Part shown: piece after piece, positions 1 through 64,000 of the stretch | How positions within the stretch are numbered: position 1 is the first letter of the stretch | Layout: the number at the start of each line of letters is the position of its first letter | Notes under the pieces: model-generated | The model's database searches: none | Told to the model about the DNA's origin: nothing | The model's input: only the letters and a program-made list of their open reading frames with translations | Program-made: the position numbers and the translations under genes | Assembly: GCF_036077095.1 (NCBI RefSeq) | Contig: NZ_CP107960.1 | Coordinates: 620,001-684,000 of the forward strand | Reading direction: 5' to 3' | From: Streptomyces sp. NBC_00376 | GTDB lineage: Bacteria; Actinomycetota; Actinomycetes; Streptomycetales; Streptomycetaceae | Length of the DNA stretch: 64,000 nucleotides

Positions 1-349
1 GCGTGAGCGTGCGGCCTTCGGCGTCGGCCACCCCCCGCGCACGCAGGAAAGCCCGCACGGCGTCACGAGCCGCGTTCTCCCGCGGCACAAGAATCTCGCG
101 CAGCTCCGGGTGGCGCATGCTCTCGACCGCGCACGCGTAGCGGGCGAGCGACCGCTGCCGCCCCGCTCCCGTCAGCCGCCGCTCGACGAAACCGGCGAGC
201 CCGTCCGTCAGTTCACCGGCGTCGCGCATCACCGGCGCCCGCTCGCCGGCCGCCTGGAGTTCCGCCTGGTCGTGCGCGACGAGCCGTCTGACGAGCGCGG
301 TGAGCAGGGCCTGACGGGTGCGGAAGTACGCGGAGGTGGTGCACGCCAT
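1..349 (-). pseudogene. TetR-family regulator, C-terminal remnant, runs off the left edge
   Basis: Read leftward, the frame gives a segment ending in YFRTRQALLTALVRRLV. This is how TetR regulators leave the recognition helix and enter the ligand-binding part, and an uninterrupted helical C-terminal domain follows to the window edge. The usual 40-50 residue N-terminal HTH is missing. The frame runs into sequence that belongs, on the other strand, to a FAD monooxygenase. An ATG at 347-349 is in frame, but a protein begun there could not bind DNA. The most likely history is one deletion that removed the divergent start region of this gene and of its partner at 333-644. TetR class membership is a pattern call. 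Confidence 0.6.
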
Positions 350-644
350 GACCCCGAATCTCGGCCAGGGGGCCTGCCAGGCACTGGAGGACGCGGCGAC
401 ACTGGCCGCCGCGCTGTCCGGCGAAGCGACCGTCGAGTCGGCGCTCGGCCGCTACGACGCGGAGCGTCGGCCCCGCAGCCAGTCGGTCGCGCGGGCCGCG
501 CGGCAGGCCGGCCGGATGGGCCAACAGCTGTCCCACCCGGCGGCCGTCGCGCTGCGCAACGCGGCGATGCGTCTCGCACCGTCCCGTGTCACGATCCGCA
601 CGATCCTCTGCCACGCCGACTGGACACCCCCGAGGCCGGGCTGA
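333..644 (+). pseudogene. FAD-dependent monooxygenase, C-terminal remnant
   Basis: The frame opens at HAMTPNLGQGACQALEDA, the conserved C-terminal FAD motif (normally GDAAHAMTPxxGQG) of aromatic-ring FAD monooxygenases, and continues through about 85 residues typical of the end of that family to a stop at 642-644. Complete members have about 370-400 residues, so roughly the first three quarters, including the N-terminal GxGxxG, are gone. The join lies at about 335-345, directly against the TetR remnant read from the other strand. The in-frame ATG at 318 lies in TetR sequence and is not a real start. Not expected to be functional. Confidence 0.7.
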
Positions 645-689
645 CCTCGGGACGGAGCACCCGGCCGTGCGGCAGCGGTGTCGCGTACG

Positions 690-1178
690 TCAGTAGGCCC
701 CGAAGACGTTGTCGATGGAGCCGTACCTGGCGGCCGCGTAGTTGCACGCCGCCGTGATGTTGGCGACCGGGTCGTAGCTGTCCATCGAGGTCCCGGGCAC
801 GTGGTAGGCCCGGAACGTCGGATCGATGATCTGGAGGAGACCCTTGGACGGCGTCCCGGCGGCGGCGTTCGAGTCCCAGTTGTTGATGGCCCGGGGGTTG
901 CCGGACGACTCGCGCATGATGTTGCGGTGGATGCTGTTGTAGCTGCCCGGGATGTTGTGCTCGGCCATGACGGCCAGCGACTCCTTGATCCAGCCGTCCA
1001 GATCGTTGGCGTACTGCGCTGCCGGTGCGGCGACGCCGGCGGACTGCGCCGGAGCCGCCGAGGCGGTGTGGGCGCCGAGCAGCGGCAGCAGGAGAGCGGC
1101 GGCGCCCGTGCCCACGGCGATGAAACCGCGGGTCAGCGGGGTGGACTTGCGACGGCGGTACGTACCCGTTGCGGACAT
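690..1178 (-). CDS. Secreted transglycosylase SLT-domain protein
   Basis: A 162-residue secreted protein. It has a basic N-terminus (YRRRKS), a hydrophobic stretch (residues about 18-38) and an ASA-AP cleavage site, then a small lysozyme-like domain with the SLT signature ESSGNPRAINNWDSNA (the E is the expected catalytic acid) and GLLQIIDPTF. It should cut peptidoglycan glycan strands outside the cell. The ATG at 1176-1178 was chosen because GGAGAGG lies just upstream; longer starts would run into the riboswitch. The riboswitch at 1195-1362 places it with Rpf and other wall-lytic enzymes whose expression Streptomyces ties to c-di-AMP. Confidence 0.85.
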   Translation of the reverse strand: MSATGTYRRRKSTPLTRGFIAVGTGAAALLLPLLGAHTASAAPAQSAGVAAPAAQYANDLDGWIKESLAVMAEHNIPGSYNSIHRNIMRESSGNPRAINNWDSNAAAGTPSKGLLQIIDPTFRAYHVPGTSMDSYDPVANITAACNYAAARYGSIDNVFGAY

Positions 1179-1194
1179 GGTGGATTCCTCTCCG

Positions 1195-1362
1195 TCGCCT
1201 GCGAGGTGAGCTGTCGGGTTCAGGCTGGAGATGCCTGGCCGCACACGAGCGCGGCTTCACCCCGAGCCGTTCCGGATTCCGGACCGGCGGCTTACCTGGG
1301 TCCCCCGCTCCTGCCGTGCATGGGTGGTCGGATGGCCGGACAGCGGCAGGATTCGGCGTTCC
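1195..1362 (-). promoter_or_regulatory. c-di-AMP riboswitch (ydaO-yuaA class)
   Basis: Read leftward, the leader of the transglycosylase carries the conserved blocks of the ydaO-yuaA class (RF00379) in order: CGCCGAATCCTG near the 5' end, GGAGCGGGGGACCCAGGTA, GGGGTGAAGCC, and CCTGAACCCGACAGCTCACC followed by GCAGGCG. The gene's ribosome binding site follows directly. In Streptomyces this class lies ahead of rpf and other peptidoglycan hydrolase genes and lowers expression when c-di-AMP binds. Boundaries are approximate; identification rests on the ordered blocks and the gene context. Confidence 0.88.
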
Positions 1363-1610
1363 GTCCGGATTGACGGTGACCGTAGGCGAGAAGAGCCGAA
1401 CGGGACAAGACCCCAATTTCCGAATGCAATTCACCCACAAGATCGATTAACGGGAATTTCGGTAATCCACCTCACACCGCACGACCCGCTCCCCTTGCGC
1501 GGAAAGGGAACCGATCCATGAGGCACAGCATCCCGCGGGCCGAACGTGACTCGCGCCACGAATTCACAAAAGCGGGCATTTCGCCCAGCGGCCGCCGAGG
1601 CCCGGTGACA
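1363..1610. other. Intergenic region without a recognised gene
   Basis: This stretch lies between the riboswitch leader and the ABC-F promoter. It is less GC-rich than the coding DNA around it and has no convincing coding frame on either strand. It must hold the leftward promoter for the riboswitch transcript, but no confident -35/-10 pair could be assigned. Confidence 0.5.
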
Positions 1611-1639
1611 TTGCCTTTCCGCCCCCCGGTCGTTACAGT
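1611..1639 (+). promoter_or_regulatory. Sigma-70-type promoter of the ABC-F gene
   Basis: TTGCCT (1611-1616) and TACAGT (1634-1639) are separated by exactly 17 nt, a good match to a housekeeping HrdB-type promoter. Initiation would fall near 1646, giving a leader of about 250 nt before the ABC-F start at 1898, long enough for the leader peptide and hairpins described next. Confidence 0.6.
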
Positions 1640-1666
1640 TTTGATGTCCTGTTGTCTCCGATTGAG

Positions 1667-1738
1667 GTGGACGTTGCGCATCTGAGGTTCGCGAACATCA
1701 CGCCGTACGGCTTTGCCCGTGCGCCCGTCACGCAGTAG
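1667..1738 (+). CDS. Putative leader peptide of the ABC-F gene
   Basis: A GTG-initiated frame encodes 23 residues (MDVAHLRFANITPYGFARAP then VTQ) and stops at TAG 1736-1738. It begins about 20 nt after the predicted transcription start and ends inside the 5' arm of a strong hairpin (1727-1761). Short uORFs that stall drug-bound ribosomes commonly control ABC-F and erm resistance genes. No strong Shine-Dalgarno precedes the GTG. The arrangement supports a leader peptide, but this is inference from position and structure. Confidence 0.45.
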   Translation: MDVAHLRFANITPYGFARAPVTQ

Positions 1739-1761
1739 CAGTGCTTCGCACTGCCCGTGAC
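1727..1761 (+). promoter_or_regulatory. Stem-loop at the leader-peptide stop codon
   Basis: GTCACG (1727-1732) pairs with CGTGAC (1756-1761), and GCAGTGC (1738-1744) pairs with GCACTGC (1748-1754) around a TTC loop. The leader stop codon sits in the 5' side, so a ribosome stalled near the end of the leader would unfold it. No T-run follows, so it looks more like part of a switching RNA than a simple terminator. Confidence 0.5.
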
Positions 1762-1849
1762 CCCGCGTGGATGCGACCTCGGTGCATGAGCCGTCCCTCG
1801 ATCTTCAGGACCGCCGCATCTCCCTCCGCTCCCCGGTCGCCGCGTGGTG

Positions 1850-1892
1850 CTCGCATACGAAGCCCCCTTCACTGCGCTTGCGAATGCGAGGA
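1850..1892 (+). promoter_or_regulatory. Hairpin masking the ABC-F ribosome binding site
   Basis: CTCGCAT (1850-1856) pairs perfectly with ATGCGAG (1884-1890). Pairing continues inward with CG and AAGC against GCTT and CG, leaving a loop of about 12 nt. The 3' arm contains GCGAGGA, the Shine-Dalgarno for the ATG at 1898. Folded, it should block translation, as expected for a drug-relieved attenuator. Confidence 0.5.
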
Positions 1893-1897
1893 ACACC

Positions 1898-3556
1898 ATG
1901 GCGACACCCACCACCCCCCACGCCTCCCTCACCTGCTCGGCCCTGGCCTTCCGGTGGCCGGACGGCACCACCGTCTTCGACGGGCTCTCGCTCAGCATCG
2001 GCCGGGGGCGCGTCGGGCTCGTCGGCACCAACGGCGCCGGCAAGTCCACCCTGCTGCGGCTGCTCGCCGGTCAACTGCGCCCGTCCCAGGGGGCAGTGAC
2101 CGTCGGCGGCAGCCTCGCCCACCTTCCGCAGAACATCACCCTCGACACCACGCTGCGGGTGGACCGGGCCCTGGGCATCGCCGAGCGGCGTGACGCGCTG
2201 CGCGCCATCGAGGCCGGGGACGTCGACGAGAAGCACTTCGAGACGATCGGCGACGACTGGGACGTCGAGGAACGGGCCCTGGCGACACTGGGGTCGCTCG
2301 GCCTCGGCGGCATCGAACTGGACCGCACCGTGGGGCAGTTGTCCGGAGGGGAGACCGTCCTGCTCCGGCTGGCCGCGCTGCTGCTGGAGCGCCCCGACGT
2401 CCTGCTCCTGGACGAGCCCACCAACAACCTCGATGTGTTCGCGCGCCGCAGGCTCTACGAAGCCGTCGACTCCTGGCGCTCGGGCGTACTGGTCGTGGTC
2501 AGCCACGACCGGGAACTGCTGGAGCGCGTCGACCGCATCGCCGAACTGCGCACCGGTTCGGTGAACTGGTACGGCGGCGGCTGGTCGGCGTACGAGGAGG
2601 CCGTGGCCGCCGAGCAGGAGGCCGCGGGGCGGATGTTGCGCGCCGCGGAGGCCGATGTGCGCCGCCAGAAGCGTGAACTGGAGGAGACACAGGTGAAGCT
2701 GGCCCGGCGCCAGAGGAACGGCCGGAAGGCGGAGGCCGAGGGCGGCCTCCCGAAGATCCTGGCAGGCCGCCGGAAGCGATCGGCACAGGAGTCGGCGGGC
2801 AGGCTTCGCGGCGTCCACGAGGAGCGTCTCGACGAGGCGCGCGAACGCCGGGAGGAGGCCGCCGACGCGATCCGCGACGACGCCGAGATCCGCGTGAGCC
2901 TCCCGCACACGGCGGTGCCCACCGGGCGCACCGTGCTGCGCCTGAACGGGCTGCGCCCGCGGTTCGGCAGGCTGCGCGAGGGCACCCTCCAGGTGAACGG
3001 GCCGGAGCGCATCGCGCTCGTCGGCCGCAACGGCGCCGGCAAGACGACGCTGCTGCGCACGCTCACCGGTGAGCTGGCCCCGTTGTCCGGCGATGCCAGG
3101 ACCTTCGTACCGGTGCGGTTCCTGCCGCAGCGGCTCGATGTGCTGGACGACGGACTGAGCGTCGCGGCGAACGTGGCCCGGATGGCGCCCGGGGTCACCG
3201 ACAACCACATCCGCGCCCAGCTCGCGCGCTTCCTCTTCCAGGGCAAGCGCGCGGAACAGCCGGCGGGCACACTGTCGGGCGGCGAACGCTTCCGTGCCGC
3301 CCTCGCGGCGACGATGCTCGCCGCACCGGCCCCGCAGTTGCTGATGCTGGACGAGCCGACCAACAACCTCGACATCGCCAGTGTGCGGCAGCTGACCGGT
3401 GCGCTCGACTCCTACGAGGGCGCGCTGCTGATCGCCAGTCACGACCTGGCCTTCCTCGAATCGGTCGGTGTCACCAGGTGGCTGCTGGTCGGGGAGGAGC
3501 TGCGGGAGACCGGCGCGGAGGAGGTGGCCGAACTGCTACGCGGCCCGATCGGTTGA
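1898..3556 (+). CDS. ABC-F ribosome-protection-type ATPase
   Basis: A 552-residue soluble twin ABC protein without membrane segments. First cassette: Walker A GTNGAGKS (43-50), LSGGE (148-152), DEPTNNLD (172-179). A charged, helical interdomain linker with many Arg and Glu residues spans about 235-330. Second cassette: Walker A GRNGAGKT (376-383), LSGGE (459-463), DEPTNNLD (485-492). This is the ABC-F layout. Members with such leaders act on the ribosome and displace PLS-type or macrolide antibiotics. The ATG at 1898 is chosen for GCGAGGA upstream and conserved sequence directly after it. The attenuator-like leader supports an inducible resistance role over the housekeeping EttA class; the drug is unknown. 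Confidence 0.85.
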   Translation: MATPTTPHASLTCSALAFRWPDGTTVFDGLSLSIGRGRVGLVGTNGAGKSTLLRLLAGQLRPSQGAVTVGGSLAHLPQNITLDTTLRVDRALGIAERRDALRAIEAGDVDEKHFETIGDDWDVEERALATLGSLGLGGIELDRTVGQLSGGETVLLRLAALLLERPDVLLLDEPTNNLDVFARRRLYEAVDSWRSGVLVVVSHDRELLERVDRIAELRTGSVNWYGGGWSAYEEAVAAEQEAAGRMLRAAEADVRRQKRELEETQVKLARRQRNGRKAEAEGGLPKILAGRRKRSAQESAGRLRGVHEERLDEARERREEAADAIRDDAEIRVSLPHTAVPTGRTVLRLNGLRPRFGRLREGTLQVNGPERIALVGRNGAGKTTLLRTLTGELAPLSGDARTFVPVRFLPQRLDVLDDGLSVAANVARMAPGVTDNHIRAQLARFLFQGKRAEQPAGTLSGGERFRAALAATMLAAPAPQLLMLDEPTNNLDIASVRQLTGALDSYEGALLIASHDLAFLESVGVTRWLLVGEELRETGAEEVAELLRGPIG

Positions 3557-3582
3557 TGCCCGGGCTGTCGGCCTCGTGCGCC

Positions 3583-3883
3583 TCACAGCCGCCGGACGCG
3601 CAGCACGCCGGTCAGCATCGGGAGGGTGAACTCGCCGCGGGCGGTCTCGGGTCTGCTTGCGAGGAAGGCACGGATCCGGCCCAGCAAGGCCTCTCGCTCC
3701 GCTTCCGGCATGACGAGCAGCCCCGCCCGCGTCGCGACGGTCGCGACGCGGGAGTCGGCGGTGCGGTGCTGCCCGTGCGGGAACCCGGTCTGCTCCGGGG
3801 AGCCGAACCGGGCGGTGCTCGGCGTACGCGACCGCCGCCGCGCCGAACGACGAGGCGTGAAGCAACTGTTCGTCACGATCCAT
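3583..3883 (-). pseudogene. SAM-dependent methyltransferase with internal deletion
   Basis: Reading leftward from ATG 3881-3883, the first 25 residues (HASSFGAAAVAYAEHRP) are the standard N-terminus of a common Streptomyces class I methyltransferase of about 250 residues. The next recognisable part, in another frame, is its C-terminus: FGSPEQTGFPHGQH, then RAGLLVMPEAEREALLGRI and FTLPMLTGVLRVRRL to the stop. The whole SAM-binding core between them is missing. The join lies at about 3,800-3,810 and shifts the frame. Expected to be dead. It converges on the ABC-F gene. Confidence 0.7.
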
Positions 3884-4055
3884 GCGGTCACGCTAACCGC
3901 GCTGTCGGCGGGTCGACTACCTCCTGGCCGCAAGTCCGGCAGCGGCGCCGGAGGGCCGCCGGCCGAACTGCGGTCGCTGGGACGTGCCCGTACCGGCCGG
4001 ACCGGGAAAAGGGGTGCGAGCCTTCGTACGCCGGCGGCCCGCACCCCTGCCGGGG

Positions 4056-4730
4056 TCAGAGCCTGTCGATGATCTTGTTCATCTGCTCGATCTCGGCGGT
4101 CTGGGCCGTGACGACGGCACCGGCGAGCTTCTTCGCCTCGGCGTTGTCGCCGTTCTTCTGCTCGTCCTCGGCCATGGTGACGGCGCCCTGGTGGTGCCCG
4201 ATCATGAGCTGGGCGAACTTCTTGTCGAAGTCCTTGCCCTTGGCGGCCGCCAGATCGCTCATGTCCTTGCCGGACATCATTCCGGGCATTGCCGAGCCGT
4301 CCGAGCCGTGATCCATCCCGGGCATGTCACCCATCGAGGACGAGGACGAGGGCAGCGGCTTGCCCCACGACGTCAACCAGCCCTTCATCGTGTCGATCTC
4401 GGGGTCCTGGGCCTTCTCGATCGCGGTGGCCAGCTTCTTGATCTCGGGGTCGGCGGCGCGGCCGTCGGCCAGCTTCGCCATCTCGATGGCCTGCTGGTGG
4501 TGCGGGATCATCTGCTGCGCGAACTTCGCGTCGGCATCGTTGAACTCGGCGCCGGGGGTGGCCGGTGCGGAGGCACCGGCCGAGCCGTGGTCCATGCCGG
4601 GCATGGACGAACCGTCGGACTTCGAGCCGTCGGAGGAGCCACAGGCGGTCAGTGCCAGAACGAGGGCGGCGACGGTGCCGGCGGCCGCGCGGGTGCGGCG
4701 GCGGGCGGCGGAGCAGCGGGAAGCGGACAT
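4056..4730 (-). CDS. DUF305 lipoprotein
   Basis: A 224-residue exported lipoprotein. The signal peptide ends in the lipobox LTAC (Cys30), followed by a linker with PGMDHGS metal-binding-looking motifs. Two DUF305/ferritin-like helical repeats follow, each with paired His in a QxMIxHHQxA context (His77-78 and His179-180). DUF305 proteins often accompany copper or other heavy-metal genes, and the His/Met-rich motifs suggest metal binding at the membrane surface. Its biochemical role is not established. The ATG at 4728-4730 was chosen for GGAAAG upstream and because it leaves a proper signal peptide. A DUF6153 gene and a metal-exporting ATPase lie upstream on the same strand. Confidence 0.85.
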   Translation of the reverse strand: MSASRCSAARRRTRAAAGTVAALVLALTACGSSDGSKSDGSSMPGMDHGSAGASAPATPGAEFNDADAKFAQQMIPHHQQAIEMAKLADGRAADPEIKKLATAIEKAQDPEIDTMKGWLTSWGKPLPSSSSSMGDMPGMDHGSDGSAMPGMMSGKDMSDLAAAKGKDFDKKFAQLMIGHHQGAVTMAEDEQKNGDNAEAKKLAGAVVTAQTAEIEQMNKIIDRL

Positions 4731-4833
4731 CAGAAATTCTTTCCAGGTGGGTGCGCCACGTCCGTGGCGCGCGAATGGGGCAGGTTCGTCCAACCGGTCC
4801 GGCCTCGAAGGGCCGTGGACCGGCGGATCCCTG

Positions 4834-5259
4834 TCACGTCCGCGCGATGCACACCTGGAGCAGCAGCCCCCTGCCGGCCAAGGGCGGTCCCCGCCGGGCC
4901 GGTCCGCGTACGGCCGTACGGCGCCCGGCGAGTGTCTGAACCGCCACGAGCGCCAGGCCCAGCGACATCAGCAGCGGCAGCACCCGGTCACGGGCATGGG
5001 TGAATACGCACGACTCGCCGTTCATCGCGGGCATGGCGGCAGCCGCCTGAGCGGAACCGTGCCCGGCCTCCATGGCCGCGTGGCCGGCGGTCGCCTGCAT
5101 GGACCCTGGCGCGGGTGCGGCCGCCGTGACGGTCACCGCGTCGTGGCAGCCCTCCGCGGCGCTCGCGGGTGCTCCGTGCATGAGGAACAGCCCGAGCAGG
5201 ACGGCACGGAGCACGAGCAGCCGGGACGCTCCCGGTGTGCGTGTCCGTCCGCGATACAC
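4834..5259 (-). CDS. DUF6153-family small membrane protein
   Basis: A 141-residue protein with a hydrophobic N-terminal segment (residues about 12-35), an Ala/Met/His-rich middle (repeated AGHAAMEAGHGSA-like sequence), a Cys near residue 84, and a second hydrophobic segment (about 93-110) before an Arg-rich tail. This matches the DUF6153 family of Streptomyces, often next to DUF305 genes. The His/Met/Cys-rich extracytoplasmic middle suggests metal handling, an inference from composition and neighbours. Downstream on the same strand is the DUF305 lipoprotein, about 100 nt away. Confidence 0.7.
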   Translation of the reverse strand: MYRGRTRTPGASRLLVLRAVLLGLFLMHGAPASAAEGCHDAVTVTAAAPAPGSMQATAGHAAMEAGHGSAQAAAAMPAMNGESCVFTHARDRVLPLLMSLGLALVAVQTLAGRRTAVRGPARRGPPLAGRGLLLQVCIART

Positions 5260-5376
5260 GGCTGCCTCGATTGCTCGCTCGTACGGGTGGTCGTACAGGT
5301 CGACGGGTCCTGCGGTGCATGCCCGACGATACCCCCACCGGGTTTCCCGTTCCGTACTGCCCCGCCTGCCCCGGGT

Positions 5377-7359
5377 TCAGCGTTCGCGCTCGGCGCGCGT
5401 CCAGGCGGCGTCGCGGAGCAGGCGAAGGCCGTTGAGGCCGACGATGACGGTGGAACCCTCGTGCCCGGCGACACCCAGCGGGAGCGGCAGCGTGCCGGCC
5501 AGGTCCCAGATGACGAGGCCGGTGATGAAGACGGCCGCGATCACCAGGTTCTGCACGACGAGGCGGCGGCACCGCCGCGAGAGCGCCACGGCGGTGGGGA
5601 CGGTGGCGAGTTCGTCGCGGACGACGACGGCGTCGGCGGTCTCCAGGGCCAGGTCGGAGCCGGCCCTGCCCATGGCGATGCCCGTGTGGGCCGCGGCCAG
5701 GGCCGGGGCGTCGTTCACGCCGTCCCCGACCACCAGCACCTTCCGCCCGGCGCTTTCCATCGCCTTGACCGCGTGCACCTTGTCCTGCGGCAGCAGACCG
5801 GCCCGGACGTCATCGATGCCGACCTCGGCGGCCAGACGGGCGGCGGCACGAGGGTTGTCCCCGGTGACCAGCACCGGTGTGCCGCCGGTGAGTCGAGTGA
5901 GGCGGGCGACGGTGGACCGGGCGTCGGTGCGCAGCCGGTCGGCGATGCCCAGGACGCCCACGGGTGTGCCGTCGAGCACGACGAGGGCGGCGGTGCGGCC
6001 GTCCTCCTCCAGTTGTACGGCGAGTTCGGCGGCGGCCCCGGCCTCGGCCTCGCCGGTACGAACGTCCAGCAGGCGGGCCGGGCTGCCGACGGCGACCGTG
6101 CGGCCGTCGACGGTGGCGGTGACGCCGGTGCCCGGGGCGGAGGTGAAGTCCGCCACCGGCGGCAGGGCGAGACCGCGGGTCCGGGCGGCTTCGGTGACCG
6201 CGCGGGCGAGGGGGTGTTCGCTGGGATGCTCGGCGGCCGCCGCCAGCGTGAGCAGGGCGTCCTCGGTCAGGCCCGAGGACACGAGTGGACGGATGTCGGT
6301 GACGCGTGGGGTGCCTTCGGTCAGGGTGCCGGTCTTGTCGAGTGCGACGGCGTCGACCGGACCGAGACGTTCCATCACCACGGCGGACTTGATGAGCACC
6401 CCGTGCCGTCCGGCGTTGGCGATCGCGGACAGCAGCGGCGGCATCGTGGCCAGCACCACGGCGCACGGCGAGGCCACGATCATGAAGGTCATCGCCCGGA
6501 GCAGTGTCGGCTGCAGTGCCGCGCCGAAGGCCAGGGGCACGGCGAACAGGGCGATGGTGGCGGCCACCATGCCGATCGAGTACCGCTGTTCGACCTTCTC
6601 GATGAACAGCTGGGTGGGGGCCTTCGTCCCCGATGCCTCCTCGACCATGGCGACGATCCGGGCGATCACCGAATCGGACGGGTCGCGCTCCACGGTCACC
6701 CGCAGCGCCCCGGTGCCGTTCAGGGTTCCCGCGAAGACCTCGTCGCCGGGCTCCTTGGCCACTGGCAGCGGCTCACCGGTGATGGTTGCCTGGTCCACCT
6801 CGCTCGCCCCGTCGAGCACCCGGCCGTCGGCCCCGACGCGTTCGCCGGGGCGTACCAGGATCACGTCCCCGACCGTCAACTCCTCGGTGGGCACGGTCTC
6901 TTCGGCACCCGCTTCGCCGAGCCGGGTGGCCCTGGCGGGTGCCAGGTCGAGCAGTCCGCGTACCGAGTCCGCCGTCCGCGCGGTGGCGAACGCCTCCAGG
7001 GCGCCCGAGGTCGCGAAGATGACGATCAGCAGGGCGCCGTCCAGCACCTGTCCGATCGCCGCCGCGCCGAGAGCCGCGACGACCATCAGCAGGTCGACGT
7101 CGAGCGTCTTCTCCCTGAGCGCCTTCAGCCCTTCCCAGCCCGGCTCCCAGCCGCCCGTGACGTACGTCAGCGCGTACAGCGGGCCCCATGTCCACCACGG
7201 GGCACCGAGCAGTTGCAGGGGCAGCGCGACCAGGAACAGCAGCAGCGCGGCAGCGGCCCAGCGGGCCTCCGGGAGGGCCAGGATCCGGGTGCGCCGCCCA
7301 GGGCCCCCCGTTCGGACCGGGCCGGCGGGCGCGACCGGGCGGGTGAGGGTGGAAGACAT
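5377..7359 (-). CDS. P1B-4-type metal-exporting ATPase (Ni/Co/Fe class, CtpJ-like)
   Basis: A 660-residue P-type ATPase with actuator TGEP (194-197), phosphorylation motif DKTGT (341-345) and hinge VGDGVNDAPAL. The membrane metal site is SPC (297-299), not CPC, and HEGST (633-637) lies in the last membrane segment. SPC plus HEG(G/S)T with no N-terminal metal-binding domain defines the P1B-4 group (CtpD/CtpJ/CoaT/PfeT), which exports Co2+, Ni2+ or Fe2+ rather than Cu+. It is divergent from an NmtR-like sensor, with one operator between them, as with M. tuberculosis nmtR-ctpJ. Nickel/cobalt efflux is therefore the best guess; iron or zinc is not excluded. Confidence 0.88.
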   Translation of the reverse strand: MSSTLTRPVAPAGPVRTGGPGRRTRILALPEARWAAAALLLFLVALPLQLLGAPWWTWGPLYALTYVTGGWEPGWEGLKALREKTLDVDLLMVVAALGAAAIGQVLDGALLIVIFATSGALEAFATARTADSVRGLLDLAPARATRLGEAGAEETVPTEELTVGDVILVRPGERVGADGRVLDGASEVDQATITGEPLPVAKEPGDEVFAGTLNGTGALRVTVERDPSDSVIARIVAMVEEASGTKAPTQLFIEKVEQRYSIGMVAATIALFAVPLAFGAALQPTLLRAMTFMIVASPCAVVLATMPPLLSAIANAGRHGVLIKSAVVMERLGPVDAVALDKTGTLTEGTPRVTDIRPLVSSGLTEDALLTLAAAAEHPSEHPLARAVTEAARTRGLALPPVADFTSAPGTGVTATVDGRTVAVGSPARLLDVRTGEAEAGAAAELAVQLEEDGRTAALVVLDGTPVGVLGIADRLRTDARSTVARLTRLTGGTPVLVTGDNPRAAARLAAEVGIDDVRAGLLPQDKVHAVKAMESAGRKVLVVGDGVNDAPALAAAHTGIAMGRAGSDLALETADAVVVRDELATVPTAVALSRRCRRLVVQNLVIAAVFITGLVIWDLAGTLPLPLGVAGHEGSTVIVGLNGLRLLRDAAWTRAERER

Positions 7360-7417
7360 GGGCGTGATCCTTCACGCGAGAGGGCGGAGTGGTTCGGCCT
7401 CCGCACCATACAGGATC

Positions 7418-7437
7418 ACATGAACACTCATTCATGT
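7418..7437. promoter_or_regulatory. NmtR/ArsR-type operator between the divergent genes
   Basis: ACATGAA and TTCATGT form a perfect 7-bp inverted repeat around a 6-bp spacer. It lies 24 bp before the nmtR ATG and about 60 bp before the ATPase start, placed to repress both. AT-rich inverted repeats of this form are standard ArsR/SmtB operators. Confidence 0.7.
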
Positions 7438-7460
7438 ATACATCTCCGTAGGATGAGGGC

Positions 7461-7865
7461 ATGGGCCACGGAGTTGACGCGAAGACCGCTGCCACCGCGC
7501 GCGAGCGCCTCGACGTGGTGGGGGCCACCGAGGTGGCGTCCACCCTTCAGGCCCTCGCCACGCCGTCCCGGCTCCGCATTCTGGCGCGCCTCCAGGAGGG
7601 CCCCTGCCCCGCGACGGAGCTCGCCGACGCGGTCGGCATGGAGCAGTCCGCCTGCTCCCACCAGTTGCGGCTGCTGCGCAACCTCGGCCTGGTCACGGGC
7701 GAGCGCCGGGGCCGCTCGGTGATCTACGCGCTGTACGACAACCACGTGGCCGAACTCCTCGACCAGGCCCTCTTCCACGTCGAGCACCTGCGCCTGGGGC
7801 TGCACGACACCCCGGCGCAGGTCACCGCCGGGGCCGACGACGCGGTGGCCGCCGCCGGCCACTGA
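7461..7865 (+). CDS. nmtR: NmtR-like ArsR-family Ni/Co sensor repressor
   Basis: A 134-residue winged-helix ArsR protein: STLQALATPSRLRIL opens the domain and EQSACSHQLRLLRNLGLV is the recognition region. The N-terminus MGHGVD keeps His3, used with the free amine to bind Ni(II) in M. tuberculosis NmtR. The C-terminal helix keeps the other ligands: Asp93, His95, His106 and His109, with His115 further on. The conserved MGHG end fixes the start at 7461, with GGATGAGG upstream. Metal binding should release the operator at 7418-7437 and induce the P1B-4 exporter. Confidence 0.85.
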   Translation: MGHGVDAKTAATARERLDVVGATEVASTLQALATPSRLRILARLQEGPCPATELADAVGMEQSACSHQLRLLRNLGLVTGERRGRSVIYALYDNHVAELLDQALFHVEHLRLGLHDTPAQVTAGADDAVAAAGH

Positions 7866-7882
7866 GGACGGTTGCGCCCTGC

Positions 7883-7992
7883 GAGGCGGGTACGACCGTT
7901 CCAAGGGGCGGGTACAGCCGTTCCCCGGGGCGCGTACAGCCGTTGCCCGGGGCGCGTACAGCCGTTGCCCGGGGCGCGTACGGCCGTTCTAC
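7883..7992. repeat. 22-bp tandem repeat, five units
   Basis: The unit is GGGGCGCGTACAGCCGTTGC plus CC. Units three and four (7927-7970) are identical, unit two (7905-7926) and unit five (7971-7992) differ at a few bases, and the first (7883-7904) is more diverged. The array fills the gap between the convergent nmtR and hydrolase genes and reaches the hydrolase stop codon. It has no obvious coding function. Confidence 0.8.
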
Positions 7993-8822
7993 GGCGCGGG
8001 AACGGCCGCCAGGAAGTCCCCGAGGATCCGGCCGAACACCTCCGGCCTCTCCATGCTCGGGTAGTGGGCGGCACCCTCGACGATCACCCCCCGCCCGTCG
8101 GCGACCGTCCGCACCAGGCGCCGGGCCATGGCGAGGTGATCCGCCGCGTCGATGGAGCCGTTGACGGCCAGGACGGGGACCGCGATCCCGGCCGCCCGCG
8201 CCCAGGTGTCGGGAACGGGCACCCTCAGATCGACCTCGCCACCGCTGTGCTTGGACAGCGTCCGGGCCACCATCTCGCGCACCCTCACCACCACGGCGCG
8301 GTCGACGTCGTCGAGCTTGCGGTGCGGGCCCGCCACGAAGAGCATGAAGGCGTCGATCCAGCCCTCGATGTCACCCGCGCCCAGGGCGCGGGCCTGCGCG
8401 GCCAGGACCCCCTGGGCCCAGGGGTCGTCGAATTCGGGCTCGCTCGTCCCCGCCCCGCCGACGACCAGCGCACGCACCAGATCCGGGTGCTCCAGCGCGG
8501 TGTCGACAGCGGTGGCCGCACCCATCGACACTCCGGCCAGGACCGCGGGCCCCGCGTCGAGGTGGCGCAGCAGGGCGGCCAGGTCGTCGGTGTGCCGGAA
8601 GGGCCTGGTCGCATTGGCCGATCCGCCGTGCCCACGGGCGTCCGGCACGATCACCCGGTGGTGGCGCGACAGCTCCGGCACCTGGTCGTCCCACATCCCG
8701 TGGTCCAGGAATCCGCCGTGCAGCAGCACCAGCAGTGGGCCCTCGCCGGTGTCCCGGTGGACGAGGCGGCCGTCCTCGGTCTCGAAGAATTTCAGCTCGG
8801 AAGCAGCACTCATGACAACCAA
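7989..8822 (-). CDS. Alpha/beta hydrolase
   Basis: A 277-residue alpha/beta-fold hydrolase: oxyanion motif LLHGG (33-37), nucleophile elbow GVSMG (Ser99), DARGHGGS after strand 4, and the catalytic His in EGAAHYPSMERP near the C-terminus. The substrate cannot be told; relatives include carboxylesterases, lactonases and haloperoxidase-like enzymes. The preferred start is the TTG at 8820-8822, 8 nt after AGGAG; an ATG three codons on (8811-8813) is further from the Shine-Dalgarno. It is divergent from a MarR regulator and has two operator-like sites across its start, so it is probably the MarR target. Confidence 0.8.
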   Translation of the reverse strand: MVVMSAASELKFFETEDGRLVHRDTGEGPLLVLLHGGFLDHGMWDDQVPELSRHHRVIVPDARGHGGSANATRPFRHTDDLAALLRHLDAGPAVLAGVSMGAATAVDTALEHPDLVRALVVGGAGTSEPEFDDPWAQGVLAAQARALGAGDIEGWIDAFMLFVAGPHRKLDDVDRAVVVRVREMVARTLSKHSGGEVDLRVPVPDTWARAAGIAVPVLAVNGSIDAADHLAMARRLVRTVADGRGVIVEGAAHYPSMERPEVFGRILGDFLAAVPAP

Positions 8823-8860
8823 GGTGCCATCTCCTGGTCACATTGACAACCTAGGTGTCA
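8813..8860. promoter_or_regulatory. Twin MarR operator-like repeats
   Basis: TGACAACCTAGGTGTCA (8844-8860) is a near-perfect palindrome around ACCTAGGT. TGACAACCAAGGTGCCA (8813-8829) is a second, weaker copy in the same orientation, 31 bp away, about three helical turns. They cover the hydrolase start region and lie just ahead of the marR ATG at 8871, as expected for autoregulated divergent control. Confidence 0.6.
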
Positions 8861-8870
8861 TGATTGCGGG

Positions 8871-9344
8871 ATGACCGATATCGACCCGCCCCTGCCGCCC
8901 GAGGAACTGGCCCACCGGCTCACGGAGGTCTTCGCCCTGGTCGGCCCGCTCTACCGGCGTGTGCAGCGCAAGGTGGAACAGACCGCACCGATCGAGGGCC
9001 TGTCCGTCGGTGTGCGTGCCGTACTGGATCTGCTGCGCGAGAACGGCCCCATGACGGTTCCCCAAATGGGCCGGGCGCAGGCACTGAGCCGGCAGTTCGT
9101 GCAACGCATGGTCAACGACGCCGCGGCCGCGGGGCTGGTCGAGATCATCCCCAACCCCGCACACCAGCGGTCGTCGCTGGTCCGGCTGACCGCGAGCGGC
9201 CGGGCGGCGATCGACGCCGCTCTGGCCCGCGAGCAGTCGCTGCTGCGCCAGGTGGACGGGGACCTCACCGATGGCGATGTGACGGCATGCGTACGGGTGC
9301 TCGGGCGGATGCTGGAGCTCTTCGACCACGTCGACGTGGACTGA
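8871..9344 (+). CDS. MarR-family transcriptional regulator
   Basis: A 157-residue winged-helix protein. The central part (about 45-110) has the MarR order: VRAVLDLLRENGPMTVPQM, recognition helix ALSRQFVQRMVNDAAAAGLV, and the wing around NPAHQRSSLVRLTASGRAAI. Helices at both ends should form the dimer. The effector is not evident. It lies 48 bp from the divergent hydrolase start, with paired palindromes between them, and ends in a strong terminator. Confidence 0.85.
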   Translation: MTDIDPPLPPEELAHRLTEVFALVGPLYRRVQRKVEQTAPIEGLSVGVRAVLDLLRENGPMTVPQMGRAQALSRQFVQRMVNDAAAAGLVEIIPNPAHQRSSLVRLTASGRAAIDAALAREQSLLRQVDGDLTDGDVTACVRVLGRMLELFDHVDVD

Positions 9345-9353
9345 GACAGGGCG

Positions 9354-9384
9354 CCGTTCCCGCCCCGGGAGGGGGCGGGAACGG
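9354..9384 (+). terminator. Terminator of the marR gene
   Basis: CCGTTCCCGCCCC (9354-9366) pairs perfectly with GGGGCGGGAACGG (9372-9384) around a 5-nt loop, ten bases past the marR stop. It separates marR from glpF. Confidence 0.75.
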
Positions 9385-9481
9385 TGCGTATGCCACCGAG
9401 TGCGGATCCAACTGCCCCCGTCTACGCTCAGATGTGGATCTATGCCGCAAGAGGTCGTGAATCGACAGGAAGCGAGACCCC

Positions 9482-10327
9482 ATGGAGCGGCTCAAGCGGT
9501 CGGGGCTCGCCGGGGAACTCTCCGCGGAGTTCCTCGGCACGATGATTCTCATCCTCATCGGTTGTGGTGTGGTGGCCCAGGTCGTCGCGGGCGGTGCGCT
9601 CACCGATCCGCCGGGCGGCCTCGGGAATCACGACAGCATCGCCTGGGCCTGGGGGCTCGGAGTCACACTGGGCGTCTATGTGGCGGGCCGGCTCAGCGGA
9701 GCGCATCTCAACCCCGCCGTGACCCTCTCCCTCGCCGCGTTCAAGGACTTCCCCTGGAAGAAGGTGGCGCCGTACTCGCTCGCCCAGGTCGCGGGGGCGT
9801 TCGTCGCGGCGCTGCTGGTGCGGTGGAACTACACGGAGGCGCTGGCGAGGGCGGACCCGGGGCACACGATCAAGACGCAGTTCGTGTTCTCCACGCTTCC
9901 CGCCAACGGCAACCCCGCTCTTCCGGTCCACGAATGGGGAGCGTTCCGGGACCAGGTCATCGGCACCGCGATCCTCGTACTGCTCATCTTCGCGGTCACC
10001 GATCTCCTCAACACCCCGCCGGGCTCCAATCTCGGCCCGTTCATCGTGGGCCTCATCGTGGTCGCCATCGGCATGGCGTTCGGCACCAACGCCGGATACG
10101 CCATCAACCCGGCCCGTGACCTCGGCCCCCGGCTCGCGAGCTTCCTCACCGGATACGGCGGGGCGTGGCGGGATCAGTACGGGAACTTCTACTTCTGGGT
10201 GCCGATCGTGGGCCCGCTGGTCGGCGGACCACTGGGAGCGTTCGTCTACAAGGTGTTCATCGGCCGTTTCCTCCCCACGGCGGAGGAGGAACCGGAGGGA
10301 ACCATCCCCGTACCGACGGAGACGTGA
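9482..10327 (+). CDS. glpF: Glycerol facilitator, aquaglyceroporin
   Basis: A 281-residue MIP channel with six membrane segments and the two half-helix motifs NPA (77-79, in [10 protein letters not shown]) and NPARD (209-213). The Asp after the second NPA motif is characteristic of glycerol-conducting members. It lets glycerol into the cell for phosphorylation by GlpK, encoded 46 bp downstream. A GGAAGCGAG ribosome site precedes the ATG. In many Streptomyces an IclR-type GylR gene lies upstream and glpD downstream; neither is here, so this is a shortened gyl-type operon. Confidence 0.92.
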
Positions 10328-10373
10328 CGCCCGGTCCCTTCACCGAGCCCGGACTCAGGAGAGGCAGCATGCC

Positions 10374-11891
10374 ATGGCGGACTTCATCGGCGCAGTGGAC
10401 CAGGGCACCACCAGCAGCCGCTTCATGATCTTCGATCACGACGGCAACGAAGTGGCCAGACACCAGTTGGAGCACGAACAGATCCTGCCCCGCCCCGGCT
10501 GGGTGGAGCACGATCCGGTGGAGATCTGGGAGCGCACCAACTCGGTGATGCAGAACGCCCTGCGCACCGGTGGTCTCAGCGGCACGGATCTCGACGCCAT
10601 CGGGATCACCAACCAGCGCGAGACGACCGTCGTCTGGGACCCCCGAACCGGCCGTCCGTACTGCAACGCCATCGTGTGGCAGGACACCCGTACCGACTCG
10701 ATCGCCCAAACCCTGGAGAACGAGGGGCACGGCGAGGTCATCCGGCGCAAGTCGGGGCTTCCTCCGGCCACTTACTTCTCCGGCGGGAAGATCAAGTGGA
10801 TTCTCGAGAACGTCGAGGGGGTCCGCGAGGCCGCGGAGCGTGGGCACGCGGTGTTCGGGAACACGGACTCCTGGGTGTTGTGGAATCTCACCGGCGGCCC
10901 CGACGGCGGCACCCACGCCACCGATGCGACCAATGCCAGCCGCACGATGCTGATGAACCTGGAGACGCTCGACTGGGACGACGAGCTGCTGGACATCTTC
11001 GGCATCACCCGGGCGATGCTCCCCACCATCAATCCCTCCTCCGACGCTCAGGCGTACGGCCGCACCCGCACCTCGCGTCCGCTGCGGGCCGCCGTCCCGG
11101 TCACCGGGGTGCTCGGCGACCAGCAGGCGGCCACCGTGGGGCAGGTGTGCTTCGAGCCGGGCGAGGCGAAGAACACGTACGGCACCGGCAACTTCCTGCT
11201 GCTCAACACCGGTACGAAGCCCATCCGGTCGCAGCACGGCCTGCTCACCACGGTCGCCTACCGGTTCGGGCAGAGCCCTGCGGTCTACGCCCTGGAGGGG
11301 TCGATCGCGGTCACCGGGTCCGCGGTGCAGTGGCTGCGGGACCAGATGAAGATCATCACCGATGCGGCGGAGAGCGAGCGGCTGGCCCGGTCCGTCGCGG
11401 ACAACGGCGGGATGTACTTCGTGCCGGCTTTCTCGGGGCTCTTCGCCCCGTACTGGCGCTCGGACGCCCGCGGCGCCATCGTCGGTCTGGCCAGGTACAA
11501 CACCAACGCCCATCTGGCGAGGGCCACTCTGGAGGCGATCTGCTACCAGAGCCGGGACGTGGTGGAGGCGATGGAGCAGGACTCCGGTGTCCATCTCGAC
11601 GTGCTGAAGGTCGACGGCGGGGTCACGGCCAACGACCTGTGCATGCAGATCCAGGCCGATGTGCTCGGTGTCCCTGTCAGCCGCCCGGTGGTCGCCGAGA
11701 CGACCGCGCTCGGCGCCGCCTACGCCGCCGGTCTCGCCACCGGATTCTGGCGGGACCAGGACGAGTTGCGCGAGCACTGGCAGGAGTCGAAGCGCTGGGA
11801 ACCGCAGTGGAGCGAGGAGCAGCGGGCGGGGGGTTACGCGAACTGGAAACGGGCGGTGGAGCGCACCCTGGACTGGGTCAGCGTGGGATGA
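10374..11891 (+). CDS. glpK: Glycerol kinase
   Basis: A 505-residue FGGY-family kinase of normal length: N-terminal phosphate loop [11 protein letters not shown] (Asp9), [37 protein letters not shown], and C-terminal [16 protein letters not shown] that closes the ATP site. It makes sn-glycerol 3-phosphate from glycerol and ATP in the cytoplasm. The ATG at 10374 follows CAGGAGAGGC. It is co-transcribed with glpF, and a hairpin at 11900-11943 ends the unit. No glpD follows, so oxidation of the product must be encoded elsewhere. Confidence 0.95.
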
Positions 11892-11899
11892 CGGTCCGA

Positions 11900-11943
11900 C
11901 GCACTGTGCGGGCGTGCCCGGCCGGGCGGGCCCGCACAGTGCG
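11900..11943. terminator. Bidirectional terminator between glpK and the NRPS operon
   Basis: CGCACTGTGCGGGC (11900-11913) and GCCCGCACAGTGCG (11930-11943) form a perfect 14-bp stem between the convergent ends of glpK and the thioesterase-peptidase gene. Confidence 0.75.
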
Positions 11944-11951
11944 CCAGGGGC

Positions 11952-14222
11952 TCAGGCCCGCGTCCGCAGTCCGGCCAGGAGTTGGTAGACGGTCTCGGTG
12001 CCCTGTCGCAGTGCTTCGACGCCGATGTGTTCGTCCGTGCCGTGCATGCGCTTGAGCATGTCCCGGTTCACGGTGAACGGGTACATGCCGTACACGGGTA
12101 CGTTCTGTTCCCGGAACGGCACCGCGCTGGTGACCGCCTCGAACTGGCAGGCGGTGGCCCGTACTCCGGGGTGGGTCCGGCGTACAGCGCTCTGCCAGGC
12201 GCGGAAGACGTCCGTGTCGTAGTCGGAGTCGGGTGTGGCCAGATAGCCGCGCAATCGGTCCAGGGCCTGCCGCTCGCTCTCGCCCGGATTTCCGACCACA
12301 CTCAGAGTCGCCCGGTTACCGATCAGCGAGCGGAGCTCGGCGACGATGCGTCCGGGGTCATCGGCCCCCGGCAGGAAGGCCGCCCGGAACTCCGCGGTCG
12401 CGGTGCCCGGCACGATGCTCGGGTAGTAGCCGGACTGGGCGGAGGTGAAGGCGAGCGTGGTCCGCAGCATCGCGTTGTGCAGCTCCGGGGTCTCGCTGAG
12501 CCGCACCACCGCTTCCCCCGCCCGGTCCCGCCGCTGGTCCGTGCGGGCCGCCAGCATCTCCCGGAGCGCCTCGGCGAACGGCCGGTCGGTGGTGGCCTCG
12601 GCCAGTTCGGCGAAGTACTGCCGGGACAGCGCGTTCGGGCGGATGTGGGCACGCCACCCCCCGAGTTGGTCGAGCACCTCGCCCAGCCGGATCACCGCCT
12701 GTCCGCTGAACGGCTTGGAGGTGTGGGTGGCGTACGACGCGGTCTCCAGGCGCAGCAGCAGGGAGCGCTTGTCGTTGCAGGTGAGCGAGGCGATCATGGG
12801 CGTGGTGCCGTCGCGCTGGTTGAGTACCCAGCCGCCCTCGGTGATGACCGCGCCCGCCGCCACCTTGCCCGGGTGTTCCGTGAGGAACCAGCGCACGCCG
12901 TAGGGGCCCTGTTCCTCGTCGCAGTCGGACCAGAGGACGATGTCGCGGTCGAAGGCCGCTCCCTCGCGGACATGGCGCAGCAGAGCGGCGACGAAGGCGG
13001 CGTTGACGCCCTTCATGTCCAGCGAGCCGCGACCATACAGTTTGCCGTCCTTGATCTCCGCGGCGAAGGGGTCCGTCTCCCATCTGTCGCCGATGGCGGG
13101 TACCACGTCGGAGTGGCCGAGCAGGATCAGGGGCTTCTTCGTGATCGGTCCGCTGCCGGGTACGCGGGCGAAGAAGTGGACGTTGCCGTCCTTCGGAGTG
13201 GGCACGATCTCGGTTCCGACTCCGGCATCCCGGAAGATGCCCTGGAGCATCCGGGCGAACGGCAGGGTGACCGCGCCGTCGCCGGGGTTGCTGGTGTTCT
13301 GGCGGATCATGGCGACGGCCAGGGCCACGGGGTCGGTGGGATCGCCGTCGAAGGAGGCTCCGGCCGTCCCCGTCGGCGCGTCGGCCCGCGCCGCAGGTGA
13401 CGCCGATGCCACCGCGCCGAGGCCCAGCACCGTGGACGCGACGGCCGTCGCGCCGGCACCGAGCACGGAACGCCGTGACGGCCGAATTCCGGGAAGTCCG
13501 TCGAGGCAGGCGGAGATGACCGCGGCAGGATTCTCCTGGTGGGCGTAATGACCGCCCCCGACGGACTTCAGGGTGCATTCGCCCCGGGTCCACTCGGCCC
13601 AGCGGCGCACGGTGACCTCGGGCACGTGCGGGTCGTCGGTGGCCCACACCGCACGCAACTCGACCTGCGGAACGGTCCCCCGCCGGCCGTCGTACCGGGC
13701 GGCCAGCCGCAGATCGGCGATGACGGGAGGCAGCAGCACCTCCTCGAACTCGGGGTCCGCAAGCAGCTCCGGGTCGGTCAGTCCGGTTCCGGCGACGAAG
13801 GCGCGGGCGTCCTCGACGGTCACGTCCTCGCCTCGGCCGTGGAAGTCGCCGGGGCACTGCCCGGCAACGGCGCACAGCCGCGTGACGGGCACCCCGGCGT
13901 CGAGCAGCCGGCGGCAGGTCTCGTACGCCAGCAGGGCGCCGAGGCTGACTCCGATCAGTACCAGCCGTCGCCCGCCCAGCAGTTCGCGTGTCCCGGCCGC
14001 CACCGCGTCGGCGTAGGCGGCCATGTCGGTGACGGGCTCCTCGTCGACGCGGGTCCCGCGGCCCGGCGGTGCGACGAACGCGAGGGTGGTGTCCTCGGGA
14101 GTCAGGCCCCGCCAGCTCGCGAACGTCGAGCCGTGGGCGCCGGTGGGTGCGAAGCAGACGGCGAGGGTACCTGTGGCGGAGCCCTGCTGCTCGCCCGGCA
14201 CTGTCAGCCATGGGTCGTTCAT
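11952..14222 (-). CDS. Type II thioesterase fused to an M20-family metallopeptidase
   Basis: A 756-residue protein, last gene of the NRPS operon. Residues 1-245 are a GrsT-like thioesterase: nucleophile in GVSLG (Ser93) and the His in VGGGHYAHQENP (His225). Residues 246-280 look like a Tat signal: RPSRRSVLGAG (Arg250-251), a hydrophobic run, and AARADA. From about 295 the rest is an M20 hydrolase with its metal ligands: GHSDVV (His370), RGSLDMKG (Asp402), DEEQG (Glu436-437) and a C-terminal HGTDEH. Its ATG overlaps the NRPS stop. No usable start lies ahead of the twin Arg, so the fusion looks real. An export signal in mid-protein is odd; the M20 half may trim or mature the peptide. Confidence 0.85.
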   Translation of the reverse strand: MNDPWLTVPGEQQGSATGTLAVCFAPTGAHGSTFASWRGLTPEDTTLAFVAPPGRGTRVDEEPVTDMAAYADAVAAGTRELLGGRRLVLIGVSLGALLAYETCRRLLDAGVPVTRLCAVAGQCPGDFHGRGEDVTVEDARAFVAGTGLTDPELLADPEFEEVLLPPVIADLRLAARYDGRRGTVPQVELRAVWATDDPHVPEVTVRRWAEWTRGECTLKSVGGGHYAHQENPAAVISACLDGLPGIRPSRRSVLGAGATAVASTVLGLGAVASASPAARADAPTGTAGASFDGDPTDPVALAVAMIRQNTSNPGDGAVTLPFARMLQGIFRDAGVGTEIVPTPKDGNVHFFARVPGSGPITKKPLILLGHSDVVPAIGDRWETDPFAAEIKDGKLYGRGSLDMKGVNAAFVAALLRHVREGAAFDRDIVLWSDCDEEQGPYGVRWFLTEHPGKVAAGAVITEGGWVLNQRDGTTPMIASLTCNDKRSLLLRLETASYATHTSKPFSGQAVIRLGEVLDQLGGWRAHIRPNALSRQYFAELAEATTDRPFAEALREMLAARTDQRRDRAGEAVVRLSETPELHNAMLRTTLAFTSAQSGYYPSIVPGTATAEFRAAFLPGADDPGRIVAELRSLIGNRATLSVVGNPGESERQALDRLRGYLATPDSDYDTDVFRAWQSAVRRTHPGVRATACQFEAVTSAVPFREQNVPVYGMYPFTVNRDMLKRMHGTDEHIGVEALRQGTETVYQLLAGLRTRA

Positions 14223-15973
14223 TTCTGCTCCTCCTGCTGGATCTCGCGGCACAGGGCGGCGATCGCGGTGACGGTGGGTGCGCCGAGGATGCGGCGCAGC
14301 GGCACGCGGCGGCCCGCCGTCGCCGCCAGCCGGTTGGCGAGCCGGACGGCGAGCAGGGAGTGGCCTCCGGCGTCGAAGAAGTTCTGGTCCGCCGATGCGG
14401 GCGGTGTGCCGAGCAGTTCCTGCCAGAGCGCGGCGACTGCGGTCTCGGTGGCGTCGGACGGGGTGAATCCGGCCACCCGTTCCTGACCGATGCCTGCCAC
14501 GAGTGTGCCCAGGGCGGTGCGGTCCAGCTTGCCGTTGGTGCTCAGCGGGAGCCGTGGGACCTGCTGGATGCGGGCGGGCACCATGTAGTCGGGCAGCCGG
14601 TCGCGCAGATACGCGCGCAGTGCGGCGGCGCCGGTCTCCTCGTCGGCGGTGACACAGGCGACGATGCGTGTTTCGCCGTCCTCGGTCTCCGCGTAGGCCC
14701 CCGCGTCGGTGACGTCCGGTGCCTTGCGCAGGGTGGCCTCGATCTCCTCCAGCTCGACGCGGTAGCCGCGCACCTTGACCTGGTTGTCGGCGCGTCCGGT
14801 GATCTCCAGCACGGAGTCGGGGAGTTGACGGCCACGGTCGCCGGTGCGGTAGTGCAGGACTCCGGCGTCATCGGTGGTGAAGCGGTCCTCGCCGTCGCCG
14901 CCGACATAGCCGAGGGCGAGTGGTGGTCCGGAGACCCACACCTCGCCGGTCACACCGGCCGGGAGGCGTCGGCCGAGCCGGTCACGGACCGTGAGCGAGG
15001 CGCCCGCCACGGGGCTGCCCACGGGGACGCGTTCGGCGTCGGCGGGCAGCCGGACGGTGTCGTAGGCGGCGACGTTGGAGGCGGTCTCCGTCATGCCGTA
15101 CAGGTTGAGCAGGATGGTGTCGGGCCAGACCTCGCGGAAGCGCAGGACGGTTTCCACGGGCAGGGTGTCGGCGCCGCTGGTGACCAGCACCGGGCGGTGC
15201 CCGTCGGGGCGTCCGGCGCACTCCTGGAGCAGTCCGGCGATCAGCTGCGGGGTCAGGAAGAGATGGGTGATCCGTTCCTGCTCGACGGCGGCGGCGAAGA
15301 GCACCGGATCGAGGAGTTCATCGGTGGCGAGCACGACGGACGGGACGCCCTTGAGCAGTCCGCCCAGCAGTTCCCAGGGCGAGGCGACCAGTGCCAGTGA
15401 CTTCTGGACGGCGAGCACCGCGTTCTCGGGGAACGGGTGGTCCTGCCACATCCACTCCAGCCGGCCACGGACCGAACGGTGGCTGATGCGTACGCCCTTG
15501 GGGTTTCCGGTGGTCCCCGAGGTGTAGACGATGTGGAACAGTGCGTCCTCGTCGGGCTTCTGCTCGGGGGCCTGGTGCAGCGGGCCCTCGGCCAGGGGTG
15601 CCAGTGTGACGCGGGGGGCGTCCAGGGTGGGGAACTGGTCGAGTCCGGGCTCGGCCAGCACGCAGTGCGGCCCGGTCTCCTCCACCATCCGGCGCTGCCG
15701 TCGCACGGGTATCGCGGGGTCCAGCCCGAGGTAGGCGGCGCCGGTCTTCAGTACGGCGAGGACGCCCGCGACGGCGGCGGGCCCGCGCTGGGCGGCGAGT
15801 GCCACCAGCGAGCCCGGGCCGGTGCCCTTGGCGGTGAGCCGGGCGGCCAGCCGGCCGCTCCATTCGTCGAGTTCGCGGTAGGTGACGCTGGTGCCGGTGT
15901 GGCGCAGGGCGACGGCCCGGGGGTGGGCCGCCACCTGCTCGGCGAAGCGTTCCAGCAGGGTCGGCGTGGTCAT
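14219..15973 (-). CDS. NRPS adenylation-thiolation protein (A-T)
   Basis: A 584-residue two-domain NRPS. The adenylation domain has YTSGTTGNPKG (150-160), GMTET and the later YRTGDRGR and NGKLDRT motifs. The carrier domain has GGHSLL with pantetheine Ser539. In the region that normally reads FDxSxW the sequence is LVASPW (195-200), so the Asp that holds the alpha-amino group (GrsA Asp235) is replaced by Val196. The substrate is probably not a standard alpha-amino acid, or is bound differently. There is no condensation domain; the C domain ending the upstream protein presumably serves this carrier. The start overlaps the previous stop (ATGA). Confidence 0.88.
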   Translation of the reverse strand: MTTPTLLERFAEQVAAHPRAVALRHTGTSVTYRELDEWSGRLAARLTAKGTGPGSLVALAAQRGPAAVAGVLAVLKTGAAYLGLDPAIPVRRQRRMVEETGPHCVLAEPGLDQFPTLDAPRVTLAPLAEGPLHQAPEQKPDEDALFHIVYTSGTTGNPKGVRISHRSVRGRLEWMWQDHPFPENAVLAVQKSLALVASPWELLGGLLKGVPSVVLATDELLDPVLFAAAVEQERITHLFLTPQLIAGLLQECAGRPDGHRPVLVTSGADTLPVETVLRFREVWPDTILLNLYGMTETASNVAAYDTVRLPADAERVPVGSPVAGASLTVRDRLGRRLPAGVTGEVWVSGPPLALGYVGGDGEDRFTTDDAGVLHYRTGDRGRQLPDSVLEITGRADNQVKVRGYRVELEEIEATLRKAPDVTDAGAYAETEDGETRIVACVTADEETGAAALRAYLRDRLPDYMVPARIQQVPRLPLSTNGKLDRTALGTLVAGIGQERVAGFTPSDATETAVAALWQELLGTPPASADQNFFDAGGHSLLAVRLANRLAATAGRRVPLRRILGAPTVTAIAALCREIQQEEQK

Positions 15974-18900
15974 CGGTGATCGTCTCCGGGCAGCAGATCG
16001 AGGGAGCGAACGGTGGTGTGCTCGGCACGCTCCGGGTCGGTGAGGGCCCGGAGCGCGATCAGGGTGGATTCCAGTACGTTGCGGGCGGCCGGCGCGTCGA
16101 GCAGCTCCCGCTGGTAGGCGTACTGGAGGAGCAGTCGGCCGGGGCCGTGCGGCTGGACGTACAAAGCGCAGTCGTACTTGGTGTAGCCGGTGTCCAGTTC
16201 GACGAAGCGGAACCGGACGTCCGACGCCGTGGTGGCGCGCGCCGGGTAGGGCAGCATGTTGAGCATGGTCTGGAAGACCGGGGTCGCCGATGAGCTCCGC
16301 GAGGCGGCCGGAAGCCGCCGTAACGTCCAGCCGAAGGGGTGCTCGGCCGCGGCATAGGCGTCGTACACCGTCTCCCTCACCTGTGCGGTGAACTCCGCGA
16401 GGGTGACGGCCGGGTCGATGTCCAGGCGCAGTGGCAGCATGGCGAGCACGAAGGCGGGCACATCGGCGGTCTCCGGACGCTCCCGCCCCGCCATCGGGGC
16501 GCCGATGATCACGTCGTCGGTGTCGCTGTAGTAGCTCAGGGCCAGTGCATAGGCGGCCAGCAGCGGTACGAACTCGGTGGCGGACGCGGCCAGCGCGGTG
16601 TCGCGCAGCCGCCGGGACAGCCGCTCGTCGAGGACCGCCTCGGTGATCTCGCCCCGATAGGTGGGTGCGGCGGGCCGCTGCTTCTGTGCGATCTGGAGGA
16701 CCGGAAGCCCGCCCGCGAGCCGCCGCAGCCAGTACTCCCCCGCCGCGGCCACCTCCTCGGTGGCCAGCCGCTCGGTGAGGTGGTCGAGATAGCGGTCGTA
16801 GCGGGTGGCGCGTTCGGGGTCGGGCCCGGCGGGCCGCTGTTCGTAGAGTTCGGCCAGGCGCTGGAACAGCACGGTCGCTCCCCAGCCGTCGAGGAGCAGT
16901 TCATGCATGGTGACAAGGAGCCGGTGCTGCCCGTCGGGCAACCGGAACAGACTGGTCCGCAGGGCCGGTTCGGTGAGCAGGTCGAAGGGCCGGGCCGCCT
17001 CCTCGGCGGCCGTCGCGCGAAATGCTTCCGCGGTGACGTCCCGGGCGCTGCCGGGCAGCGGCACCTCCCAGTGCGGGTACTGGTGCACCACCTCGTGCAC
17101 CCCTTCCTGCGCCGCGTCCTGCCCGTCCGCCCCGTCTGTCCCGTCGTTCTCCGCGAATCGGGCGAGGAGCAGTGGATTCTCGGCGAGCAGCAGCTGCCAG
17201 GCCCGGGCCAGCCTTGCCACGTCGAGGAGTCCGTCGAGTTCCAGGGAACCCTGGTAGCTGTAGTAGGGGCTGAGCGGGTCGAGCCGCCAGTGGAAGTACA
17301 CGCCGGTCTGCTGCGGGGTGAGCGGCCGGGTGCGCGGTGCGCCGTCCCGCACCGCCTCCGTGCGGGCACCGGGCGCGGGCCTCCGTTCCTTGCCGAGCGC
17401 GGCGAGCGCGGCGGGGCTGCCGTCGCGCAGCACGTCACGCAGGCCGGCGGCCGATCCCGTCCCGCGAAGGGCGGCGACCAGCCGCATGGCCAGCAGCGAA
17501 TCGCCGCCCAGCTCCAGGAACCTGTCGTTCCTGCCGACCCGTCCGGTGCCGAGGAGCCCGGCGACGACGTCCGCGATCGCGGTCTCCGCCGCGCCGCGCG
17601 GCGGGGCGTACGGGCGCGTGTCGGGGCGGCTGCGGCGCGGTGGTGCGGGCAGGGCCTTGTAGTCCGTCTTGCCGTTGCGGGTGAGCGGGAGCCGGGGCAG
17701 GACGACAAAGGTGTGCGGCACCATGGGAGCAGGGAGCCGGCCGCTCAGATGGGCGCGCAGTGATTCCTCCGTCGGCTCGTCGCCGGAGGCGGCGACATAC
17801 GCGACTAGCCGGGGTGGCTGCGCCGCCACCGGAGTGTGTGCGCTCTCCCGGGCGACCAGGGCTCCGGTGTCGTCGGGGGTGTGGACGGTGACGGCGCAGG
17901 CGGCGATCCGGGGGTGGTCGCCCAGCACCGCCTCGATCTCGGCGAGCTCCATGCGTACGCCGCCGAGCTTCACCTGCCGGTCCACCCGGCCCAGGTACTC
18001 CAGTTGGCCGTCCGGCAGTGCGCGTACGGCGTCCCCGGTGCGGTAGAGGCGTCCGCCACCGGTGCCGAACGGGTCGGTGAAGAAGGCGAGAGCGGTGCGC
18101 TCCGGGTCACCGAGGTAGCCACGGCCCACGACGAGTCCCCCGACGAACAGCTCCCCCGTCTCCCCGTGCGCACAGGCATGCCACTGCCCGTTCTCCTCGC
18201 GCAGTACGTACAGTTCGGCGTTCCCGATGGGCGAGCCGATCGGCAGATGGCGTACTCCGGCGGCCGGAGGACCGAGTTCGGCATGGGTGACGTCGTCCGA
18301 ACACTCGGTGGGGCCGTACGCGTTGAGCAGCCGGATGCCCGGCATGGTGTAGTGCCACCGCCGGGCCAGAGCGGGTGGCAGTTCCTCGCCGGTGGCGATC
18401 ATCCAGCGCAGCGCGCCGGGCCGGATTCCCGCGCTCTCCTGGGCGTCGAGCAGGAAGCGGATCAGTGTGGGTACGGTCTCCAGCACCGTGGTGCCGCATC
18501 CGCGCAACGCCTCCAGCAGCAGGGCGCCGTCCTGTGCCTGCTCGTCGGCGAAGATCTGGACCCGGCCGCCGACGAGCAGCGGGGCGAGCATCTGCCATAC
18601 GGAGATGTCGAAGCTCAGCGGCGCGGTCTGGGCCAGTCGGTCGTCCGCGGTCAGCCCCAGATCGTCGATCTTGGCCCAGAGGTGGTTGAGCATTCCGCGG
18701 TGCTCGACGATCGCGGCCTTGGGCCGGCCGGTCGACCCCGAGGTGTAGAGGACGTAGCGCACCTCGTCCGGGCCGGGCGACAGGGTCCGGGTGTACGAGG
18801 CATCGGCCGGTTCCGGTGTGGTGGTGGGTACGCCGGCCGCGCGGGCGCCCTTGACCAGTTCCCCGGTGTCCGTCGGCGCGCCGGTGGTCAGCATCAGTGC

Positions 18901-19302
18901 CGCGCCGCTGTCGGTGAGCAGGGATTCGACGCGTGCGGCGGGCCAGCTCGCATCGACCGGCAGGTAGACGGCGCCCAGCAGCTCCAGGGCGAGGAAGGCC
19001 GTGACGACGTCGGCGCCGCGCCGCCCGCCGACCGCGACGATCTGCCCCCGAGAGATCCCGGCGGCCGCCAGCTGCGCGGCGGTGCGGCGCATCCGGTCGG
19101 CCAACCGGCCGTATCCGAGGGACTCTTCGCCGTCCTCGACGGCGGTCCGGTGGGGGTGTGCGGCCGCGAACCGCTCGACGTAGGCATGGACCCCTTCCCC
19201 CAGTTCGTACGGTTCGTGGCGGGTGAGTGCCGCGGCGACGGCGCGCTCGCGCGCCCCGTCGGCCAGCGGAAGGCGGGGGTAGTACTCGGGCAGGCCGGTC
19301 AC
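15970..19302 (-). CDS. NRPS adenylation-thiolation-condensation protein (A-T-C)
   Basis: A 1110-residue NRPS. The A domain (about 30-545) has YTSGSTGRPK (186-195), LSFDISVW (Asp232, Ile233, Trp236), GPTEC (330-334) and NGKTDYKA. The binding-pocket residues read by alignment are roughly D-I-W-E-I-T-A-D-D; I do not assign a substrate. The T domain has LGGDSLL with Ser602. The C domain (about 680-1090) has MHELLLDGW where HHxxxDG is expected: His800 is kept, but the second, catalytic His is Glu801. The GTG start overlaps the methyltransferase stop. Domain order implies transfer of its aminoacyl group to the A-T protein encoded downstream. Confidence 0.9.
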   Translation of the reverse strand: MTGLPEYYPRLPLADGARERAVAAALTRHEPYELGEGVHAYVERFAAAHPHRTAVEDGEESLGYGRLADRMRRTAAQLAAAGISRGQIVAVGGRRGADVVTAFLALELLGAVYLPVDASWPAARVESLLTDSGAALMLTTGAPTDTGELVKGARAAGVPTTTPEPADASYTRTLSPGPDEVRYVLYTSGSTGRPKAAIVEHRGMLNHLWAKIDDLGLTADDRLAQTAPLSFDISVWQMLAPLLVGGRVQIFADEQAQDGALLLEALRGCGTTVLETVPTLIRFLLDAQESAGIRPGALRWMIATGEELPPALARRWHYTMPGIRLLNAYGPTECSDDVTHAELGPPAAGVRHLPIGSPIGNAELYVLREENGQWHACAHGETGELFVGGLVVGRGYLGDPERTALAFFTDPFGTGGGRLYRTGDAVRALPDGQLEYLGRVDRQVKLGGVRMELAEIEAVLGDHPRIAACAVTVHTPDDTGALVARESAHTPVAAQPPRLVAYVAASGDEPTEESLRAHLSGRLPAPMVPHTFVVLPRLPLTRNGKTDYKALPAPPRRSRPDTRPYAPPRGAAETAIADVVAGLLGTGRVGRNDRFLELGGDSLLAMRLVAALRGTGSAAGLRDVLRDGSPAALAALGKERRPAPGARTEAVRDGAPRTRPLTPQQTGVYFHWRLDPLSPYYSYQGSLELDGLLDVARLARAWQLLLAENPLLLARFAENDGTDGADGQDAAQEGVHEVVHQYPHWEVPLPGSARDVTAEAFRATAAEEAARPFDLLTEPALRTSLFRLPDGQHRLLVTMHELLLDGWGATVLFQRLAELYEQRPAGPDPERATRYDRYLDHLTERLATEEVAAAGEYWLRRLAGGLPVLQIAQKQRPAAPTYRGEITEAVLDERLSRRLRDTALAASATEFVPLLAAYALALSYYSDTDDVIIGAPMAGRERPETADVPAFVLAMLPLRLDIDPAVTLAEFTAQVRETVYDAYAAAEHPFGWTLRRLPAASRSSSATPVFQTMLNMLPYPARATTASDVRFRFVELDTGYTKYDCALYVQPHGPGRLLLQYAYQRELLDAPAARNVLESTLIALRALTDPERAEHTTVRSLDLLPGDDHR

Positions 19303-20114
19303 CGGCCCGCCTGCTTCTCGGCGATGACCAGCAGGTACTCGACCGGTACGCCCGTGCCTCGCTCGTCCGTGGTGTGGAATCCCTCGGTCATCTCGACCAT
19401 TTCCGCTCGCAGTTCCTTCCATCGCGAGGGCGGCGAAATGGTGTTCCTCGCCGCGATGCAGGGGCCGAAGCAGTTCTCGAAGAAGGTGACCAGGTCCTCG
19501 GCCGCGGCGAACGGGTAGAAGAGTTCCCGGCGTTCGGAGGTGACCGTGAAGCCGGGGCCGAGGAGTTCGGCGAGGTAGTCCGGCGATCCCCACAGCATGG
19601 GCTGTCCCTGATGGCCGTTGGGCGAGGGGAAGTAGGCGGAGAGGATCTCCTGGAAGTGCGCGGTCCAGCTGCGCGCCGTCCAGTTGCACATGCCGATGCG
19701 GCCGCCGGGCCGCAGTACCCGGGCCATCTCCCCGCTCGACGCGGCGTGGTCGGGCGCGAACTGGATCCCGTAGGTGGAGGTCACCAGGTCGAACGAGGCG
19801 TCGGTGAAGGGGAGTTCCTGGGCATCGCCCCGTCGCAGCTCCACCTGGACGCCTGCCTGGGCGAACCGTTCGCGTGCGTCGGGGAAGAACTCGTCGGTCA
19901 GGTCCAGCCCGGTGACGACGCAGCCGCGCAGGGCGGACAGCAGCGCGACGTTGCCGTTGCCGGTGGCGACATCGAGATGGGCGGTGTCCGGCGCGGGGGC
20001 CAGCCGGTCGACCAGCTCGACGGCGCCCGGCCGCAGCAGATCGGCGACGTGCCGGTACTCGCCGTACGACCACATGGTCCGGTTGATCTCCTGGATGTTC
20101 TGATCGATCGTCAT
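19299..20114 (-). CDS. Class I SAM-dependent methyltransferase of the NRPS operon
   Basis: A 271-residue methyltransferase. The SAM-binding loop is LDVATGNGNVAL (about 48-59), followed by the acidic GLDLTDEFF and then GDAQELPF and RVLRPGGRIGMCNW. It resembles the UbiE/small-molecule group. It should methylate the peptide or one of its building blocks; N-, O- or C-methylation cannot be told. Its ATG is 12 nt after the SbnB-like stop, and its TGA overlaps the GTG of the A-T-C NRPS, so it is part of the operon. Confidence 0.85.
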   Translation of the reverse strand: MTIDQNIQEINRTMWSYGEYRHVADLLRPGAVELVDRLAPAPDTAHLDVATGNGNVALLSALRGCVVTGLDLTDEFFPDARERFAQAGVQVELRRGDAQELPFTDASFDLVTSTYGIQFAPDHAASSGEMARVLRPGGRIGMCNWTARSWTAHFQEILSAYFPSPNGHQGQPMLWGSPDYLAELLGPGFTVTSERRELFYPFAAAEDLVTFFENCFGPCIAARNTISPPSRWKELRAEMVEMTEGFHTTDERGTGVPVEYLLVIAEKQAGR

Positions 20115-20125
20115 GCGAATCCCCC

Positions 20126-21199
20126 TCAGAGCGTGAGCCGGGCGCCGAGACCGGCGGCTTCGGCGCGGGCGTGGATGCGGTCGGCCACGGCGACGTCGAG
20201 GATCGACATCCCGAACGGGTTGCTGATCACGATGTCGTCCTGGCCGCGGCGGCCCGGGTGCCGCCCGGCGAGCACATCGCCGAGCGTGCCGTCGACGCGG
20301 CGGGCACCGGGCCGGGCGGTCACTCCTTCCCGCGGGGTGCCGTCGGGGCCGAGCAGGGTGCCTGCCCGGTGCATCCGGCCGAGCAGCCGTCGCGGGTCGT
20401 CACGGACCAGGCTCCAGTCGTCGACGATCACCGTGTCGGCCGAGAGCACGGCCGCTTCGGTGAGGTCGTCCAGCGAGACATGGCAGACGAGCGCGCCGGG
20501 CAGCAGCCAGTCGGGGTCGATGTACCCCTGGGTCACCGTGGTGACGGGCACGACGAGTTCGGCGCCCCGTACCGCCTCGCGCGGTCCGTCGGCGACCACC
20601 GTCTCGATGTCCGCCGCACCCGGCAGCGAGGCGATGTGGTGGGCGACGGACTTCGCACGGTCGGGCGCCACGTCGTACAGCGTGATGCGGCGCAGGGTGG
20701 GCACGGTACGCAGCAGCAGCGCGATGTGCGCCTGGGCGAGGGCGCCGCAGCCGAGGAGTGCCAGCCCGCGCGGTTCCGGCACCGCCAGATGGCGCACGGC
20801 GAGCGCGGTCACCGCCGCGGTGCGCATCGCGCTGATGTAGGCGGCCTCCATCAGGGCGAGGGGGCGGGCGGTCTCCGGATCGAGGAGCAGGGTGAAGCCC
20901 TGGGAGCGGGGTATGCCGCGCCCTGGGTTGCCGATCGAGGCGTTGATGGTCTTCATGCCGATGACCGGCGGCCGCCCCTCCTTGACGAGTGCGCCGGGCA
21001 TGGCCAGCAGCCTGGCCGAGTCGCCCTGCGGGGTGGTCCAGCCCAGGTATGCCTCCTCGGGAAGCTCGGACCGACCGGCGGAGTGCAGCCTGAGCGCCTC
21101 GGCCACCGTCGCCACGATGTCCACGTCGCGGGCGGCCTCGATGACGTCCGCGCGGGTCAGATAGCGGAAGTGGCTGTCGGGGTATTGCTCGAAGTCCAT
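20126..21199 (-). CDS. sbnB: SbnB-like N-((2S)-2-amino-2-carboxyethyl)-L-glutamate dehydrogenase
   Basis: A 357-residue member of the ornithine cyclodeaminase/mu-crystallin family: substrate-side KTINASIGNP (about 103-112) and dinucleotide loop LLGCGALAQAH (about 148-158). In staphyloferrin B biosynthesis SbnB oxidatively hydrolyses the amino-carboxyethyl-glutamate made by SbnA, releasing L-2,3-diaminopropionate and 2-oxoglutarate. The sbnA homologue two genes upstream makes this reading much stronger than a stand-alone ornithine cyclodeaminase. The pair should supply diaminopropionate to the NRPS. Confidence 0.85.
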   Translation of the reverse strand: MDFEQYPDSHFRYLTRADVIEAARDVDIVATVAEALRLHSAGRSELPEEAYLGWTTPQGDSARLLAMPGALVKEGRPPVIGMKTINASIGNPGRGIPRSQGFTLLLDPETARPLALMEAAYISAMRTAAVTALAVRHLAVPEPRGLALLGCGALAQAHIALLLRTVPTLRRITLYDVAPDRAKSVAHHIASLPGAADIETVVADGPREAVRGAELVVPVTTVTQGYIDPDWLLPGALVCHVSLDDLTEAAVLSADTVIVDDWSLVRDDPRRLLGRMHRAGTLLGPDGTPREGVTARPGARRVDGTLGDVLAGRHPGRRGQDDIVISNPFGMSILDVAVADRIHARAEAAGLGARLTL

Positions 21200-21259
21200 G
21201 ACGGGCGGGGCTCCTTGGCGAGAGGGGTCGGTTGCGGTGGGGACGGCGCGGGAGCGGCT

Positions 21260-22489
21260 TCAGCCGCCGGGGGTGTGTGCCGCGCGGAGCATCACGAAGG
21301 GGACGAACGCACCCAGCAGCAGTACGCCGGCGAGTGCGATCCAGCCGGCCGTGCCGAGGGCTAGGACGACGCCGGTCATCAGCACCGGGCCCGCGACCCG
21401 GTTGGCCACCGTGCGGCTGGTGTTGAACAGCACCAGGTAGGCGCTGCGCGCCCCTTCCGGTGCCAGGTCGAAGGAGAGCGTCCACGAGGCGCCGACCTGC
21501 AGCAGCTCGGCGAACGTCAGGAGGACGACGGCCGAGCCGAGCACCAGCAGTGCCTCTCGCGCCCCGAATCCGGGCGCGGCGGCGAAGGCCAGGGCGCCGC
21601 AGCTGAGCAGCAGGGCCGCACCCGCGTAGGAGAGCCAGGCCCGGCGCGTGGTGCTGTAGCAGCGGTTGAGGGGGTACTGGAGGGCGATGCACAGCACGGT
21701 GTTGACGGCGTACAGGATGCCCACATAGCGCTCCGGCACATCCGTCTCGGTGACCAGCCACAGCGGGAAGGCCACATTGAGCACCGGCATCCAGAGCGAC
21801 ACCAGTGCGTTGTACGCGGTGAAGCCGAGCAGTCGGCGGTCCTTGAGCAGATCCGCCACCCGGGCGCTCGCGACCGCCGTCGCCGTCTTCTCCTCCCGCC
21901 GCGCGGTGGCGTACACGGCGGCCACCGCCACGTAGGCGACCGCGCCACCGACCAGCAGCGGCCTGAATGCTCCCGGCGCGCCGGAGCCCAGGGCGACTCC
22001 GGCGATCAGCCCACCAAGGCTGATACCGAGGTTGACGACGGTGCGCTGCACGGCCATGACCTTCGCGCGCAGGTTCTCCGGGGCGCGCGCGCCGACGTAC
22101 GACTGGACCAGTGGGGGTGAGGACTGCTCGGTGACGGCGATGACGGCGACCACGAGCAGAAAACTCCACCAACCGTCCACCCAGAGGTAGCCGACGGTGG
22201 CCAGTGCGCGCAGCAGCATCACACCGATCAGCACCGGCTTCGGCCCGAAGCGCCCGGCCAGCCGGGCGATGGGCACGGCGGCGGCGATGGCGACCACCCC
22301 GCCGATGGTCAGACCGGTGCCGACGGACGAGGTACTGAGATGGGCGACCTTGACGAAGTAGATGGTCGAGACGGCGAGGAAGAGGCCCGTGCCGGTCCAT
22401 TCGATCAGCGTGGCGCCCTGCACCAGTGGCAGGTACTGCCGGTGGCCGGGGCGGGTCCGCTGCCGGTCAAGGGTGGTGCTGGTGCCCAT
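21260..22489 (-). CDS. MFS transporter of the NRPS operon
   Basis: A 409-residue major facilitator with about 12 hydrophobic segments and basic loops between them (for example RLAGRFGPKP near residue 80 and ARREEK before the central loop). It resembles drug-efflux MFS proteins. Placed between the two precursor genes, it most likely exports the NRPS product and may give self-protection. The ATG at 22487-22489 lies 2 nt before the sbnA stop; longer readings would run into sbnA. The substrate is inferred from position only. Confidence 0.82.
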   Translation of the reverse strand: MGTSTTLDRQRTRPGHRQYLPLVQGATLIEWTGTGLFLAVSTIYFVKVAHLSTSSVGTGLTIGGVVAIAAAVPIARLAGRFGPKPVLIGVMLLRALATVGYLWVDGWWSFLLVVAVIAVTEQSSPPLVQSYVGARAPENLRAKVMAVQRTVVNLGISLGGLIAGVALGSGAPGAFRPLLVGGAVAYVAVAAVYATARREEKTATAVASARVADLLKDRRLLGFTAYNALVSLWMPVLNVAFPLWLVTETDVPERYVGILYAVNTVLCIALQYPLNRCYSTTRRAWLSYAGAALLLSCGALAFAAAPGFGAREALLVLGSAVVLLTFAELLQVGASWTLSFDLAPEGARSAYLVLFNTSRTVANRVAGPVLMTGVVLALGTAGWIALAGVLLLGAFVPFVMLRAAHTPGG

Positions 22490-22491
22490 GT

Positions 22492-23526
22492 TCAGTGCTC
22501 CTGGTGCTTTCGGTCGAAGAAGAGTCCTTCGCTGCGCAGTCGTTGCACGGCGGCGGTGATCTCCTTGGCGACGCCCTGTTCGGTCGCCCAGTTGTCGCAG
22601 TAGAGGGTGTCCCGGTATTTGGCGCCGCCGTCCGCGGCCAGGCAGACCGCGAGCCGGCCGTCCGTCCCGGCCTCCTCCTGATCGGTCAGCATCGCGCGCA
22701 CGGCGCAACCGCTGGAGCCGCCGAGTGCGAGCCCGATGTCCTCGGCGATGATCCGGCAGACGGCGATCGCCTCGATGTCGTCGACGTGCACCGCGCGGTG
22801 GTAGCTGTGCGGCGCCTTCAGGAAGACGGACGGGCGGCTGGCTCCGATGCCCGGGACCAGGCGCCGTCCGCCGCTGCCCGAGACAGCCAGTGAGCCGCGT
22901 ACGTCCACGGCGACCGCGGCGACGTCGGGCCGGTGCTCGCGCAGATGGGCGCTGATGCCCGCGAGGGTGCCGCCGGTGGAGACCGGTATGTACACCGCGC
23001 CGAGCTCCGGTCCCGCCTGCGCGGTGAGTTCGGGTCCGGTGGTGAGCCGGTGGATGTGGGGCGCGGCCCAGTTCTCGTACTGGTCGGGCCAGCGGTATCC
23101 GGGGTTGTCCGCACACAGCTCGCGCACCCGGCGCAACCGGCTCAGCAGGTAGCCGCCCAGGCCGTCGGGTTCGTCGACGACGATCACCCGCGCTCCGCTG
23201 TCCGCGAGCCCGCGGCGGGTGGCGTGCGGGGTCTTGATATCGACCACGGCGAGGAAGTCGCAGCCGAGCGTCGGCAGCAGCCTGGCCAGGGCGAGGCCCA
23301 GGTTGCCCGAGGTGGATTCGACCACCACGGTGCCCGGGGTGAGCGGCCGTTCGTCGTGCAGCGCCCGTAACAGTCCTACGGCGCTGCGGTCCTTCACCGA
23401 TCCGGTGGGGCCGTGTTCTTCGAGTTTCAGGCCCAGACGCCGCACCCGACCCCGGTGGGTGACGTCCAGGCGGAGTAAGGGTGTTGTGCTGAGGGCCCGC
23501 GCCAGGACGGGATTGACACGCGACAC
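22492..23526 (-). CDS. sbnA: SbnA-like 2,3-diaminopropionate biosynthesis enzyme (PLP)
   Basis: A 344-residue fold-type II PLP enzyme related to cysteine synthase: PLP Lys45 in TGSVKDR, STSGNLG (about 72-78), and the phosphate loop STGGTLAG. SbnA joins O-phospho-L-serine to L-glutamate, giving the substrate of SbnB. CysK-like sequence alone would allow a cysteine synthase, but pairing with an SbnB homologue in an NRPS operon favours the diaminopropionate route. It is the first gene of the seven-gene leftward operon, which ends at 11952. Confidence 0.85.
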   Translation of the reverse strand: MSRVNPVLARALSTTPLLRLDVTHRGRVRRLGLKLEEHGPTGSVKDRSAVGLLRALHDERPLTPGTVVVESTSGNLGLALARLLPTLGCDFLAVVDIKTPHATRRGLADSGARVIVVDEPDGLGGYLLSRLRRVRELCADNPGYRWPDQYENWAAPHIHRLTTGPELTAQAGPELGAVYIPVSTGGTLAGISAHLREHRPDVAAVAVDVRGSLAVSGSGGRRLVPGIGASRPSVFLKAPHSYHRAVHVDDIEAIAVCRIIAEDIGLALGGSSGCAVRAMLTDQEEAGTDGRLAVCLAADGGAKYRDTLYCDNWATEQGVAKEITAAVQRLRSEGLFFDRKHQEH

Positions 23527-24019
23527 TGCTTCTCCCTGTGCGATGCGTCGTTCGACGATGGCGATGGGTCGACCGGCCGGCCCGGCTGCGTGCTCTCAGA
23601 CCTTAGGCAGGTGGCCCCAGGTGTCACCACGACACTCTCACGCCCGCGTGTCACCGTTGGCCGGGAACGGCGCTTGACGTTCCCCTCGCTCTCGTCCCCC
23701 GGCCGCTGCCGGGCCCGGTGAAGTCGCGGTACCTGTCCGGTGTTCCGGCGGGGTCGGCGCGCGAGAAGAATCGAATTGGCCGGTTCGGCACCGGGGGGCC
23801 CGGACCACCGGGCGGTTGCCATGACGGGGTGAGCCGCCCGGCACCACCTCTCCCGGGGGCCTGTTATCTTTACGTGACTTCGCGACAGAACTCTCGGTCA
23901 TGCTTTGGCCTTTGATCTGTTGGCGTCGATGTGCCGACGTGTGGCGACGGACGTTCAATGACCACTGCACGGGCACGGTCGCGGACCGCGGCCGGCCCGG
24001 CCTGTCCTGGCTGGACGAA
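23527..24019. other. Divergent intergenic region between the NRPS operon and the PBP gene
   Basis: No gene is supported here. It must carry the promoters of two divergent operons. GTGTCACC occurs twice in the same orientation (23621-23628 and 23648-23655), 27 bp apart, about 100 bp upstream of sbnA, and could be a regulator site. AT-richer stretches near 23,865-23,925 probably hold the rightward promoter. A frame reaching back to 23900 from the PBP gene looks non-coding (Trp/Cys-rich, no homology). Confidence 0.5.
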
Positions 24020-26050
24020 ATGACACAGCACAACAGATTCAGCAGGGCGGCGCTGGCCGCACGAGCGGTGCTGATCCCGGGGACGGGGCGCCGGAAGCAG
24101 ACGAAGCGCCCGATCGCCCGCCGGCTGCGCACACCGGACTACCCACGCGCGGGACGGCGCGGCTGGCGAAGATGGATTCCCTCGTGGCGGCTGGGCCTGG
24201 GCTCGGTCCTGATGTTCACCGCGACCCTGGCGACCGTGGTGGGCATCGCCTACGCCCGTACGGACATACCGGAGGACCTCAACGCCTTCGCCACCCAGCA
24301 GGACACCGTCTACTACTGGGCCGACGGCACGCCGATGGCCCGGACCGGCTGGGTGAGCCGCCAGGAGATGCCCCTGTCGAAGATCCCCGACCATGTCCGA
24401 TGGGCCGTACTGGCGGCGGAGAACGCCGACTTCTACTCCGACCACGGCATATCGACGCAAGGGATCACCCGTGCGCTGTGGCGCACCGTCAGCGACGGTG
24501 ACACCCAGGGCGGGTCCACCATCACCCAGCAGTACGTGAAGAACGTCTATCTGTCGCAGGACCAGTCCTTCTCGCGGAAGTTCACCGAGATGCTGCTGGC
24601 GGTCAAGCTGGACCGCCGCCTGAGCAAGGACAAGATCCTTCAGGAGTACCTGAACACCAGCTGGTTCGGCCGTGGCACCTACGGTCTCCAACGTGCCTCG
24701 CAGGCCTACTACGGCAAGGAGGTCACCCAGCTCAACGCCAGCGAGGGCGCCTTCCTCGCCTCCTTGCTCAAGGGTGCCTCGCTGTACGACCCGGCCGTCA
24801 ATCCCCGCAACCGTGAACGGGCCGTCGAACGGTGGCGGTGGACGCTGGACCGCATGGTGGAGATCGGCAGGCTGAGCCCGGCCGAACGGGCCACGTACAC
24901 CACCTTCCCCGAGCCGAAGCCCCCGCACCGGCCCAACAGCGCGGGCGGGCAGGACGGTTATCTCGTACAGCTCGCCGAGTCGTACGCCAAGCGGGCCGGC
25001 CACATCTCCGACGCACGCTTCGACCTCGGCGGCTACCAGATCTACACGACGTTCGAGAAACCGCGGATGACCGCCCTCGCCCGAGCCGTCCGTGACGCGC
25101 GCGACAAGCTCGATCCCAAGCAGCGCAAGGCCGACCGGTTCGTCCGGTTCGGCGCCTCGACCGTCGCCCCGGACGGGCGGATCCTCGCGGTGTACGGCGG
25201 ACCGGACTTCGAGCGGCAGGCGTTCAACGAATCCAACGCGGGTACCGTCCCGGCCGGTTCGGCGTTCACCCCCTTCGTCTACGCCGCCGGCCTCCAGCAC
25301 GGTGTGACGCACGAACGCAACGGCCCGCGCTCCACCGTCACACCGTCGACCGAGTACGACGGCGACGACGACATTCCCGTCATGACGCCCGAAGGCCCCT
25401 ACTGGGACCGGAGCGGCAAGATGGTCAAGGGCAACAACGACGGCGACAAGTCCTTCGGCCGGATCAGCCTGCACGAGGCCATGACGAAGTCCGCGAACTC
25501 CCCCTTCCTCCAACTCGGCATGGACACGGGCCTGAAGCTGGTCCGCAGCACCGCCGAGTCATCGGGGCTGCTCCCCGCCAGTTTCGGCCCGCCCGTCCCG
25601 GCGTTCGCGATGGGCAACTCCACTCCCAGCGCCATCCGGATGGCCGACGCGTACGGAACGTTCGCGGCCCGCGGCGTGCACACCGATCCGTACTCGGTCC
25701 GCAAGGTCACCCGCAACGGCGAGCCGGTCCGGCTCGACCTGCCGCGGCCCAGGCGCGCCGTACGGTCCGACGTCGCCGACGCGATCACCAGATCGCTCAC
25801 CCGGCCCGGCATGAGGGGGGTCGCCCTGGCCGCGCCGGTCGCCGCCAAGGCCGGAACCACCGAGGACGACACCGCGCGCTGGTACGTCGGATACGGCCCG
25901 GCCGCGTCCACCGCCGTCGTCGTCTACCGCATGGACCTGGCCAAGAGCCTCGCGCCGCTGCCTCTCAAGGGGCTGGCCGGTGGCCCCGAGGACGACGGGA
26001 AGCTCCCGGCACAGATCTGGAACACATACACGGAAGCCACGACGAAGTGA
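24020..26050 (+). CDS. Class A penicillin-binding protein with degenerate transpeptidase site
   Basis: A 676-residue membrane-anchored protein: basic cytoplasmic N-terminus, one membrane segment (about 57-78), GT51 glycosyltransferase domain with AAENADFYSDHG (Glu134; the usual ED is EN) and GGSTITQQYVKN (164-175), then a transpeptidase domain. The GT motifs look usable. The transpeptidase motifs are not: SxxK is Ser414-Ala-Phe-Thr417 (Lys lost), SxN is present (491-493), and KTG is Lys610-Ala-Gly. It may polymerise glycan without cross-linking, or bind beta-lactams poorly. The ATG at 24020 was chosen because upstream sequence looks non-coding; its Shine-Dalgarno is weak. Translationally coupled to the next gene. 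Confidence 0.85.
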   Translation: MTQHNRFSRAALAARAVLIPGTGRRKQTKRPIARRLRTPDYPRAGRRGWRRWIPSWRLGLGSVLMFTATLATVVGIAYARTDIPEDLNAFATQQDTVYYWADGTPMARTGWVSRQEMPLSKIPDHVRWAVLAAENADFYSDHGISTQGITRALWRTVSDGDTQGGSTITQQYVKNVYLSQDQSFSRKFTEMLLAVKLDRRLSKDKILQEYLNTSWFGRGTYGLQRASQAYYGKEVTQLNASEGAFLASLLKGASLYDPAVNPRNRERAVERWRWTLDRMVEIGRLSPAERATYTTFPEPKPPHRPNSAGGQDGYLVQLAESYAKRAGHISDARFDLGGYQIYTTFEKPRMTALARAVRDARDKLDPKQRKADRFVRFGASTVAPDGRILAVYGGPDFERQAFNESNAGTVPAGSAFTPFVYAAGLQHGVTHERNGPRSTVTPSTEYDGDDDIPVMTPEGPYWDRSGKMVKGNNDGDKSFGRISLHEAMTKSANSPFLQLGMDTGLKLVRSTAESSGLLPASFGPPVPAFAMGNSTPSAIRMADAYGTFAARGVHTDPYSVRKVTRNGEPVRLDLPRPRRAVRSDVADAITRSLTRPGMRGVALAAPVAAKAGTTEDDTARWYVGYGPAASTAVVVYRMDLAKSLAPLPLKGLAGGPEDDGKLPAQIWNTYTEATTK

Positions 26051-27348
26051 CGGATAACAGAGTGAAGTCCACCGCACACCGAATACGGGCCCGGCTCACG
26101 CCCCGCATCGTCCTGGGGCTCGCGGCATGTCTCGTGGTGTCGGGCTCCGCGGCCCTCGTCCCGCTGCTGTCCGACGATGCCTCGGACGCCCGGACCCCGC
26201 AGGAGGGCACGCGCACCGTCGCCGCGCCGACGCCGACCGCCCGGGAGCACCGCGGGGGCGGTGGAAGCACCGAGGAGGAGGAGTGGGACGGAAAGGTCAA
26301 GATCCTGGGGGACGGCTCCACGTCCTACACCGGTCCGCAGCCGGGCCAGTTGAAGGCCGAGCGGCTCAAGCCGGGTGAACGGCCGCCGCAGTTCGTGGTG
26401 TTCTCGTGGGACGGGGCGCTGGAGGGCGACGACCAGATGTTCTCCCGGTTCCGCCGTGCGGCGAAGGAGAGCAACGCGCACATGACGTTCTTCCTCACCG
26501 GCATCTATCTGCTCCCGAAGGAGAAGCGGGACCTCTACCGGCCGCCCCAGCACAAGGCCGGCGCCGCCGCGATCTCGTACCCGACACGCGAGCACATCCG
26601 GATGACGCTGGAGCAGCTCGGCGGTGCCTGGAAGGAGGGCAACGAGATCGGGTCGCATTTCAACGGCCACTTCTGCGAGAAGAAGGGCGGTGGGGACTGG
26701 AGCAAGGACGAGTGGATCAGCGAGATCGGCCAGTTCTACTCCTTCGTGCAGAACTGGAAGACGAACACCGGCTTCAAGGACCTCGATCCGCTCCCCTTCG
26801 ACCCCACCCGTGAGGTCGTCGGCGGGCGGGCACCGTGCCTGGAGGGCCAGAAGAACCTGCTGTCGGCGTCCAAGCCGTTCGGCTGGCGTTACGACGCGAG
26901 CTCCCCCGGCGACTTCCAGATCTGGCCGTCCAAGAAGAACGGCATCTGGGACCTCCCGCTGCAGATGCTGCCGTTCCCCGGCAAGGACTTCCAGGTGCTG
27001 TCCATGGACTTCAACTTCCTCTACAACCAGTCCGAGGGCAGCACCGAGGGCGATCCCGCGAAGTACCAGACGTGGCGCAAGGAGGCGCGGAACGCGTACG
27101 TGGCGGGGTTCGACCGGGTCTTCCACGGCAGTCGCGCACCGCTGTTCATCGGGAACCACTTCGAGGACTGGAACGGCGGGATCTACATGGACGCCGCCGA
27201 GGACACGATGCGGGAGGTCTGCCCCCGCAAGGAGGTCCGCTGTGTGTCCTTCCGTGAACTGACCGACTGGCTCGACGCGCAGGACCCCAAGGTCCTCGCG
27301 CAGTGGCGGACCCTCGACCCCGCCCAGCCCCCGAACTGGAAGCAGTAG
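26047..27348 (+). CDS. Secreted/anchored polysaccharide-deacetylase-like protein
   Basis: A 433-residue protein with an N-terminal membrane segment (about 20-42), a Glu/Gly-rich linker and a NodB-like barrel: FVVFSWDGALEG (Asp122 at the TFDDG position) and GSHFNGHF (His204, His208), matching the His pair of the zinc site. The first motif is altered, so activity is uncertain. It could remove acetyl groups from peptidoglycan or another envelope glycan. The GTG start overlaps the PBP stop by 4 nt, so the two are made together and probably work on the same wall material. Confidence 0.72.
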   Translation: MTDNRVKSTAHRIRARLTPRIVLGLAACLVVSGSAALVPLLSDDASDARTPQEGTRTVAAPTPTAREHRGGGGSTEEEEWDGKVKILGDGSTSYTGPQPGQLKAERLKPGERPPQFVVFSWDGALEGDDQMFSRFRRAAKESNAHMTFFLTGIYLLPKEKRDLYRPPQHKAGAAAISYPTREHIRMTLEQLGGAWKEGNEIGSHFNGHFCEKKGGGDWSKDEWISEIGQFYSFVQNWKTNTGFKDLDPLPFDPTREVVGGRAPCLEGQKNLLSASKPFGWRYDASSPGDFQIWPSKKNGIWDLPLQMLPFPGKDFQVLSMDFNFLYNQSEGSTEGDPAKYQTWRKEARNAYVAGFDRVFHGSRAPLFIGNHFEDWNGGIYMDAAEDTMREVCPRKEVRCVSFRELTDWLDAQDPKVLAQWRTLDPAQPPNWKQ

Positions 27349-27360
27349 CCGGCGCACCCC

Positions 27361-27396
27361 GGCGGCGCGGCTCCGGTTTCCGGGAGCCGCGCCGCC
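27361..27396. terminator. Bidirectional terminator
   Basis: GGCGGCGCGGCTCC (27361-27374) and GGAGCCGCGCCGCC (27383-27396) form a perfect 14-bp stem between the convergent deacetylase-like and ABC substrate-binding genes. Confidence 0.75.
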
Positions 27397-27426
27397 AGGG
27401 TGTGCGCGTGCCGTGGGCGGCGGCGG

Positions 27427-28464
27427 TCAGTTCGCCTTCTCGACGAACTCGGTCGTGTAAGTCTTGGCGAGGTCCACCTCGGCGTTCTTCAGGTTCGGGT
27501 TGAAGGCCTTCAGGACCCGCTCGACGGTGGCGGGGCCGTCCGCGGGCATGACGCCGTCCTTGGTGAACATGGGCAGTGTGCTCTTGATCGCCTGCGCGTA
27601 CAGGGCCTTGCCGCCGCCCTGGGCGTAGTCGGCGGGCATCTTCGCGGCGATCTCGTCGGCGCTGTGCGTGGACATCCACTTCAGCGTCCTGACGAAGGCG
27701 TTGGCCAGCTTCTGGACCGTCTTCTTGTGGCTGTTGACCCACTCGGTCTGCATGTAGAGGCTGGACGACGGGTAGAGCCCGCCGAGCGCCTGCCTGGAGC
27801 CCTCGGGGGTCCGCATGTCGATGAGGATCTTGCCGAGCTTCTTGTCCAGGATGGTGGCGACCGTGGGGTCGGTGGTCATGCCGCCCTCGATGGAACCCTG
27901 CTGGAGGGCGGAGATGAACGTCTGTCCGGCTCCGACGGCCACGGGTGTGAATTCGCTGGTCTTCACACCGTTGCTCACGGCGAGGTACTTCGTCAGGAAG
28001 TCGGTCGAGGAGCCGATGCCCGTGACACCGAGCTTCTTGCCCTTGAAGTCCTTCGCCGAACGGACCTCCCCCGCCGCCTTGTTGGACACGATCTCGACCT
28101 CGCCGGGGGCCTGGGAGAACTGGACGACCGACTCGACCTGCTTGCCCTTCACCTGGAGGTCGAGGGTGTGGTCGTAGAAGCCCACCGTGCCCTGGACGTC
28201 TCCGGAGACCAGTGCCGTCTCGGCCTGGACGCCGGCGGGCTCGGTCAGGAGCTGGACCGACACCCCCTCGTCCTTGAAGTAGCCGAGCCGCTCGGTCAAC
28301 ATCGCGGGCAGGTAGATGACCTTGTCCAGGCCGCCGACCATGATCTTGACCTTGTCGTTCTTGTCGCCGGAGGCCGAGGTGGAGTCGCCGCCACAGGCGG
28401 TGAGGCTGGTCAGGGCGAGTACGCCGACGACGGCGAGGGCCGGGATCCGGGTGGATGCACGCAT
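27427..28464 (-). CDS. ABC substrate-binding lipoprotein, NMT1/SsuA type
   Basis: A 345-residue exported lipoprotein with lipobox LTAC near residue 23, followed by an NMT1/THI5/SsuA-type binding fold: early YLPAMLTERLGYFKDEG, KKLGVTGIGSSTDFLTKYLA and the SIEGGMTTDPTVA segment. This family binds sulfonates, nitrate, taurine or pyrimidine-like compounds; the ligand cannot be told. The ATG at 28462-28464 follows AAGGAC. Last gene of a three-gene importer operon (ATPase, permease, binding protein). Confidence 0.85.
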   Translation of the reverse strand: MRASTRIPALAVVGVLALTSLTACGGDSTSASGDKNDKVKIMVGGLDKVIYLPAMLTERLGYFKDEGVSVQLLTEPAGVQAETALVSGDVQGTVGFYDHTLDLQVKGKQVESVVQFSQAPGEVEIVSNKAAGEVRSAKDFKGKKLGVTGIGSSTDFLTKYLAVSNGVKTSEFTPVAVGAGQTFISALQQGSIEGGMTTDPTVATILDKKLGKILIDMRTPEGSRQALGGLYPSSSLYMQTEWVNSHKKTVQKLANAFVRTLKWMSTHSADEIAAKMPADYAQGGGKALYAQAIKSTLPMFTKDGVMPADGPATVERVLKAFNPNLKNAEVDLAKTYTTEFVEKAN

Positions 28465-28535
28465 CTGATTCACGTCCTTGTGAAGAAACATTCGGGAACA
28501 GTCGTGGTGACGGGGCGTCTGCGAGCGGTGTCGGC

Positions 28536-29399
28536 TCAGCGGGCGGTGTCCGCGTCGGCCGGCTTCCAGCGGAAGAGCCGCTTCTCCAGGAAGGTCAGCA
28601 GTCCTTCGGCCAGCAGCGCGACGATCGCGAGGATGACCATCGCGGCGTAGACGCCGGCGGCGTTGAACGTGCCCTGGGAGGCGGCGACCAGCAGGCCGAG
28701 TCCCTTGGTGGCGCCGATGTACTCGCCGACGATCGCGCCGATGAGCGCGAAGCCGAAGCTCACGTGCAGGCTGGTGAAGATCCACGAGGTGGCGGAGGGG
28801 ATGACCACCTGCAGGGTGACCTGGCGGTTGCTGGCGCCCAGGATGCGGGAGTTGGCGACGAGGTTGCGGTCGACCTCCCGTGCGCCCTGGAAGGCGTTGA
28901 AGAAGACGGGGAAGAACACGAGGACGACCGCGGAGGCCACCTTCGAGGCGGGGCCGAGACCGAACCAGATGAGGAAGATCGGCGCGAGCACGATCCGGGG
29001 CAGCGCGTTGAGCACCTTGATGTACGGGCCGAGGACATCGGCGGCGAACCGCACCCGGCCCAGCGCGATCCCGAGCAGTACCCCGGCGATCACACCGATG
29101 ACCCAGCCGAGCAGTGCTTCGTAGAGCGTGTACCAGATCTGCTCCCAGAGGGATCCCTGGGCGGTTCCGTCGACGACCCAGGTGCGGATCTGGTCCCAGA
29201 TCTTCGAGGGCATGGAGAAGTTGAACGGGTCGATGACCGCCGTACGGGCCAGCCATTCCCACAGTCCGACGACCGCGAGGAGCACCGCTATCCGGCTCGC
29301 CGTCACCAGGTACTTGCGGTTCCTGGCGGCTCTGGCCCTGGCCCGGGTCCGCTCGGTCTTCGTCACGGCGGCGCTCGCGGTGATGGTGTCAGGCGACAT
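28536..29399 (-). CDS. ABC permease, SsuC/TauC type
   Basis: A 287-residue permease with about six membrane segments and the BPD_transp_1 cytoplasmic coupling region (NSRILGASNRQVTLQVVIP, the EAA-loop equivalent) for the ATPase. The ATG at 29397-29399 lies inside the end of the ATPase gene (11-nt overlap), showing translational coupling. It should form the membrane channel for the ligand held by the 27427-28464 lipoprotein. Confidence 0.87.
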   Translation of the reverse strand: MSPDTITASAAVTKTERTRARARAARNRKYLVTASRIAVLLAVVGLWEWLARTAVIDPFNFSMPSKIWDQIRTWVVDGTAQGSLWEQIWYTLYEALLGWVIGVIAGVLLGIALGRVRFAADVLGPYIKVLNALPRIVLAPIFLIWFGLGPASKVASAVVLVFFPVFFNAFQGAREVDRNLVANSRILGASNRQVTLQVVIPSATSWIFTSLHVSFGFALIGAIVGEYIGATKGLGLLVAASQGTFNAAGVYAAMVILAIVALLAEGLLTFLEKRLFRWKPADADTAR

Positions 29400-30204
29400 C
29401 AAGTGCACCCCTCTCGCGGGTGATGCGGACCTCTTCGCCGAGCGAGGACCAGATCTCCCGGTAGATCTCGACGAACCGGGGCTCCAGCCGCACCTGCTCG
29501 ACCTTGCGGGGACGGGGCAGGTCGATCTCGAAGACCTCCTTGACCGTGGCCGGTCCCGCGGTCATGACCACCACCTTGTCGGCCAGCGCGATGGACTCCT
29601 CCAGGTCATGGGTGACGAAGACGACGGAGGCGCCGGTACCGGCCCACAGCTCCAGCAGTTCGTCCGACATCAGCGCCCGGGTCTGCACGTCGAGCGCGGA
29701 GAAGGGCTCGTCCATGAGCAGGATCTCGGGGTCGTTGACGAACGTCGCCGCGAGCGCGACGCGCTTGCGCTGGCCGCCGGACAGCTGGTGGGGGTAGCGG
29801 TCCTCGAAGGAGGAGAGGCCGACCCTGGCGAGCCACTCCCGGGCCCGCTCCTTCGCCTCGGGCTTGGGCACACCGCGGAAGCGGGGCCCCGCCATCACAT
29901 TGGACAGCACGGTCCGCCAGGGGAAGACGGCGTCCTGCTGGAAGACGAAGCCGACCTTGTCGCCGATGCCGCGCACCGGTTCCCCGGCCACCAGCACCTC
30001 GCCCTCGGTGGGCTCCTCCAGTCCGCTGACCAGGGTCAGCGTGGTCGACTTGCCGCATCCGGTGGGGCCCACCACGGCGACGAACTCGCCGCGCCCGATC
30101 GTGAGGTCCAGATCCCGTACGGCGGTGTGGAGCGCCCCCGACGGAGTCCGGAACGCTTTGCTCGCCCCCCGCAGTTCGATGGCGGGGCTCGTTTCGCTTT
30201 TCAT
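29389..30204 (-). CDS. ABC ATPase, SsuB/TauB type
   Basis: A 271-residue ATPase: Walker A GPTGCGKST (about 43-51), Q-loop FVFQQDAVFPW, signature LSGGQRKR, Walker B LLMDEPFSALD and the switch His in FVTHDLEESI. The closeness to SsuB/TauB/NrtD proteins fits uptake of sulfonate-, nitrate- or nucleobase-like compounds. First gene of the leftward importer operon; its upstream region carries the direct repeats at 30262-30299 and faces a two-component system that may control it. Confidence 0.9.
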   Translation of the reverse strand: MKSETSPAIELRGASKAFRTPSGALHTAVRDLDLTIGRGEFVAVVGPTGCGKSTTLTLVSGLEEPTEGEVLVAGEPVRGIGDKVGFVFQQDAVFPWRTVLSNVMAGPRFRGVPKPEAKERAREWLARVGLSSFEDRYPHQLSGGQRKRVALAATFVNDPEILLMDEPFSALDVQTRALMSDELLELWAGTGASVVFVTHDLEESIALADKVVVMTAGPATVKEVFEIDLPRPRKVEQVRLEPRFVEIYREIWSSLGEEVRITRERGALDVA

Positions 30205-30261
30205 GGAGCGGGACGCTAGAGGCGCCCGGAGGAGCCGGGCACCCTTGCGCCCACAACTCCG

Positions 30262-30299
30262 GGTTCTGCTCATAACCCGGGGTTCTGCTCGTTCTGCTC
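30262..30299. repeat. Direct repeats GGTTCTGCTC, candidate regulator sites
   Basis: GGTTCTGCTC occurs at 30262-30271 and 30281-30290, and a third copy without the first G follows at 30291-30299. The repeats lie about 60-95 bp upstream of the ABC ATPase start, between it and the divergent sensor kinase. Same-orientation repeats are common binding sites for response regulators, and the CitB-type regulator is encoded next door. The link is inferred. Confidence 0.5.
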
Positions 30300-30422
30300 G
30301 CGCTCCGGCAACGAATGCGCCACGAGGACTGGTCATCGGCGACCACGACGTTTACGTTGCGTTCACACGAGGACGAAACGGAGCATCATGTTCCTGGCAG
30401 GCGGAAGGCAGAGGGCGAGCAC

Positions 30423-32021
30423 ATGCGCATTCACTGGCCGCGCCGTGTCTTCGCCCAGGTCCTCCTCACCCAGGTGGTCATCACCACCGGCGTGATCATG
30501 CTCGTCACGGGGCTCTTCCTCGCCCCGCTCAGCCATCAGCTCGACAACCAGGCGATGCACCAGGCCCTCTCCATCGCCCAGACCACCGCCGCCGAACCCG
30601 GTCTGGTACGCGATCTGAGGAGCACCGGCCCCAGCCCCGGCGGACCGGTGCAGGCCGAGGCGGAGCGGATCCGGCGGGCCACCGGCGCGTTGTACATCGT
30701 CGTCATGGACACCCGCGGGGTGCGCTGGTCGCACACCGACACCGCGCAGATCGGCAGGCATGTCTCGACCGACCCCAGCACGGCGCTGGGCGGCCGGGAG
30801 ATCATGCAGATCGACGACGGGACCCTGGGCCGGTCGGCACGCGCGAAGGTCCCGCTCCGCGACCGGCGCGGGAAGATCGTGGGCGCCGTGTCGGTGGGCA
30901 TCGCCTACGACAGCGTCCACGACCGGCTGCTGGGAACCATTCCCGGTCTGCTGCAGTACTCCGGAGCGGCGCTCGCCGTGGGCGTGCTGGCGGCCCTGGC
31001 CGTCTCGCGGCGGCTGCAACGCTCCACGCACGGGCTCGCCTTCGCCGACATCTCCGCGTTGCTGGACGAGCGCGAGGCCATGCTGCACAGCATCCGTGAG
31101 GCGGTGCTCGCGCTCGACGCGCGGGGCCGGATCCGGCTCCTCAACGACGAGGCACGGCGGCTGCTGGAGCTGGACCAGGAGGCCGTCGGGCGCCCGCTGG
31201 GTGAGGTGCTGCCGCCGGGCCGTACGGCGGAAGTGCTGACGGGGCGGGTCGACGGCGCGAACCTGATCACCGTCTGCCGGGGCCGCGTGCTGATCGCCAA
31301 CCGCATGCCCACCGGCGACGGCGGGGCCGTGGTCACCCTGCGCGACCGTACCGAGCTGGAGCTCCTGGGCCGTGAACTGGACTCCACGCACGGCCTGTTG
31401 GACGCGCTGCGCGCCCAGGACCACGAGCACGCCAACCGGCTGCACACCCTGCTGGGGCTGCTGGAGCTCGGCAGGCACGATGCCGCGGTGGAGTTCGTCG
31501 AGGAGGTGACCAGCGGTCACCGGGCTTCGGCGGAACAGGTCGCGGAGCGCGTCAACGACCCGCTGCTGTCCGCGCTGCTGGTGGGCAAGTCGGCCATCGC
31601 GGCGGAGCGGGGCGCTTCCCTGCGCATCTCGCCGGGCACCCGGCTCCCGGACGTGGTGGTGGACCCGCGCGATCTGGTGACCGTGCTCGGCAACCTGATC
31701 GACAACGCGCTGGACGTCGCCACGCTGATCGAGGTCGAACTGCTCGCGGAAGGAAGTACGGCGGTGCTGCGGGTCAGTGACAACGGCCCGGGGGTGCCTC
31801 CCGGGATGCGTGAGCAGATCTTCACCGAGGGCTGGTCCACCAAGGAGTCCCCCGCGCACCGGGGACGCGGCCTGGGGCTGGCGCTGGTGCGCCGGCTGGC
31901 CGAGCGCTACGGTGGCGCGGCCCGCGTCACGGCCCGGGCCGGCGGCGGCGCGGTCTTCACCGTCGTCCTGCCCGAGGCGCTCACCGTCCGGCCGCTGACA
32001 GAAGTGGGAGAGTCGCGATGA
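30423..32021 (+). CDS. Sensor histidine kinase, CitA/DcuS family
   Basis: A 532-residue kinase: membrane segment at about 10-33, an extracytoplasmic PAS-like sensor (about 40-170), a second membrane segment (about 175-195), a cytoplasmic PAS domain (about 215-305), phospho-acceptor His334 in AQDHEHANRLH, and an ATPase domain with VLGNLIDNALDVA, DNGPGVP and GRGLGLALVRRL. His-Glu-x-x-Asn is the DcuS/CitA pattern. The family senses small carboxylates in E. coli; the signal here is unknown. The ATG at 30423 puts the first membrane segment at the N-terminus. Its stop overlaps the response-regulator start (ATGA). Confidence 0.88.
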   Translation: MRIHWPRRVFAQVLLTQVVITTGVIMLVTGLFLAPLSHQLDNQAMHQALSIAQTTAAEPGLVRDLRSTGPSPGGPVQAEAERIRRATGALYIVVMDTRGVRWSHTDTAQIGRHVSTDPSTALGGREIMQIDDGTLGRSARAKVPLRDRRGKIVGAVSVGIAYDSVHDRLLGTIPGLLQYSGAALAVGVLAALAVSRRLQRSTHGLAFADISALLDEREAMLHSIREAVLALDARGRIRLLNDEARRLLELDQEAVGRPLGEVLPPGRTAEVLTGRVDGANLITVCRGRVLIANRMPTGDGGAVVTLRDRTELELLGRELDSTHGLLDALRAQDHEHANRLHTLLGLLELGRHDAAVEFVEEVTSGHRASAEQVAERVNDPLLSALLVGKSAIAAERGASLRISPGTRLPDVVVDPRDLVTVLGNLIDNALDVATLIEVELLAEGSTAVLRVSDNGPGVPPGMREQIFTEGWSTKESPAHRGRGLGLALVRRLAERYGGAARVTARAGGGAVFTVVLPEALTVRPLTEVGESR

Positions 32022-32716
32022 TCGATGTCCTGGTGGTGGACGACGACTTCCGGGTTGCCGAGATCAATGCCGCGTACGTGGCCAAGGTCCCCGGCTTCCG
32101 GGTCATCTCCCGTGCGCACACCGCCGCTCAGGCGCTGGCCTTCCTGGAGCGCGACCATGTCGACCTCGTCCTGCTCGATCACTATCTGCCGGACGAGACG
32201 GGGCTGACGCTGGTGCGGCGGCTGCGCCAGCTCGGCCACCCCGCCGATGTGATCATGGTGACCGCGGCCCGGGATGTGGCGACCGTCCGGACCGCCATGC
32301 GGTACGGCGCGCTCCAGTACCTGGTCAAGCCGTTCAGCTTCAGCGGTCTGCGGTCCAAGCTGGAGAGTTACGCGGCCCTGCGCCGGACCCTCGAAGGCGT
32401 GGGCGGCGGCCGGGGCGAGGCCGGGCAGGAGCAGGTGGACCAGATCTTCGGCGCCCTGCGCACCATGGAGTCCGGCTCGGCGGCCGGGCTGCCCAAGGGG
32501 CACTCCGCGCCCACCGCCGACGTCATCCGCCATGTCCTGTCGGCCGCCGAGGGGCCGCTTTCCGCGCACGAGGTCGCCGCCCGGGCCGGCCTCAGCCGCT
32601 CCACCGCCCAGCGCTACCTCAAGTACCTGGAGGGCGCGGGCCGCATCAGCCTGAGCCTCAAGTACGGCGACACGGGCCGCCCCGAGCACCGGTACGCGTG
32701 GGCGAAGGCGAGTTGA
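32018..32716 (+). CDS. Response regulator, CitB/DcuR family
   Basis: A 232-residue regulator: receiver domain with acidic pair Asp9-Asp10, phospho-acceptor Asp54 (VLLDHYLPDETG), conserved Thr in MVTAARD and Lys in YLVKPF, then a linker and a C-terminal HTH (ARAGLSRSTAQRYLKYLEGAGRI), the CitB/DcuR type. Translated with the kinase. Candidate targets are the divergent SsuABC-type operon through the repeats at 30262-30299 and its own promoter. Confidence 0.9.
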   Translation: MIDVLVVDDDFRVAEINAAYVAKVPGFRVISRAHTAAQALAFLERDHVDLVLLDHYLPDETGLTLVRRLRQLGHPADVIMVTAARDVATVRTAMRYGALQYLVKPFSFSGLRSKLESYAALRRTLEGVGGGRGEAGQEQVDQIFGALRTMESGSAAGLPKGHSAPTADVIRHVLSAAEGPLSAHEVAARAGLSRSTAQRYLKYLEGAGRISLSLKYGDTGRPEHRYAWAKAS

Positions 32717-32723
32717 GGAGCGC

Positions 32724-32742
32724 CCCGGCAGCCACTGCCGGG
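32724..32742. terminator. Short terminator between convergent genes
   Basis: CCCGGCA (32724-32730) and TGCCGGG (32736-32742) flank a 5-nt loop, 8 nt past the response-regulator stop. Weak but well placed between convergent genes. Confidence 0.45.
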
Positions 32743-32760
32743 AACTGACCCCAGCACTCC

Positions 32761-33315
32761 TCAGCTCGCGCCGAGCGTCCGTTCCGCAAGTGTTTCCAGG
32801 GCCGACCCGATCTCGTCGACGCCACGGCCCCGGCTCCGCTGATGCGCGAACAGCTCGGGCGCCAGCGGGGCCAGCAGGATGTCGGCGAGCGCGTCGGGGC
32901 CGGGGACGCCCGCCTCCTTGACGAGCATGCGGACATGCGCGCGCCAGAAGCCGTACGCCCCGGTGGCGAACCGCGCGGAGCCGGACTCGGCGCCCAGGGT
33001 GAGATGGATGTGCTGCTCCAGCAGGTCGGTCATCGCCGCGTAGAAGGCGGCCAGCCGCTGCGCGGGCGGCGCACCGGGCCCCAGCGGCGGCTCGCCCCTC
33101 AGCAGCTTCTCCTGGAGCGTGCGTTCATGTTCGTCGAGGAGCGCCGTGGCGATGGACGGGATGTCGGGGTACCGGCGGTAGAGCGTGCCCCGTCCCACGC
33201 CGGCTTCCCGGGCGATGGCGTCCATCGTCACCTTGCGCGGATCCCCCGCGGCGAAGAGCCGGTTGGCCGCGGCGAGCACCTTGGCCCGGTTCCTTGCTGC
33301 GTCCGCGCGTTCCAT
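32761..33315 (-). CDS. TetR-family repressor of the azoreductase/SMR genes
   Basis: A 184-residue TetR protein: N-terminal HTH VTMDAIAREAGVGRGTLYRRYPD (about 31-53) and an all-helical ligand domain. The ATG at 33313-33315 was preferred; a longer start would place ten extra residues over the operator region. It is divergent from azoR-SMR, and two matching palindromes lie between them, so it probably represses that pair and itself. The inducer is likely an aromatic, quinone-like or cationic compound, inferred from the targets. Confidence 0.87.
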   Translation of the reverse strand: MERADAARNRAKVLAAANRLFAAGDPRKVTMDAIAREAGVGRGTLYRRYPDIPSIATALLDEHERTLQEKLLRGEPPLGPGAPPAQRLAAFYAAMTDLLEQHIHLTLGAESGSARFATGAYGFWRAHVRMLVKEAGVPGPDALADILLAPLAPELFAHQRSRGRGVDEIGSALETLAERTLGAS

Positions 33316-33334
33316 GGATTCCACCGTACAGGAA

Positions 33335-33392
33335 TAAGTGGACACGACGTCCGGTTACCCTGGTCGAGCTAAGCGGACACGATGTCCACTTA
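33335..33392. promoter_or_regulatory. Twin TetR operators
   Basis: Site 2 (33370-33392) is TAAGCGGACACGATGTCCAC followed by TTA, a good palindrome with GGACA/TGTCC arms. Site 1 (33335-33357) is TAAGTGGACACGACGTCCGG followed by TTA, the same motif. Centres are 35 bp apart. Both lie between the TetR start (33315) and the azoreductase start (33412). Confidence 0.7.
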
Positions 33393-33411
33393 CTGATTCC
33401 AGGGGGTACCC

Positions 33412-34062
33412 ATGCCTGTACTGCTGCACATCGCCGCGAGCGCGCGGCGCGACTCCTACAGCCGCGAACTGGGCGATGCCTTCGCCGCCGCCTGGCAGAG
33501 CGCGAATCCGGCCGGCACGTACGTGCTCCGCGATCTGCGCACCGACCCGGCGCCGCAGATCGACGAGGCGTGGACCGAGCTCTGCGACCACGTCCTGCGG
33601 CACGGCATCACCGACATCGCCCGGTACGAGGAGGCGGTGCGCACCCCGGACCAGGCGCGGGCCTGGGAGGTGCTGCGGCCGCTGCTGGCCGAACTGGTCG
33701 CCGCGGACGTCGTACTGATCACGACCCCGATGTACAACTTCTCCGTCCCCGCCTCCCTGAAGGCGTGGATCGACCAGGTGACGTTTCCCAAGATGTCGCT
33801 GGCGGGGCGCCGCTTCGTGATCGCCTCCGCCCGGGGCGGGGCATACGGTCCCGGCACCCCGCGCGAACCGTACGACCACCAGGAACGCTATCTGCGGGAC
33901 TTCCTCGCGGGCCACTTCGCGATCGACGACCCGGTCTTCCTCTCGACCGAGCTGGTGAACTCCCGGATCGATCCCTCGCTCGCCGCCCGCCGCACCCAGC
34001 ACGACGAGTCGCGCGCGGCCGCCCTCACCGCCGCGCGTGAACTGGGCGGAGGCATCCGATGA
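33412..34062 (+). CDS. FMN-dependent NADH azoreductase-type flavodoxin
   Basis: A 216-residue flavodoxin-fold protein of the AzoR/NAD(P)H dehydrogenase (quinone) family: phosphate loop SARRDSYSRELG (about 10-21), flavin-contact TPMYNFSVPASLKAWIDQV (about 105-123), and SARGGAYGPG. It should reduce azo dyes or quinones by two electrons in the cytoplasm. The ATG at 33412 follows AGGGGG. It overlaps the SMR gene by 4 nt. Control by the divergent TetR is likely. Confidence 0.86.
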   Translation: MPVLLHIAASARRDSYSRELGDAFAAAWQSANPAGTYVLRDLRTDPAPQIDEAWTELCDHVLRHGITDIARYEEAVRTPDQARAWEVLRPLLAELVAADVVLITTPMYNFSVPASLKAWIDQVTFPKMSLAGRRFVIASARGGAYGPGTPREPYDHQERYLRDFLAGHFAIDDPVFLSTELVNSRIDPSLAARRTQHDESRAAALTAARELGGGIR

Positions 34063-34382
34063 GCTGGCTGCTGCTGGTCTGCGCCGGGCTGGTCGAGATC
34101 GCCTGGTCCCAGAGCATCAAACCGACGCATGGGTTCACCAGGCCGCTGCCGACGCTGGTGTGCGCGGTACTCATGGTCGGCGCGGTGTATCTGCTAGCGC
34201 GGGCCATGGAGGGGCTGCCGGTGGGCACGGCGTACGCGGCCTTCACGGGCATCGGGGCGATCGGGGCCATCGCCCTGGGGATCCTCGTCCAGCACGATCC
34301 GGTGAGTCCGGGACGGCTGGCGGCGCTCTCCCTGATCGTCGGCGGGGTGGCGCTGGCACGGATGACGACGCCGTCCGCGTGA
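34059..34382 (+). CDS. Small multidrug resistance (SMR) transporter, SugE/Gdx-like
   Basis: A 107-residue four-helix membrane protein: essential Glu13 in AGLVEIAW, THGFTRPLPT ending helix 1, and GTAYAAFTGIGAIGAI in helix 3. The THGFTR/LPxGTAYAxxTGIG pattern is closer to SugE/Gdx (guanidinium or quaternary ammonium export) than to EmrE. SMR proteins work as antiparallel dimers. It is translated with the azoreductase (ATGA overlap), so the pair may detoxify and export the same kind of compound. Substrate not determined. Confidence 0.85.
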   Translation: MSWLLLVCAGLVEIAWSQSIKPTHGFTRPLPTLVCAVLMVGAVYLLARAMEGLPVGTAYAAFTGIGAIGAIALGILVQHDPVSPGRLAALSLIVGGVALARMTTPSA

Positions 34383-34387
34383 GCGGC

Positions 34388-34417
34388 GGGTGCCCGCCCC
34401 GGGGAGGGCGGGCACCC
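34388..34417 (+). terminator. Terminator of the azoR-SMR operon
   Basis: GGGTGCCCGCCC (34388-34399) pairs perfectly with GGGCGGGCACCC (34406-34417) around a 6-nt loop, 5 nt past the SMR stop. Confidence 0.75.
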
Positions 34418-34471
34418 GGCTCCGCGTGTGCCGGTCACGTCCGCGAGGTGGCCGCGCGGCGCCTGGTGGCT

Positions 34472-34672
34472 TCAGGGCTTGAGACTGCTGACGACGTCGG
34501 CCGTGGCCGCCAGTCCGTCCTGGATGGTCGGCGCCATGCTCGTACCCGCGAGGAAGAACCCGAGCATGGCGCAGACCAGCGCATGCGAGATCTTGAGGCC
34601 CCCGTTGCGGAGAAAGATCACCGCGAGGATCAGCAGAAGCAGCACCAGTGAGATCGAAATGGCCATGGCCAA
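34472..34672 (-). CDS. Small conserved membrane protein of unknown function
   Basis: A 66-residue protein: an N-terminal hydrophobic helix (about 3-21), a short basic loop (FLRNGGLKISHA), a second hydrophobic helix (about 31-45) and a tail GTSMAPTIQDGLAATADVVS. The sequence resembles small membrane proteins seen in many Streptomyces genomes, but I know no function. A strong GGAGG lies 6 nt before the ATG at 34670-34672, which supports real translation. It has no operon partner. Confidence 0.7.
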   Translation of the reverse strand: MAMAISISLVLLLLILAVIFLRNGGLKISHALVCAMLGFFLAGTSMAPTIQDGLAATADVVSSLKP

Positions 34673-34831
34673 CCTCCTCCGCCGCGCCGGAATGCGGCAT
34701 TCGGCCGCCAGTGTGGCGTAGCGGAGGAGCCATCCGGACGGCTGGCGTGTCCGCCATCCGGGTGTTGACTGGCTGTCATGCTCGGGGCGTCGCGTCCGGT
34801 CCGTCGTGGGGCGAGCGTCCTCGGACAGCCC

Positions 34832-35716
34832 TTAGCGGTCGTGGGTGCGCAGGAAGCGCTCCAGACCCGCCAGATCATCGGTGTTGAGGTGGTCGACCCC
34901 GGCGGCCAGCAGCTCCGTCCAGAGCGCCTCCCGCTCCGGTCCCGGCGTGTCGGGAGTGGCCCAGAAGCGAATGCGCCGGCCGCTCCGGTGGGCCGTGGCG
35001 ACGAGCGCGCGCAGTTTGTCCCGCTCGGCCACAGGGAAGGGTCCCGCGCCGAGCCAGCTGAAGCCGTCGGTCCAGCTGCTGCTGATGAGCGGGACGAACG
35101 TGGCGTCGGCCGCGCCCCCGAGGTCCTCGGGCCGCCCGTCGTAGAAGGCGTACCGGGTGCTCTGCGCCTCCATCGGGGCGCGGGCGGCTCGGTCGCCGGA
35201 TATGACGGGTGTGATCGCGCCGGGCCGCACCCGGCCGTGGTGGTACGACGTCAGCATCCGCCGGTAGCGCCGGAGCTGCCGGTCCAGTTCGAGATAGGCG
35301 GCGGCTCCGTCCGTCTTGATGTCGATCAGCAGCTGCACGGGTTCGCGGTAGCCGGGGTGGACCGTGCCGTGGTTGGCCCGGACCCTCGCGAGCAGCGGGT
35401 CGAGGTAGAGCGATGCGAGGGTACGGGCGGGGTCGAGGTCGGTGGCCTCGTGGGCTACCAGCAGCTCCCCGTCCACCAGGAAGATGTCGGCCTCGACGCT
35501 GGTGAAGCCGTGCGCGAGCGCGTCGTGCAGTGGGCGCGGGTGCAGGTAGTCGTTGTGCGCGTGGGCCCTGGGCAGGGCGCGGGTGCGGCGGTGTCGTGCG
35601 GCCGGGGACGCGGCGGCCGCCTCGGAGGCGACGGCCGTCCGGGAGGACAGGAACGTGCCTGCGGCCGCGGTGGCGAGCGCGGTGGTGACGACGGATCGGC
35701 GAGTCGGGAACGCCAT
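34832..35716 (-). CDS. Tat-exported phosphodiesterase-like protein (PI-PLC/GDPD fold, AIM6-like)
   Basis: A 294-residue secreted protein. The Tat signal reads PTRRSVVTT with a hydrophobic run and SRTAVAS cleavage area (about 24-31). The mature part starts with RAHAHNDYLHPRPLHDAL, then VEADIFLVDGELLVAHE and LLIDIKTDG. This is the layout of PI-specific phospholipase C-like/glycerophosphodiester phosphodiesterase barrels, with the early His-Asn and the VEAD-xxL-xxGELLVAHE block corresponding to the catalytic His and metal acids. It resembles the AIM6-like branch, whose substrate is unknown. Likely a single-gene unit. Confidence 0.75.
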   Translation of the reverse strand: MAFPTRRSVVTTALATAAAGTFLSSRTAVASEAAAASPAARHRRTRALPRAHAHNDYLHPRPLHDALAHGFTSVEADIFLVDGELLVAHEATDLDPARTLASLYLDPLLARVRANHGTVHPGYREPVQLLIDIKTDGAAAYLELDRQLRRYRRMLTSYHHGRVRPGAITPVISGDRAARAPMEAQSTRYAFYDGRPEDLGGAADATFVPLISSSWTDGFSWLGAGPFPVAERDKLRALVATAHRSGRRIRFWATPDTPGPEREALWTELLAAGVDHLNTDDLAGLERFLRTHDR

Positions 35717-35850
35717 GGATTCTCCCGGGATTCGGTGGTGGACCGGACGGGCGGACGCGACCGAGTATGCGCCGGTGATCACCTCAACGGGCATACCCCG
35801 CACAAGAGTTGTCCCGGTCGTCGTCCGTCCGTCGGTTGCCGTTCCCTCGA

Positions 35851-36965
35851 TCAGGCCGGGAGCGTCCAGCGCTGGTTGGCTCCGCCGGTGCAGGTGTAGA
35901 TGCCGAGCGGGGTGCCGTTGGCGCTGCCGCCCCCGTAGGCGTCGAGGCATTTCCCGGAGGCGGGGTTCACCAGGGCCGCTCCGTCGGTCCGCCACTGCTG
36001 GGCGGCCGAGCCGTCGCAGGCCGCGGTCCGCACGGTGGTGCCGCTGACCGCCATGCAGTGGAACTGGGCGCGGAGCGTTCCGTCGGAGGCCCGTACCCAG
36101 TTCTGGTTGTTTCCGCCGTTGCAGCTCCAGAGGTTCAGCTGTGTGCCCGTGGTGCCGCCGGGGATGTCGACGCAGGCGCCCCCTACTCCGGTGAGGGAAC
36201 CGGAGGACGAGTTGCCGATGCCGTCCTCGTGCACGCTGCCGCCGCTCTGGCCCCGCACCGCGGCGCCGCTGGAGCACGTGCTGCTGACGCTGGTGCCACC
36301 GAGGGCGGCGGTGACGGCCCCGCTGCCCGTCGTACCGCCTGGCAGGTCGAAGAGGGCCTTGGAGTACGGCGAGTCGGCGCAGGTAGCGGCGTTGTTGTTC
36401 CAGTCGAAGTACTCGACCCAGTCGACCATTCCACCGGTGGAGACCTTCGCGCCGGTGCCGGTCTGCAGGCTGCCGAGCACGAACGAGGTCCCTGCCGTGG
36501 CATCGGTGATCGTGGCCCGGTACCAGCCGGACGTCGTGTCGGGTGCGATGCGGAACCGGTAGTGGTGCCCGGCCGTGAAACGCTCACGAGCCGGCAGGTG
36601 TAGCCGCTGCCGCCCTCGGTGAACGTCTGGCAGTAGGTGCCCGCGCTTCCCGCCCTGCCTCCGGTGGAGTCCCAGAGCGAGAAGAGGAACAGGCCGCCGC
36701 CTGAGCGGTTGCGCTGCATGCCGATGTAGCCGCCGACCCCGTTGGTGAAGCCGAACTGATGGGACCAGAAGACGTTCGCCCGGCCGGGGTCGGACTGGAC
36801 GGTCGTCCCGAAGGTGACCTCGTCGAGAGCGGTCGTCCCGGCCGGGAACGTGTAGTTGCTGTATGAACCCGGGGTCTGGCCGGCCGCGGCGGACGGCCCG
36901 GCCAGACCCAGACAGGCGGCGACGGTGAGGATCACCACCATGGCGGTGGCGCGTGCTCCGTGCAT
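35851..36965 (-). pseudogene. Secreted DUF3472 protein with ricin-type lectin domain, frameshifted
   Basis: Read leftward from the ATG at 36963-36965: a signal peptide (ending PSAAAG), then a DUF3472-like domain (TTALDEVTFGTTVQSDPGRA, FWSHQFGFTNGVGGYIGMQ) up to GSGYTCRL. There, at about 36,584-36,592, the frame is lost. It resumes in another frame at ERFTAGHHYRFRI and continues through the rest of the domain and a C-terminal ricin-B lectin domain with three QxW repeats (NQNW, AQQW, NQRW). One missing base would explain it. Either a recent pseudogene or a sequencing error; both halves are otherwise well preserved. Confidence 0.75.
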
Positions 36966-37030
36966 GTCCCACTCCTTGTCCGGACGGGCCGACGGGCCGA
37001 CCCGTCGGTCGGCAGAGGACCCGCCCTTCG

Positions 37031-37080
37031 GTCATGGACTCGCCCATTGGCTACGGACTCACCCATTGGTCATGGACTCG
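37031..37080. repeat. Short imperfect repeats upstream of the DUF3472 gene
   Basis: GTCATGGACTCGCCCATTGG (37031-37050) is followed by CTACGGACTCACCCATTGG (37051-37069) and a partial TCATGGACTCG (37070-37080). The units are about 19-20 bp and directly repeated. Function unknown; they lie between the DUF3472 gene and the nickel-type importer. Confidence 0.55.
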
Positions 37081-37121
37081 TCAAACAGGGTGGGGGACGG
37101 CGGACCGCCAGGGGCATGGAC

Positions 37122-37817
37122 TTATCCGGTCGCGCTCATGGACTCCTGCGCCGTGCCGCCCGCCCCGCACACCGTCGTCCAGCCCACCGTCCGGTCGCAC
37201 CAGCGTTCAAGCAGCACCCGGTCGTGGCCGACGGCCAGCAGTCCGGCCCCGGACTCCCGCCGGTAGGTCTCCACCACCGCGACCAGCGCGGCGGTCGTCG
37301 ACGCGTCGAGCATCGCGGTCATCTCGTCGCAGATCAGCCATCGCGGCCGCAGGACCAGCGCCCTGGCCAGACAGGCGCGCTGCAACTGGCCGTCGCTCAC
37401 CTCGTGCGGGCGCCGGCCGAGCAGTTCGGCCGTGAGTCCGACGGCGGGCGCCAGTTCGGCCACCCGGTCCGGCACCTGGGCCCGGCGGCCGGTGGCCCGC
37501 AGCGGCTGGGCGATGAGTTCGCGCAGGGTGAGCCGGGGGTCGGCGGCGAGCCGGGGCTGCTGGAAGACGACACCGAGGGCGGTGCGCTGCGCGCGCGGGG
37601 CGGCGTGCCGCCAGCCGCGTACCTGCTCGCCGTCGAGCACGACCGTGCCCGCGTACGGGCGGTGCAGCAGTGCCGCGACCCTCGCCAGGGTGGACTTGCC
37701 GCAGCCGCTCGGGCCCAGCAGCCCGACCGACTCCCCCGCCGCGAGGCTCAGCGACGCCTCGCGGACGACGGGGTCCCGGGGATCGTACCCGGCAGTGACA
37801 CGGGTGAGTTCAAGCAC
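37122..37817 (-). CDS. ABC ATPase, NikE/OppF type
   Basis: A 231-residue ATPase: Walker A GPSGCGKST (about 37-45), Q-loop FQQPRLAADP, signature VSDGQLQR (a variant of LSGGQ), Walker B LICDEMTAMLD and switch His GHDRVLL. It is shorter than usual and lacks the C-terminal oligopeptide-binding-ATPase extension. The GTG at 37815-37817 overlaps the previous stop by 8 nt. Last gene of a five-gene peptide/nickel-type importer operon; NikE is the likely counterpart. Confidence 0.85.
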   Translation of the reverse strand: MLELTRVTAGYDPRDPVVREASLSLAAGESVGLLGPSGCGKSTLARVAALLHRPYAGTVVLDGEQVRGWRHAAPRAQRTALGVVFQQPRLAADPRLTLRELIAQPLRATGRRAQVPDRVAELAPAVGLTAELLGRRPHEVSDGQLQRACLARALVLRPRWLICDEMTAMLDASTTAALVAVVETYRRESGAGLLAVGHDRVLLERWCDRTVGWTTVCGAGGTAQESMSATG

Positions 37818-38793
37818 GGACCGGCTCCTCCCCGTCCGCCCGCACACCGTGGTGGCAGGCGAGACGGCCGTCGAACAGGGGCAGTTCGGCACACCGGTCG
37901 TCGGCACGGCCGCATCGGGCGGCGAACGCGCACCCCTCGGGGAGCGCCCCGAGTTCCGGCGGCATGCCGGGGATCGGCACGAAGGCGCGCTCCGGCAGGG
38001 CGTCCAGGAGGCCGCGCGCGTAGGGGTGGCGCGGTCCCGGCCCGCCGAAGAACCGGGCGGCGTCGGTGAGTTCGACGATGCGGCCCGCGTACATCACGGC
38101 GACCCGGTCGGCGATCCGCTCGGCCGCCGCGAGGTCGTGGGTGATGAGCAGCAGCGCCCGGTCCCCGTCGGTGTGGCGGCGCAGTTCGTCGACGGTCCGC
38201 TCGACGAGGTCGCGGTCGAGTCCCGTGGTGGGTTCGTCGGCGAGGAGCAGGGGCGCGTCGCCGATCAGGGCGAGCGCGGTCGCGGCACGCTGGGCGAGGC
38301 CACCGGAGAGTTCGTGCGGATACCGGTCGAGGTGCCCGGCCGGGAACGAGGCGCGCGCGGCGGCCCGTTCGGCGGCCGGGCGCAGGGCGGGCCCGCGGGT
38401 GCCGGTCAGCTCGCGCAGGGTCTCCTCCAGTTGGGCGCGCACGGTGCGGACCGGGGTGAGGTGTGCGGCGGGGCTCTGCGGGACGAGTCCGATGCGGCGG
38501 CCCCGTACCGTGCGGGCCAGGGTCCGTTCATCGGCGGTGAGGAGTTCGGTGCCGTCGCCGAGCAGCGCCGAGCCCGAGGTCCGCGCATTGCCGGGGAGCA
38601 GTCCCAGCAGTGCGGAGGCCAGTACGGACTTGCCGCAGCCGCTCTCGCCGACCAGGGCCAGGCACTCCCCCGCCGCGAGGTCGAAGTGCGCGTCCTCGAC
38701 GGCGGCGATGTGCCGCCCGCCGCGCATCCGGAAGCGCACGGAGAGCCCGCGGACGCGGAGCACCGGGGTCTTCGGGCCGGGGGTGGTCGTCAC
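37810..38793 (-). CDS. ABC ATPase, NikD/OppD type
   Basis: A 327-residue ATPase: Walker A GESGCGKSV (about 46-54), Q-loop VPQSPAAHLTPV, signature LSGGLAQR, Walker B LLADEPTTGLD, switch THDLAAAE, and the C-terminal extension with GCAFAARC...DDRCAELPLF. That Cys-bearing tail is typical of Opp/Dpp/Nik-D/F ATPases and sometimes carries a metal centre. The GTG overlaps the permease stop (GTGA). Confidence 0.87.
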   Translation of the reverse strand: MTTTPGPKTPVLRVRGLSVRFRMRGGRHIAAVEDAHFDLAAGECLALVGESGCGKSVLASALLGLLPGNARTSGSALLGDGTELLTADERTLARTVRGRRIGLVPQSPAAHLTPVRTVRAQLEETLRELTGTRGPALRPAAERAAARASFPAGHLDRYPHELSGGLAQRAATALALIGDAPLLLADEPTTGLDRDLVERTVDELRRHTDGDRALLLITHDLAAAERIADRVAVMYAGRIVELTDAARFFGGPGPRHPYARGLLDALPERAFVPIPGMPPELGALPEGCAFAARCGRADDRCAELPLFDGRLACHHGVRADGEEPVRA

Positions 38794-39647
38794 AGCATCA
38801 GCTCCGATCGGCGGCGCGGGTTGATCCGCTCCCGCCAGGCTCCGGCGAGGCCCGCCAGGGCGAGGGTCGGGACGATCAGGAACAGGCCGGGGAAGAGCGT
38901 CGGCCACCAGTCCCCCGCGAGCAGCGAACCGCGGGCCGTCTGTACGAGATTGCCCAGGCTCGCCTGATGGGTGGGCAGTCCGAGCCCCAGGAAGGAGAGC
39001 GCGGACTCGTGCCACATGGCGTGCGGCACCATGAGCACCGCGGCGAGGCCGGCCTGCGGGAGCACGGCGGGCAGCAGGTGCCGGGCGACGACCCGGCCGC
39101 GCGAGGCGCCGCCGGAGACCGCCGCGTCGACGAACGGGCGGGAACGCAGCGACAGCACCTCGGCGCGGACGATCCTGGCGGTCGAGAGCCAGTGGGTGAG
39201 TGCGACGGACACGATCACCGGGCCGACTCCGGGCCGGAACATCGCGACGATGAAGATGCCGAGCAGCAGATGCGGCACGGACGAGAAGGTGTCCACGAGC
39301 CGCATGACGACGCGGTCGGTCCAGCCGCCGGACGCCGCGGCCAGCGCGCCGACCGCGGTCCCGATGACGGTCGCGGTGAGCCCGGCGACGACGCCGACGA
39401 GCAGGGAGACACGGAGCCCGTACACGCAGCGCAGCAGCAGGTCGCGCCCGATGTCGTCGGTACCGAACGGGTGCTCCCAGGACGGTGGCCGGAGCTTGGC
39501 GGCGAGGTCGACGGCCTGTTGGTCGAGCTGGACCAGCGGCGGCACGAGCAGCACCGCGAGCAGTACCGCGGCGGTGATCCCGGCGGAAGCGATCACGCGG
39601 ATCCGGCGGGTGGTGCGACGCGCGGGTCCGAGGTCGGTCTCAGCCAT
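38790..39647 (-). CDS. ABC permease, NikC/DppC type
   Basis: A 285-residue permease with six membrane segments, the family's HPFGTDDIGRDLLLRCVYGLR opening (about 60-80) and an EAA-like loop (DAAVSGGASRGRVVARHLLP). It pairs with the 39640-40632 permease to form the channel. The ATG overlaps the end of that gene by 8 nt. Confidence 0.87.
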   Translation of the reverse strand: MAETDLGPARRTTRRIRVIASAGITAAVLLAVLLVPPLVQLDQQAVDLAAKLRPPSWEHPFGTDDIGRDLLLRCVYGLRVSLLVGVVAGLTATVIGTAVGALAAASGGWTDRVVMRLVDTFSSVPHLLLGIFIVAMFRPGVGPVIVSVALTHWLSTARIVRAEVLSLRSRPFVDAAVSGGASRGRVVARHLLPAVLPQAGLAAVLMVPHAMWHESALSFLGLGLPTHQASLGNLVQTARGSLLAGDWWPTLFPGLFLIVPTLALAGLAGAWRERINPRRRSELML

Positions 39648-40632
39648 CGAAGCCCACCCTCGGGTCGGCGATCGCGTACAGCAGATCGGAGAGGAGGTTG
39701 CCGAGCACCACGGCCACGGTGGCGAGCACCGTGAGCGCGGCGAGCAGCGGGAAGTCGACGGAGGTGGCGGCCTGCACGGTGGCGGCGGCGATGCCGGGCC
39801 AGCTGAAGACCGTCTCGACGAGCAGGGCGCCGGTGATGAGTTCGGGGACGCGGGAGCCGATGAGGGTGAGCATCGGCAGCATTCCGGAGCGCAGTGCGTG
39901 GCCGAGCAGTACGGTGCGTTCGCGCAGTCCGCGGGCTCGGGCGCCGCGCACCGGGTCCTCGTCGAGGGCGTCCGCGACGCCCTGGCGCACGTAGAGGAAG
40001 AACCACGGCAGCTGGGAGATCCCGAGCACGGCCGCGGGGAGCACCAGATGGGTGGCGACCTGCCCGGGGGTGACGGTGTCGCTGGCCGCGTCGGTGAGGC
40101 CGCCGGCCGGGAGCACGTCGAGTTCCAGGGCGAAGAGCCAGACGGCGAGCAGGCCGAGCCAGAAGGCCGGGGCGGCTTCGAGGGTGTACGCGGCGGAGCT
40201 TGCGCACCGGTCGAGCAGACGTCCCGGCCTGCGTGCCGCCAGCACGCCGAGGCCCGTGCCGAGGACCACGGCGACGGCGAAGGCGGTCGCGGCGAGCAGT
40301 ACGGACCAGCCCAGGCGTTCACCGATGACGTCGGCGACCGGCTGGCGCATGACCGCGGAGTCGCCGAGGTCGCCGCCGAGCGCGGAGGTCAGCCAGTTCC
40401 ACCAGCGGCTGACGAGCGGCTGGTCGACGCCGAGGTTGGCCCGCAGCTGGTCGAGGTTGTCCTGCGAGGCGGTCAGGCCGGCGGTGCCCGCGTACGCCTT
40501 GACGGGGTCGAAGGGGGAGGCGGCGGCGACGGCGAAGACGCCGAACGTCACGGCGGCCAGGACGGGGACGGCGAGTAGGGCCCGCCGTCCCGCCATCCTG
40601 CCCATCGGCCCCCAGGGGAGGCGGTGGCTCAC
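39640..40632 (-). CDS. ABC permease, NikB/DppB type
   Basis: A 330-residue permease with the NikB/DppB layout: an N-terminal membrane segment, FDPVKAYAGTAGLT..QLRANLGVDQPLVSRWWNW loop, then five more segments and the coupling loop ARGLRERTVLLGHALR. The GTG at 40630-40632 overlaps the binding-protein stop (GTGA), so all five genes of the operon are coupled. Confidence 0.87.
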   Translation of the reverse strand: MSHRLPWGPMGRMAGRRALLAVPVLAAVTFGVFAVAAASPFDPVKAYAGTAGLTASQDNLDQLRANLGVDQPLVSRWWNWLTSALGGDLGDSAVMRQPVADVIGERLGWSVLLAATAFAVAVVLGTGLGVLAARRPGRLLDRCASSAAYTLEAAPAFWLGLLAVWLFALELDVLPAGGLTDAASDTVTPGQVATHLVLPAAVLGISQLPWFFLYVRQGVADALDEDPVRGARARGLRERTVLLGHALRSGMLPMLTLIGSRVPELITGALLVETVFSWPGIAAATVQAATSVDFPLLAALTVLATVAVVLGNLLSDLLYAIADPRVGFDG

Positions 40633-42233
40633 TTCTTCGGCGTCCAGTCCTCGACGTTCCACCAGGGGCCGGAGGCCAGTCCGTGGTCGTGCGGTTCGAC
40701 CTGGGTGGTGAGGGTGCCGAAACGGTCCTTGACGACGTAGAGGTGGTCGATGTGGGTGAGGAAGGTGTAGCCGGGGTTCTTCACCAGTTCGCGCTGGACG
40801 GTGTCGTAGGCGGCCTTGCGTGCGGCGCGGTCACCGCTTCTGCGGCCCGCTTCCAGGGCCCGGTCGACGGCCTTGTTGTCGTACCACGCCATGTTGTTGA
40901 AGCCGTCGCCCGCGAGCGAGGACTTCAGCAGGGTGTACTGGTCGAAGTCGGGGTCGGCGGGTGATCCGCCGCCCGCGAGGACCGCGTCCTGCTTCATCCG
41001 GGGCTCGATGACCTCCCAGGTCCCGGCCTCGGTGGTGATGTCGATGCCGGCCTTCTTGGCGTCGGAGGCGTAGGCGAGCGCGTGGTCCTGGCGCAGCTTG
41101 TCGCCGGTGAGATACCAGAGCGGGAAGGCGGCGCGCACGCCGTCCCTGGTGCGGATGCCGTCCTTGCCGGGCTTCCATCCGGCGTCGTCGAGGATCTTCT
41201 TCGCGGCGTCGAGGTCGTGGGGGCGTTCGGTGCCCTTGGTGAACCACTCGCTGTCGGTGGGGACGGGCCCGTAGGCGGGCCTGCCCTCGCCGTTGAGGAG
41301 GGAGTCGACCATGGCCTTGCGGTCGACGGCGACATCGAGGGCGCGCCGGACGGCGATGTCGCCCGTGACCTCGTTGTGGGTGGGCAGGGTCACGGTGCGG
41401 TAGTCGTAGGTGGTGGCGGCGTACGTCCGGGTGCCGCCGGTGCGGGCGAAGCCCTTGACGAGGTTGGGCGGCAGGATCGCGCCGTCGAGTTCGCCGGAGC
41501 GCAGCCGGGTGGCGCGTACGTCGTCGTCCTTGATGATCGCCATGGTGAACTTCTTCACCTTCGGCGCACCGCCCCAGTAGCCGGGGTTGGCCTTGAAGGC
41601 GATCTTCTCGCCCTTGGACCACTTGGTGAGCAGGTACGGTCCGGTACCTATGGGGTGGGTGGTGAAGTCGCCGGTGTTGACGTCCTGCTTGCCCGCGATG
41701 TGTTCGGGTGCGATGGGCAGGACGGTGCGCCGGGCGAAGGGCGCGTAGGGGTACTTGAGTGTGAAGACGACGGTGTCGTCCCCGGCCGCCTCGACGCTCC
41801 TCACCGCGTCGAGTTCGGTGCGGGAGGCGTTGTTGGTCTTCTCGTCGAGGATGGTCCGGTAGGTGAAGACCACGTCCTTCGCACCGAACGGCTCGCCGTC
41901 GCTGAACTTCACGCCCTTGCGGAGCCGGTACGTGTACGTCAGCCCGTCGTCGCTCACCTCGGGCAGGGCGGTGGCGAGCGCGGGCCGCAGCTCCATGTTG
42001 TCGTCGAGCGTGAGCAGCCCGTCGAAGATCTTGGAGTTGCCGTCCTTGCCGTAGCCGAGCAGCGGGCTGAGACTGTCGGGCTCGTAGGCGATGCCGACCA
42101 CCGCCGAGTCCCCCGCCCCCGATCCGGAGCCGCCGCCGTCCGGGCCTCCCGGCTGCGAACAGGCCGTCGCGGCCGACAACAGCACGGTCGCCAGCACTGC
42201 GGCGGCCGCTCCCCGTATCGATCGGGCCGTCAT
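40629..42233 (-). CDS. Family 5 substrate-binding lipoprotein, NikA-like
   Basis: A 534-residue exported lipoprotein (lipobox SAATAC, Cys near residue 25, then a Gly/Ser linker) of the SBP_bac_5 family: YEPDSLSPLLG, LRKGVKFSDGEPFGAKDVVFT, HPIGTGPYLLTKW, and the ERPHDLDAAKKILDDAGWKPG block. This family carries peptides, opines or nickel. Nickel is favoured by the Nur-type box across its promoter (42265-42281). The ligand is inferred from that site, not from visible ligand residues. AAGGAG precedes the ATG. Confidence 0.83.
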   Translation of the reverse strand: MTARSIRGAAAAVLATVLLSAATACSQPGGPDGGGSGSGAGDSAVVGIAYEPDSLSPLLGYGKDGNSKIFDGLLTLDDNMELRPALATALPEVSDDGLTYTYRLRKGVKFSDGEPFGAKDVVFTYRTILDEKTNNASRTELDAVRSVEAAGDDTVVFTLKYPYAPFARRTVLPIAPEHIAGKQDVNTGDFTTHPIGTGPYLLTKWSKGEKIAFKANPGYWGGAPKVKKFTMAIIKDDDVRATRLRSGELDGAILPPNLVKGFARTGGTRTYAATTYDYRTVTLPTHNEVTGDIAVRRALDVAVDRKAMVDSLLNGEGRPAYGPVPTDSEWFTKGTERPHDLDAAKKILDDAGWKPGKDGIRTRDGVRAAFPLWYLTGDKLRQDHALAYASDAKKAGIDITTEAGTWEVIEPRMKQDAVLAGGGSPADPDFDQYTLLKSSLAGDGFNNMAWYDNKAVDRALEAGRRSGDRAARKAAYDTVQRELVKNPGYTFLTHIDHLYVVKDRFGTLTTQVEPHDHGLASGPWWNVEDWTPKK

Positions 42234-42264
42234 ACCCGCACTCCTTATTCAAGATCAAATGTTA

Positions 42265-42281
42265 TTGCGAACAGCTCGCAA
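42265..42281. promoter_or_regulatory. Nur-type (Fur-family) operator upstream of the NikABCDE-like operon
   Basis: TTGCGA-ACAGC-TCGCAA is a perfect 6-5-6 inverted repeat. It matches the shape TTGCnn-N5-nnGCAA reported for the nickel regulator Nur in Streptomyces. It lies about 30-50 bp upstream of the binding-protein start, in an AT-rich promoter region with TTGTTT-like and AATAAC-like elements on the leftward strand. Zur and Fur boxes have different cores, so Nur is preferred. Confidence 0.6.
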
Positions 42282-42334
42282 TTAAACAACAGGTAAAGGG
42301 GTGCGCGGTACCCCGCCTGACGGGAAACAGCAGA

Positions 42335-42364
42335 AGCGGAGGCGCGTCTTCACGCGCCTCCGCT
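42335..42364 (-). terminator. Terminator of the acyl-CoA dehydrogenase operon
   Basis: AGCGGAGGCGCGT (42335-42347) and ACGCGCCTCCGCT (42352-42364) form a perfect 13-bp stem with a 4-nt loop, 40 nt past the end of the leftward dehydrogenase operon. Confidence 0.75.
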
Positions 42365-42404
42365 CCAAGTCCCGCAGTTCTGCGGACCGTTGCCTCTCCT
42401 GTCG

Positions 42405-43535
42405 TTACGGTGCGGGCAGCTCCACGAGCTCGGCGATGGTCGTGCGGTGCTGTCCGGCGGTGCCGTACGCGACCGAGTCGGCCTTGGCCCGCTTCAGATA
42501 CAGGTGCGCCGGGTGCTCCCAGGTCATCCCGATGCCGCCGTGCAGCTGGACGCACTCCTCGGCGGCACGCACGGCGACCCCGGAGCAGTACGCCTGCGCG
42601 ACGGCCACCGCCAACGGCGCGTCGGGACTGCCGCTCGCCAGGGCGTCCGCGGCGTTGCGGGCGGCGGCACGGGCCGACACGACCTCCAGCCAGAGCTGCG
42701 CCATGCGGTGCTTGAGCGCCTGAAACGAGCCGACCGGCCGGTTGAACTGGTGCCGTTCCCGGGTGTACCGGACCGTCTCGGTCAGGCACCACTCGGCGAG
42801 TCCGAACTGCTCCGAGGCGAGCAGTCCGGCGCCCGCCAGCAGACCCCGGCGCACGGCGCCGACGGCGGACGCGCCGTCGGCCAGCCGGGTCCCGGCCGCC
42901 CCGCGAAGGGTGACGGTGGCCAGCGGGCGGGTCAGGTCGAGCGGTACGAGCGGCTCGACGGCGACCCCCTCGGCGCCCGGCTCGACCGCGTACAGGCCGT
43001 CGGTCGCGGGCACCAGCAGCACATCGGCGGCGGCCGCGTCGGCGACGCCGGTCACCGTGCCCTCCAGCGTGTCGGCGACCACGGCGACCGGCTGCGCACC
43101 GCCGGGGCGCCCGGCGGCGAACGGCGCGGCGAGCACCGCGACCCTGCGCCCGGCAGCCAGCTCACCGAGGAGTGCGATGGCCGGCCCCTCCCGCACGGAC
43201 AGCGCGAGCAGGGTCTCCGTGGCGACGACCGCACTGGTCAGATAGGGCGCGGGAGTGACGCCGCGGCCCAGCTCCTCCAGCACCACCGCGGCCTCGCGAT
43301 GGCCCGCGCCCTGCCCGCCGAGCTCCTCCGGCACCAGCAGCCCGGCGGCGCCGATGTCCGCGGCGAGGACCTTCCAGAGCTGCGGGTCGTACGGCGTGTC
43401 GGACTCGACCCGGGCGAGCACCGTCGGCGCGTCACTCCGGTCGGCGAGCAGCGAGCGGACCGCTGCCCGCAGGTCCTCCTCGGCCTCCGAGTACAGCAGA
43501 TCGGGTGTCGGGGTCTCGTCGTTCGGTGCGGTCAT
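42405..43535 (-). CDS. Acyl-CoA dehydrogenase (smaller partner)
   Basis: A 376-residue acyl-CoA dehydrogenase: N-terminal helical domain with GLLVPEELGGQGAGHREAAVVLEELG, a reduced middle domain, and a C-terminal flavin domain with YTRERHQFNRPVGSFQALKHRMA and CVQLHGGIGMTWEHP. It overlaps the start of a second, different acyl-CoA dehydrogenase gene. Such pairs often form heteromeric enzymes acting on CoA esters of steroid side chains or branched acids in actinobacteria. The substrate here is unknown. Confidence 0.87.
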   Translation of the reverse strand: MTAPNDETPTPDLLYSEAEEDLRAAVRSLLADRSDAPTVLARVESDTPYDPQLWKVLAADIGAAGLLVPEELGGQGAGHREAAVVLEELGRGVTPAPYLTSAVVATETLLALSVREGPAIALLGELAAGRRVAVLAAPFAAGRPGGAQPVAVVADTLEGTVTGVADAAAADVLLVPATDGLYAVEPGAEGVAVEPLVPLDLTRPLATVTLRGAAGTRLADGASAVGAVRRGLLAGAGLLASEQFGLAEWCLTETVRYTRERHQFNRPVGSFQALKHRMAQLWLEVVSARAAARNAADALASGSPDAPLAVAVAQAYCSGVAVRAAEECVQLHGGIGMTWEHPAHLYLKRAKADSVAYGTAGQHRTTIAELVELPAP

Positions 43536-44719
43536 CGGGCCAGGTCCTTCCAGGGGACGTCCTTGTCGTTGCGCGGCTCGGCCGGCAGACCGAGTACGCG
43601 CTCGGCAACGATGTTGAGCAGCACCTCGCTGGTGCCGCCCTCGATGGAGTTGCCCTTGGAGCGGAGATAGCGGTAGCCGGCGTCCCGGCCGGTGAAGTCG
43701 ACCAGCTCCGGCCTGCGCATGGTCCAGTCGCTGTACAACATCCCTTCCTCACCGAGCAGTTCTACCTCCAGGCCACTGATCTCCTGGTTGAGCCGGGCGA
43801 AGGCGAGCTTCATTCCGGAGCCTTCGGGGCCGGGCTGTCCGGCGACGAGCTGCTGGCGCAGCCGGGTGCCGGTGAGCCTGGCCACCTCGGCCTCGACCCA
43901 GAGGGTCAGCAGCCGCTGGTGGAGGTCGTGGGTGCGCAGTTCGGGGCGTTCGCGCCAGGTGCGGGCGACCGGGCCGATCATGCCGCCCTCGCGCGGGACG
44001 CGTGCCCCGCCGATGGAGACCCGCTCGTTCATCAGCGTGGTCTGCGCGACCTTCCAGCCCTCGCCGACCGGGCCGAGGCGCCGACTGTCGGGGATGCGTA
44101 CGCCGGTCAGGAAGACCTCGTTGAACTCGGCCTCGCCGGTGATCTGGCGCAGCGGCCGCACCTCGACTCCGGGGTCGGTCATGTCGCAGATGAAGTAGCT
44201 GATGCCGCGGTGCTTGGGCAGGTCCGGGTCGGTGCGGGCGATGAGGATCGCCCAGCGGGCCAGGTGGGCGCTGGACGTCCAGACCTTCTGGCCGTCGACC
44301 ACCCAGTCCTCGCCGTCGCGGACGGCGCGGGTGCCCAGGGCCGCGAGGTCGGAGCCGGCGCCCGGTTCGCTGAAGAGCTGGCACCAGACCTCCTCGCCGA
44401 CCCAGAGCGGCCGCAGGAAGCGCTGCTTCTGCTCGTCGGTGCCGAAGCCGAGGACGGTGGGGGCAGCCATGCCGAGGCCGATCCCGATCCGGCGCGGATC
44501 GTTGTCGGGGGCGCCCGCCGCGGCGAGTTCGGCGTCGACGACGGGTTGCAGGGAGCGTGGCGCGTCGAGGCCGCCGAGGCCGGCCGGGTAGTGCACCCAG
44601 GCCAGTCCGGCGTCGAAACGGGCCTTGAGGAATTCGGTGCGGCCGGTGGTGGCCGGGGGGTGCGCGGCGAGCAGGTCCTGGGTGCGGCGGTGCAGTCCGG
44701 CCGCGTCGGGCGCGGTCAT
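43532..44719 (-). CDS. Acyl-CoA dehydrogenase (larger partner)
   Basis: A 395-residue acyl-CoA dehydrogenase of the FadE17/FadE-like type: LFSEPGAGSDLAALGTRA FAD-binding strand (about 125-142), GWKVAQTTLMNERVSIGG (about 225-242) and C-terminal RSKGNSIEGGTSEVLLNIVAERVLGLP. The ATG at 44717-44719 overlaps the quinone-oxidoreductase stop, and its TGA overlaps the start of the smaller partner. Three coupled genes suggest one oxidative route for an acyl-CoA. Confidence 0.88.
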   Translation of the reverse strand: MTAPDAAGLHRRTQDLLAAHPPATTGRTEFLKARFDAGLAWVHYPAGLGGLDAPRSLQPVVDAELAAAGAPDNDPRRIGIGLGMAAPTVLGFGTDEQKQRFLRPLWVGEEVWCQLFSEPGAGSDLAALGTRAVRDGEDWVVDGQKVWTSSAHLARWAILIARTDPDLPKHRGISYFICDMTDPGVEVRPLRQITGEAEFNEVFLTGVRIPDSRRLGPVGEGWKVAQTTLMNERVSIGGARVPREGGMIGPVARTWRERPELRTHDLHQRLLTLWVEAEVARLTGTRLRQQLVAGQPGPEGSGMKLAFARLNQEISGLEVELLGEEGMLYSDWTMRRPELVDFTGRDAGYRYLRSKGNSIEGGTSEVLLNIVAERVLGLPAEPRNDKDVPWKDLAR

Positions 44720-45684
44720 CGGGCGGCTCCTGACGGGAGGACGACGATCCGGCCGGTGCTGGTGCCGTCGGCGACCCGCTGGACGGCGTCCGCGGCCCCG
44801 GCCGGCCCGACGCGTTCGCTGATCAGCGGCTTGACGACGCCCTGCGCGGCGAGCCGGGTGAGTTCGTCGTGGCAGGCGCGGACGGCGGCCGGGTCCTTGG
44901 TGTTGTACAGGCCCCAGTGGAGTCCGGTGATCGAGTAGTTCTTGACGAGCGCGTGGTTCAGCGCCGGGGTGGGGATGACACCGCTCGCGAAGCCGACGAC
45001 GATCACCCGGCCCTCGAAGGCGATGCACTTCACGGACTTGGCGTAGGCGTCGCCGCCGACCGGGTCGTACACCACGTCGGCGCCGCGTCCCCCGGTTGCT
45101 TCCTTGACCGCGGCGACGATGTCCTCGCTGTGGCGGTCGATGACCAGGTCGCAGCCGAGCCCGGTGGCGGTCTTCGCCTTCTCGGGGCCTCCGACCACAC
45201 CGATGACGGTGGCTCCGGCGGCCTTGCCGAGCTGGACGGCGGCGCTGCCTACGCCGCCGGCCGCCGCGTGGACCAGAAGGGTCTCGCCCGCCCGGAGCTG
45301 CGCCCTGCGGTGCAAGCCGAACCACCCGGTCTGGTAGCCGATGTGCAGGGCGGCGGCCTCGGCGTCGTCCAGGGCGTCCGGAGCGGGCAGCAGTGCCGCC
45401 TCGTCGGCGACGACGTACTCGGCGAACCCTCCGTTCGGCAGGGCGGGAGTGGCGAGCACCCGCCGCCCGTCCGCCGTCCGGCCGCAGATCTCCACGCCGG
45501 GGGTGAACGGCAGCGGCGGCCGCACCTGGTACTGGCCGCGGCAGAGCAGCGCGTCGGGGAAGTTGATGTTCGCCGCGAGCACCTCGATGAGCACCTGCCC
45601 GTCGCCGGGCGTGGGCCGGTCCGTCTCCTCCAGCCGCATCACCTCGCTCGGCTCGCCGTTCCGGCGCACTCGCCATGCCTGCAT
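44716..45684 (-). CDS. Zinc-free quinone oxidoreductase / enoyl reductase (MDR family)
   Basis: A 322-residue MDR protein: N-terminal barrel with NINFPDALLCRGQYQVRPPLPF and PGVEICG, then a Rossmann fold with VHAAAGGVGSAAVQLGKAAGA (about 140-160) for NADPH. No Cys/His zinc ligands are seen, so quinone-oxidoreductase or enoyl-thioester-reductase type. First gene of the unit with the two acyl-CoA dehydrogenases; a palindromic operator lies 50 bp upstream. Confidence 0.87.
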   Translation of the reverse strand: MQAWRVRRNGEPSEVMRLEETDRPTPGDGQVLIEVLAANINFPDALLCRGQYQVRPPLPFTPGVEICGRTADGRRVLATPALPNGGFAEYVVADEAALLPAPDALDDAEAAALHIGYQTGWFGLHRRAQLRAGETLLVHAAAGGVGSAAVQLGKAAGATVIGVVGGPEKAKTATGLGCDLVIDRHSEDIVAAVKEATGGRGADVVYDPVGGDAYAKSVKCIAFEGRVIVVGFASGVIPTPALNHALVKNYSITGLHWGLYNTKDPAAVRACHDELTRLAAQGVVKPLISERVGPAGAADAVQRVADGTSTGRIVVLPSGAAR

Positions 45685-45733
45685 GAGGGGCCTCCACAAC
45701 ACTGTCGGCATTACCACTGCTCCGGCGCATACT

Positions 45734-45745
45734 AAGCGGTCGCTT
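45734..45745. promoter_or_regulatory. Palindromic TetR-type operator
   Basis: AAGCGGTCGCTT is a perfect palindrome apart from the central GT, in the context ACTAAGCGGTCGCTTGC. Such sites are typical of TetR-type regulators of acyl-CoA catabolism in actinobacteria. It lies 50 bp upstream of the quinone oxidoreductase start. No regulator gene is adjacent. Confidence 0.5.
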
Positions 45746-45802
45746 GCCTCTCTGGGAACAACCTGCCGGTGCCGGTTTCGGCCGGACCCGGACATGGGTG
45801 CG

Positions 45803-45838
45803 CCCGGTCCGGTCCGAAGAGGTTCGGGCCGGACCGGG
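45803..45838 (-). terminator. Terminator of the GH84 gene
   Basis: CCCGGTCCGGTCCGAA (45803-45818) and TTCGGGCCGGACCGGG (45823-45838) pair over 16 bp with one G-T pair and a 4-nt loop, 42 nt past the hexosaminidase stop. Confidence 0.7.
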
Positions 45839-45880
45839 CACGGGGCGGTTCCAGGTGCCGGGCGGTACCGGGCGCGGGCC

Positions 45881-48565
45881 TCAGTCCTGCCCGGCCACCA
45901 CCACATCGGCGATCTGCGGTGCCGCCGACCCGGTGTACCAGACGAGCCGCACCGCGTCGGCCGTGCGGCCGGCCGTGTCGAGTCGGGTGTACGGACCGTC
46001 GAGCTTGCCGACGGTCTGCCAGGTTCCGTCGGTGCCCCGCAGCTGGATGTCGGCGCGGCCCTCGGACCCGGCCGGCTGGAGGACGGTGACGGAGGGCACG
46101 GCACGCGCGGCGAGGAGCCCGAGTTCCAGCGCCTCCCCGGCCTCCGGGGCACGGGCCGCCCGGTAGACGGTGCCCGGGTCCCCGTCGGACGCCGCGCGCA
46201 GCGAGGATCCGGCCGCGGCGGGCGGTCCTCCGGTCACGGCGCCCTCGTCCGTCGGGATGCTGAACTCCCGTACGACGAGCCAGTTGTCCTGGCCCGCCGT
46301 CGCCCGTGCCCGCACGTAGCGCGCCTTCGTCCCGGCGGGTGCGGTCGCGGTGACGTCCGGCTTCTGGGAGAAAGCGGTGAGCTGCTGCCAGCTCTGCCCG
46401 TCGGCCGAGTACTCCAGCACCCCCTGGTGGAGGTAGTCCTCGGTACTGCCGGGCTTGCCCATCGCGAGGGCGACGGAGCCGATGTCGCGGACCCGGCCGA
46501 GGTCCACGGTGACCGCGTCACCCGCGGCGGGCGCCCCGTCGCTCCAGAAGTAGGTGGAGTCGTCTCCGTCGAGCATCCGGGCGGCGGAGTTGGTCTGGTA
46601 CGTGCCCAGGTTCGTCGAGGCCGTGGGCCTGCCGCTCACACCGAGGATCCGGTCGTGTTCGGCGTTCGCCGCGTCGATGAACCGGTCCAGGACGCCGTCG
46701 CCGACGAGGACCGGCACCTTGTGTCCGTCGAGCCCGGTGTATGTGAAGGACTTCGCCTCGGTGACCTGCGCGGGCAGCTGCTGCCGCAGCTCCCAGGCCT
46801 GCGCGCCCTTTCCGGCGCGTGCCGCCTCGACCATGCGAAGGGCGGTGCGGGCTGCGGTGGCCCAGGACCCGGTGGCATCCAGCCAAGGTCCGGCGTCGGC
46901 GACGAAGCCACGGTCCGGGAGGCCGTCGCGCAGCCGGCCGGGGGCCGCGCCGAGTTCACCGAGCACCGAGGCGAGCCGGGTGGCGTCACCGGACTTCCAG
47001 TAGCGGGCGAACTCCGCCGCCAGTTCGGGTGCCTGGTCCTTGTTGAGGGCCGAGCTGTAGTTCACGTCGGCGAACGCCCGCAGCGCCTTCTGCGTGCGCG
47101 GGTCGCCGCCCGCGTACTCCTTCAGGCCCTTGCCCCACGAGGCGCGGGGGTCGTACGCGGCGTCGTTCCACGCGTAGTCGGCGACGGTGTAAAGCGCGAT
47201 CTTCGAGGCGTACGGCTGGATCATCGGGTTCGCCGTGATCCCGGCCAGCTTGCCGGGCAGCCCCTTCTCCCGCCCGCTGAACGGACCGAGCAGCAGCCGG
47301 TTCGTCGCATAGTCGTTGACCGGGTAATTGTCCCAGGTGAGGATCGGGTGGTTGAAGACCGTGCGGGCGGCCTCCGCCTGGGCGACGGTCATGGTCGGCG
47401 CGACGACGCCGACGCCCGTCCACTCGACCAGGACATTGGGGTCGAGCCGCTCGGACAGCGCCTTCTTGTACGGCGAGGCGGAGACGTTGTAGTACTCGGT
47501 CGGGACCATCTGGAGCGGCTGGGCGCCCGGGTGGGTGGCGATGAACTCCTTGTTGACCCGGTTGAGCAGATACGCCTGCGCCGCACCCGCGGCGCCGCCG
47601 CCGGTCCCCCACTTCGCCTTGTCCTCGGCGCAGTTCCAGTCGGTGTAGCTGATGTCGTCGAGCGGCACGGCGAAGGTACGTACGCCGATGTCCCAGATGG
47701 TCTGGAACTTGTCGACCAGCGCCTTCGCGTCGGCTTCCGAGCTGTAGCAGACGGAGAGCCCCGGCGAGAGCGCGTAGGTGAACTCCACATGGCGCTGCGC
47801 GGCCCTGCCGGCGAGCTCCTTGATCCGATCCAGCTGGCCGGCCGGGTAGGCGTCGCGCCACTTCGCGCGGAGGTACGCGTCGTCCTTCGGCGAGTACACG
47901 TAGATGTTCATCTTGTGCTCGCCGTAGTAGTCGAGCTGATCGAGCCGGGCCTCGTGCGACCACGGGGTGCCGTAGAAGCCCTCGATGACACCTCGCAGCG
48001 CGGTGCCCGGCCAGTCGCGCACCGCGAGCCCGGCGACCTGGGCCCCCGGATGCCCGGCGTCCGGCAGGACCTGACGCAGTGTCTGCGCGGCGTAGTACGT
48101 GCCCGTGGTGTCCTTGCCCGCGAGGACGATGCGACCGGCGCCGATGCCGAGCACATAGCCGTCGGCGGGCAGCGCGGCCGGGCCGCCGATCCGCTGCGCG
48201 GCGAGCGCGGCGGAGTCACCGACATGGACGGTGAGACCGTTCCGGGCGGGTCTGTCGGCGCGTACGACACGCTGGGCACCGGCCCGGCGCAGCGCGCTCT
48301 CCACGACCTGCATGGCGGACTCGTCGGAGGTATCGCCCGCCACCAGAGTGACGGTCGGGCTGATGACGATCCGGTCGGCCCGGGGCTTCACGGACTGCGG
48401 GGTCGGCGTGATGGCCGGGGCCGGCCGGTCGTCCGCGGCCTTCGCCGGGGTGGCGGCGCGGGTGCTGCCGGCCGCCTGGGCGGGCGGCACGGCGGTCAGC
48501 AGACCGCCGACGAGCAGGGTCGCCGCCGTGCCGAGCGCGGCGAGACGGGGTGGGCGAGGCGTCAC
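45881..48565 (-). CDS. Secreted GH84 beta-N-acetylhexosaminidase with CBM32-like domain
   Basis: An 894-residue secreted glycosidase: signal peptide (to about 31), GH20b-like N-terminal domain (about 50-185), GH84 barrel with RGVIEGFYGTPWSHEARL (191-208) and paired catalytic acids Asp303-Asp304 in AVPLDDIS, a helical domain, and a C-terminal discoidin/CBM32-like module (SVALAMGKPGS, YVRARATAGQDNWLVVREF). It should release GlcNAc from glycans outside the cell by substrate assistance. The GTG at 48563-48565 was chosen because GGAGG lies 5-6 nt before it; an in-frame ATG six codons upstream lacks such a site. A DasR-like site lies upstream. Confidence 0.9.
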   Translation of the reverse strand: MTPRPPRLAALGTAATLLVGGLLTAVPPAQAAGSTRAATPAKAADDRPAPAITPTPQSVKPRADRIVISPTVTLVAGDTSDESAMQVVESALRRAGAQRVVRADRPARNGLTVHVGDSAALAAQRIGGPAALPADGYVLGIGAGRIVLAGKDTTGTYYAAQTLRQVLPDAGHPGAQVAGLAVRDWPGTALRGVIEGFYGTPWSHEARLDQLDYYGEHKMNIYVYSPKDDAYLRAKWRDAYPAGQLDRIKELAGRAAQRHVEFTYALSPGLSVCYSSEADAKALVDKFQTIWDIGVRTFAVPLDDISYTDWNCAEDKAKWGTGGGAAGAAQAYLLNRVNKEFIATHPGAQPLQMVPTEYYNVSASPYKKALSERLDPNVLVEWTGVGVVAPTMTVAQAEAARTVFNHPILTWDNYPVNDYATNRLLLGPFSGREKGLPGKLAGITANPMIQPYASKIALYTVADYAWNDAAYDPRASWGKGLKEYAGGDPRTQKALRAFADVNYSSALNKDQAPELAAEFARYWKSGDATRLASVLGELGAAPGRLRDGLPDRGFVADAGPWLDATGSWATAARTALRMVEAARAGKGAQAWELRQQLPAQVTEAKSFTYTGLDGHKVPVLVGDGVLDRFIDAANAEHDRILGVSGRPTASTNLGTYQTNSAARMLDGDDSTYFWSDGAPAAGDAVTVDLGRVRDIGSVALAMGKPGSTEDYLHQGVLEYSADGQSWQQLTAFSQKPDVTATAPAGTKARYVRARATAGQDNWLVVREFSIPTDEGAVTGGPPAAAGSSLRAASDGDPGTVYRAARAPEAGEALELGLLAARAVPSVTVLQPAGSEGRADIQLRGTDGTWQTVGKLDGPYTRLDTAGRTADAVRLVWYTGSAAPQIADVVVAGQD

Positions 48566-48645
48566 AGGTCCTCCATTGATCACTCAAGTCACCGGAGTCG
48601 CGCAGCAGAACAACACCGAATTCAACATCGTGGCGCTTGCATGTC

Positions 48646-48661
48646 AATGGTCTGGACAACA
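48646..48661. promoter_or_regulatory. DasR-responsive element (dre) candidate
   Basis: AATGGTCTGGACAACA matches the DasR consensus ACTGGTCTAGACCACT at 12 of 16 positions, including the core TGGTCT-GAC. It lies about 80 bp upstream of the GH84 start. DasR represses chitin/GlcNAc genes in Streptomyces until glucosamine-6-phosphate builds up, which fits a hexosaminidase target. Confidence 0.55.
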
Positions 48662-48760
48662 TCGAGTCGCGGACCTGCGGTTTTGTCTTCCGAAGCGGTA
48701 CTCGAATATGCGCGACATCGAACATCCACAGCCGGAACGCCGAGCGGATCCGAACCGGAA

Positions 48761-49492
48761 TCAGCGGGTGAAGAGTTCGAAGGTGACGGCCGGGCGGCCG
48801 CCGAAGCGCTCACCCTCGGCCCGCGCGTGACCGGTCAGGAAGGTACGGCAGTACGCCTCGGGGTCCTCGTCCGTGAGCCCTTCGATGTACGTGCGGTGCG
48901 CCAGCAGCGACTGCACCGAACGCTCCAGTCCGACCGTCGCGTCGACGGCGTGGGTGGGCGCGTTCGACCCGGCGACCGCGACCCACCGCACCCCGTTCCA
49001 CGGCCGGAGCCCCGATTTCGCGAGTTCCGGAAAGATCCAACGATTGCCCGCGTCGGAGGCGGCGTCCAGGGTGGCGCGGCCGACCGCCCGGTGATCGGGG
49101 GTGTTCCAGGTGACGCCTCCCCAGGTGTCCCGATGGTTGAGCGTGATGACCAGTTCGGGGCGGTACTTGCGGATGGCGGCGGCGATGTCCCGGCGCAGCG
49201 GGAGGCCGTACTCGATCACGCCGTCGCGGTGATCCAGGAACTCCACCTCGCGGACGCCGACGACGGCGGCACTCGCCCGCTGCTCGCGCTCGCGCAGCGG
49301 TGCGCATTGCTCCGGCGGCAGCCGGTCGATGCCGGCCTCACCGCGGGTGGCGAGTAGGTAGGAGACCTCGCGGCCCTCGTCGGTCCAGCCCGCGATCGCC
49401 GCCGCACAGCCGTACTCCAGGTCATCGGGGTGCGCGACCACGGCCAGGGCGCGCAGCCAGTCCGCGGGCATGGGTTCGAGCTGCTCCGTCAT
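48761..49492 (-). CDS. PIG-L/LmbE-family deacetylase
   Basis: A 243-residue protein with the PIG-L zinc motif VVAHPDDLE (about 18-26), the second-ligand region NHRDTWGGVTWNTPDHRAVG (about 118-137), and the RGEAG loop. Family members remove acetyl groups from N-acetylglucosaminyl compounds (GlcNAc-PI, mycothiol and bacillithiol precursors, glycopeptide sugars). The context, next to a GlcNAc-releasing enzyme, fits an amino-sugar substrate, but no specific one is shown. It is on the same strand as GH84, about 195 bp upstream of its start, so probably separately transcribed. Confidence 0.85.
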   Translation of the reverse strand: MTEQLEPMPADWLRALAVVAHPDDLEYGCAAAIAGWTDEGREVSYLLATRGEAGIDRLPPEQCAPLREREQRASAAVVGVREVEFLDHRDGVIEYGLPLRRDIAAAIRKYRPELVITLNHRDTWGGVTWNTPDHRAVGRATLDAASDAGNRWIFPELAKSGLRPWNGVRWVAVAGSNAPTHAVDATVGLERSVQSLLAHRTYIEGLTDEDPEAYCRTFLTGHARAEGERFGGRPAVTFELFTR

Positions 49493-49613
49493 GTCGGCAG
49501 CTTAGGACCTGTCCGGCCCAGGTCCACCGGGCAGGCCCTGACCGCCGCCGATCACCCACGCCCCACGCTCCCCGGATGCCCCGACGTAGCGCACGTCTCA
49601 CCCGGGGCGAGAA

Positions 49614-49666
49614 ATACCCCCTGGGGTATTGGTGTTAGCCTGATTCAGAGATACCCCCCGGGGTAA
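49614..49666. promoter_or_regulatory. Two CstR-type operators before the MBL-rhodanese gene
   Basis: ATACCCCCTGGGGTAT (49614-49629) is a near-perfect palindrome and ATACCCCCCGGGGTAA (49651-49666) a second one, 37 bp apart, just upstream of the GTG at 49690. The same motif lies before cstR (53600-53615). C/G-run palindromes flanked by AT are the standard operators of CsoR/CstR-family repressors. Confidence 0.8.
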
Positions 49667-49787
49667 AGCATCACGGAAGGAGCCGTGTCGTGTTCTTCGT
49701 CGACACCATCGAGACAGCGGGCCTAGTAGGGCTTTGTTAGGTACCCCGATTGATCATCTCCAGATAGGTTGTGATGTTCTTTCAGGT

Positions 49788-51050
49788 GTGACGCCCGAGG
49801 AGATGGACACGGTCCGCACACGCTTGGAGGCGTTCGCGGCGGAGATGCTCGGTTCTCTGGCCCGGCGGGATCAGCGAGCCAAGGGCGAGCTGTACCTGCG
49901 CGGGCTGATGCTGGACGGCAAGCGCAAGTCGATGCAGCCGATGGCCGAGCGCCTGGGCGTGGACCACCAGCAGCTCCAGCAGTTCGTGGCCTCCTCGACC
50001 TGGGACTGGGCCAAGGTCCGTGAGCGGCTGGCTCGTTGGGCTGCCGCTCACATCTCGCCGGAGGCGTACGCGATCGACGATGTGGGCTTTCCCAAGGACG
50101 GCTACGACTCACCGGGTGTGGCGCGGATGTACTGCGGTGCGCTGGGAAAGCGCGGCAACTGCCAGATCGGCGTCAGCGTCAATCTGGTCAGCGACCACGC
50201 TTCCTCGGCGGTCAACTGGCGCCTGTTTCTGCCCGAGAGCTGGGACGACACCAAGAACACCGGCGATGCGCTGCTGACCGGGGCGATCCAGCGCCGACGC
50301 GCCAAGGCGGCCATCCCCGACAGCGAGCGGCACAGGGAGAAGTGGCGCCTGGCCCTGGACATGCTCGACGAGGTCCGCGAGGGCTGGGAACTTCCTGACC
50401 TGCCGGTGGTCGCCGACGCCGGATACGGCGACGCGACCGGCTTCCGCGAGGGCCTGACCGAGCGCGACCTGGCCTACGCCGTCGCGGTCAAGGGCACCAC
50501 CACCGCCTACCCGGGCGACGCCGTCCCCGAGCGCCCGCCCTACAGCGGCCAGGGCCGCCCGCCCGGACCGGCCTACCCCGGTCAGCACAGCACTCTGCGC
50601 CAACTCGTCCTGGACACAGGGCGATCGGCGGCACGAACCGTGACCTGGCGCCAGGGAAGCAAGACCACGAAGCACAATCCCCGCGCCGAGATGCGCTCGC
50701 GGTTCCTGGCACTGCGGGTCCGACCCGCAAACCGGACGATCCGCCGCGCCGTCGACGGCTCCCTGCCCGAGTGCTGGCTGCTGGCCGAATGGCCGCCCGG
50801 CGCCGCCGAGCCCACCGACTACTGGCTCTCCACCCTGCCTGCCGAGACCCCGCTGCGCGAACTGGTCCGCATCGCCAAGATCCGCTGGCGCGTTGAACAC
50901 GACTACCGCGAGCTCAAGGACGGTCTGGGCCTGGACCACTTCGAGGGCCGCAACTTCCCCGGCTGGCACCGCCACGTCACCCTCGCCTCCCTCGCCCAGG
51001 CGTTCTGCACCATGCTCAGGCTCGACCCAAAAGCGCCTGCGCCGGCCTGA
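49788..51050 (+). CDS. IS701-family DDE transposase
   Basis: A transposase of about 420 residues. Motifs: RGLMLDGKRKSMQPMAERL near the N-terminus; AIDDVGFPKDGYDSPGVARMYCGALGKRGNCQIG with the first catalytic Asp; PVVADAGYGD with the second Asp; and KIRWRVEHDYRELKDGLGLDHFEGR with the catalytic Glu. This is the IS701 order. The GTG at 49788 is a guess: an in-frame TTG at 49734 lies inside the left repeat, and an ATG at 49803 is also possible. The in-frame stop at 51048-51050 comes about 20 residues after the last conserved block; a -1 frame continues the protein to the IS end (see 51026-51160). Confidence 0.9.
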   Translation: MTPEEMDTVRTRLEAFAAEMLGSLARRDQRAKGELYLRGLMLDGKRKSMQPMAERLGVDHQQLQQFVASSTWDWAKVRERLARWAAAHISPEAYAIDDVGFPKDGYDSPGVARMYCGALGKRGNCQIGVSVNLVSDHASSAVNWRLFLPESWDDTKNTGDALLTGAIQRRRAKAAIPDSERHREKWRLALDMLDEVREGWELPDLPVVADAGYGDATGFREGLTERDLAYAVAVKGTTTAYPGDAVPERPPYSGQGRPPGPAYPGQHSTLRQLVLDTGRSAARTVTWRQGSKTTKHNPRAEMRSRFLALRVRPANRTIRRAVDGSLPECWLLAEWPPGAAEPTDYWLSTLPAETPLRELVRIAKIRWRVEHDYRELKDGLGLDHFEGRNFPGWHRHVTLASLAQAFCTMLRLDPKAPAPA

Positions 51051-51160
51051 CCCTCTACGCGGTCCTCCGCGCGCTTCAGGCCCTCCTGGCCACCTGGACC
51101 GGCGCCTGCTCGATATGCGGCCAACCCGCACCAACACCAGAACCACACCACAGGACCTAA
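51026..51160 (+). other. Slippery site and -1 frame extension of the transposase
   Basis: C-CCA-AAA (51026-51032) is a perfect X-XXY-YYZ heptamer in the transposase frame, 16 nt before its stop codon. In the -1 frame, coding continues for 44 codons (DPKSACAGLTLYAVLRALQ then ALLATWTGACSICGQPAPTP) to TAA 51158-51160 inside the right inverted repeat. The extension is hydrophobic, then has a Cys-x-x-Cys pair, and looks like real protein. Either programmed -1 frameshifting or a natural frameshift in an ancestral longer protein would explain it. Confidence 0.5.
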
Positions 51161-52519
51161 CAAAGCCCTACTAGGCAACCGCGGCTATCTGGCGGGCGGC
51201 CGGCGGGCCGCCGCCGTCGTGGACCCGCCGCGCGACATCGACCGGGTCATCGCCGCCGCCGCCCGGCGCGGCGTGCGGATCGCCCTGGTGGTGGAGACGC
51301 ATCTGCACAACGACTACGTGACCGGCGGCCTGGAGCTCGCGCGGGTCACGGGGGCGCGCTACCTGGTGCCCGCCGCCGCCGAGGTCTCCTTCGCCCGGGT
51401 CCCGGTCGCGGACGGCGACATCGCCGAGGTCGACGACGGCCTCGCGCTGCGTGCGCTCGCCACCCCCGGGCACACCCCGCACCACACCTCGTACGTGCTG
51501 GTGGAGGAGGGTCGCGACGTGGCCGCCTTCACCGGCGGCTCGCTGCTGATCGGCAGCGTGGGCCGGCCCGATCTGGTGGAGCCCCGGCTCACCGCCGAAC
51601 TGGCCCGCGCCCAGCACGCCTCCGTGCACCGCCTCGCCGACGAGCTCGCGGACGAGGTGCCCGTGCTGCCCACGCACGGCTTCGGCAGCTTCTGTTCGTC
51701 CTCGCAGGCCGAGGGGTCGGCCACGACGATCGGCGACGAGCGCCGCCGGAACGACGCCCTGGTCAAGGACGTGGACACCTTCGTCGCGGAGCTGCTCGCC
51801 GGCCTCGACGACATCCCCGCGTACTACGCGCACATGGGCCCGGCCAATGCCGCGGGGCCGGCTCCGCTCGATCTGACCCCGCCCGGCCCCGCCGACGCCG
51901 GGGAGATCTCCCGGCGGCTGGCCGCGGGCGAGTGGGTGGTGGACCTGCGCAGCCGGGTGGCGTTCGCCCAGGGGCATGTCGCCGGATCGTTCAACTTCGA
52001 GGGCGACGGTCCGCTCGCCACGTATCTGGCCTGGCTGATCCCGTGGGGCAAGCCGGTCACCCTGCTGGCGAGCACCGCCGCCGAGATCGCCCACGCACAG
52101 CGGGAACTGTCCCGCGTCGGGCTGGACCGTCCGGCCGCCGCGGCCACCGGCGGCCCCGAGGACTGGGCGGCCCCGGCGATGGAGCTCCGGTCCTTCGCCA
52201 GGTCCGACTTCGCGGGCCTGGCGGCCGCCCGGCAGCGCGGCGAGGACCCGGTGGTCCTCGACGTGCGCCGCAACACCGAGCACCTCGGTGGTGCGATAGC
52301 CGGGGCGGTGCACATTCCGCTCCACGAGCTGCCCCGGCGGCTCGGCGAGGTGCCTCCGGGCCTCGTGTGGGTGCACTGCGCGGGCGGGGCGCGGGCGGCG
52401 ATCGCCGCGTCGATGCTGGACGCGGCGGGACGCGAGGTGGTGGCCGTCGACGACGGCTTCGGCGCGGCGGCGGAGGCCGGCCTGGGGGTCGCCGCCCCCG
52501 TGACCGGGCCCTCCGCGGC

Positions 52520-53281
52520 GTGACCACGCTGATCGTGGCGCTGCTCGCCGGTGCGGTGGTCGGCCTGGCGCTCGGCGGGCTGGGCGGCGGCGGAAGCGTG
52601 CTCGCCGTTCCCGCGCTGATCTATCCACTCGGCTTCACCCCTTCCGCAGCAACCACCGCCGCACTGCTCATCGTCATCGCGACATCACTCACCGGGCTGG
52701 TCGCCCACGCCAGCGAGGGCGGGGTCCGCTGGCGTACGGGAGGGCTCTTCGCGGCGGCCGGGATCGTGCCGGCCGCGCTCGCCGGAGCACTGTCGGTGCG
52801 GGTCCCGCCCGGGCCGCTGACCGTGGGGTTCGCCGTGCTCGCGGCGGTCGCCGCAGTACGGATGCTCCGGCCGCGGGCCGGGCCGGCGTCGCAGGCCGGG
52901 CCCGGTACGAGTGACGTGTCCGCCGGACGGGTGGCGCGGACGGGTGCCGGGCTCGGCGCGGTGACCGGGTTCCTCGGCGTGGGCGGCGGGTTCCTGGTGG
53001 TCCCCACGCTGGTCACCGTGGTCGCCCTCCCGATGACCGCGGCGGTCGGTACCAGCCTGCTGGTCATCACGGTGAACTCCGTGGCCGCACTGGCCACCCG
53101 TCTCGCCACGCCCACCGCGCTGGACTGGGCGACCATCGCCCCGTTCACCGCGACGGCGGTGCTCGGCGCCTGGGACGGGCGGCGGCTCGCCGCGAAGGTG
53201 TCCACGGCCGCCCTGCAACGGATCTTCGGCGTGACCCTGCTGGCGGTGGCCGCGTTCATGCTCGTCGACGCCGTGGCATGA
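52520..53281 (+). CDS. TauE/SafE-family anion exporter
   Basis: A 253-residue membrane protein with about eight hydrophobic segments and the internal duplication of TauE/SafE proteins: GLGGGGSVLAVPALIYPLGF (about 20-39) and GFLGVGGGFLVVPTLVTVVALP (about 153-174). In cst-type operons these carry sulfite or related anions out of the cell. The GTG overlaps the MBL-rhodanese TGA, so it depended on translation and transcription through that gene and probably suffers a polar effect from the IS. Confidence 0.85.
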   Translation: MTTLIVALLAGAVVGLALGGLGGGGSVLAVPALIYPLGFTPSAATTAALLIVIATSLTGLVAHASEGGVRWRTGGLFAAAGIVPAALAGALSVRVPPGPLTVGFAVLAAVAAVRMLRPRAGPASQAGPGTSDVSAGRVARTGAGLGAVTGFLGVGGGFLVVPTLVTVVALPMTAAVGTSLLVITVNSVAALATRLATPTALDWATIAPFTATAVLGAWDGRRLAAKVSTAALQRIFGVTLLAVAAFMLVDAVA

Positions 53282-53305
53282 ACCACGGCGTCGCCCCCGG
53301 CCGGC

Positions 53306-54327
<1,022 letters not shown>

Positions 54328-54342
54328 CACCCGCGGTGCCCT

Positions 54343-54374
54343 GAGCGGGAGGAGCCGGCCGGTTCCTCCCGCTC
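54343..54374. terminator. Bidirectional terminator
   Basis: GAGCGGGAGGA (54343-54353) and TCCTCCCGCTC (54364-54374) form a perfect 11-bp stem, with further outer pairing (TGCCC/GGGCA), between the convergent rhodanese and iminopeptidase genes. Confidence 0.75.
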
Positions 54375-54384
54375 ACGGGCACGG

Positions 54385-55680
54385 TCAGACTTCGTCCCGG
54401 ACCAGGGCCAGCAGCCGGTCCAGCACCCGCGGTCCGCCCGCGCGCAGCCCGTCGTGCTCGTACTCGTCGGTCACCCAGGTGCGCAGTCCCCGGATCGACG
54501 CCGCCGTGCGCAGCGCGTGTGCCGTGTCGACGTACATGTCGTCGTGGTAGACGGCCGCCGCGACCGGCACCTGATTGGCCGCCAGGCGCTCGGGGTCGTA
54601 CAGCGGCGCCCAGCCGGTGCGGGCGGCCAGCAGTTCGGCGGTCTCGCGCAGCGGGCGCAGCGCCGGGTCCACCTCGAAGTGCCAGGGGTGGATGCTCTCA
54701 CCGGTGAAGAGCACCGGGCCGTCGCCCTTGAGCGCCTCGGCCGCGTCGAACTGCGGGAACTCTCCGCGGACCCGCTCGGCGGACCAGCCGGTGGACCGCT
54801 CGTCCTGCCCGTAGATCGCCTCGTGCAGCAGGGCGTACAGCGGGTGCCCGGCGAACGAGGAGGCCGTGCGCACGGCCTCCTGGAAGGTGTCGGAGAGCTC
54901 GGTGCCGTGCGGGGTGCGGACGAAGGCGTTCTCCAGCAGGTAGTGCAGCTGGTGGCTGCCGCTGCCGCCGCCGAGCATGATGCCGAGGGACTGGAACCCT
55001 TCGGCCGTCAGGCGGTGTCCGGCGCTGTCGGTGGGGTGCTCCAGCAGATGGGCGGTGATCTCCCGGACGCGCTCTACGTCCTGCGGATAGCGGGCGTAGT
55101 GCGCGGCGTTCTTGCGCTCGATGCGGAGGTAGGCGGCCCGGTACACGTCGTCGGCGTGCGCGTCGAGGGAGGGCAGCCCGCCGGTGATCAGGACGGTCCT
55201 GAGCCCTTCGGGTGCGGCCGACAGATAGCGGACGGCGCAGAAGCCGCCGAAGGACTGGCCGAGGACCGTCCAGGGTTCGCCGCCGGTCAGCTGCGGGCGG
55301 ATCAGCTCGCAGTCGCGCACGATGCTGTCGGCCCGGAAGTGGCTGAGGTAGTCGGCCTGCTCGCGCGGGCCGCCGCGCAGCGGCAGGGTCTGCCGGTTGG
55401 CGGGGGTGGAGAGGCCGGTGCCGCGCTGGTCGAGCAGCAGCACCCGGAACTCCTGCACGGCCCGCCCCAGCCATGCCTCGGTGCCGATGAAGCGCCGCGC
55501 ACCGAAGCCGGGACCGCCCTCCAGGTACACCAGCCAGGGCAGCTCCTCGTCGGCCCGGCCGCTCGCCACGGCCTCCCTGCCGAAGACTTCGATCTGCTCG
55601 CCGCCCGGATCGCTGTGGTCGAGCGGGACCGTGAAATGGCGGTCGGTGAATACGATGCCGGGGTGCCGGTAGCTGTTCAC
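54385..55680 (-). CDS. Proline iminopeptidase-type alpha/beta hydrolase
   Basis: A 431-residue alpha/beta hydrolase of peptidase family S33: oxyanion GGPGFG (55-60), LLLDQRGTGLSTP (81-93), nucleophile GQSFGG (Ser143), and a large cap domain after it. The length and GGPG/DQRGTG pair match bacterial prolyl aminopeptidases, which remove N-terminal proline from peptides. The GTG at 55678-55680 was chosen because AGGAG lies 6 nt upstream; a longer reading with an extra 18 residues is possible. Divergent from the OpuCA-like ATPase gene. Confidence 0.87.
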   Translation of the reverse strand: MNSYRHPGIVFTDRHFTVPLDHSDPGGEQIEVFGREAVASGRADEELPWLVYLEGGPGFGARRFIGTEAWLGRAVQEFRVLLLDQRGTGLSTPANRQTLPLRGGPREQADYLSHFRADSIVRDCELIRPQLTGGEPWTVLGQSFGGFCAVRYLSAAPEGLRTVLITGGLPSLDAHADDVYRAAYLRIERKNAAHYARYPQDVERVREITAHLLEHPTDSAGHRLTAEGFQSLGIMLGGGSGSHQLHYLLENAFVRTPHGTELSDTFQEAVRTASSFAGHPLYALLHEAIYGQDERSTGWSAERVRGEFPQFDAAEALKGDGPVLFTGESIHPWHFEVDPALRPLRETAELLAARTGWAPLYDPERLAANQVPVAAAVYHDDMYVDTAHALRTAASIRGLRTWVTDEYEHDGLRAGGPRVLDRLLALVRDEV

Positions 55681-55786
55681 AAGGTGCTCCTGAATCAGAT
55701 GTGCCACGGACAGTTCAGCACACGGCAACGACACGGACGGTCGCGGCCCGTGTGCGGTGCGCCCGGGTGCCTCCTACCGTGCAGGC

Positions 55787-56950
55787 ATGATCCGGTTCGA
55801 GCAGGTCGGCAAGGTGTATCCGGACGGCACGAGCGCGGTCGACGGGCTCTCCTTCGAGGTCGCCGAGGGGGAACTGGTCACCCTCGTCGGGCCGTCCGGC
55901 TGCGGCAAGACGACCACGATGATGATGGTGAACCGGCTGATCGAACCGTCGTCGGGCCGGATCCTGGTCGGCGGCGAGGACATCTCCGGTGTCGACCCGG
56001 TGAAACTGCGCCGCCGGATCGGCTACGTCATCCAGCAGGTCGGTCTCTTCCCGCACCGCACGGTCCTCGACAACACGGCGACCGTGCCGGCGCTGGTGGG
56101 CTGGAAACGGGCGAGGGCCCGGGAGCGGGCGGCCGAGCTGCTGGATCTGGTGGGCCTCGATCCGAAGACGTACGGTTCCCGCTACCCCGCGCAGCTCTCC
56201 GGCGGTCAGCGCCAACGGGTGGGCGTGGCAAGGGCGTTGGCAGCGGATCCGCCGGTGCTGCTGATGGACGAGCCGTTCGGCGCGGTCGACCCGGTGGTGC
56301 GCGAGCGGCTGCAGTACGAGTTCCTGAGCCTGCAGGCGACGGTCCGCAAGACGGTCCTGATGGTCACCCATGACATCGAGGAGGCGGTCCGGATGGGCGA
56401 CCGGATCGCGGTGTACGGGGCGGGGCGCATCGAGCAGTTCGACACCCCGGCAGCCGTGCTCGGGGCTCCCGCGACCCCGTACGTGGCACGGTTCGTCGGC
56501 GCCGACCGGGGCCTGAAGCGGCTCTCGGTCACCGAGATCGAGCCGGATGACCTTCAGGAGCCGCCGGTCGCCCGGCTGGACGAGCCGGCCGGCGCGGCGG
56601 CGGCCCGGCTCGGCGCCACGGGGGCCCGCTGGGCGGTGGTGCTGAACGGCGAGGGCGATCTGCACGGCTGGGTGGCGGCGGATGCGCTGCGGATCGCGGG
56701 CGGGTACGGCACGGTCGGCGAACTGGCCCGCAGGATGGATGCCTGGGTGCCGGTCGGCGCCCCGCTTAAGCAGGCGTTCAGCGAGATGCTCCAGCACGAC
56801 GCGGGGTGGGTCGCGGTACTGGACGGTTCACGGTTCCTCGGCGTGCTGACACCGGCCAAGCTCCACGAGGCGCTGCGCCGTTCGGTCGACGCGGACGCGC
56901 GGGGCGTGGCCCGGGACGAGGTGCCCTTCGACTCGGTCGCCGACGCGTAG
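55787..56950 (+). CDS. opuCA: Glycine betaine/choline-type ABC ATPase with CBS domains
   Basis: A 387-residue ATPase: Walker A GPSGCGKT (35-42), Q-loop IQQVGLFPH, signature LSGGQRQRVG, Walker B LLMDEPFGAVDP, switch THDIEEAVRMGD, then two CBS-like modules (about 255-375). This is the OpuCA/ProV layout for osmoprotectant uptake; CBS domains sense ionic strength or nucleotides. Its presumed partners (permeases and binding protein) lie at 60124-62422 on the other strand, 3.2 kb away, an unusual split. Confidence 0.88.
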   Translation: MIRFEQVGKVYPDGTSAVDGLSFEVAEGELVTLVGPSGCGKTTTMMMVNRLIEPSSGRILVGGEDISGVDPVKLRRRIGYVIQQVGLFPHRTVLDNTATVPALVGWKRARARERAAELLDLVGLDPKTYGSRYPAQLSGGQRQRVGVARALAADPPVLLMDEPFGAVDPVVRERLQYEFLSLQATVRKTVLMVTHDIEEAVRMGDRIAVYGAGRIEQFDTPAAVLGAPATPYVARFVGADRGLKRLSVTEIEPDDLQEPPVARLDEPAGAAAARLGATGARWAVVLNGEGDLHGWVAADALRIAGGYGTVGELARRMDAWVPVGAPLKQAFSEMLQHDAGWVAVLDGSRFLGVLTPAKLHEALRRSVDADARGVARDEVPFDSVADA

Positions 56951-56971
56951 GACGTACGGGCGCGGCCGGTG

Positions 56972-57247
56972 CTAGCGCCCGCGCCGGTAGCTGCTGCCGT
57001 CCTTGGGCCTGACCAGCAGGCCGGCGACGACCAGGTAGCGGCGCAGCGCCGAGCAGTCGTCGTGCACCGTGAGCAGGGCCTCGTTGACCTCTCGCTCCGT
57101 GTAGCTGCGGTCCCGCTCGAAGAGGGTGTCGGAGAGGTGGACGAGCAACTGCTCCCGGCGGGCCGTCTTGCGGGGGATCGCCGTCAGGCGGCCGTGCGAG
57201 AAGAGCGCTTCGACCTGGTGCGAGCCGCTTGTTCCGTTGTCTGACAT
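56972..57247 (-). CDS. DUF2087-family protein
   Basis: A 91-residue protein with the DUF2087 pattern: FSHGRLTAIPRKTARREQLLVHL, YTEREVNEALLTVHDDCSALRRYLVVAGLLVRPKDG and a Tyr-Arg-rich end. The fold is a small winged-helix-like unit found alone or attached to ArsR regulators; no function is known. The ATG at 57245-57247 was preferred over an earlier one with poor context. Confidence 0.75.
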   Translation of the reverse strand: MSDNGTSGSHQVEALFSHGRLTAIPRKTARREQLLVHLSDTLFERDRSYTEREVNEALLTVHDDCSALRRYLVVAGLLVRPKDGSSYRRGR

Positions 57248-57345
57248 GGGGAGGAGGATCGCAGGCACCCGCCCCGCGGGCAACGGGTTTTCGGCCCGCC
57301 CGCGGGAACGGGTGAACGCCCCGGATCAGAGGTACGTGGCGGCCG

Positions 57346-57755
57346 TCACGCAGAAGCCGCCGGGGCGACGGCCCAGACGTAGGGCGGGGTGCGGACCATC
57401 ACCTGCTGCGGGGTGACGCCCGCGTACTGCGCGCTCCACACGGTCCGGGTGCTCGTGGGGTCGGCGACGCCGAACACCTGGTTGTACGAGGTGGCCAGGC
57501 CCAGCACCGCGGTGGCGGGGTAGATACCGGCGGCGACCAGGACACCGGCGATGCCTGCGCCGAGACCGAAGACGTTGAGCGGGCCGCGGTAGAGGCAGAG
57601 CGGCACGAGGACGGTGAAGACGAGCACGAAGAGCACCGCGTTCTGCGGGCTGACCGCCTTGACGAGGGGTTCGAGCGCGTCGACGGCCCCGGGCAGTTTC
57701 ACGGCAGCGAGCAGGATGCCAATGGCGATGAACAGGGTGATCGGCGCGGCGCGGC
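57346..57755 (-). pseudogene. Permease C-terminal remnant
   Basis: Read leftward, the frame from about 57755 gives PITLFIAIGILLAAVKLP, then QNAVLFVLVFTVLVPLCLYRG, GAGIAGVLVAAGIYPATAVLG and a tail VRTPPYVWAVA. These are the last three membrane segments of a larger permease (complete members would have over 400 residues). The 5' part is missing, and the sequence joins directly to the first 20 codons of a FAD oxidoreductase in a different frame. A deletion scar; any product is truncated. Confidence 0.65.
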
Positions 57756-57809
57756 GGCGACGTCGCCCAGTCCGGCGCCCACGACGAGGATGTCCGGTTC
57801 GGGTATCAC
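57750..57809 (-). pseudogene. FAD-dependent oxidoreductase, N-terminal remnant
   Basis: A GTG at 57807-57809, preceded by AAGGAG, opens MIPEPDILVVGAGLGDVAAA, the exact start of a FAD-dependent oxidoreductase with its GxGxxG loop. The reading then leaves the family and enters permease sequence out of frame, ending at a stop after about 37 codons. The gene lies just downstream of lacI, as expected for an operon member, so a deletion fused two operon genes. Confidence 0.65.
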
Positions 57810-57847
57810 GGGTCTCCTTGAGCTGTACGTACGGGTGGCGCGGTCGG

Positions 57848-58954
57848 TCAGTGGTCTTCGATGACGGGTGGCGGGCCCGAAGTGGCCCCGGGCCGGAAGG
57901 CGCAGGCGACCAGGGGTTCGGTGGCCTCTTCCCCCGCGACCAGCGCGGCGAGCATGCGCACGGCGGCCGCGCCGAGCCGGGTGCGGGGGATGTCGAAACC
58001 GGTGGGTTCGGGTCCGTCCGCGAGGTCGGCGGGCGGGCTGCCGAGCAGCGCCATCGAGGCGTCGCGCGGGCAGTCGATCCCGGCGTCGGCGACCGCCCGG
58101 CGCAGGGCGCGCCAGGCGGCTCCGGTGTCGGTCTCCTCGGCGACGAACGCGGTGACGCCGTCGGCGAGCCAGCTACGCAGCCGCTCGGGGGTGAGGTCTC
58201 GCTCCGGGTCCGCGGAACGGAAGACGGTCCCGGGCCCGGCCAGGCCGACCGCCGCGAGCCCCTCGCGGAAGCCGTGTTCGCGGTCGGTGGAGGCGGGCGC
58301 CTCGTCGTCCTCGCGGATCAGCACCATCCGGCGGTGCCCGAGGCCGGCGAGGTGGCCGACGACCTCGCGGGCGGCGCTCACGTAGTCGGCGCCGACCCAG
58401 CGCAGGCCCTCCGGCTCGTCCCGGCGGCCGAGGTGGACCATCGGGAAGCCGTCGGCGACCAGCCGGCCCAGCTCCTCGGCCGGTGCGTGGCGGCCGAGGA
58501 AGAGACAGCCGTCGGCGAGGCGGACCCGGTTCAGCGCGTCGGGCCCGGCGGCCCCCGCGCCACCGGTGCTCGACCCCGTGAACAGCACCAGGTCGTAGCC
58601 GCGCTCCGCGGCCTCGCGCTCCACGCCCACCAGGAACGGGTAGTACGAGTGCTGCACATCGGTGGGGAACGTCGCGGTGAAGCTGAACACGCCCAGCAGG
58701 TTGTTGCGCGCCGCCGCGAGCCTGCGGGCCGCCGGGTCGGGGACGTAACCGAGGGACCGGGCCGCCTCCAGGACCTTGCGCCGGGTCTCCTCCGAGATCG
58801 CGGGCCCCTGTCTCTTGTCCGCGAGCACCAGCGAGACCGTGGCCTGCGAGACTCCGGCGAGCCGTGCGACCTCCGCCTGGCGCGGACGGGCCGTGCGGCC
58901 CGCCGGTGCGGGTGAACGGCCGGGCCTGGCCCGCTTCCCGGGTTCCTCCACCAT
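57848..58954 (-). CDS. LacI-family transcriptional regulator
   Basis: A 368-residue regulator: after a basic N-terminus, the LacI HTH EVARLAGVSQATVSLVLADKRQGPAISEETRRKV (about 28-60), hinge LGYVPDPAARRLAAARNN, and a periplasmic-binding-type sugar domain. It is divergent from a CE7 esterase; two palindromic sites between them suggest control of both directions. The sugar is unknown; esterase context suggests xylan-type acetylated oligosaccharides. A GTG at 58949 is better spaced to GAGGAG than the ATG at 58954. Confidence 0.87.
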   Translation of the reverse strand: MVEEPGKRARPGRSPAPAGRTARPRQAEVARLAGVSQATVSLVLADKRQGPAISEETRRKVLEAARSLGYVPDPAARRLAAARNNLLGVFSFTATFPTDVQHSYYPFLVGVEREAAERGYDLVLFTGSSTGGAGAAGPDALNRVRLADGCLFLGRHAPAEELGRLVADGFPMVHLGRRDEPEGLRWVGADYVSAAREVVGHLAGLGHRRMVLIREDDEAPASTDREHGFREGLAAVGLAGPGTVFRSADPERDLTPERLRSWLADGVTAFVAEETDTGAAWRALRRAVADAGIDCPRDASMALLGSPPADLADGPEPTGFDIPRTRLGAAAVRMLAALVAGEEATEPLVACAFRPGATSGPPPVIEDH

Positions 58955-58970
58955 GGCTCCTCACATCGAT

Positions 58971-58995
58971 TAATGCGTATTACTAATGCGCATTG
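58971..58995. promoter_or_regulatory. LacI-type operators
   Basis: TAATGCGTATTA (58971-58982) and TAATGCGCATTG (58984-58995) are adjacent, each a palindrome of the AATGCGCATT kind with a central CpG, typical of LacI-family sites. They lie 17 bp upstream of lacI and about 110 bp upstream of the CE7 esterase. Confidence 0.65.
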
Positions 58996-59106
58996 ACGAG
59001 TACTGTGAGGGTCGTCCGGATGCCGGTCAATGGGACGGGCACAACTTCTTCGCCGCACGCCCCCGTACGGTGTGATCAACCATCCCCGCGAAGAAGGCGG
59101 TCCCAC

Positions 59107-60081
59107 ATGTCCCTGTTCGATCTGCCGCTCGACCGGCTGCGTGAGTACCGCAGCGGTTCGGTCGAGCCGGAGGACTTCGACGCGTTCTGGACGAAGACGC
59201 TGGACGAGACACGGTCCCACGACCTCGACGCCCGTTTCGAGCCGCGCACCGGCACCGGGCTGTCCACCGTGGACGTGTACGACGTGACGTTCGCGGGCTT
59301 CGGTGGTCATCCGGTCAAGGGCTGGTTCGTCCTCCCGGCGGGCACCACGGAGCCGCTGCCGGTGGTGGTCGAGTTCATCGGTTACGGCGGCGGGCGGGGC
59401 CTGGCTCACACCCACCTGCTCTGGGCCTCGGCCGGTTTCGCCCACTTCGTGATGGACACCCGGGGTCAGGGCAGCGGCTGGCTCGTCGGCGACACCCCGG
59501 ACCCGGTGGGCAGTGCCCCCGCGTACCCCGGTTTCATGACCCGGGGCATCGAGGACCCGGAGTCGTACTACTACCGGCGGGTGTTCACCGACGCCGTGCG
59601 GGCGGTGGAGGCGGCGCGTTCGCACCCGCTGGCCGACGCGTCGCGCACCGCGGCCATCGGCGAGAGCCAGGGCGGCGGCATCACCCTCGCCGTGGGCGGG
59701 CTGATACCCGACCTGGTGGCGATCGCGCCGGACGTCCCGTTCCTCTGCGACTTCCCCCGCGCCCTCACCGTCACCGACCGGACCCCGTACCGCGAGGTGG
59801 GCAACTACCTCAAGACGCACCGCGGCCGGGCCGACCGGGCGAGGGCCACGCTGTCCTACTTCGACGGGGTGCACTTCGCGGCGCGCGGGCGGGCGCCGGC
59901 GCTGTTCTCCACCGCCCTGGAGGACATGACCTGCCCGCCCTCGACCGTCTTCGCCGCCTTCAACGCCTACGCCCACCCGGACAAGACCATCGAGGTCTAC
60001 GACTTCAACGACCACGAGGGCGGCGGTCCGTTCCAGGAGGCCGTGCAGCTGGGCTGGCTGCCGGGGAGGCTGCGGGCCTGA
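59107..60081 (+). CDS. CE7-family acetyl xylan esterase / cephalosporin-C deacetylase
   Basis: A 324-residue esterase: DTRGQG (117-122), nucleophile GESQGGG (Ser187), the Asp in LEDMTCPPST and the His in NDHEGGG near the C-terminus. These are the CE7 signatures (RGQ, GxSQG, HE). It removes acetyl groups from xylo-oligosaccharides and similar substrates; no signal peptide is present, so it acts inside the cell. The ATG at 59107 starts with the family-typical MSLFDLPL. Divergent from a LacI regulator. Confidence 0.9.
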   Translation: MSLFDLPLDRLREYRSGSVEPEDFDAFWTKTLDETRSHDLDARFEPRTGTGLSTVDVYDVTFAGFGGHPVKGWFVLPAGTTEPLPVVVEFIGYGGGRGLAHTHLLWASAGFAHFVMDTRGQGSGWLVGDTPDPVGSAPAYPGFMTRGIEDPESYYYRRVFTDAVRAVEAARSHPLADASRTAAIGESQGGGITLAVGGLIPDLVAIAPDVPFLCDFPRALTVTDRTPYREVGNYLKTHRGRADRARATLSYFDGVHFAARGRAPALFSTALEDMTCPPSTVFAAFNAYAHPDKTIEVYDFNDHEGGGPFQEAVQLGWLPGRLRA

Positions 60082-60123
60082 CCGCGCGGGGCGGCGGTCG
60101 GCCACGACGGTGTTCCGCGTCGG

Positions 60124-61074
60124 TCAGCCGCGCGGAACGAGGTCCTTGGACTCCAGGTAGTTGCGCGCCACGTCCTCGGGCAGCCGCCGCCAGCTGTCGA
60201 CCTGCTCGTTGAGCCGGGCCAGGTCGGCGGTGGTCAGTACGGTGTTGAGCCTGCCCAGTGCCGTGCGGACGCCTTCGCTGCCCGCCCGGGACCGGTTGAC
60301 GACGGGGACGAGGTAGTCGGCGTTCTGGAGGTGCCTGTCGTCGGCGAGCAGGACGAGCCCGAAGTCGTCGAGCGTGGCGTCGGTCGTGGTGGTCAGCACC
60401 ATCTGGTCCCGGCCGTTCTGGACGGCCTGTTTGGCCTGGGTGGTGCCGACGCCCTTGGGGTCCACGGCGGTGATGCGGATGCCGTACGTCTTCTTCAGCC
60501 CGGGCGCGCAGTAGGGGCGCTGGACGCATTCGTCGCCGGCGGCCAGCCGTACGGGCAGCCGGGACCGGCCCAGGTCGCTCAGTGTCTTCAGGTGGTGCTC
60601 GGCCGCGTAACGGGCGGCGACCGCGAAGGCGTTCTGGTCGACGGCTCGCCCGGGATCGAGAACGGTGAGGCCACGGGGTGCGGCCAGGGCGCGCAGCGCC
60701 TTCATGGTGGCGGCGGGGTCGGGCGAACCGGCCGGGGCGGCGTCGGCGCCGTTCTTCTTGGCGTTCAGCCAGTCGGCGAAGGTCGCGGCGTACTCCGGCA
60801 CTACATCGATCTGACCGCTCTCCAGCGCCGGTTCGTAGATCTCCCGGTTGGTGACGGAGATGATCTTCGTGGAGTAGCCGGCCCGGTCCAGCAGCAGCGC
60901 GTACATCTGGGCGAGCAGATCGCTCTCGGTGAAGCCCGCGGAGCCGATGGTGAGGTGTCTGCTGTCGCCCGGCGGTGCGGTGATCTCGCCCTGGTTCTCC
61001 AGCGAGGGGCCGGTGGTGCAGGCGGCCGCCTGGAGCAGCACCAGCAGTACGGGGACGGCGGCTGCCGGCCTCAT
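60124..61074 (-). CDS. Glycine-betaine/choline-type substrate-binding lipoprotein
   Basis: A 316-residue exported lipoprotein (lipobox QAAAC, Cys near residue 19) of the OpuAC/ProX family: LTIGSAGFTESDLLAQMYALLL, EIYEPALESGQIDVVPEYAATFADW, and the FVD-like TTTDATLDDFGLVLLADD block. It should bind betaine, choline or a related quaternary amine. The ATG overlaps the permease stop (ATGA). No ATPase gene is attached; the OpuCA-like ATPase at 55787 is the likely partner. Confidence 0.87.
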   Translation of the reverse strand: MRPAAAVPVLLVLLQAAACTTGPSLENQGEITAPPGDSRHLTIGSAGFTESDLLAQMYALLLDRAGYSTKIISVTNREIYEPALESGQIDVVPEYAATFADWLNAKKNGADAAPAGSPDPAATMKALRALAAPRGLTVLDPGRAVDQNAFAVAARYAAEHHLKTLSDLGRSRLPVRLAAGDECVQRPYCAPGLKKTYGIRITAVDPKGVGTTQAKQAVQNGRDQMVLTTTTDATLDDFGLVLLADDRHLQNADYLVPVVNRSRAGSEGVRTALGRLNTVLTTADLARLNEQVDSWRRLPEDVARNYLESKDLVPRG

Positions 61075-61748
61075 CCGGACCCTCCGCCGCGGAGCCGGCC
61101 CGGGACGAGCAGCAGGCCCGCTTCGAAGAGCCCTTCGACGATCAGCGCGAAGACCGCGACGAGCACCGCCCCTGCGACGACTTGTGCGGTGGAGGCGAGG
61201 TTGAAGCCCGCCGTGATGATCCGGCCGAGGCCACCGCCGCCGGCCAGTGCCGCGAGGGTGGCGGTCGCGACGAGCTGGACGGCGGCGATCCGTACTCCGG
61301 TGAGGATCAGCGGCAGGGCGAGCGGCACCTCGACCCCCAGCATCAGCTGTCTGCCCGTCATGCCCATGCCCCTGGCCGCGCGCACGATGTCGCGGTCGAC
61401 CTCCCGCATGCCGACGTAGGCGTTGGTGAGCAGCGGCGGTACGGCGAAGAGGACGAGGGCGATGATGGTCGGCCATTCGCCGTGCCCACCGATCGGTGTG
61501 AGCAGGAGCAGCACCAGCACGGCGAAGGTGGGTACGGCCCGGCCCATGTTGGAGATGTTGACGGCCAGTGCGCCGCCCTTGCCGAGATGGCCGAGGACCA
61601 GGGCGACGGGCAGCGCGATCAGGCAGCTGATGAGCAGGCAGACGACGGTGAGGAAGAGGTGCTGGCCCAGCCGGTGCCAGATGCCGCCGTCGCCGGACCA
61701 GTTGGCGGAGGTGGTGAGCCAGGACCAGGCGTCGGCGAGGGTGTTCAC
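61071..61748 (-). CDS. Betaine-type ABC permease (second)
   Basis: A 225-residue permease with about five membrane segments and the coupling loop DIVRAARGMGMTGRQLMLGVEVP, typical of OpuCB/OpuCD pairs. The GTG at 61746-61748, overlapping the previous stop, is best because AGGAGG lies 5-6 nt before it; an ATG 18 nt upstream has no such site. Confidence 0.86.
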   Translation of the reverse strand: MNTLADAWSWLTTSANWSGDGGIWHRLGQHLFLTVVCLLISCLIALPVALVLGHLGKGGALAVNISNMGRAVPTFAVLVLLLLTPIGGHGEWPTIIALVLFAVPPLLTNAYVGMREVDRDIVRAARGMGMTGRQLMLGVEVPLALPLILTGVRIAAVQLVATATLAALAGGGGLGRIITAGFNLASTAQVVAGAVLVAVFALIVEGLFEAGLLLVPGRLRGGGSG

Positions 61749-62422
61749 GACCGCCTCCTGGTCCATGGGGTGAGCACCCGCTGTGCGAGCAGGAGCAGCA
61801 GGTCGGCGGCGACGGCGATGACGACGCAGAGGACCGACGCGGTGAGCACCTGGGCCTTGAAGTAGGTGTTCATCCCGGAGTAGATGAGATTGCCGAGCCC
61901 CCCGTAGCCGACGATCGCGCCGACCGTGACCAGGGAGACGGCGGAGACGGTCGCGATCCGCAGTCCGGCCATGGCCGCGGGCAGCGCGAGGGGCAGTTCC
62001 ACGGCGAGCAGCAGCCGCAGCGGGCCGTATCCCATGCCGCGTGCGGCCTGCCGGGTCTCCTCGGGCACGGCGCGCAGTCCGGCGAGGATGTTCCGTACGA
62101 GAAGGGTGAGCGAGTAGAGCACGAGCCCGGCTACGACGAGCGAGGCGGAGAGTCCGTACACCGGCAGCAGCAGCGAGAACATGGCGAGCGACGGCACGGT
62201 GTAGAGGACGGTCGTCACACCGAGCACCGGGCCCGCCGCCCAGCGTCGGTGACGTGCCGCCAGGGCGAGCGGAACGGCGAGGACCAGCCCGATGAGTACG
62301 GAGACCGCGGTGAGCTGGAGGTGCTGCACGACGGCGTCCCAGAGGATCTCGCGACGGCTGGAGAGATAGGCCCCGCAGAGCCACTCGTTGCGCGCCAGGC
62401 AGTCGTCCGGGGGCACGGTCAC
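61745..62422 (-). CDS. Betaine-type ABC permease (first)
   Basis: A 225-residue permease related to the downstream one: membrane segments from about residue 32, VPSLAMFSLLLPVYGL, and coupling loop EETRQAARGMGYGPLRLLLAVELP. First gene of the leftward permease-permease-binding-protein operon. It starts with a GTG at 62420-62422. Confidence 0.86.
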   Translation of the reverse strand: MTVPPDDCLARNEWLCGAYLSSRREILWDAVVQHLQLTAVSVLIGLVLAVPLALAARHRRWAAGPVLGVTTVLYTVPSLAMFSLLLPVYGLSASLVVAGLVLYSLTLLVRNILAGLRAVPEETRQAARGMGYGPLRLLLAVELPLALPAAMAGLRIATVSAVSLVTVGAIVGYGGLGNLIYSGMNTYFKAQVLTASVLCVVIAVAADLLLLLAQRVLTPWTRRRS

Positions 62423-62611
62423 CCGTCCATTGGAGCGCGCGGGGCGGTACTGGCGCGCGTCCTGATCGGCTGTCCGGGGGGCGCTCGGGTCCCAAGGCCG
62501 GATTTGCTGCGTACGGGGGGGGTGTCGGCGCGTCTACCGCCCGGTACGGCCGGAGTTGACGGTAGACCGGGTCCACGTCCCGCGTTCCCCGTGCCTGCCA
62601 AGGAGCCCCGC

Positions 62612-63343
62612 ATGCCGCCGTCCGGACCCTCCGACGACGCCTGCCGCTTCGACGACCTGCGTGCGCTGTACGTCAACTGCACCCTCAAGCGTTCACCGGA
62701 GGTCAGCAACACGGAGGGGCTGATCGACCGCAGCCGTGCGGTGATGGAGGGGCGCGGTGTCGGCACCGAGGTGGTCCGGGCCGTCGACCACGACATCGCG
62801 ACGGGCGTCTGGCCGGACATGCGGGAGCACGGCTGGGAGCGGGACGCCTGGCCCGGACTGTACGAGAAGGTGATGGCGGCCGACATCCTGGTGCTGTGCG
62901 GGCCCATCTGGCTGGGCGACAACAGCTCGGTGATGAAGCGGGTCGTCGAGCGCCTCTACGCCTGTTCCAGCATCCTCAACGACAAGGACCAGTACGCGTA
63001 CTACGGCCGGGTCGGCGGCTGTCTGATCACCGGGAACGAGGACGGGGTCAAGCACTGTGCCATGAACCTGCTCTACAGCCTCCAGCACCTGGGCTACACG
63101 ATCCCTCCGCAGGCCGACGCGGGCTGGATCGGGGAGGCGGGGCCCGGCCCCTCGTACCTGGACCCGGGGTCGGGTGGTCCGGAGAACGACTTCACCAACC
63201 GAAACACCTCGTTCATGGCCTGGAACCTGATGTACCTCGCCGCGATGCTGAAACGTGCGGGCGGCATCCCGGCCCATGGCAATCAGCGCTCGGCGTGGGA
63301 CGCGGGCTGCCGTGCGGACGCTCCCAATCCGGAGCACCGCTGA
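62612..63343 (+). CDS. Flavodoxin-fold NAD(P)H-dependent oxidoreductase
   Basis: A 243-residue flavodoxin-like protein: ALYVNCTLKRSPEVSNTEGLIDRS (phosphate loop region, about 18-41), ADILVLCGPIWLGDNSSVMKRVVERLY (about 90-116) and GGCLITGNEDGVKHCAMNLLYSL. This matches the NADPH-dependent FMN-reductase/flavodoxin family. Substrate unknown. The ATG at 62612 has AAGGAG upstream. Divergent from the betaine permease operon. Confidence 0.83.
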   Translation: MPPSGPSDDACRFDDLRALYVNCTLKRSPEVSNTEGLIDRSRAVMEGRGVGTEVVRAVDHDIATGVWPDMREHGWERDAWPGLYEKVMAADILVLCGPIWLGDNSSVMKRVVERLYACSSILNDKDQYAYYGRVGGCLITGNEDGVKHCAMNLLYSLQHLGYTIPPQADAGWIGEAGPGPSYLDPGSGGPENDFTNRNTSFMAWNLMYLAAMLKRAGGIPAHGNQRSAWDAGCRADAPNPEHR

Positions 63344-63451
63344 CGGTGTCCCGGCCGCGTGCGGGGGCGCGGGCGGGCCGGCCCGCGCCTCCCCCGACGG
63401 TCATCGGTGCCGCCCGGCCGCCGCTCGTGGGCGCTGCCCGGCCGTCGGCCG

Positions 63452-63898
63452 TCAGTGCTGTCCGGCCGCCGGTTCGAGGACGAAGACCGGAATCTGCCGG
63501 TCGGTCTTGAGCTGGTAGTCGGCGTAGTCGGGAAACGCCTCGACCGCGCGCCGCCACCAGAGGGCCTTCTCCTCGCCGGTGGCCTCGCGGGCGTTCATGT
63601 CCTGGCGGACCGGCCCGTCCTGGAGCTCGACCCGGGGGTCGGCCACGATGTTGTGGTACCAGACGGGGTGCTTGGGGGCGCCACCCCGTGAGGCGACCAC
63701 GGCGTACGTGCCGTCGTGCTCGACCCGCATCAGCGGGGTCTTGCGGATCTTCCCGCTCCTGGCCCCGCGGGTGGTGAGGATGATGACGGGCATGCCCCGC
63801 ATCGTGGTTCCATCGGTGCCGCCGGAGCTCTCGAACAGCTCGACCTGGTCGCGGACCCACTGTTCGGGGCTCGGCTCGTACTCTCCCTGCAGAGGCAT
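63452..63898 (-). CDS. F420-dependent nitroreductase-family (Ddn-like) protein
   Basis: A 148-residue split-barrel protein with the Ddn family markers: [26 protein letters not shown] (about 38-63), [21 protein letters not shown] (about 68-88), then [18 protein letters not shown] and [22 protein letters not shown]. The group uses deazaflavin F420 to reduce quinones or nitro compounds in actinobacteria; the natural substrate here is unknown. Confidence 0.87.
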
Positions 63899-64000
63899 GG
63901 CATCTGTCCCATCGTCGGCTTCCGGACACCCGCGTGCCGGTGTGTCCCGCTGCTCCGGGAAACTCTCGCACCATTCCGTCCGACCGGCGTCCGGGTGGCT
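63899..64000. other. Right-edge sequence upstream of the Ddn-like gene
   Basis: These last 102 bases lie upstream of the leftward F420-type gene. They hold its promoter and possibly the edge of the next gene, but no start or motif can be assigned. Confidence 0.4.

Follow-up and report, generated by a model that had tools for sequence, protein, structure and literature searches.

In Streptomyces sp. NBC_00376, seven genes are encoded on the minus strand at 23526-11952 of the analysed 64,000-nucleotide stretch (the window, whose numbering is used throughout), forming an operon of 11.6 kb. The first three comprise an SbnA/CmnB-type PLP enzyme (22492..23526, 344 aa; PALP, 4e-51) and an SbnB/CmnK-type enzyme of the ornithine-cyclodeaminase fold (20126..21199, 357 aa; OCD_Mu_crystall, 2.1e-47), the putative first and second halves of a pair for the rare amino acid L-2,3-diaminopropionate (L-Dap), and between them a presumed exporter of the MFS type (21260..22489, 409 aa; MFS_1, 1.3e-24), present in all 13 loci described below. 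These are followed by a UbiE-like SAM methyltransferase (MT; 19299..20114, 271 aa; Methyltransf_11, 3.2e-21), NRPS module 1 with A-T-C organization (15970..19302, 1110 aa; AMP-binding, PP-binding and Condensation), NRPS module 2 with A-T organization (14219..15973, 584 aa; from domain matches) and a protein of 756 aa (11952..14222) in which Thioesterase and Peptidase_M20 matches share one frame. The initial annotation had listed these genes and domains, and the ORF coordinates and domain matches bear it out: all are present and correctly placed. Its description of the starts and stops as mostly overlapping holds for three of the six junctions (MT/A-T-C, A-T-C/A-T and A-T/TE-M20, with 4 nt of overlap at each); the remaining junctions are gaps, of 2 nt (SbnA/MFS), 60 nt (MFS/SbnB) and 11 nt (SbnB/MT). 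The last reading frame was listed from 14252, and the ATG at 14222, which overlaps the A-T stop, is its likelier start.

All seven genes are found in identical order in 13 distinct loci, namely the window, 11 contigs of GTDB species and one further genome. Since the set is complete and in order at 12 loci besides the window, it is not a chance assembly. At the thresholds used, the sampled flanks of 4 of the 13 loci have no gene in common with the remaining loci, and from comparison of the sequences the operon forms a biosynthetic unit complete in itself. The two-carrier assembly line proposed in the initial annotation is supported. Loss of synteny between the Dap and the NRPS genes across relatives had been named there as a ground for refutation, and the two remain syntenic in 13 of 13 loci. 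In the papers covered by the literature search, no cluster with this seven-gene set is described. Relatives of the SbnB-like protein at E<=1e-60 occurred in 20 of 295 genomes of the genus, the source genome included. Eight regions were taken from these 20 genomes; the unit or its variant was present in two of them (L138 and L131), and six (L132-L137) gave no MFS, MT or M20 match at E<=1e-8.

The best PDB sequence match of the PLP protein is CmnB from capreomycin biosynthesis (222 bits, versus 152 bits for SbnA). For the second enzyme, it is CmnK (222 bits), versus 153 bits for the putative ornithine cyclodeaminase 4m54, which we take to be SbnB of S. aureus. Both proteins score below the NCBIfam equivalog cut-offs for SbnA (264.6 versus 349.95 bits, TIGR03945) and SbnB (234.9 versus 326.9 bits, TIGR03944). 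The earlier idea that SbnA/SbnB supply Dap is therefore upheld as regards the supply of Dap, while the enzymes themselves stand nearer to CmnB/CmnK. Synthesis of L-Dap by this CmnB/CmnK-type pair is a prediction that is well supported at the sequence level. The PLP-lysine motif G[ST]VKDR occurs in 12 of the 13 loci and is unmatched in L013. A literature search on CmnB/CmnK found no paper.

The A domain of module 1 (A1) has the specificity code DIWEITADDK. Codes of the DIWExTADD type were found in 54 of 62 other loci, and an SbnB homolog was present in the same locus for 25 of the 54 with such a code and for 0 of the 8 without, the sample being a biased one. As these codes accompany SbnB-type genes at other loci, A1 is very probably a Dap-activating domain that loads Dap on T1. 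Dap and Dab codes are reported to be alike (PMC12283262), and the A1 code does not tell the two substrates apart with certainty. Searching the literature for A-domain code strings gave nothing useful. Loading of Dap has been demonstrated for CmnA-A1 (PMC12400406).

The code of the module 2 A domain (A2) is VAWF(V/T)(S/G)LSNK in the window and 11 other loci, with Val replacing Asp235; Val was also read at this position in L131, and L147 was left out of the comparison. Asp235 is the residue that binds the alpha-amine in A domains for alpha-amino acids. A2 lacks this hallmark; its A5 motif is present in 13 of 13 loci. Because of the Val at the Asp235 position, the substrate of A2 (X) is probably not an ordinary alpha-amino acid. 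A2 would load on T2 a small bifunctional acid without an ordinary alpha-amine, for which a beta- or gamma-amino acid or a hydroxy acid are candidates.

The condensation motif of module 1 is HELLLDG (16885..16905, minus strand, a position calculated from A-T-C residues 800-806) and not the canonical HHxxxDG. In the form HE[LI]L[LI]DG, where Glu replaces the catalytic second His, it was found in all 13 loci and in the variant L131; none of 314 other C domains sampled had Glu at this position. Across the loci the C domain is conserved about as well as A1, which disfavours a decaying or inactive domain. The variant C domain is proposed to join Dap to X on T2.

It is also conceivable, though unlikely, that the Glu-containing domain is non-condensing or catalyses a reaction other than the joining of Dap and X, so that the two carriers feed, for example, ester formation, cyclization or free release. 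The invariable replacement of His by Glu within the unit, seen in none of the other domains, fits this. AmbB depends on the second His for condensation, and changing this residue to Ala abolishes the reaction (PMC8968710); by this measure HExxxDG could mean that no condensation takes place. Similarly, the C domain of streptothricin ORF18 carries HQxxxDM, and a review treats it as a case where an altered motif can accompany an altered task. Nevertheless, according to both the AmbB paper (PMC8968710) and the review, the need for the second His does not extend to all C domains, and altered C motifs are reported more often where the acceptor is small (PMC8097023). Joining is further favoured by L131, a variant from one genome with the order A1-T1-C(HE)-A2-T2 followed by two canonical modules and a TE, whose first two modules are those of the seven-gene unit. 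Its continuation from T2 with canonical modules places T2 where the chain is handed on, and canonical C domains directly after T2 are expected if T2 carries a condensed intermediate. Such a lineage, with a naturally fixed Glu beside sister His-containing C domains in the L131 pathway, makes the question of this residue testable.

The thioesterase and M20 domains form a single open frame in each of 12 aligned loci, so that a sequencing error is rejected as the cause of the fusion. Between them lies a Tat-type element, SRRSVLG, with a hydrophobic stretch and AxA sites (about residues 249-281; 13380..13478, minus strand). All 13 loci have the SRRxxL motif; in the 12 sequences inspected it is followed by AxA, the hydrophobic stretch being judged by eye. 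The signal is not N-terminal, starting at about residue 249. No start codon upstream of the Tat motif is common to the 12 loci read, which disfavours separate translation of the M20 part. Each of the 13 loci has all four zinc-site motifs of M20 (HxD, D, EE and the C-terminal H). M20 relatives that lie outside the unit, sampled in 246 genomes of the phylum, are only 29-36% identical. A structure model of the fusion protein reached a mean pLDDT of 54.3 (12 sequences), too poor for fold searches. In L013 the thioesterase serine is lost (GVGLG), and M20 and the Tat motif are retained; the thioesterase of this locus may therefore not be the release enzyme.

Taken together with the two modules, this suggests that the thioesterase half would release Dap-X, the MFS protein would export it, and the Tat-tethered M20 half would cut or trim it outside the membrane. 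With cleavage following export, the active small molecule would exist only outside the producer. A Dap-X dipeptide, exported and subsequently cleaved by the M20 domain outside the membrane, is tentatively preferred as the main reading, its likelihood falling a little short of even. Against it counts the position of the Tat signal, which is internal and behind a folded domain, an unusual arrangement; the export is a prediction. The fuller proposal, in which one polypeptide unites the last cytoplasmic step (thioesterase) with a Tat-exported, product-unmasking metallopeptidase, behind a new class of Glu-containing C domain joining Dap to a non-alpha-amino acid, is doubtful. If true, the fusion would represent an unusual means of linking the release of the product to its extracellular unmasking.

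The same dipeptide line could employ the M20 half for protection of the producer, destroying product that re-enters or accumulates, with no activation. M20 was not found in L131 within 50.5 kb and is therefore not part of the core chemistry, which agrees with protection; the Tat-type placement and the zinc-site motifs, intact in all 13 loci, are compatible with a surface hydrolase in either function. However, fusion to the thioesterase suggests a pathway step, and resistance hydrolases are usually encoded as separate genes. A protective M20 is regarded as rather improbable.

The methyltransferase would act on Dap or on the product, so that the methylated product envisaged in the initial annotation is a candidate. 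Its gene ranks with the best-conserved ones of the unit; its PDB relatives are weak and mixed. A relative with 37-38% identity in G252 was accompanied by no other part of the unit at E<=1e-5 within 19.9 kb. The enzyme could produce N-methyl-Dap (BMAA-like), which would be set free from a Dap-X precursor, since it adjoins the Dap genes, and paenilamicins contain methylated Dap residues (PMC9414260). The unit of L017 retains SbnA, MFS, MT and A1, as this route would have it, but looks decayed and is without SbnB, and the weak, mixed relatives of the methyltransferase also speak against it. N-methyl-Dap is regarded as quite unlikely. A Dap-containing siderophore or metallophore is very unlikely and a staphyloferrin-like product was rejected as the main reading: SbnA and SbnB do serve staphyloferrin B synthesis (PMC3179956) and the homology is shared with the sbn system, but none of the seven proteins matched the siderophore synthetase family (IucA/IucC type), both Dap proteins are under the equivalog cut-offs, a simple exact-pattern search of the roughly 330 bp preceding 14 loci gave no iron-box-like string, and an iron-binding group is not evident.

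Among known systems, the exported Dap-X dipeptide can be compared with the amb cluster (AmbB/AmbE) of Pseudomonas, in which we know of no M20 fusion. As here, amb has an initiating module of A, T and C in its own protein and a TE on the second protein; AmbB links the residue it carries to another held on a different protein, and the product released is the dipeptide Ala-AMB, a methoxyvinylglycine dipeptide (PMC8968710). Unlike the operon with its Dap code and HExxxDG, AmbB loads Ala and has HHxxxDG; the pathway also differs in that AmbC/AmbD hydroxylate the bound Glu and the methyltransferase domain lies within AmbE (PMC8968710). No hydroxylating pair of the amb type was found among the seven proteins. 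The Dap pair has its nearest PDB relatives, CmnB/CmnK, in the capreomycin/viomycin pathways; unlike these pathways, the operon is a two-module line with no gene resembling the A-domain-less CmnI, and presumably no look-alike of other capreomycin-specific genes. The assembly lines of paenilamicin/galantin are much longer. They combine NRPS, Dap and methylation (PMC9414260), as does the gene content of the operon. Being small, the unit could be easily moved into a laboratory Streptomyces.

The His-to-Glu condensation domain, A2 without Asp235, the internal Tat signal and the four-module relative were all absent from the initial annotation. Some loci also show individual deviations. The A-T-C reading frame is split in L016, which counts against the main reading, and L138 seems to be the same strain as L016. 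In L012, additional DNA separates A-T-C from A-T and, read by eye, appears to encode a TnpB-like transposon protein.

The operon runs leftward on the minus strand from 23526 to 11952. It encodes an SbnA-like PLP enzyme (22492-23526), an MFS protein (21260-22489), an SbnB-like OCD enzyme (20126-21199), a methyltransferase (19299-20114), an A-T-C protein (15970-19302, domains A1, T1 and C), an A-T protein (14219-15973, domains A2 and T2) and a thioesterase-M20 fusion, TE-M20 (11952-14222). The initial annotation described the junctions as mostly overlapping, which holds for three of the six (4-nt overlaps) but not for the other three, where gaps of 2, 60 and 11 nt occur. The genome comprises three contigs (10.04 Mb), and the window covers 620-684 kb of contig C1. 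In about 330 bp of upstream sequence aligned for 14 loci, a GTGACA-16-TAAGGT-like block was seen by eye in the window and several closer loci and was absent from others. No iron-box-like string was found there using a simple exact pattern. An NMT1-type ABC transporter (binding protein, permease and ATPase; 27427-30336, minus strand) lies a few kb off the operon, and a beta-N-acetylglucosaminidase (NAGidase, Glyco_hydro_20b and F5/F8 type C domains) is encoded at 45881-48583, also on the minus strand.

The A-T-C protein was compared with 84,980 species genomes, and the best 80 places, corresponding to 73 loci, were retained. Among these, all seven genes were present in identical order in 11 Streptomyces loci, L006-L016 (63-93% identity, best segment). 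As the scan relies on exact peptide words and the best 80 places, divergent members may have been missed; genome G528, carrying a four-module variant, was not recognised among its loci. Counting the window, a thirteenth unit was found in genome G878 (L147), and the synteny of the diaminopropionate (Dap) genes with the NRPS genes holds, in the same seven-gene order, in all thirteen. Genomes G075 and G670, likely the strains of L016 and L012, were not added to the count.

The unit is rare. With the own genome included each time, TE-M20 was matched in 2 of 199 genus genomes (E<=1e-100), A-T in 2 of 150 relatives (E<=1e-105) and the methyltransferase in 4 of 392 genus genomes (E<=1e-75), one being the four-module variant. 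At E<=1e-55, the methyltransferase was matched in 3 of 296 class genomes; in one of these, G252, none of the remaining unit genes was found. SbnB alone is commoner than the unit, with matches at E<=1e-60 in 20 of 295 genus genomes (the own genome among them), and MFS, methyltransferase and M20 homologs were not found in six fetched SbnB regions (L132-L137, E<=1e-8). A search of the mainly open-access literature returned no description of the seven-gene set.

The borders of the unit were examined at L010, L012, L013 and L015, over approximately 3-6 kb per side, except for one L012 flank of just 0.55 kb. None of nine window neighbour proteins (glpF, glpK, PBP and others) was found beside these loci at E<=1e-20, and, at E<=1e-25, their flanking ORFs had no match in the window, L017 or any other ortholog locus. 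Therefore, no additional gene is linked to the seven over this distance. The remaining seven ortholog loci have some flanking genes in common with the window. In L012, a TnpB-like transposon protein (8133-9335, opposite strand; by eye) lies between the A-T-C and A-T genes. L017, from Actinomadura roseirufa, retains SbnA, MFS, the methyltransferase and one A domain only, and this unit looks decayed.

The SbnA/SbnB assignment was upheld as homology, but both proteins fall under the NCBIfam SbnA and SbnB cut-offs. In the PDB, the highest sequence scores were those of CmnB and CmnK, at 222 bits apiece, compared with 152 for SbnA and 153 for 4m54. The lysine motif expected of the PLP enzyme, G[ST]VKDR, is present in 12 of the 13 loci, L013 having no match to that string. 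The A1 code DIWEITADDK is identical in the window, 11 further loci, L017 and the four-module variant L131. A DIWExTADD code is found in 54 of the 62 other loci (L017-L078), and an SbnB homolog lies within 25 of these 54 versus none of the eight without the code. This sample is biased, because it was retrieved with words of the A-T-C protein, one of them from the A1 A4 region, and covers genes out to 10 kb. One of these loci, the Ktedonobacteria locus L018 (20806-22917), has SbnA (40%) and SbnB (43%) homologs near an NRPS, the latter being the top SbnB identity in L017-L078. L-Dap loading has been demonstrated for CmnA-A1, according to the CmnI paper (PMC12400406). A code survey (PMC12283262) gives 80% identity between Dap and Dab sequences, so by the A1 code alone the substrate could be Dab as well as Dap. 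A BMAA review (PMC9414260) and PMC3179956 served as literature background.

In the condensation domain, HHxxxDG is replaced by HE[LI]L[LI]DG in all 13 loci and L131. After identical sequences had been merged and short matches removed, the C-domain alignment contained 327 rows, made up of the query and 326 domains. Glu occupied the second-His position in 13 of them: the query, L001 (the copy in the window) and all 11 orthologs (L006-L016). The other 314 rows had His (302), Gln (6), Ala (4, with an apparently different or misaligned motif), Tyr (1) or a gap (1). The Glu domains form one clade (support 1.0), with the closest outsiders just 31% identical. Conservation across loci is about equal for C (64-92%) and A1 (66-94%). 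The HQ[MI]LFDG C domains, with Gln for the catalytic His, occur once per NRPS locus in L030, L033, L051, L065, L070 and L078. Background on C domains came from the AmbB paper (PMC8968710), a C-domain review (PMC11546977) and the fuscachelin C-domain paper (PMC8097023).

The second A domain reads VAWF, with Val in place of Asp235. Alpha-amino-acid A domains carry Asp at this position. Among 289 A domains of 78 loci, gaps aside, a non-Asp residue at 235 was found outside L001-L016 in one domain only (L073). The narrow A4 pattern was unmatched in L009 and L012; V235 is nonetheless present in both codes. Position 278 is F (Y in L006 and L010), and 299/301 depend on the alignment, being T/G by MAFFT versus V/S by hand.

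The four-module variant of G528 (L131 with L139 and L140) has SbnA, MFS, SbnB, the methyltransferase, A1-T1-C(HE) and A2-T2 at 59-79% identity. A2-T2 is followed by one protein, C-A-T-C-A-T-TE, whose two C domains both carry HHxxxDG. Its A codes are DIFQLGVVWK and DFTKVGHVGK, which we take to be similar to Gly and Asp codes, respectively. The window M20 and thioesterase had no match in 50.5 kb of this variant (E<=1e-3). This arrangement indicates that the first two modules are able to open a longer chain, which would fit a bifunctional residue X at A2. Unlike the G528 variant, the assembly line of the short form ends at T2.

In all 12 loci read, a single frame encodes the thioesterase and M20 parts; L147 also has both, motifs included. 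Between them, from residue 248-256, there is a Tat-type SRRxxL motif followed by a hydrophobic stretch and AxA sites. S249, R250 and R251 are invariant in the 12 sequences, SRRxxL occurs in L147 too, and no start codon upstream of it is common to the 12 loci. From these sequence features we infer that the M20 half may be exported. The AlphaFold TE-M20 model is poor (mean pLDDT 54.3), with values mostly above 60 for the thioesterase half and under 50 for the linker (244-288) and for much of M20. Among the matches listed from 246 phylum genomes, the closest M20 relatives share 29-36% identity. The M20 metal-site motifs are found in 13 of 13 loci and the thioesterase serine motif in 12. In L013 (15171-17525), the latter reads GVGLG, with Gly for the catalytic Ser, and the Tat motif and M20 site are intact.
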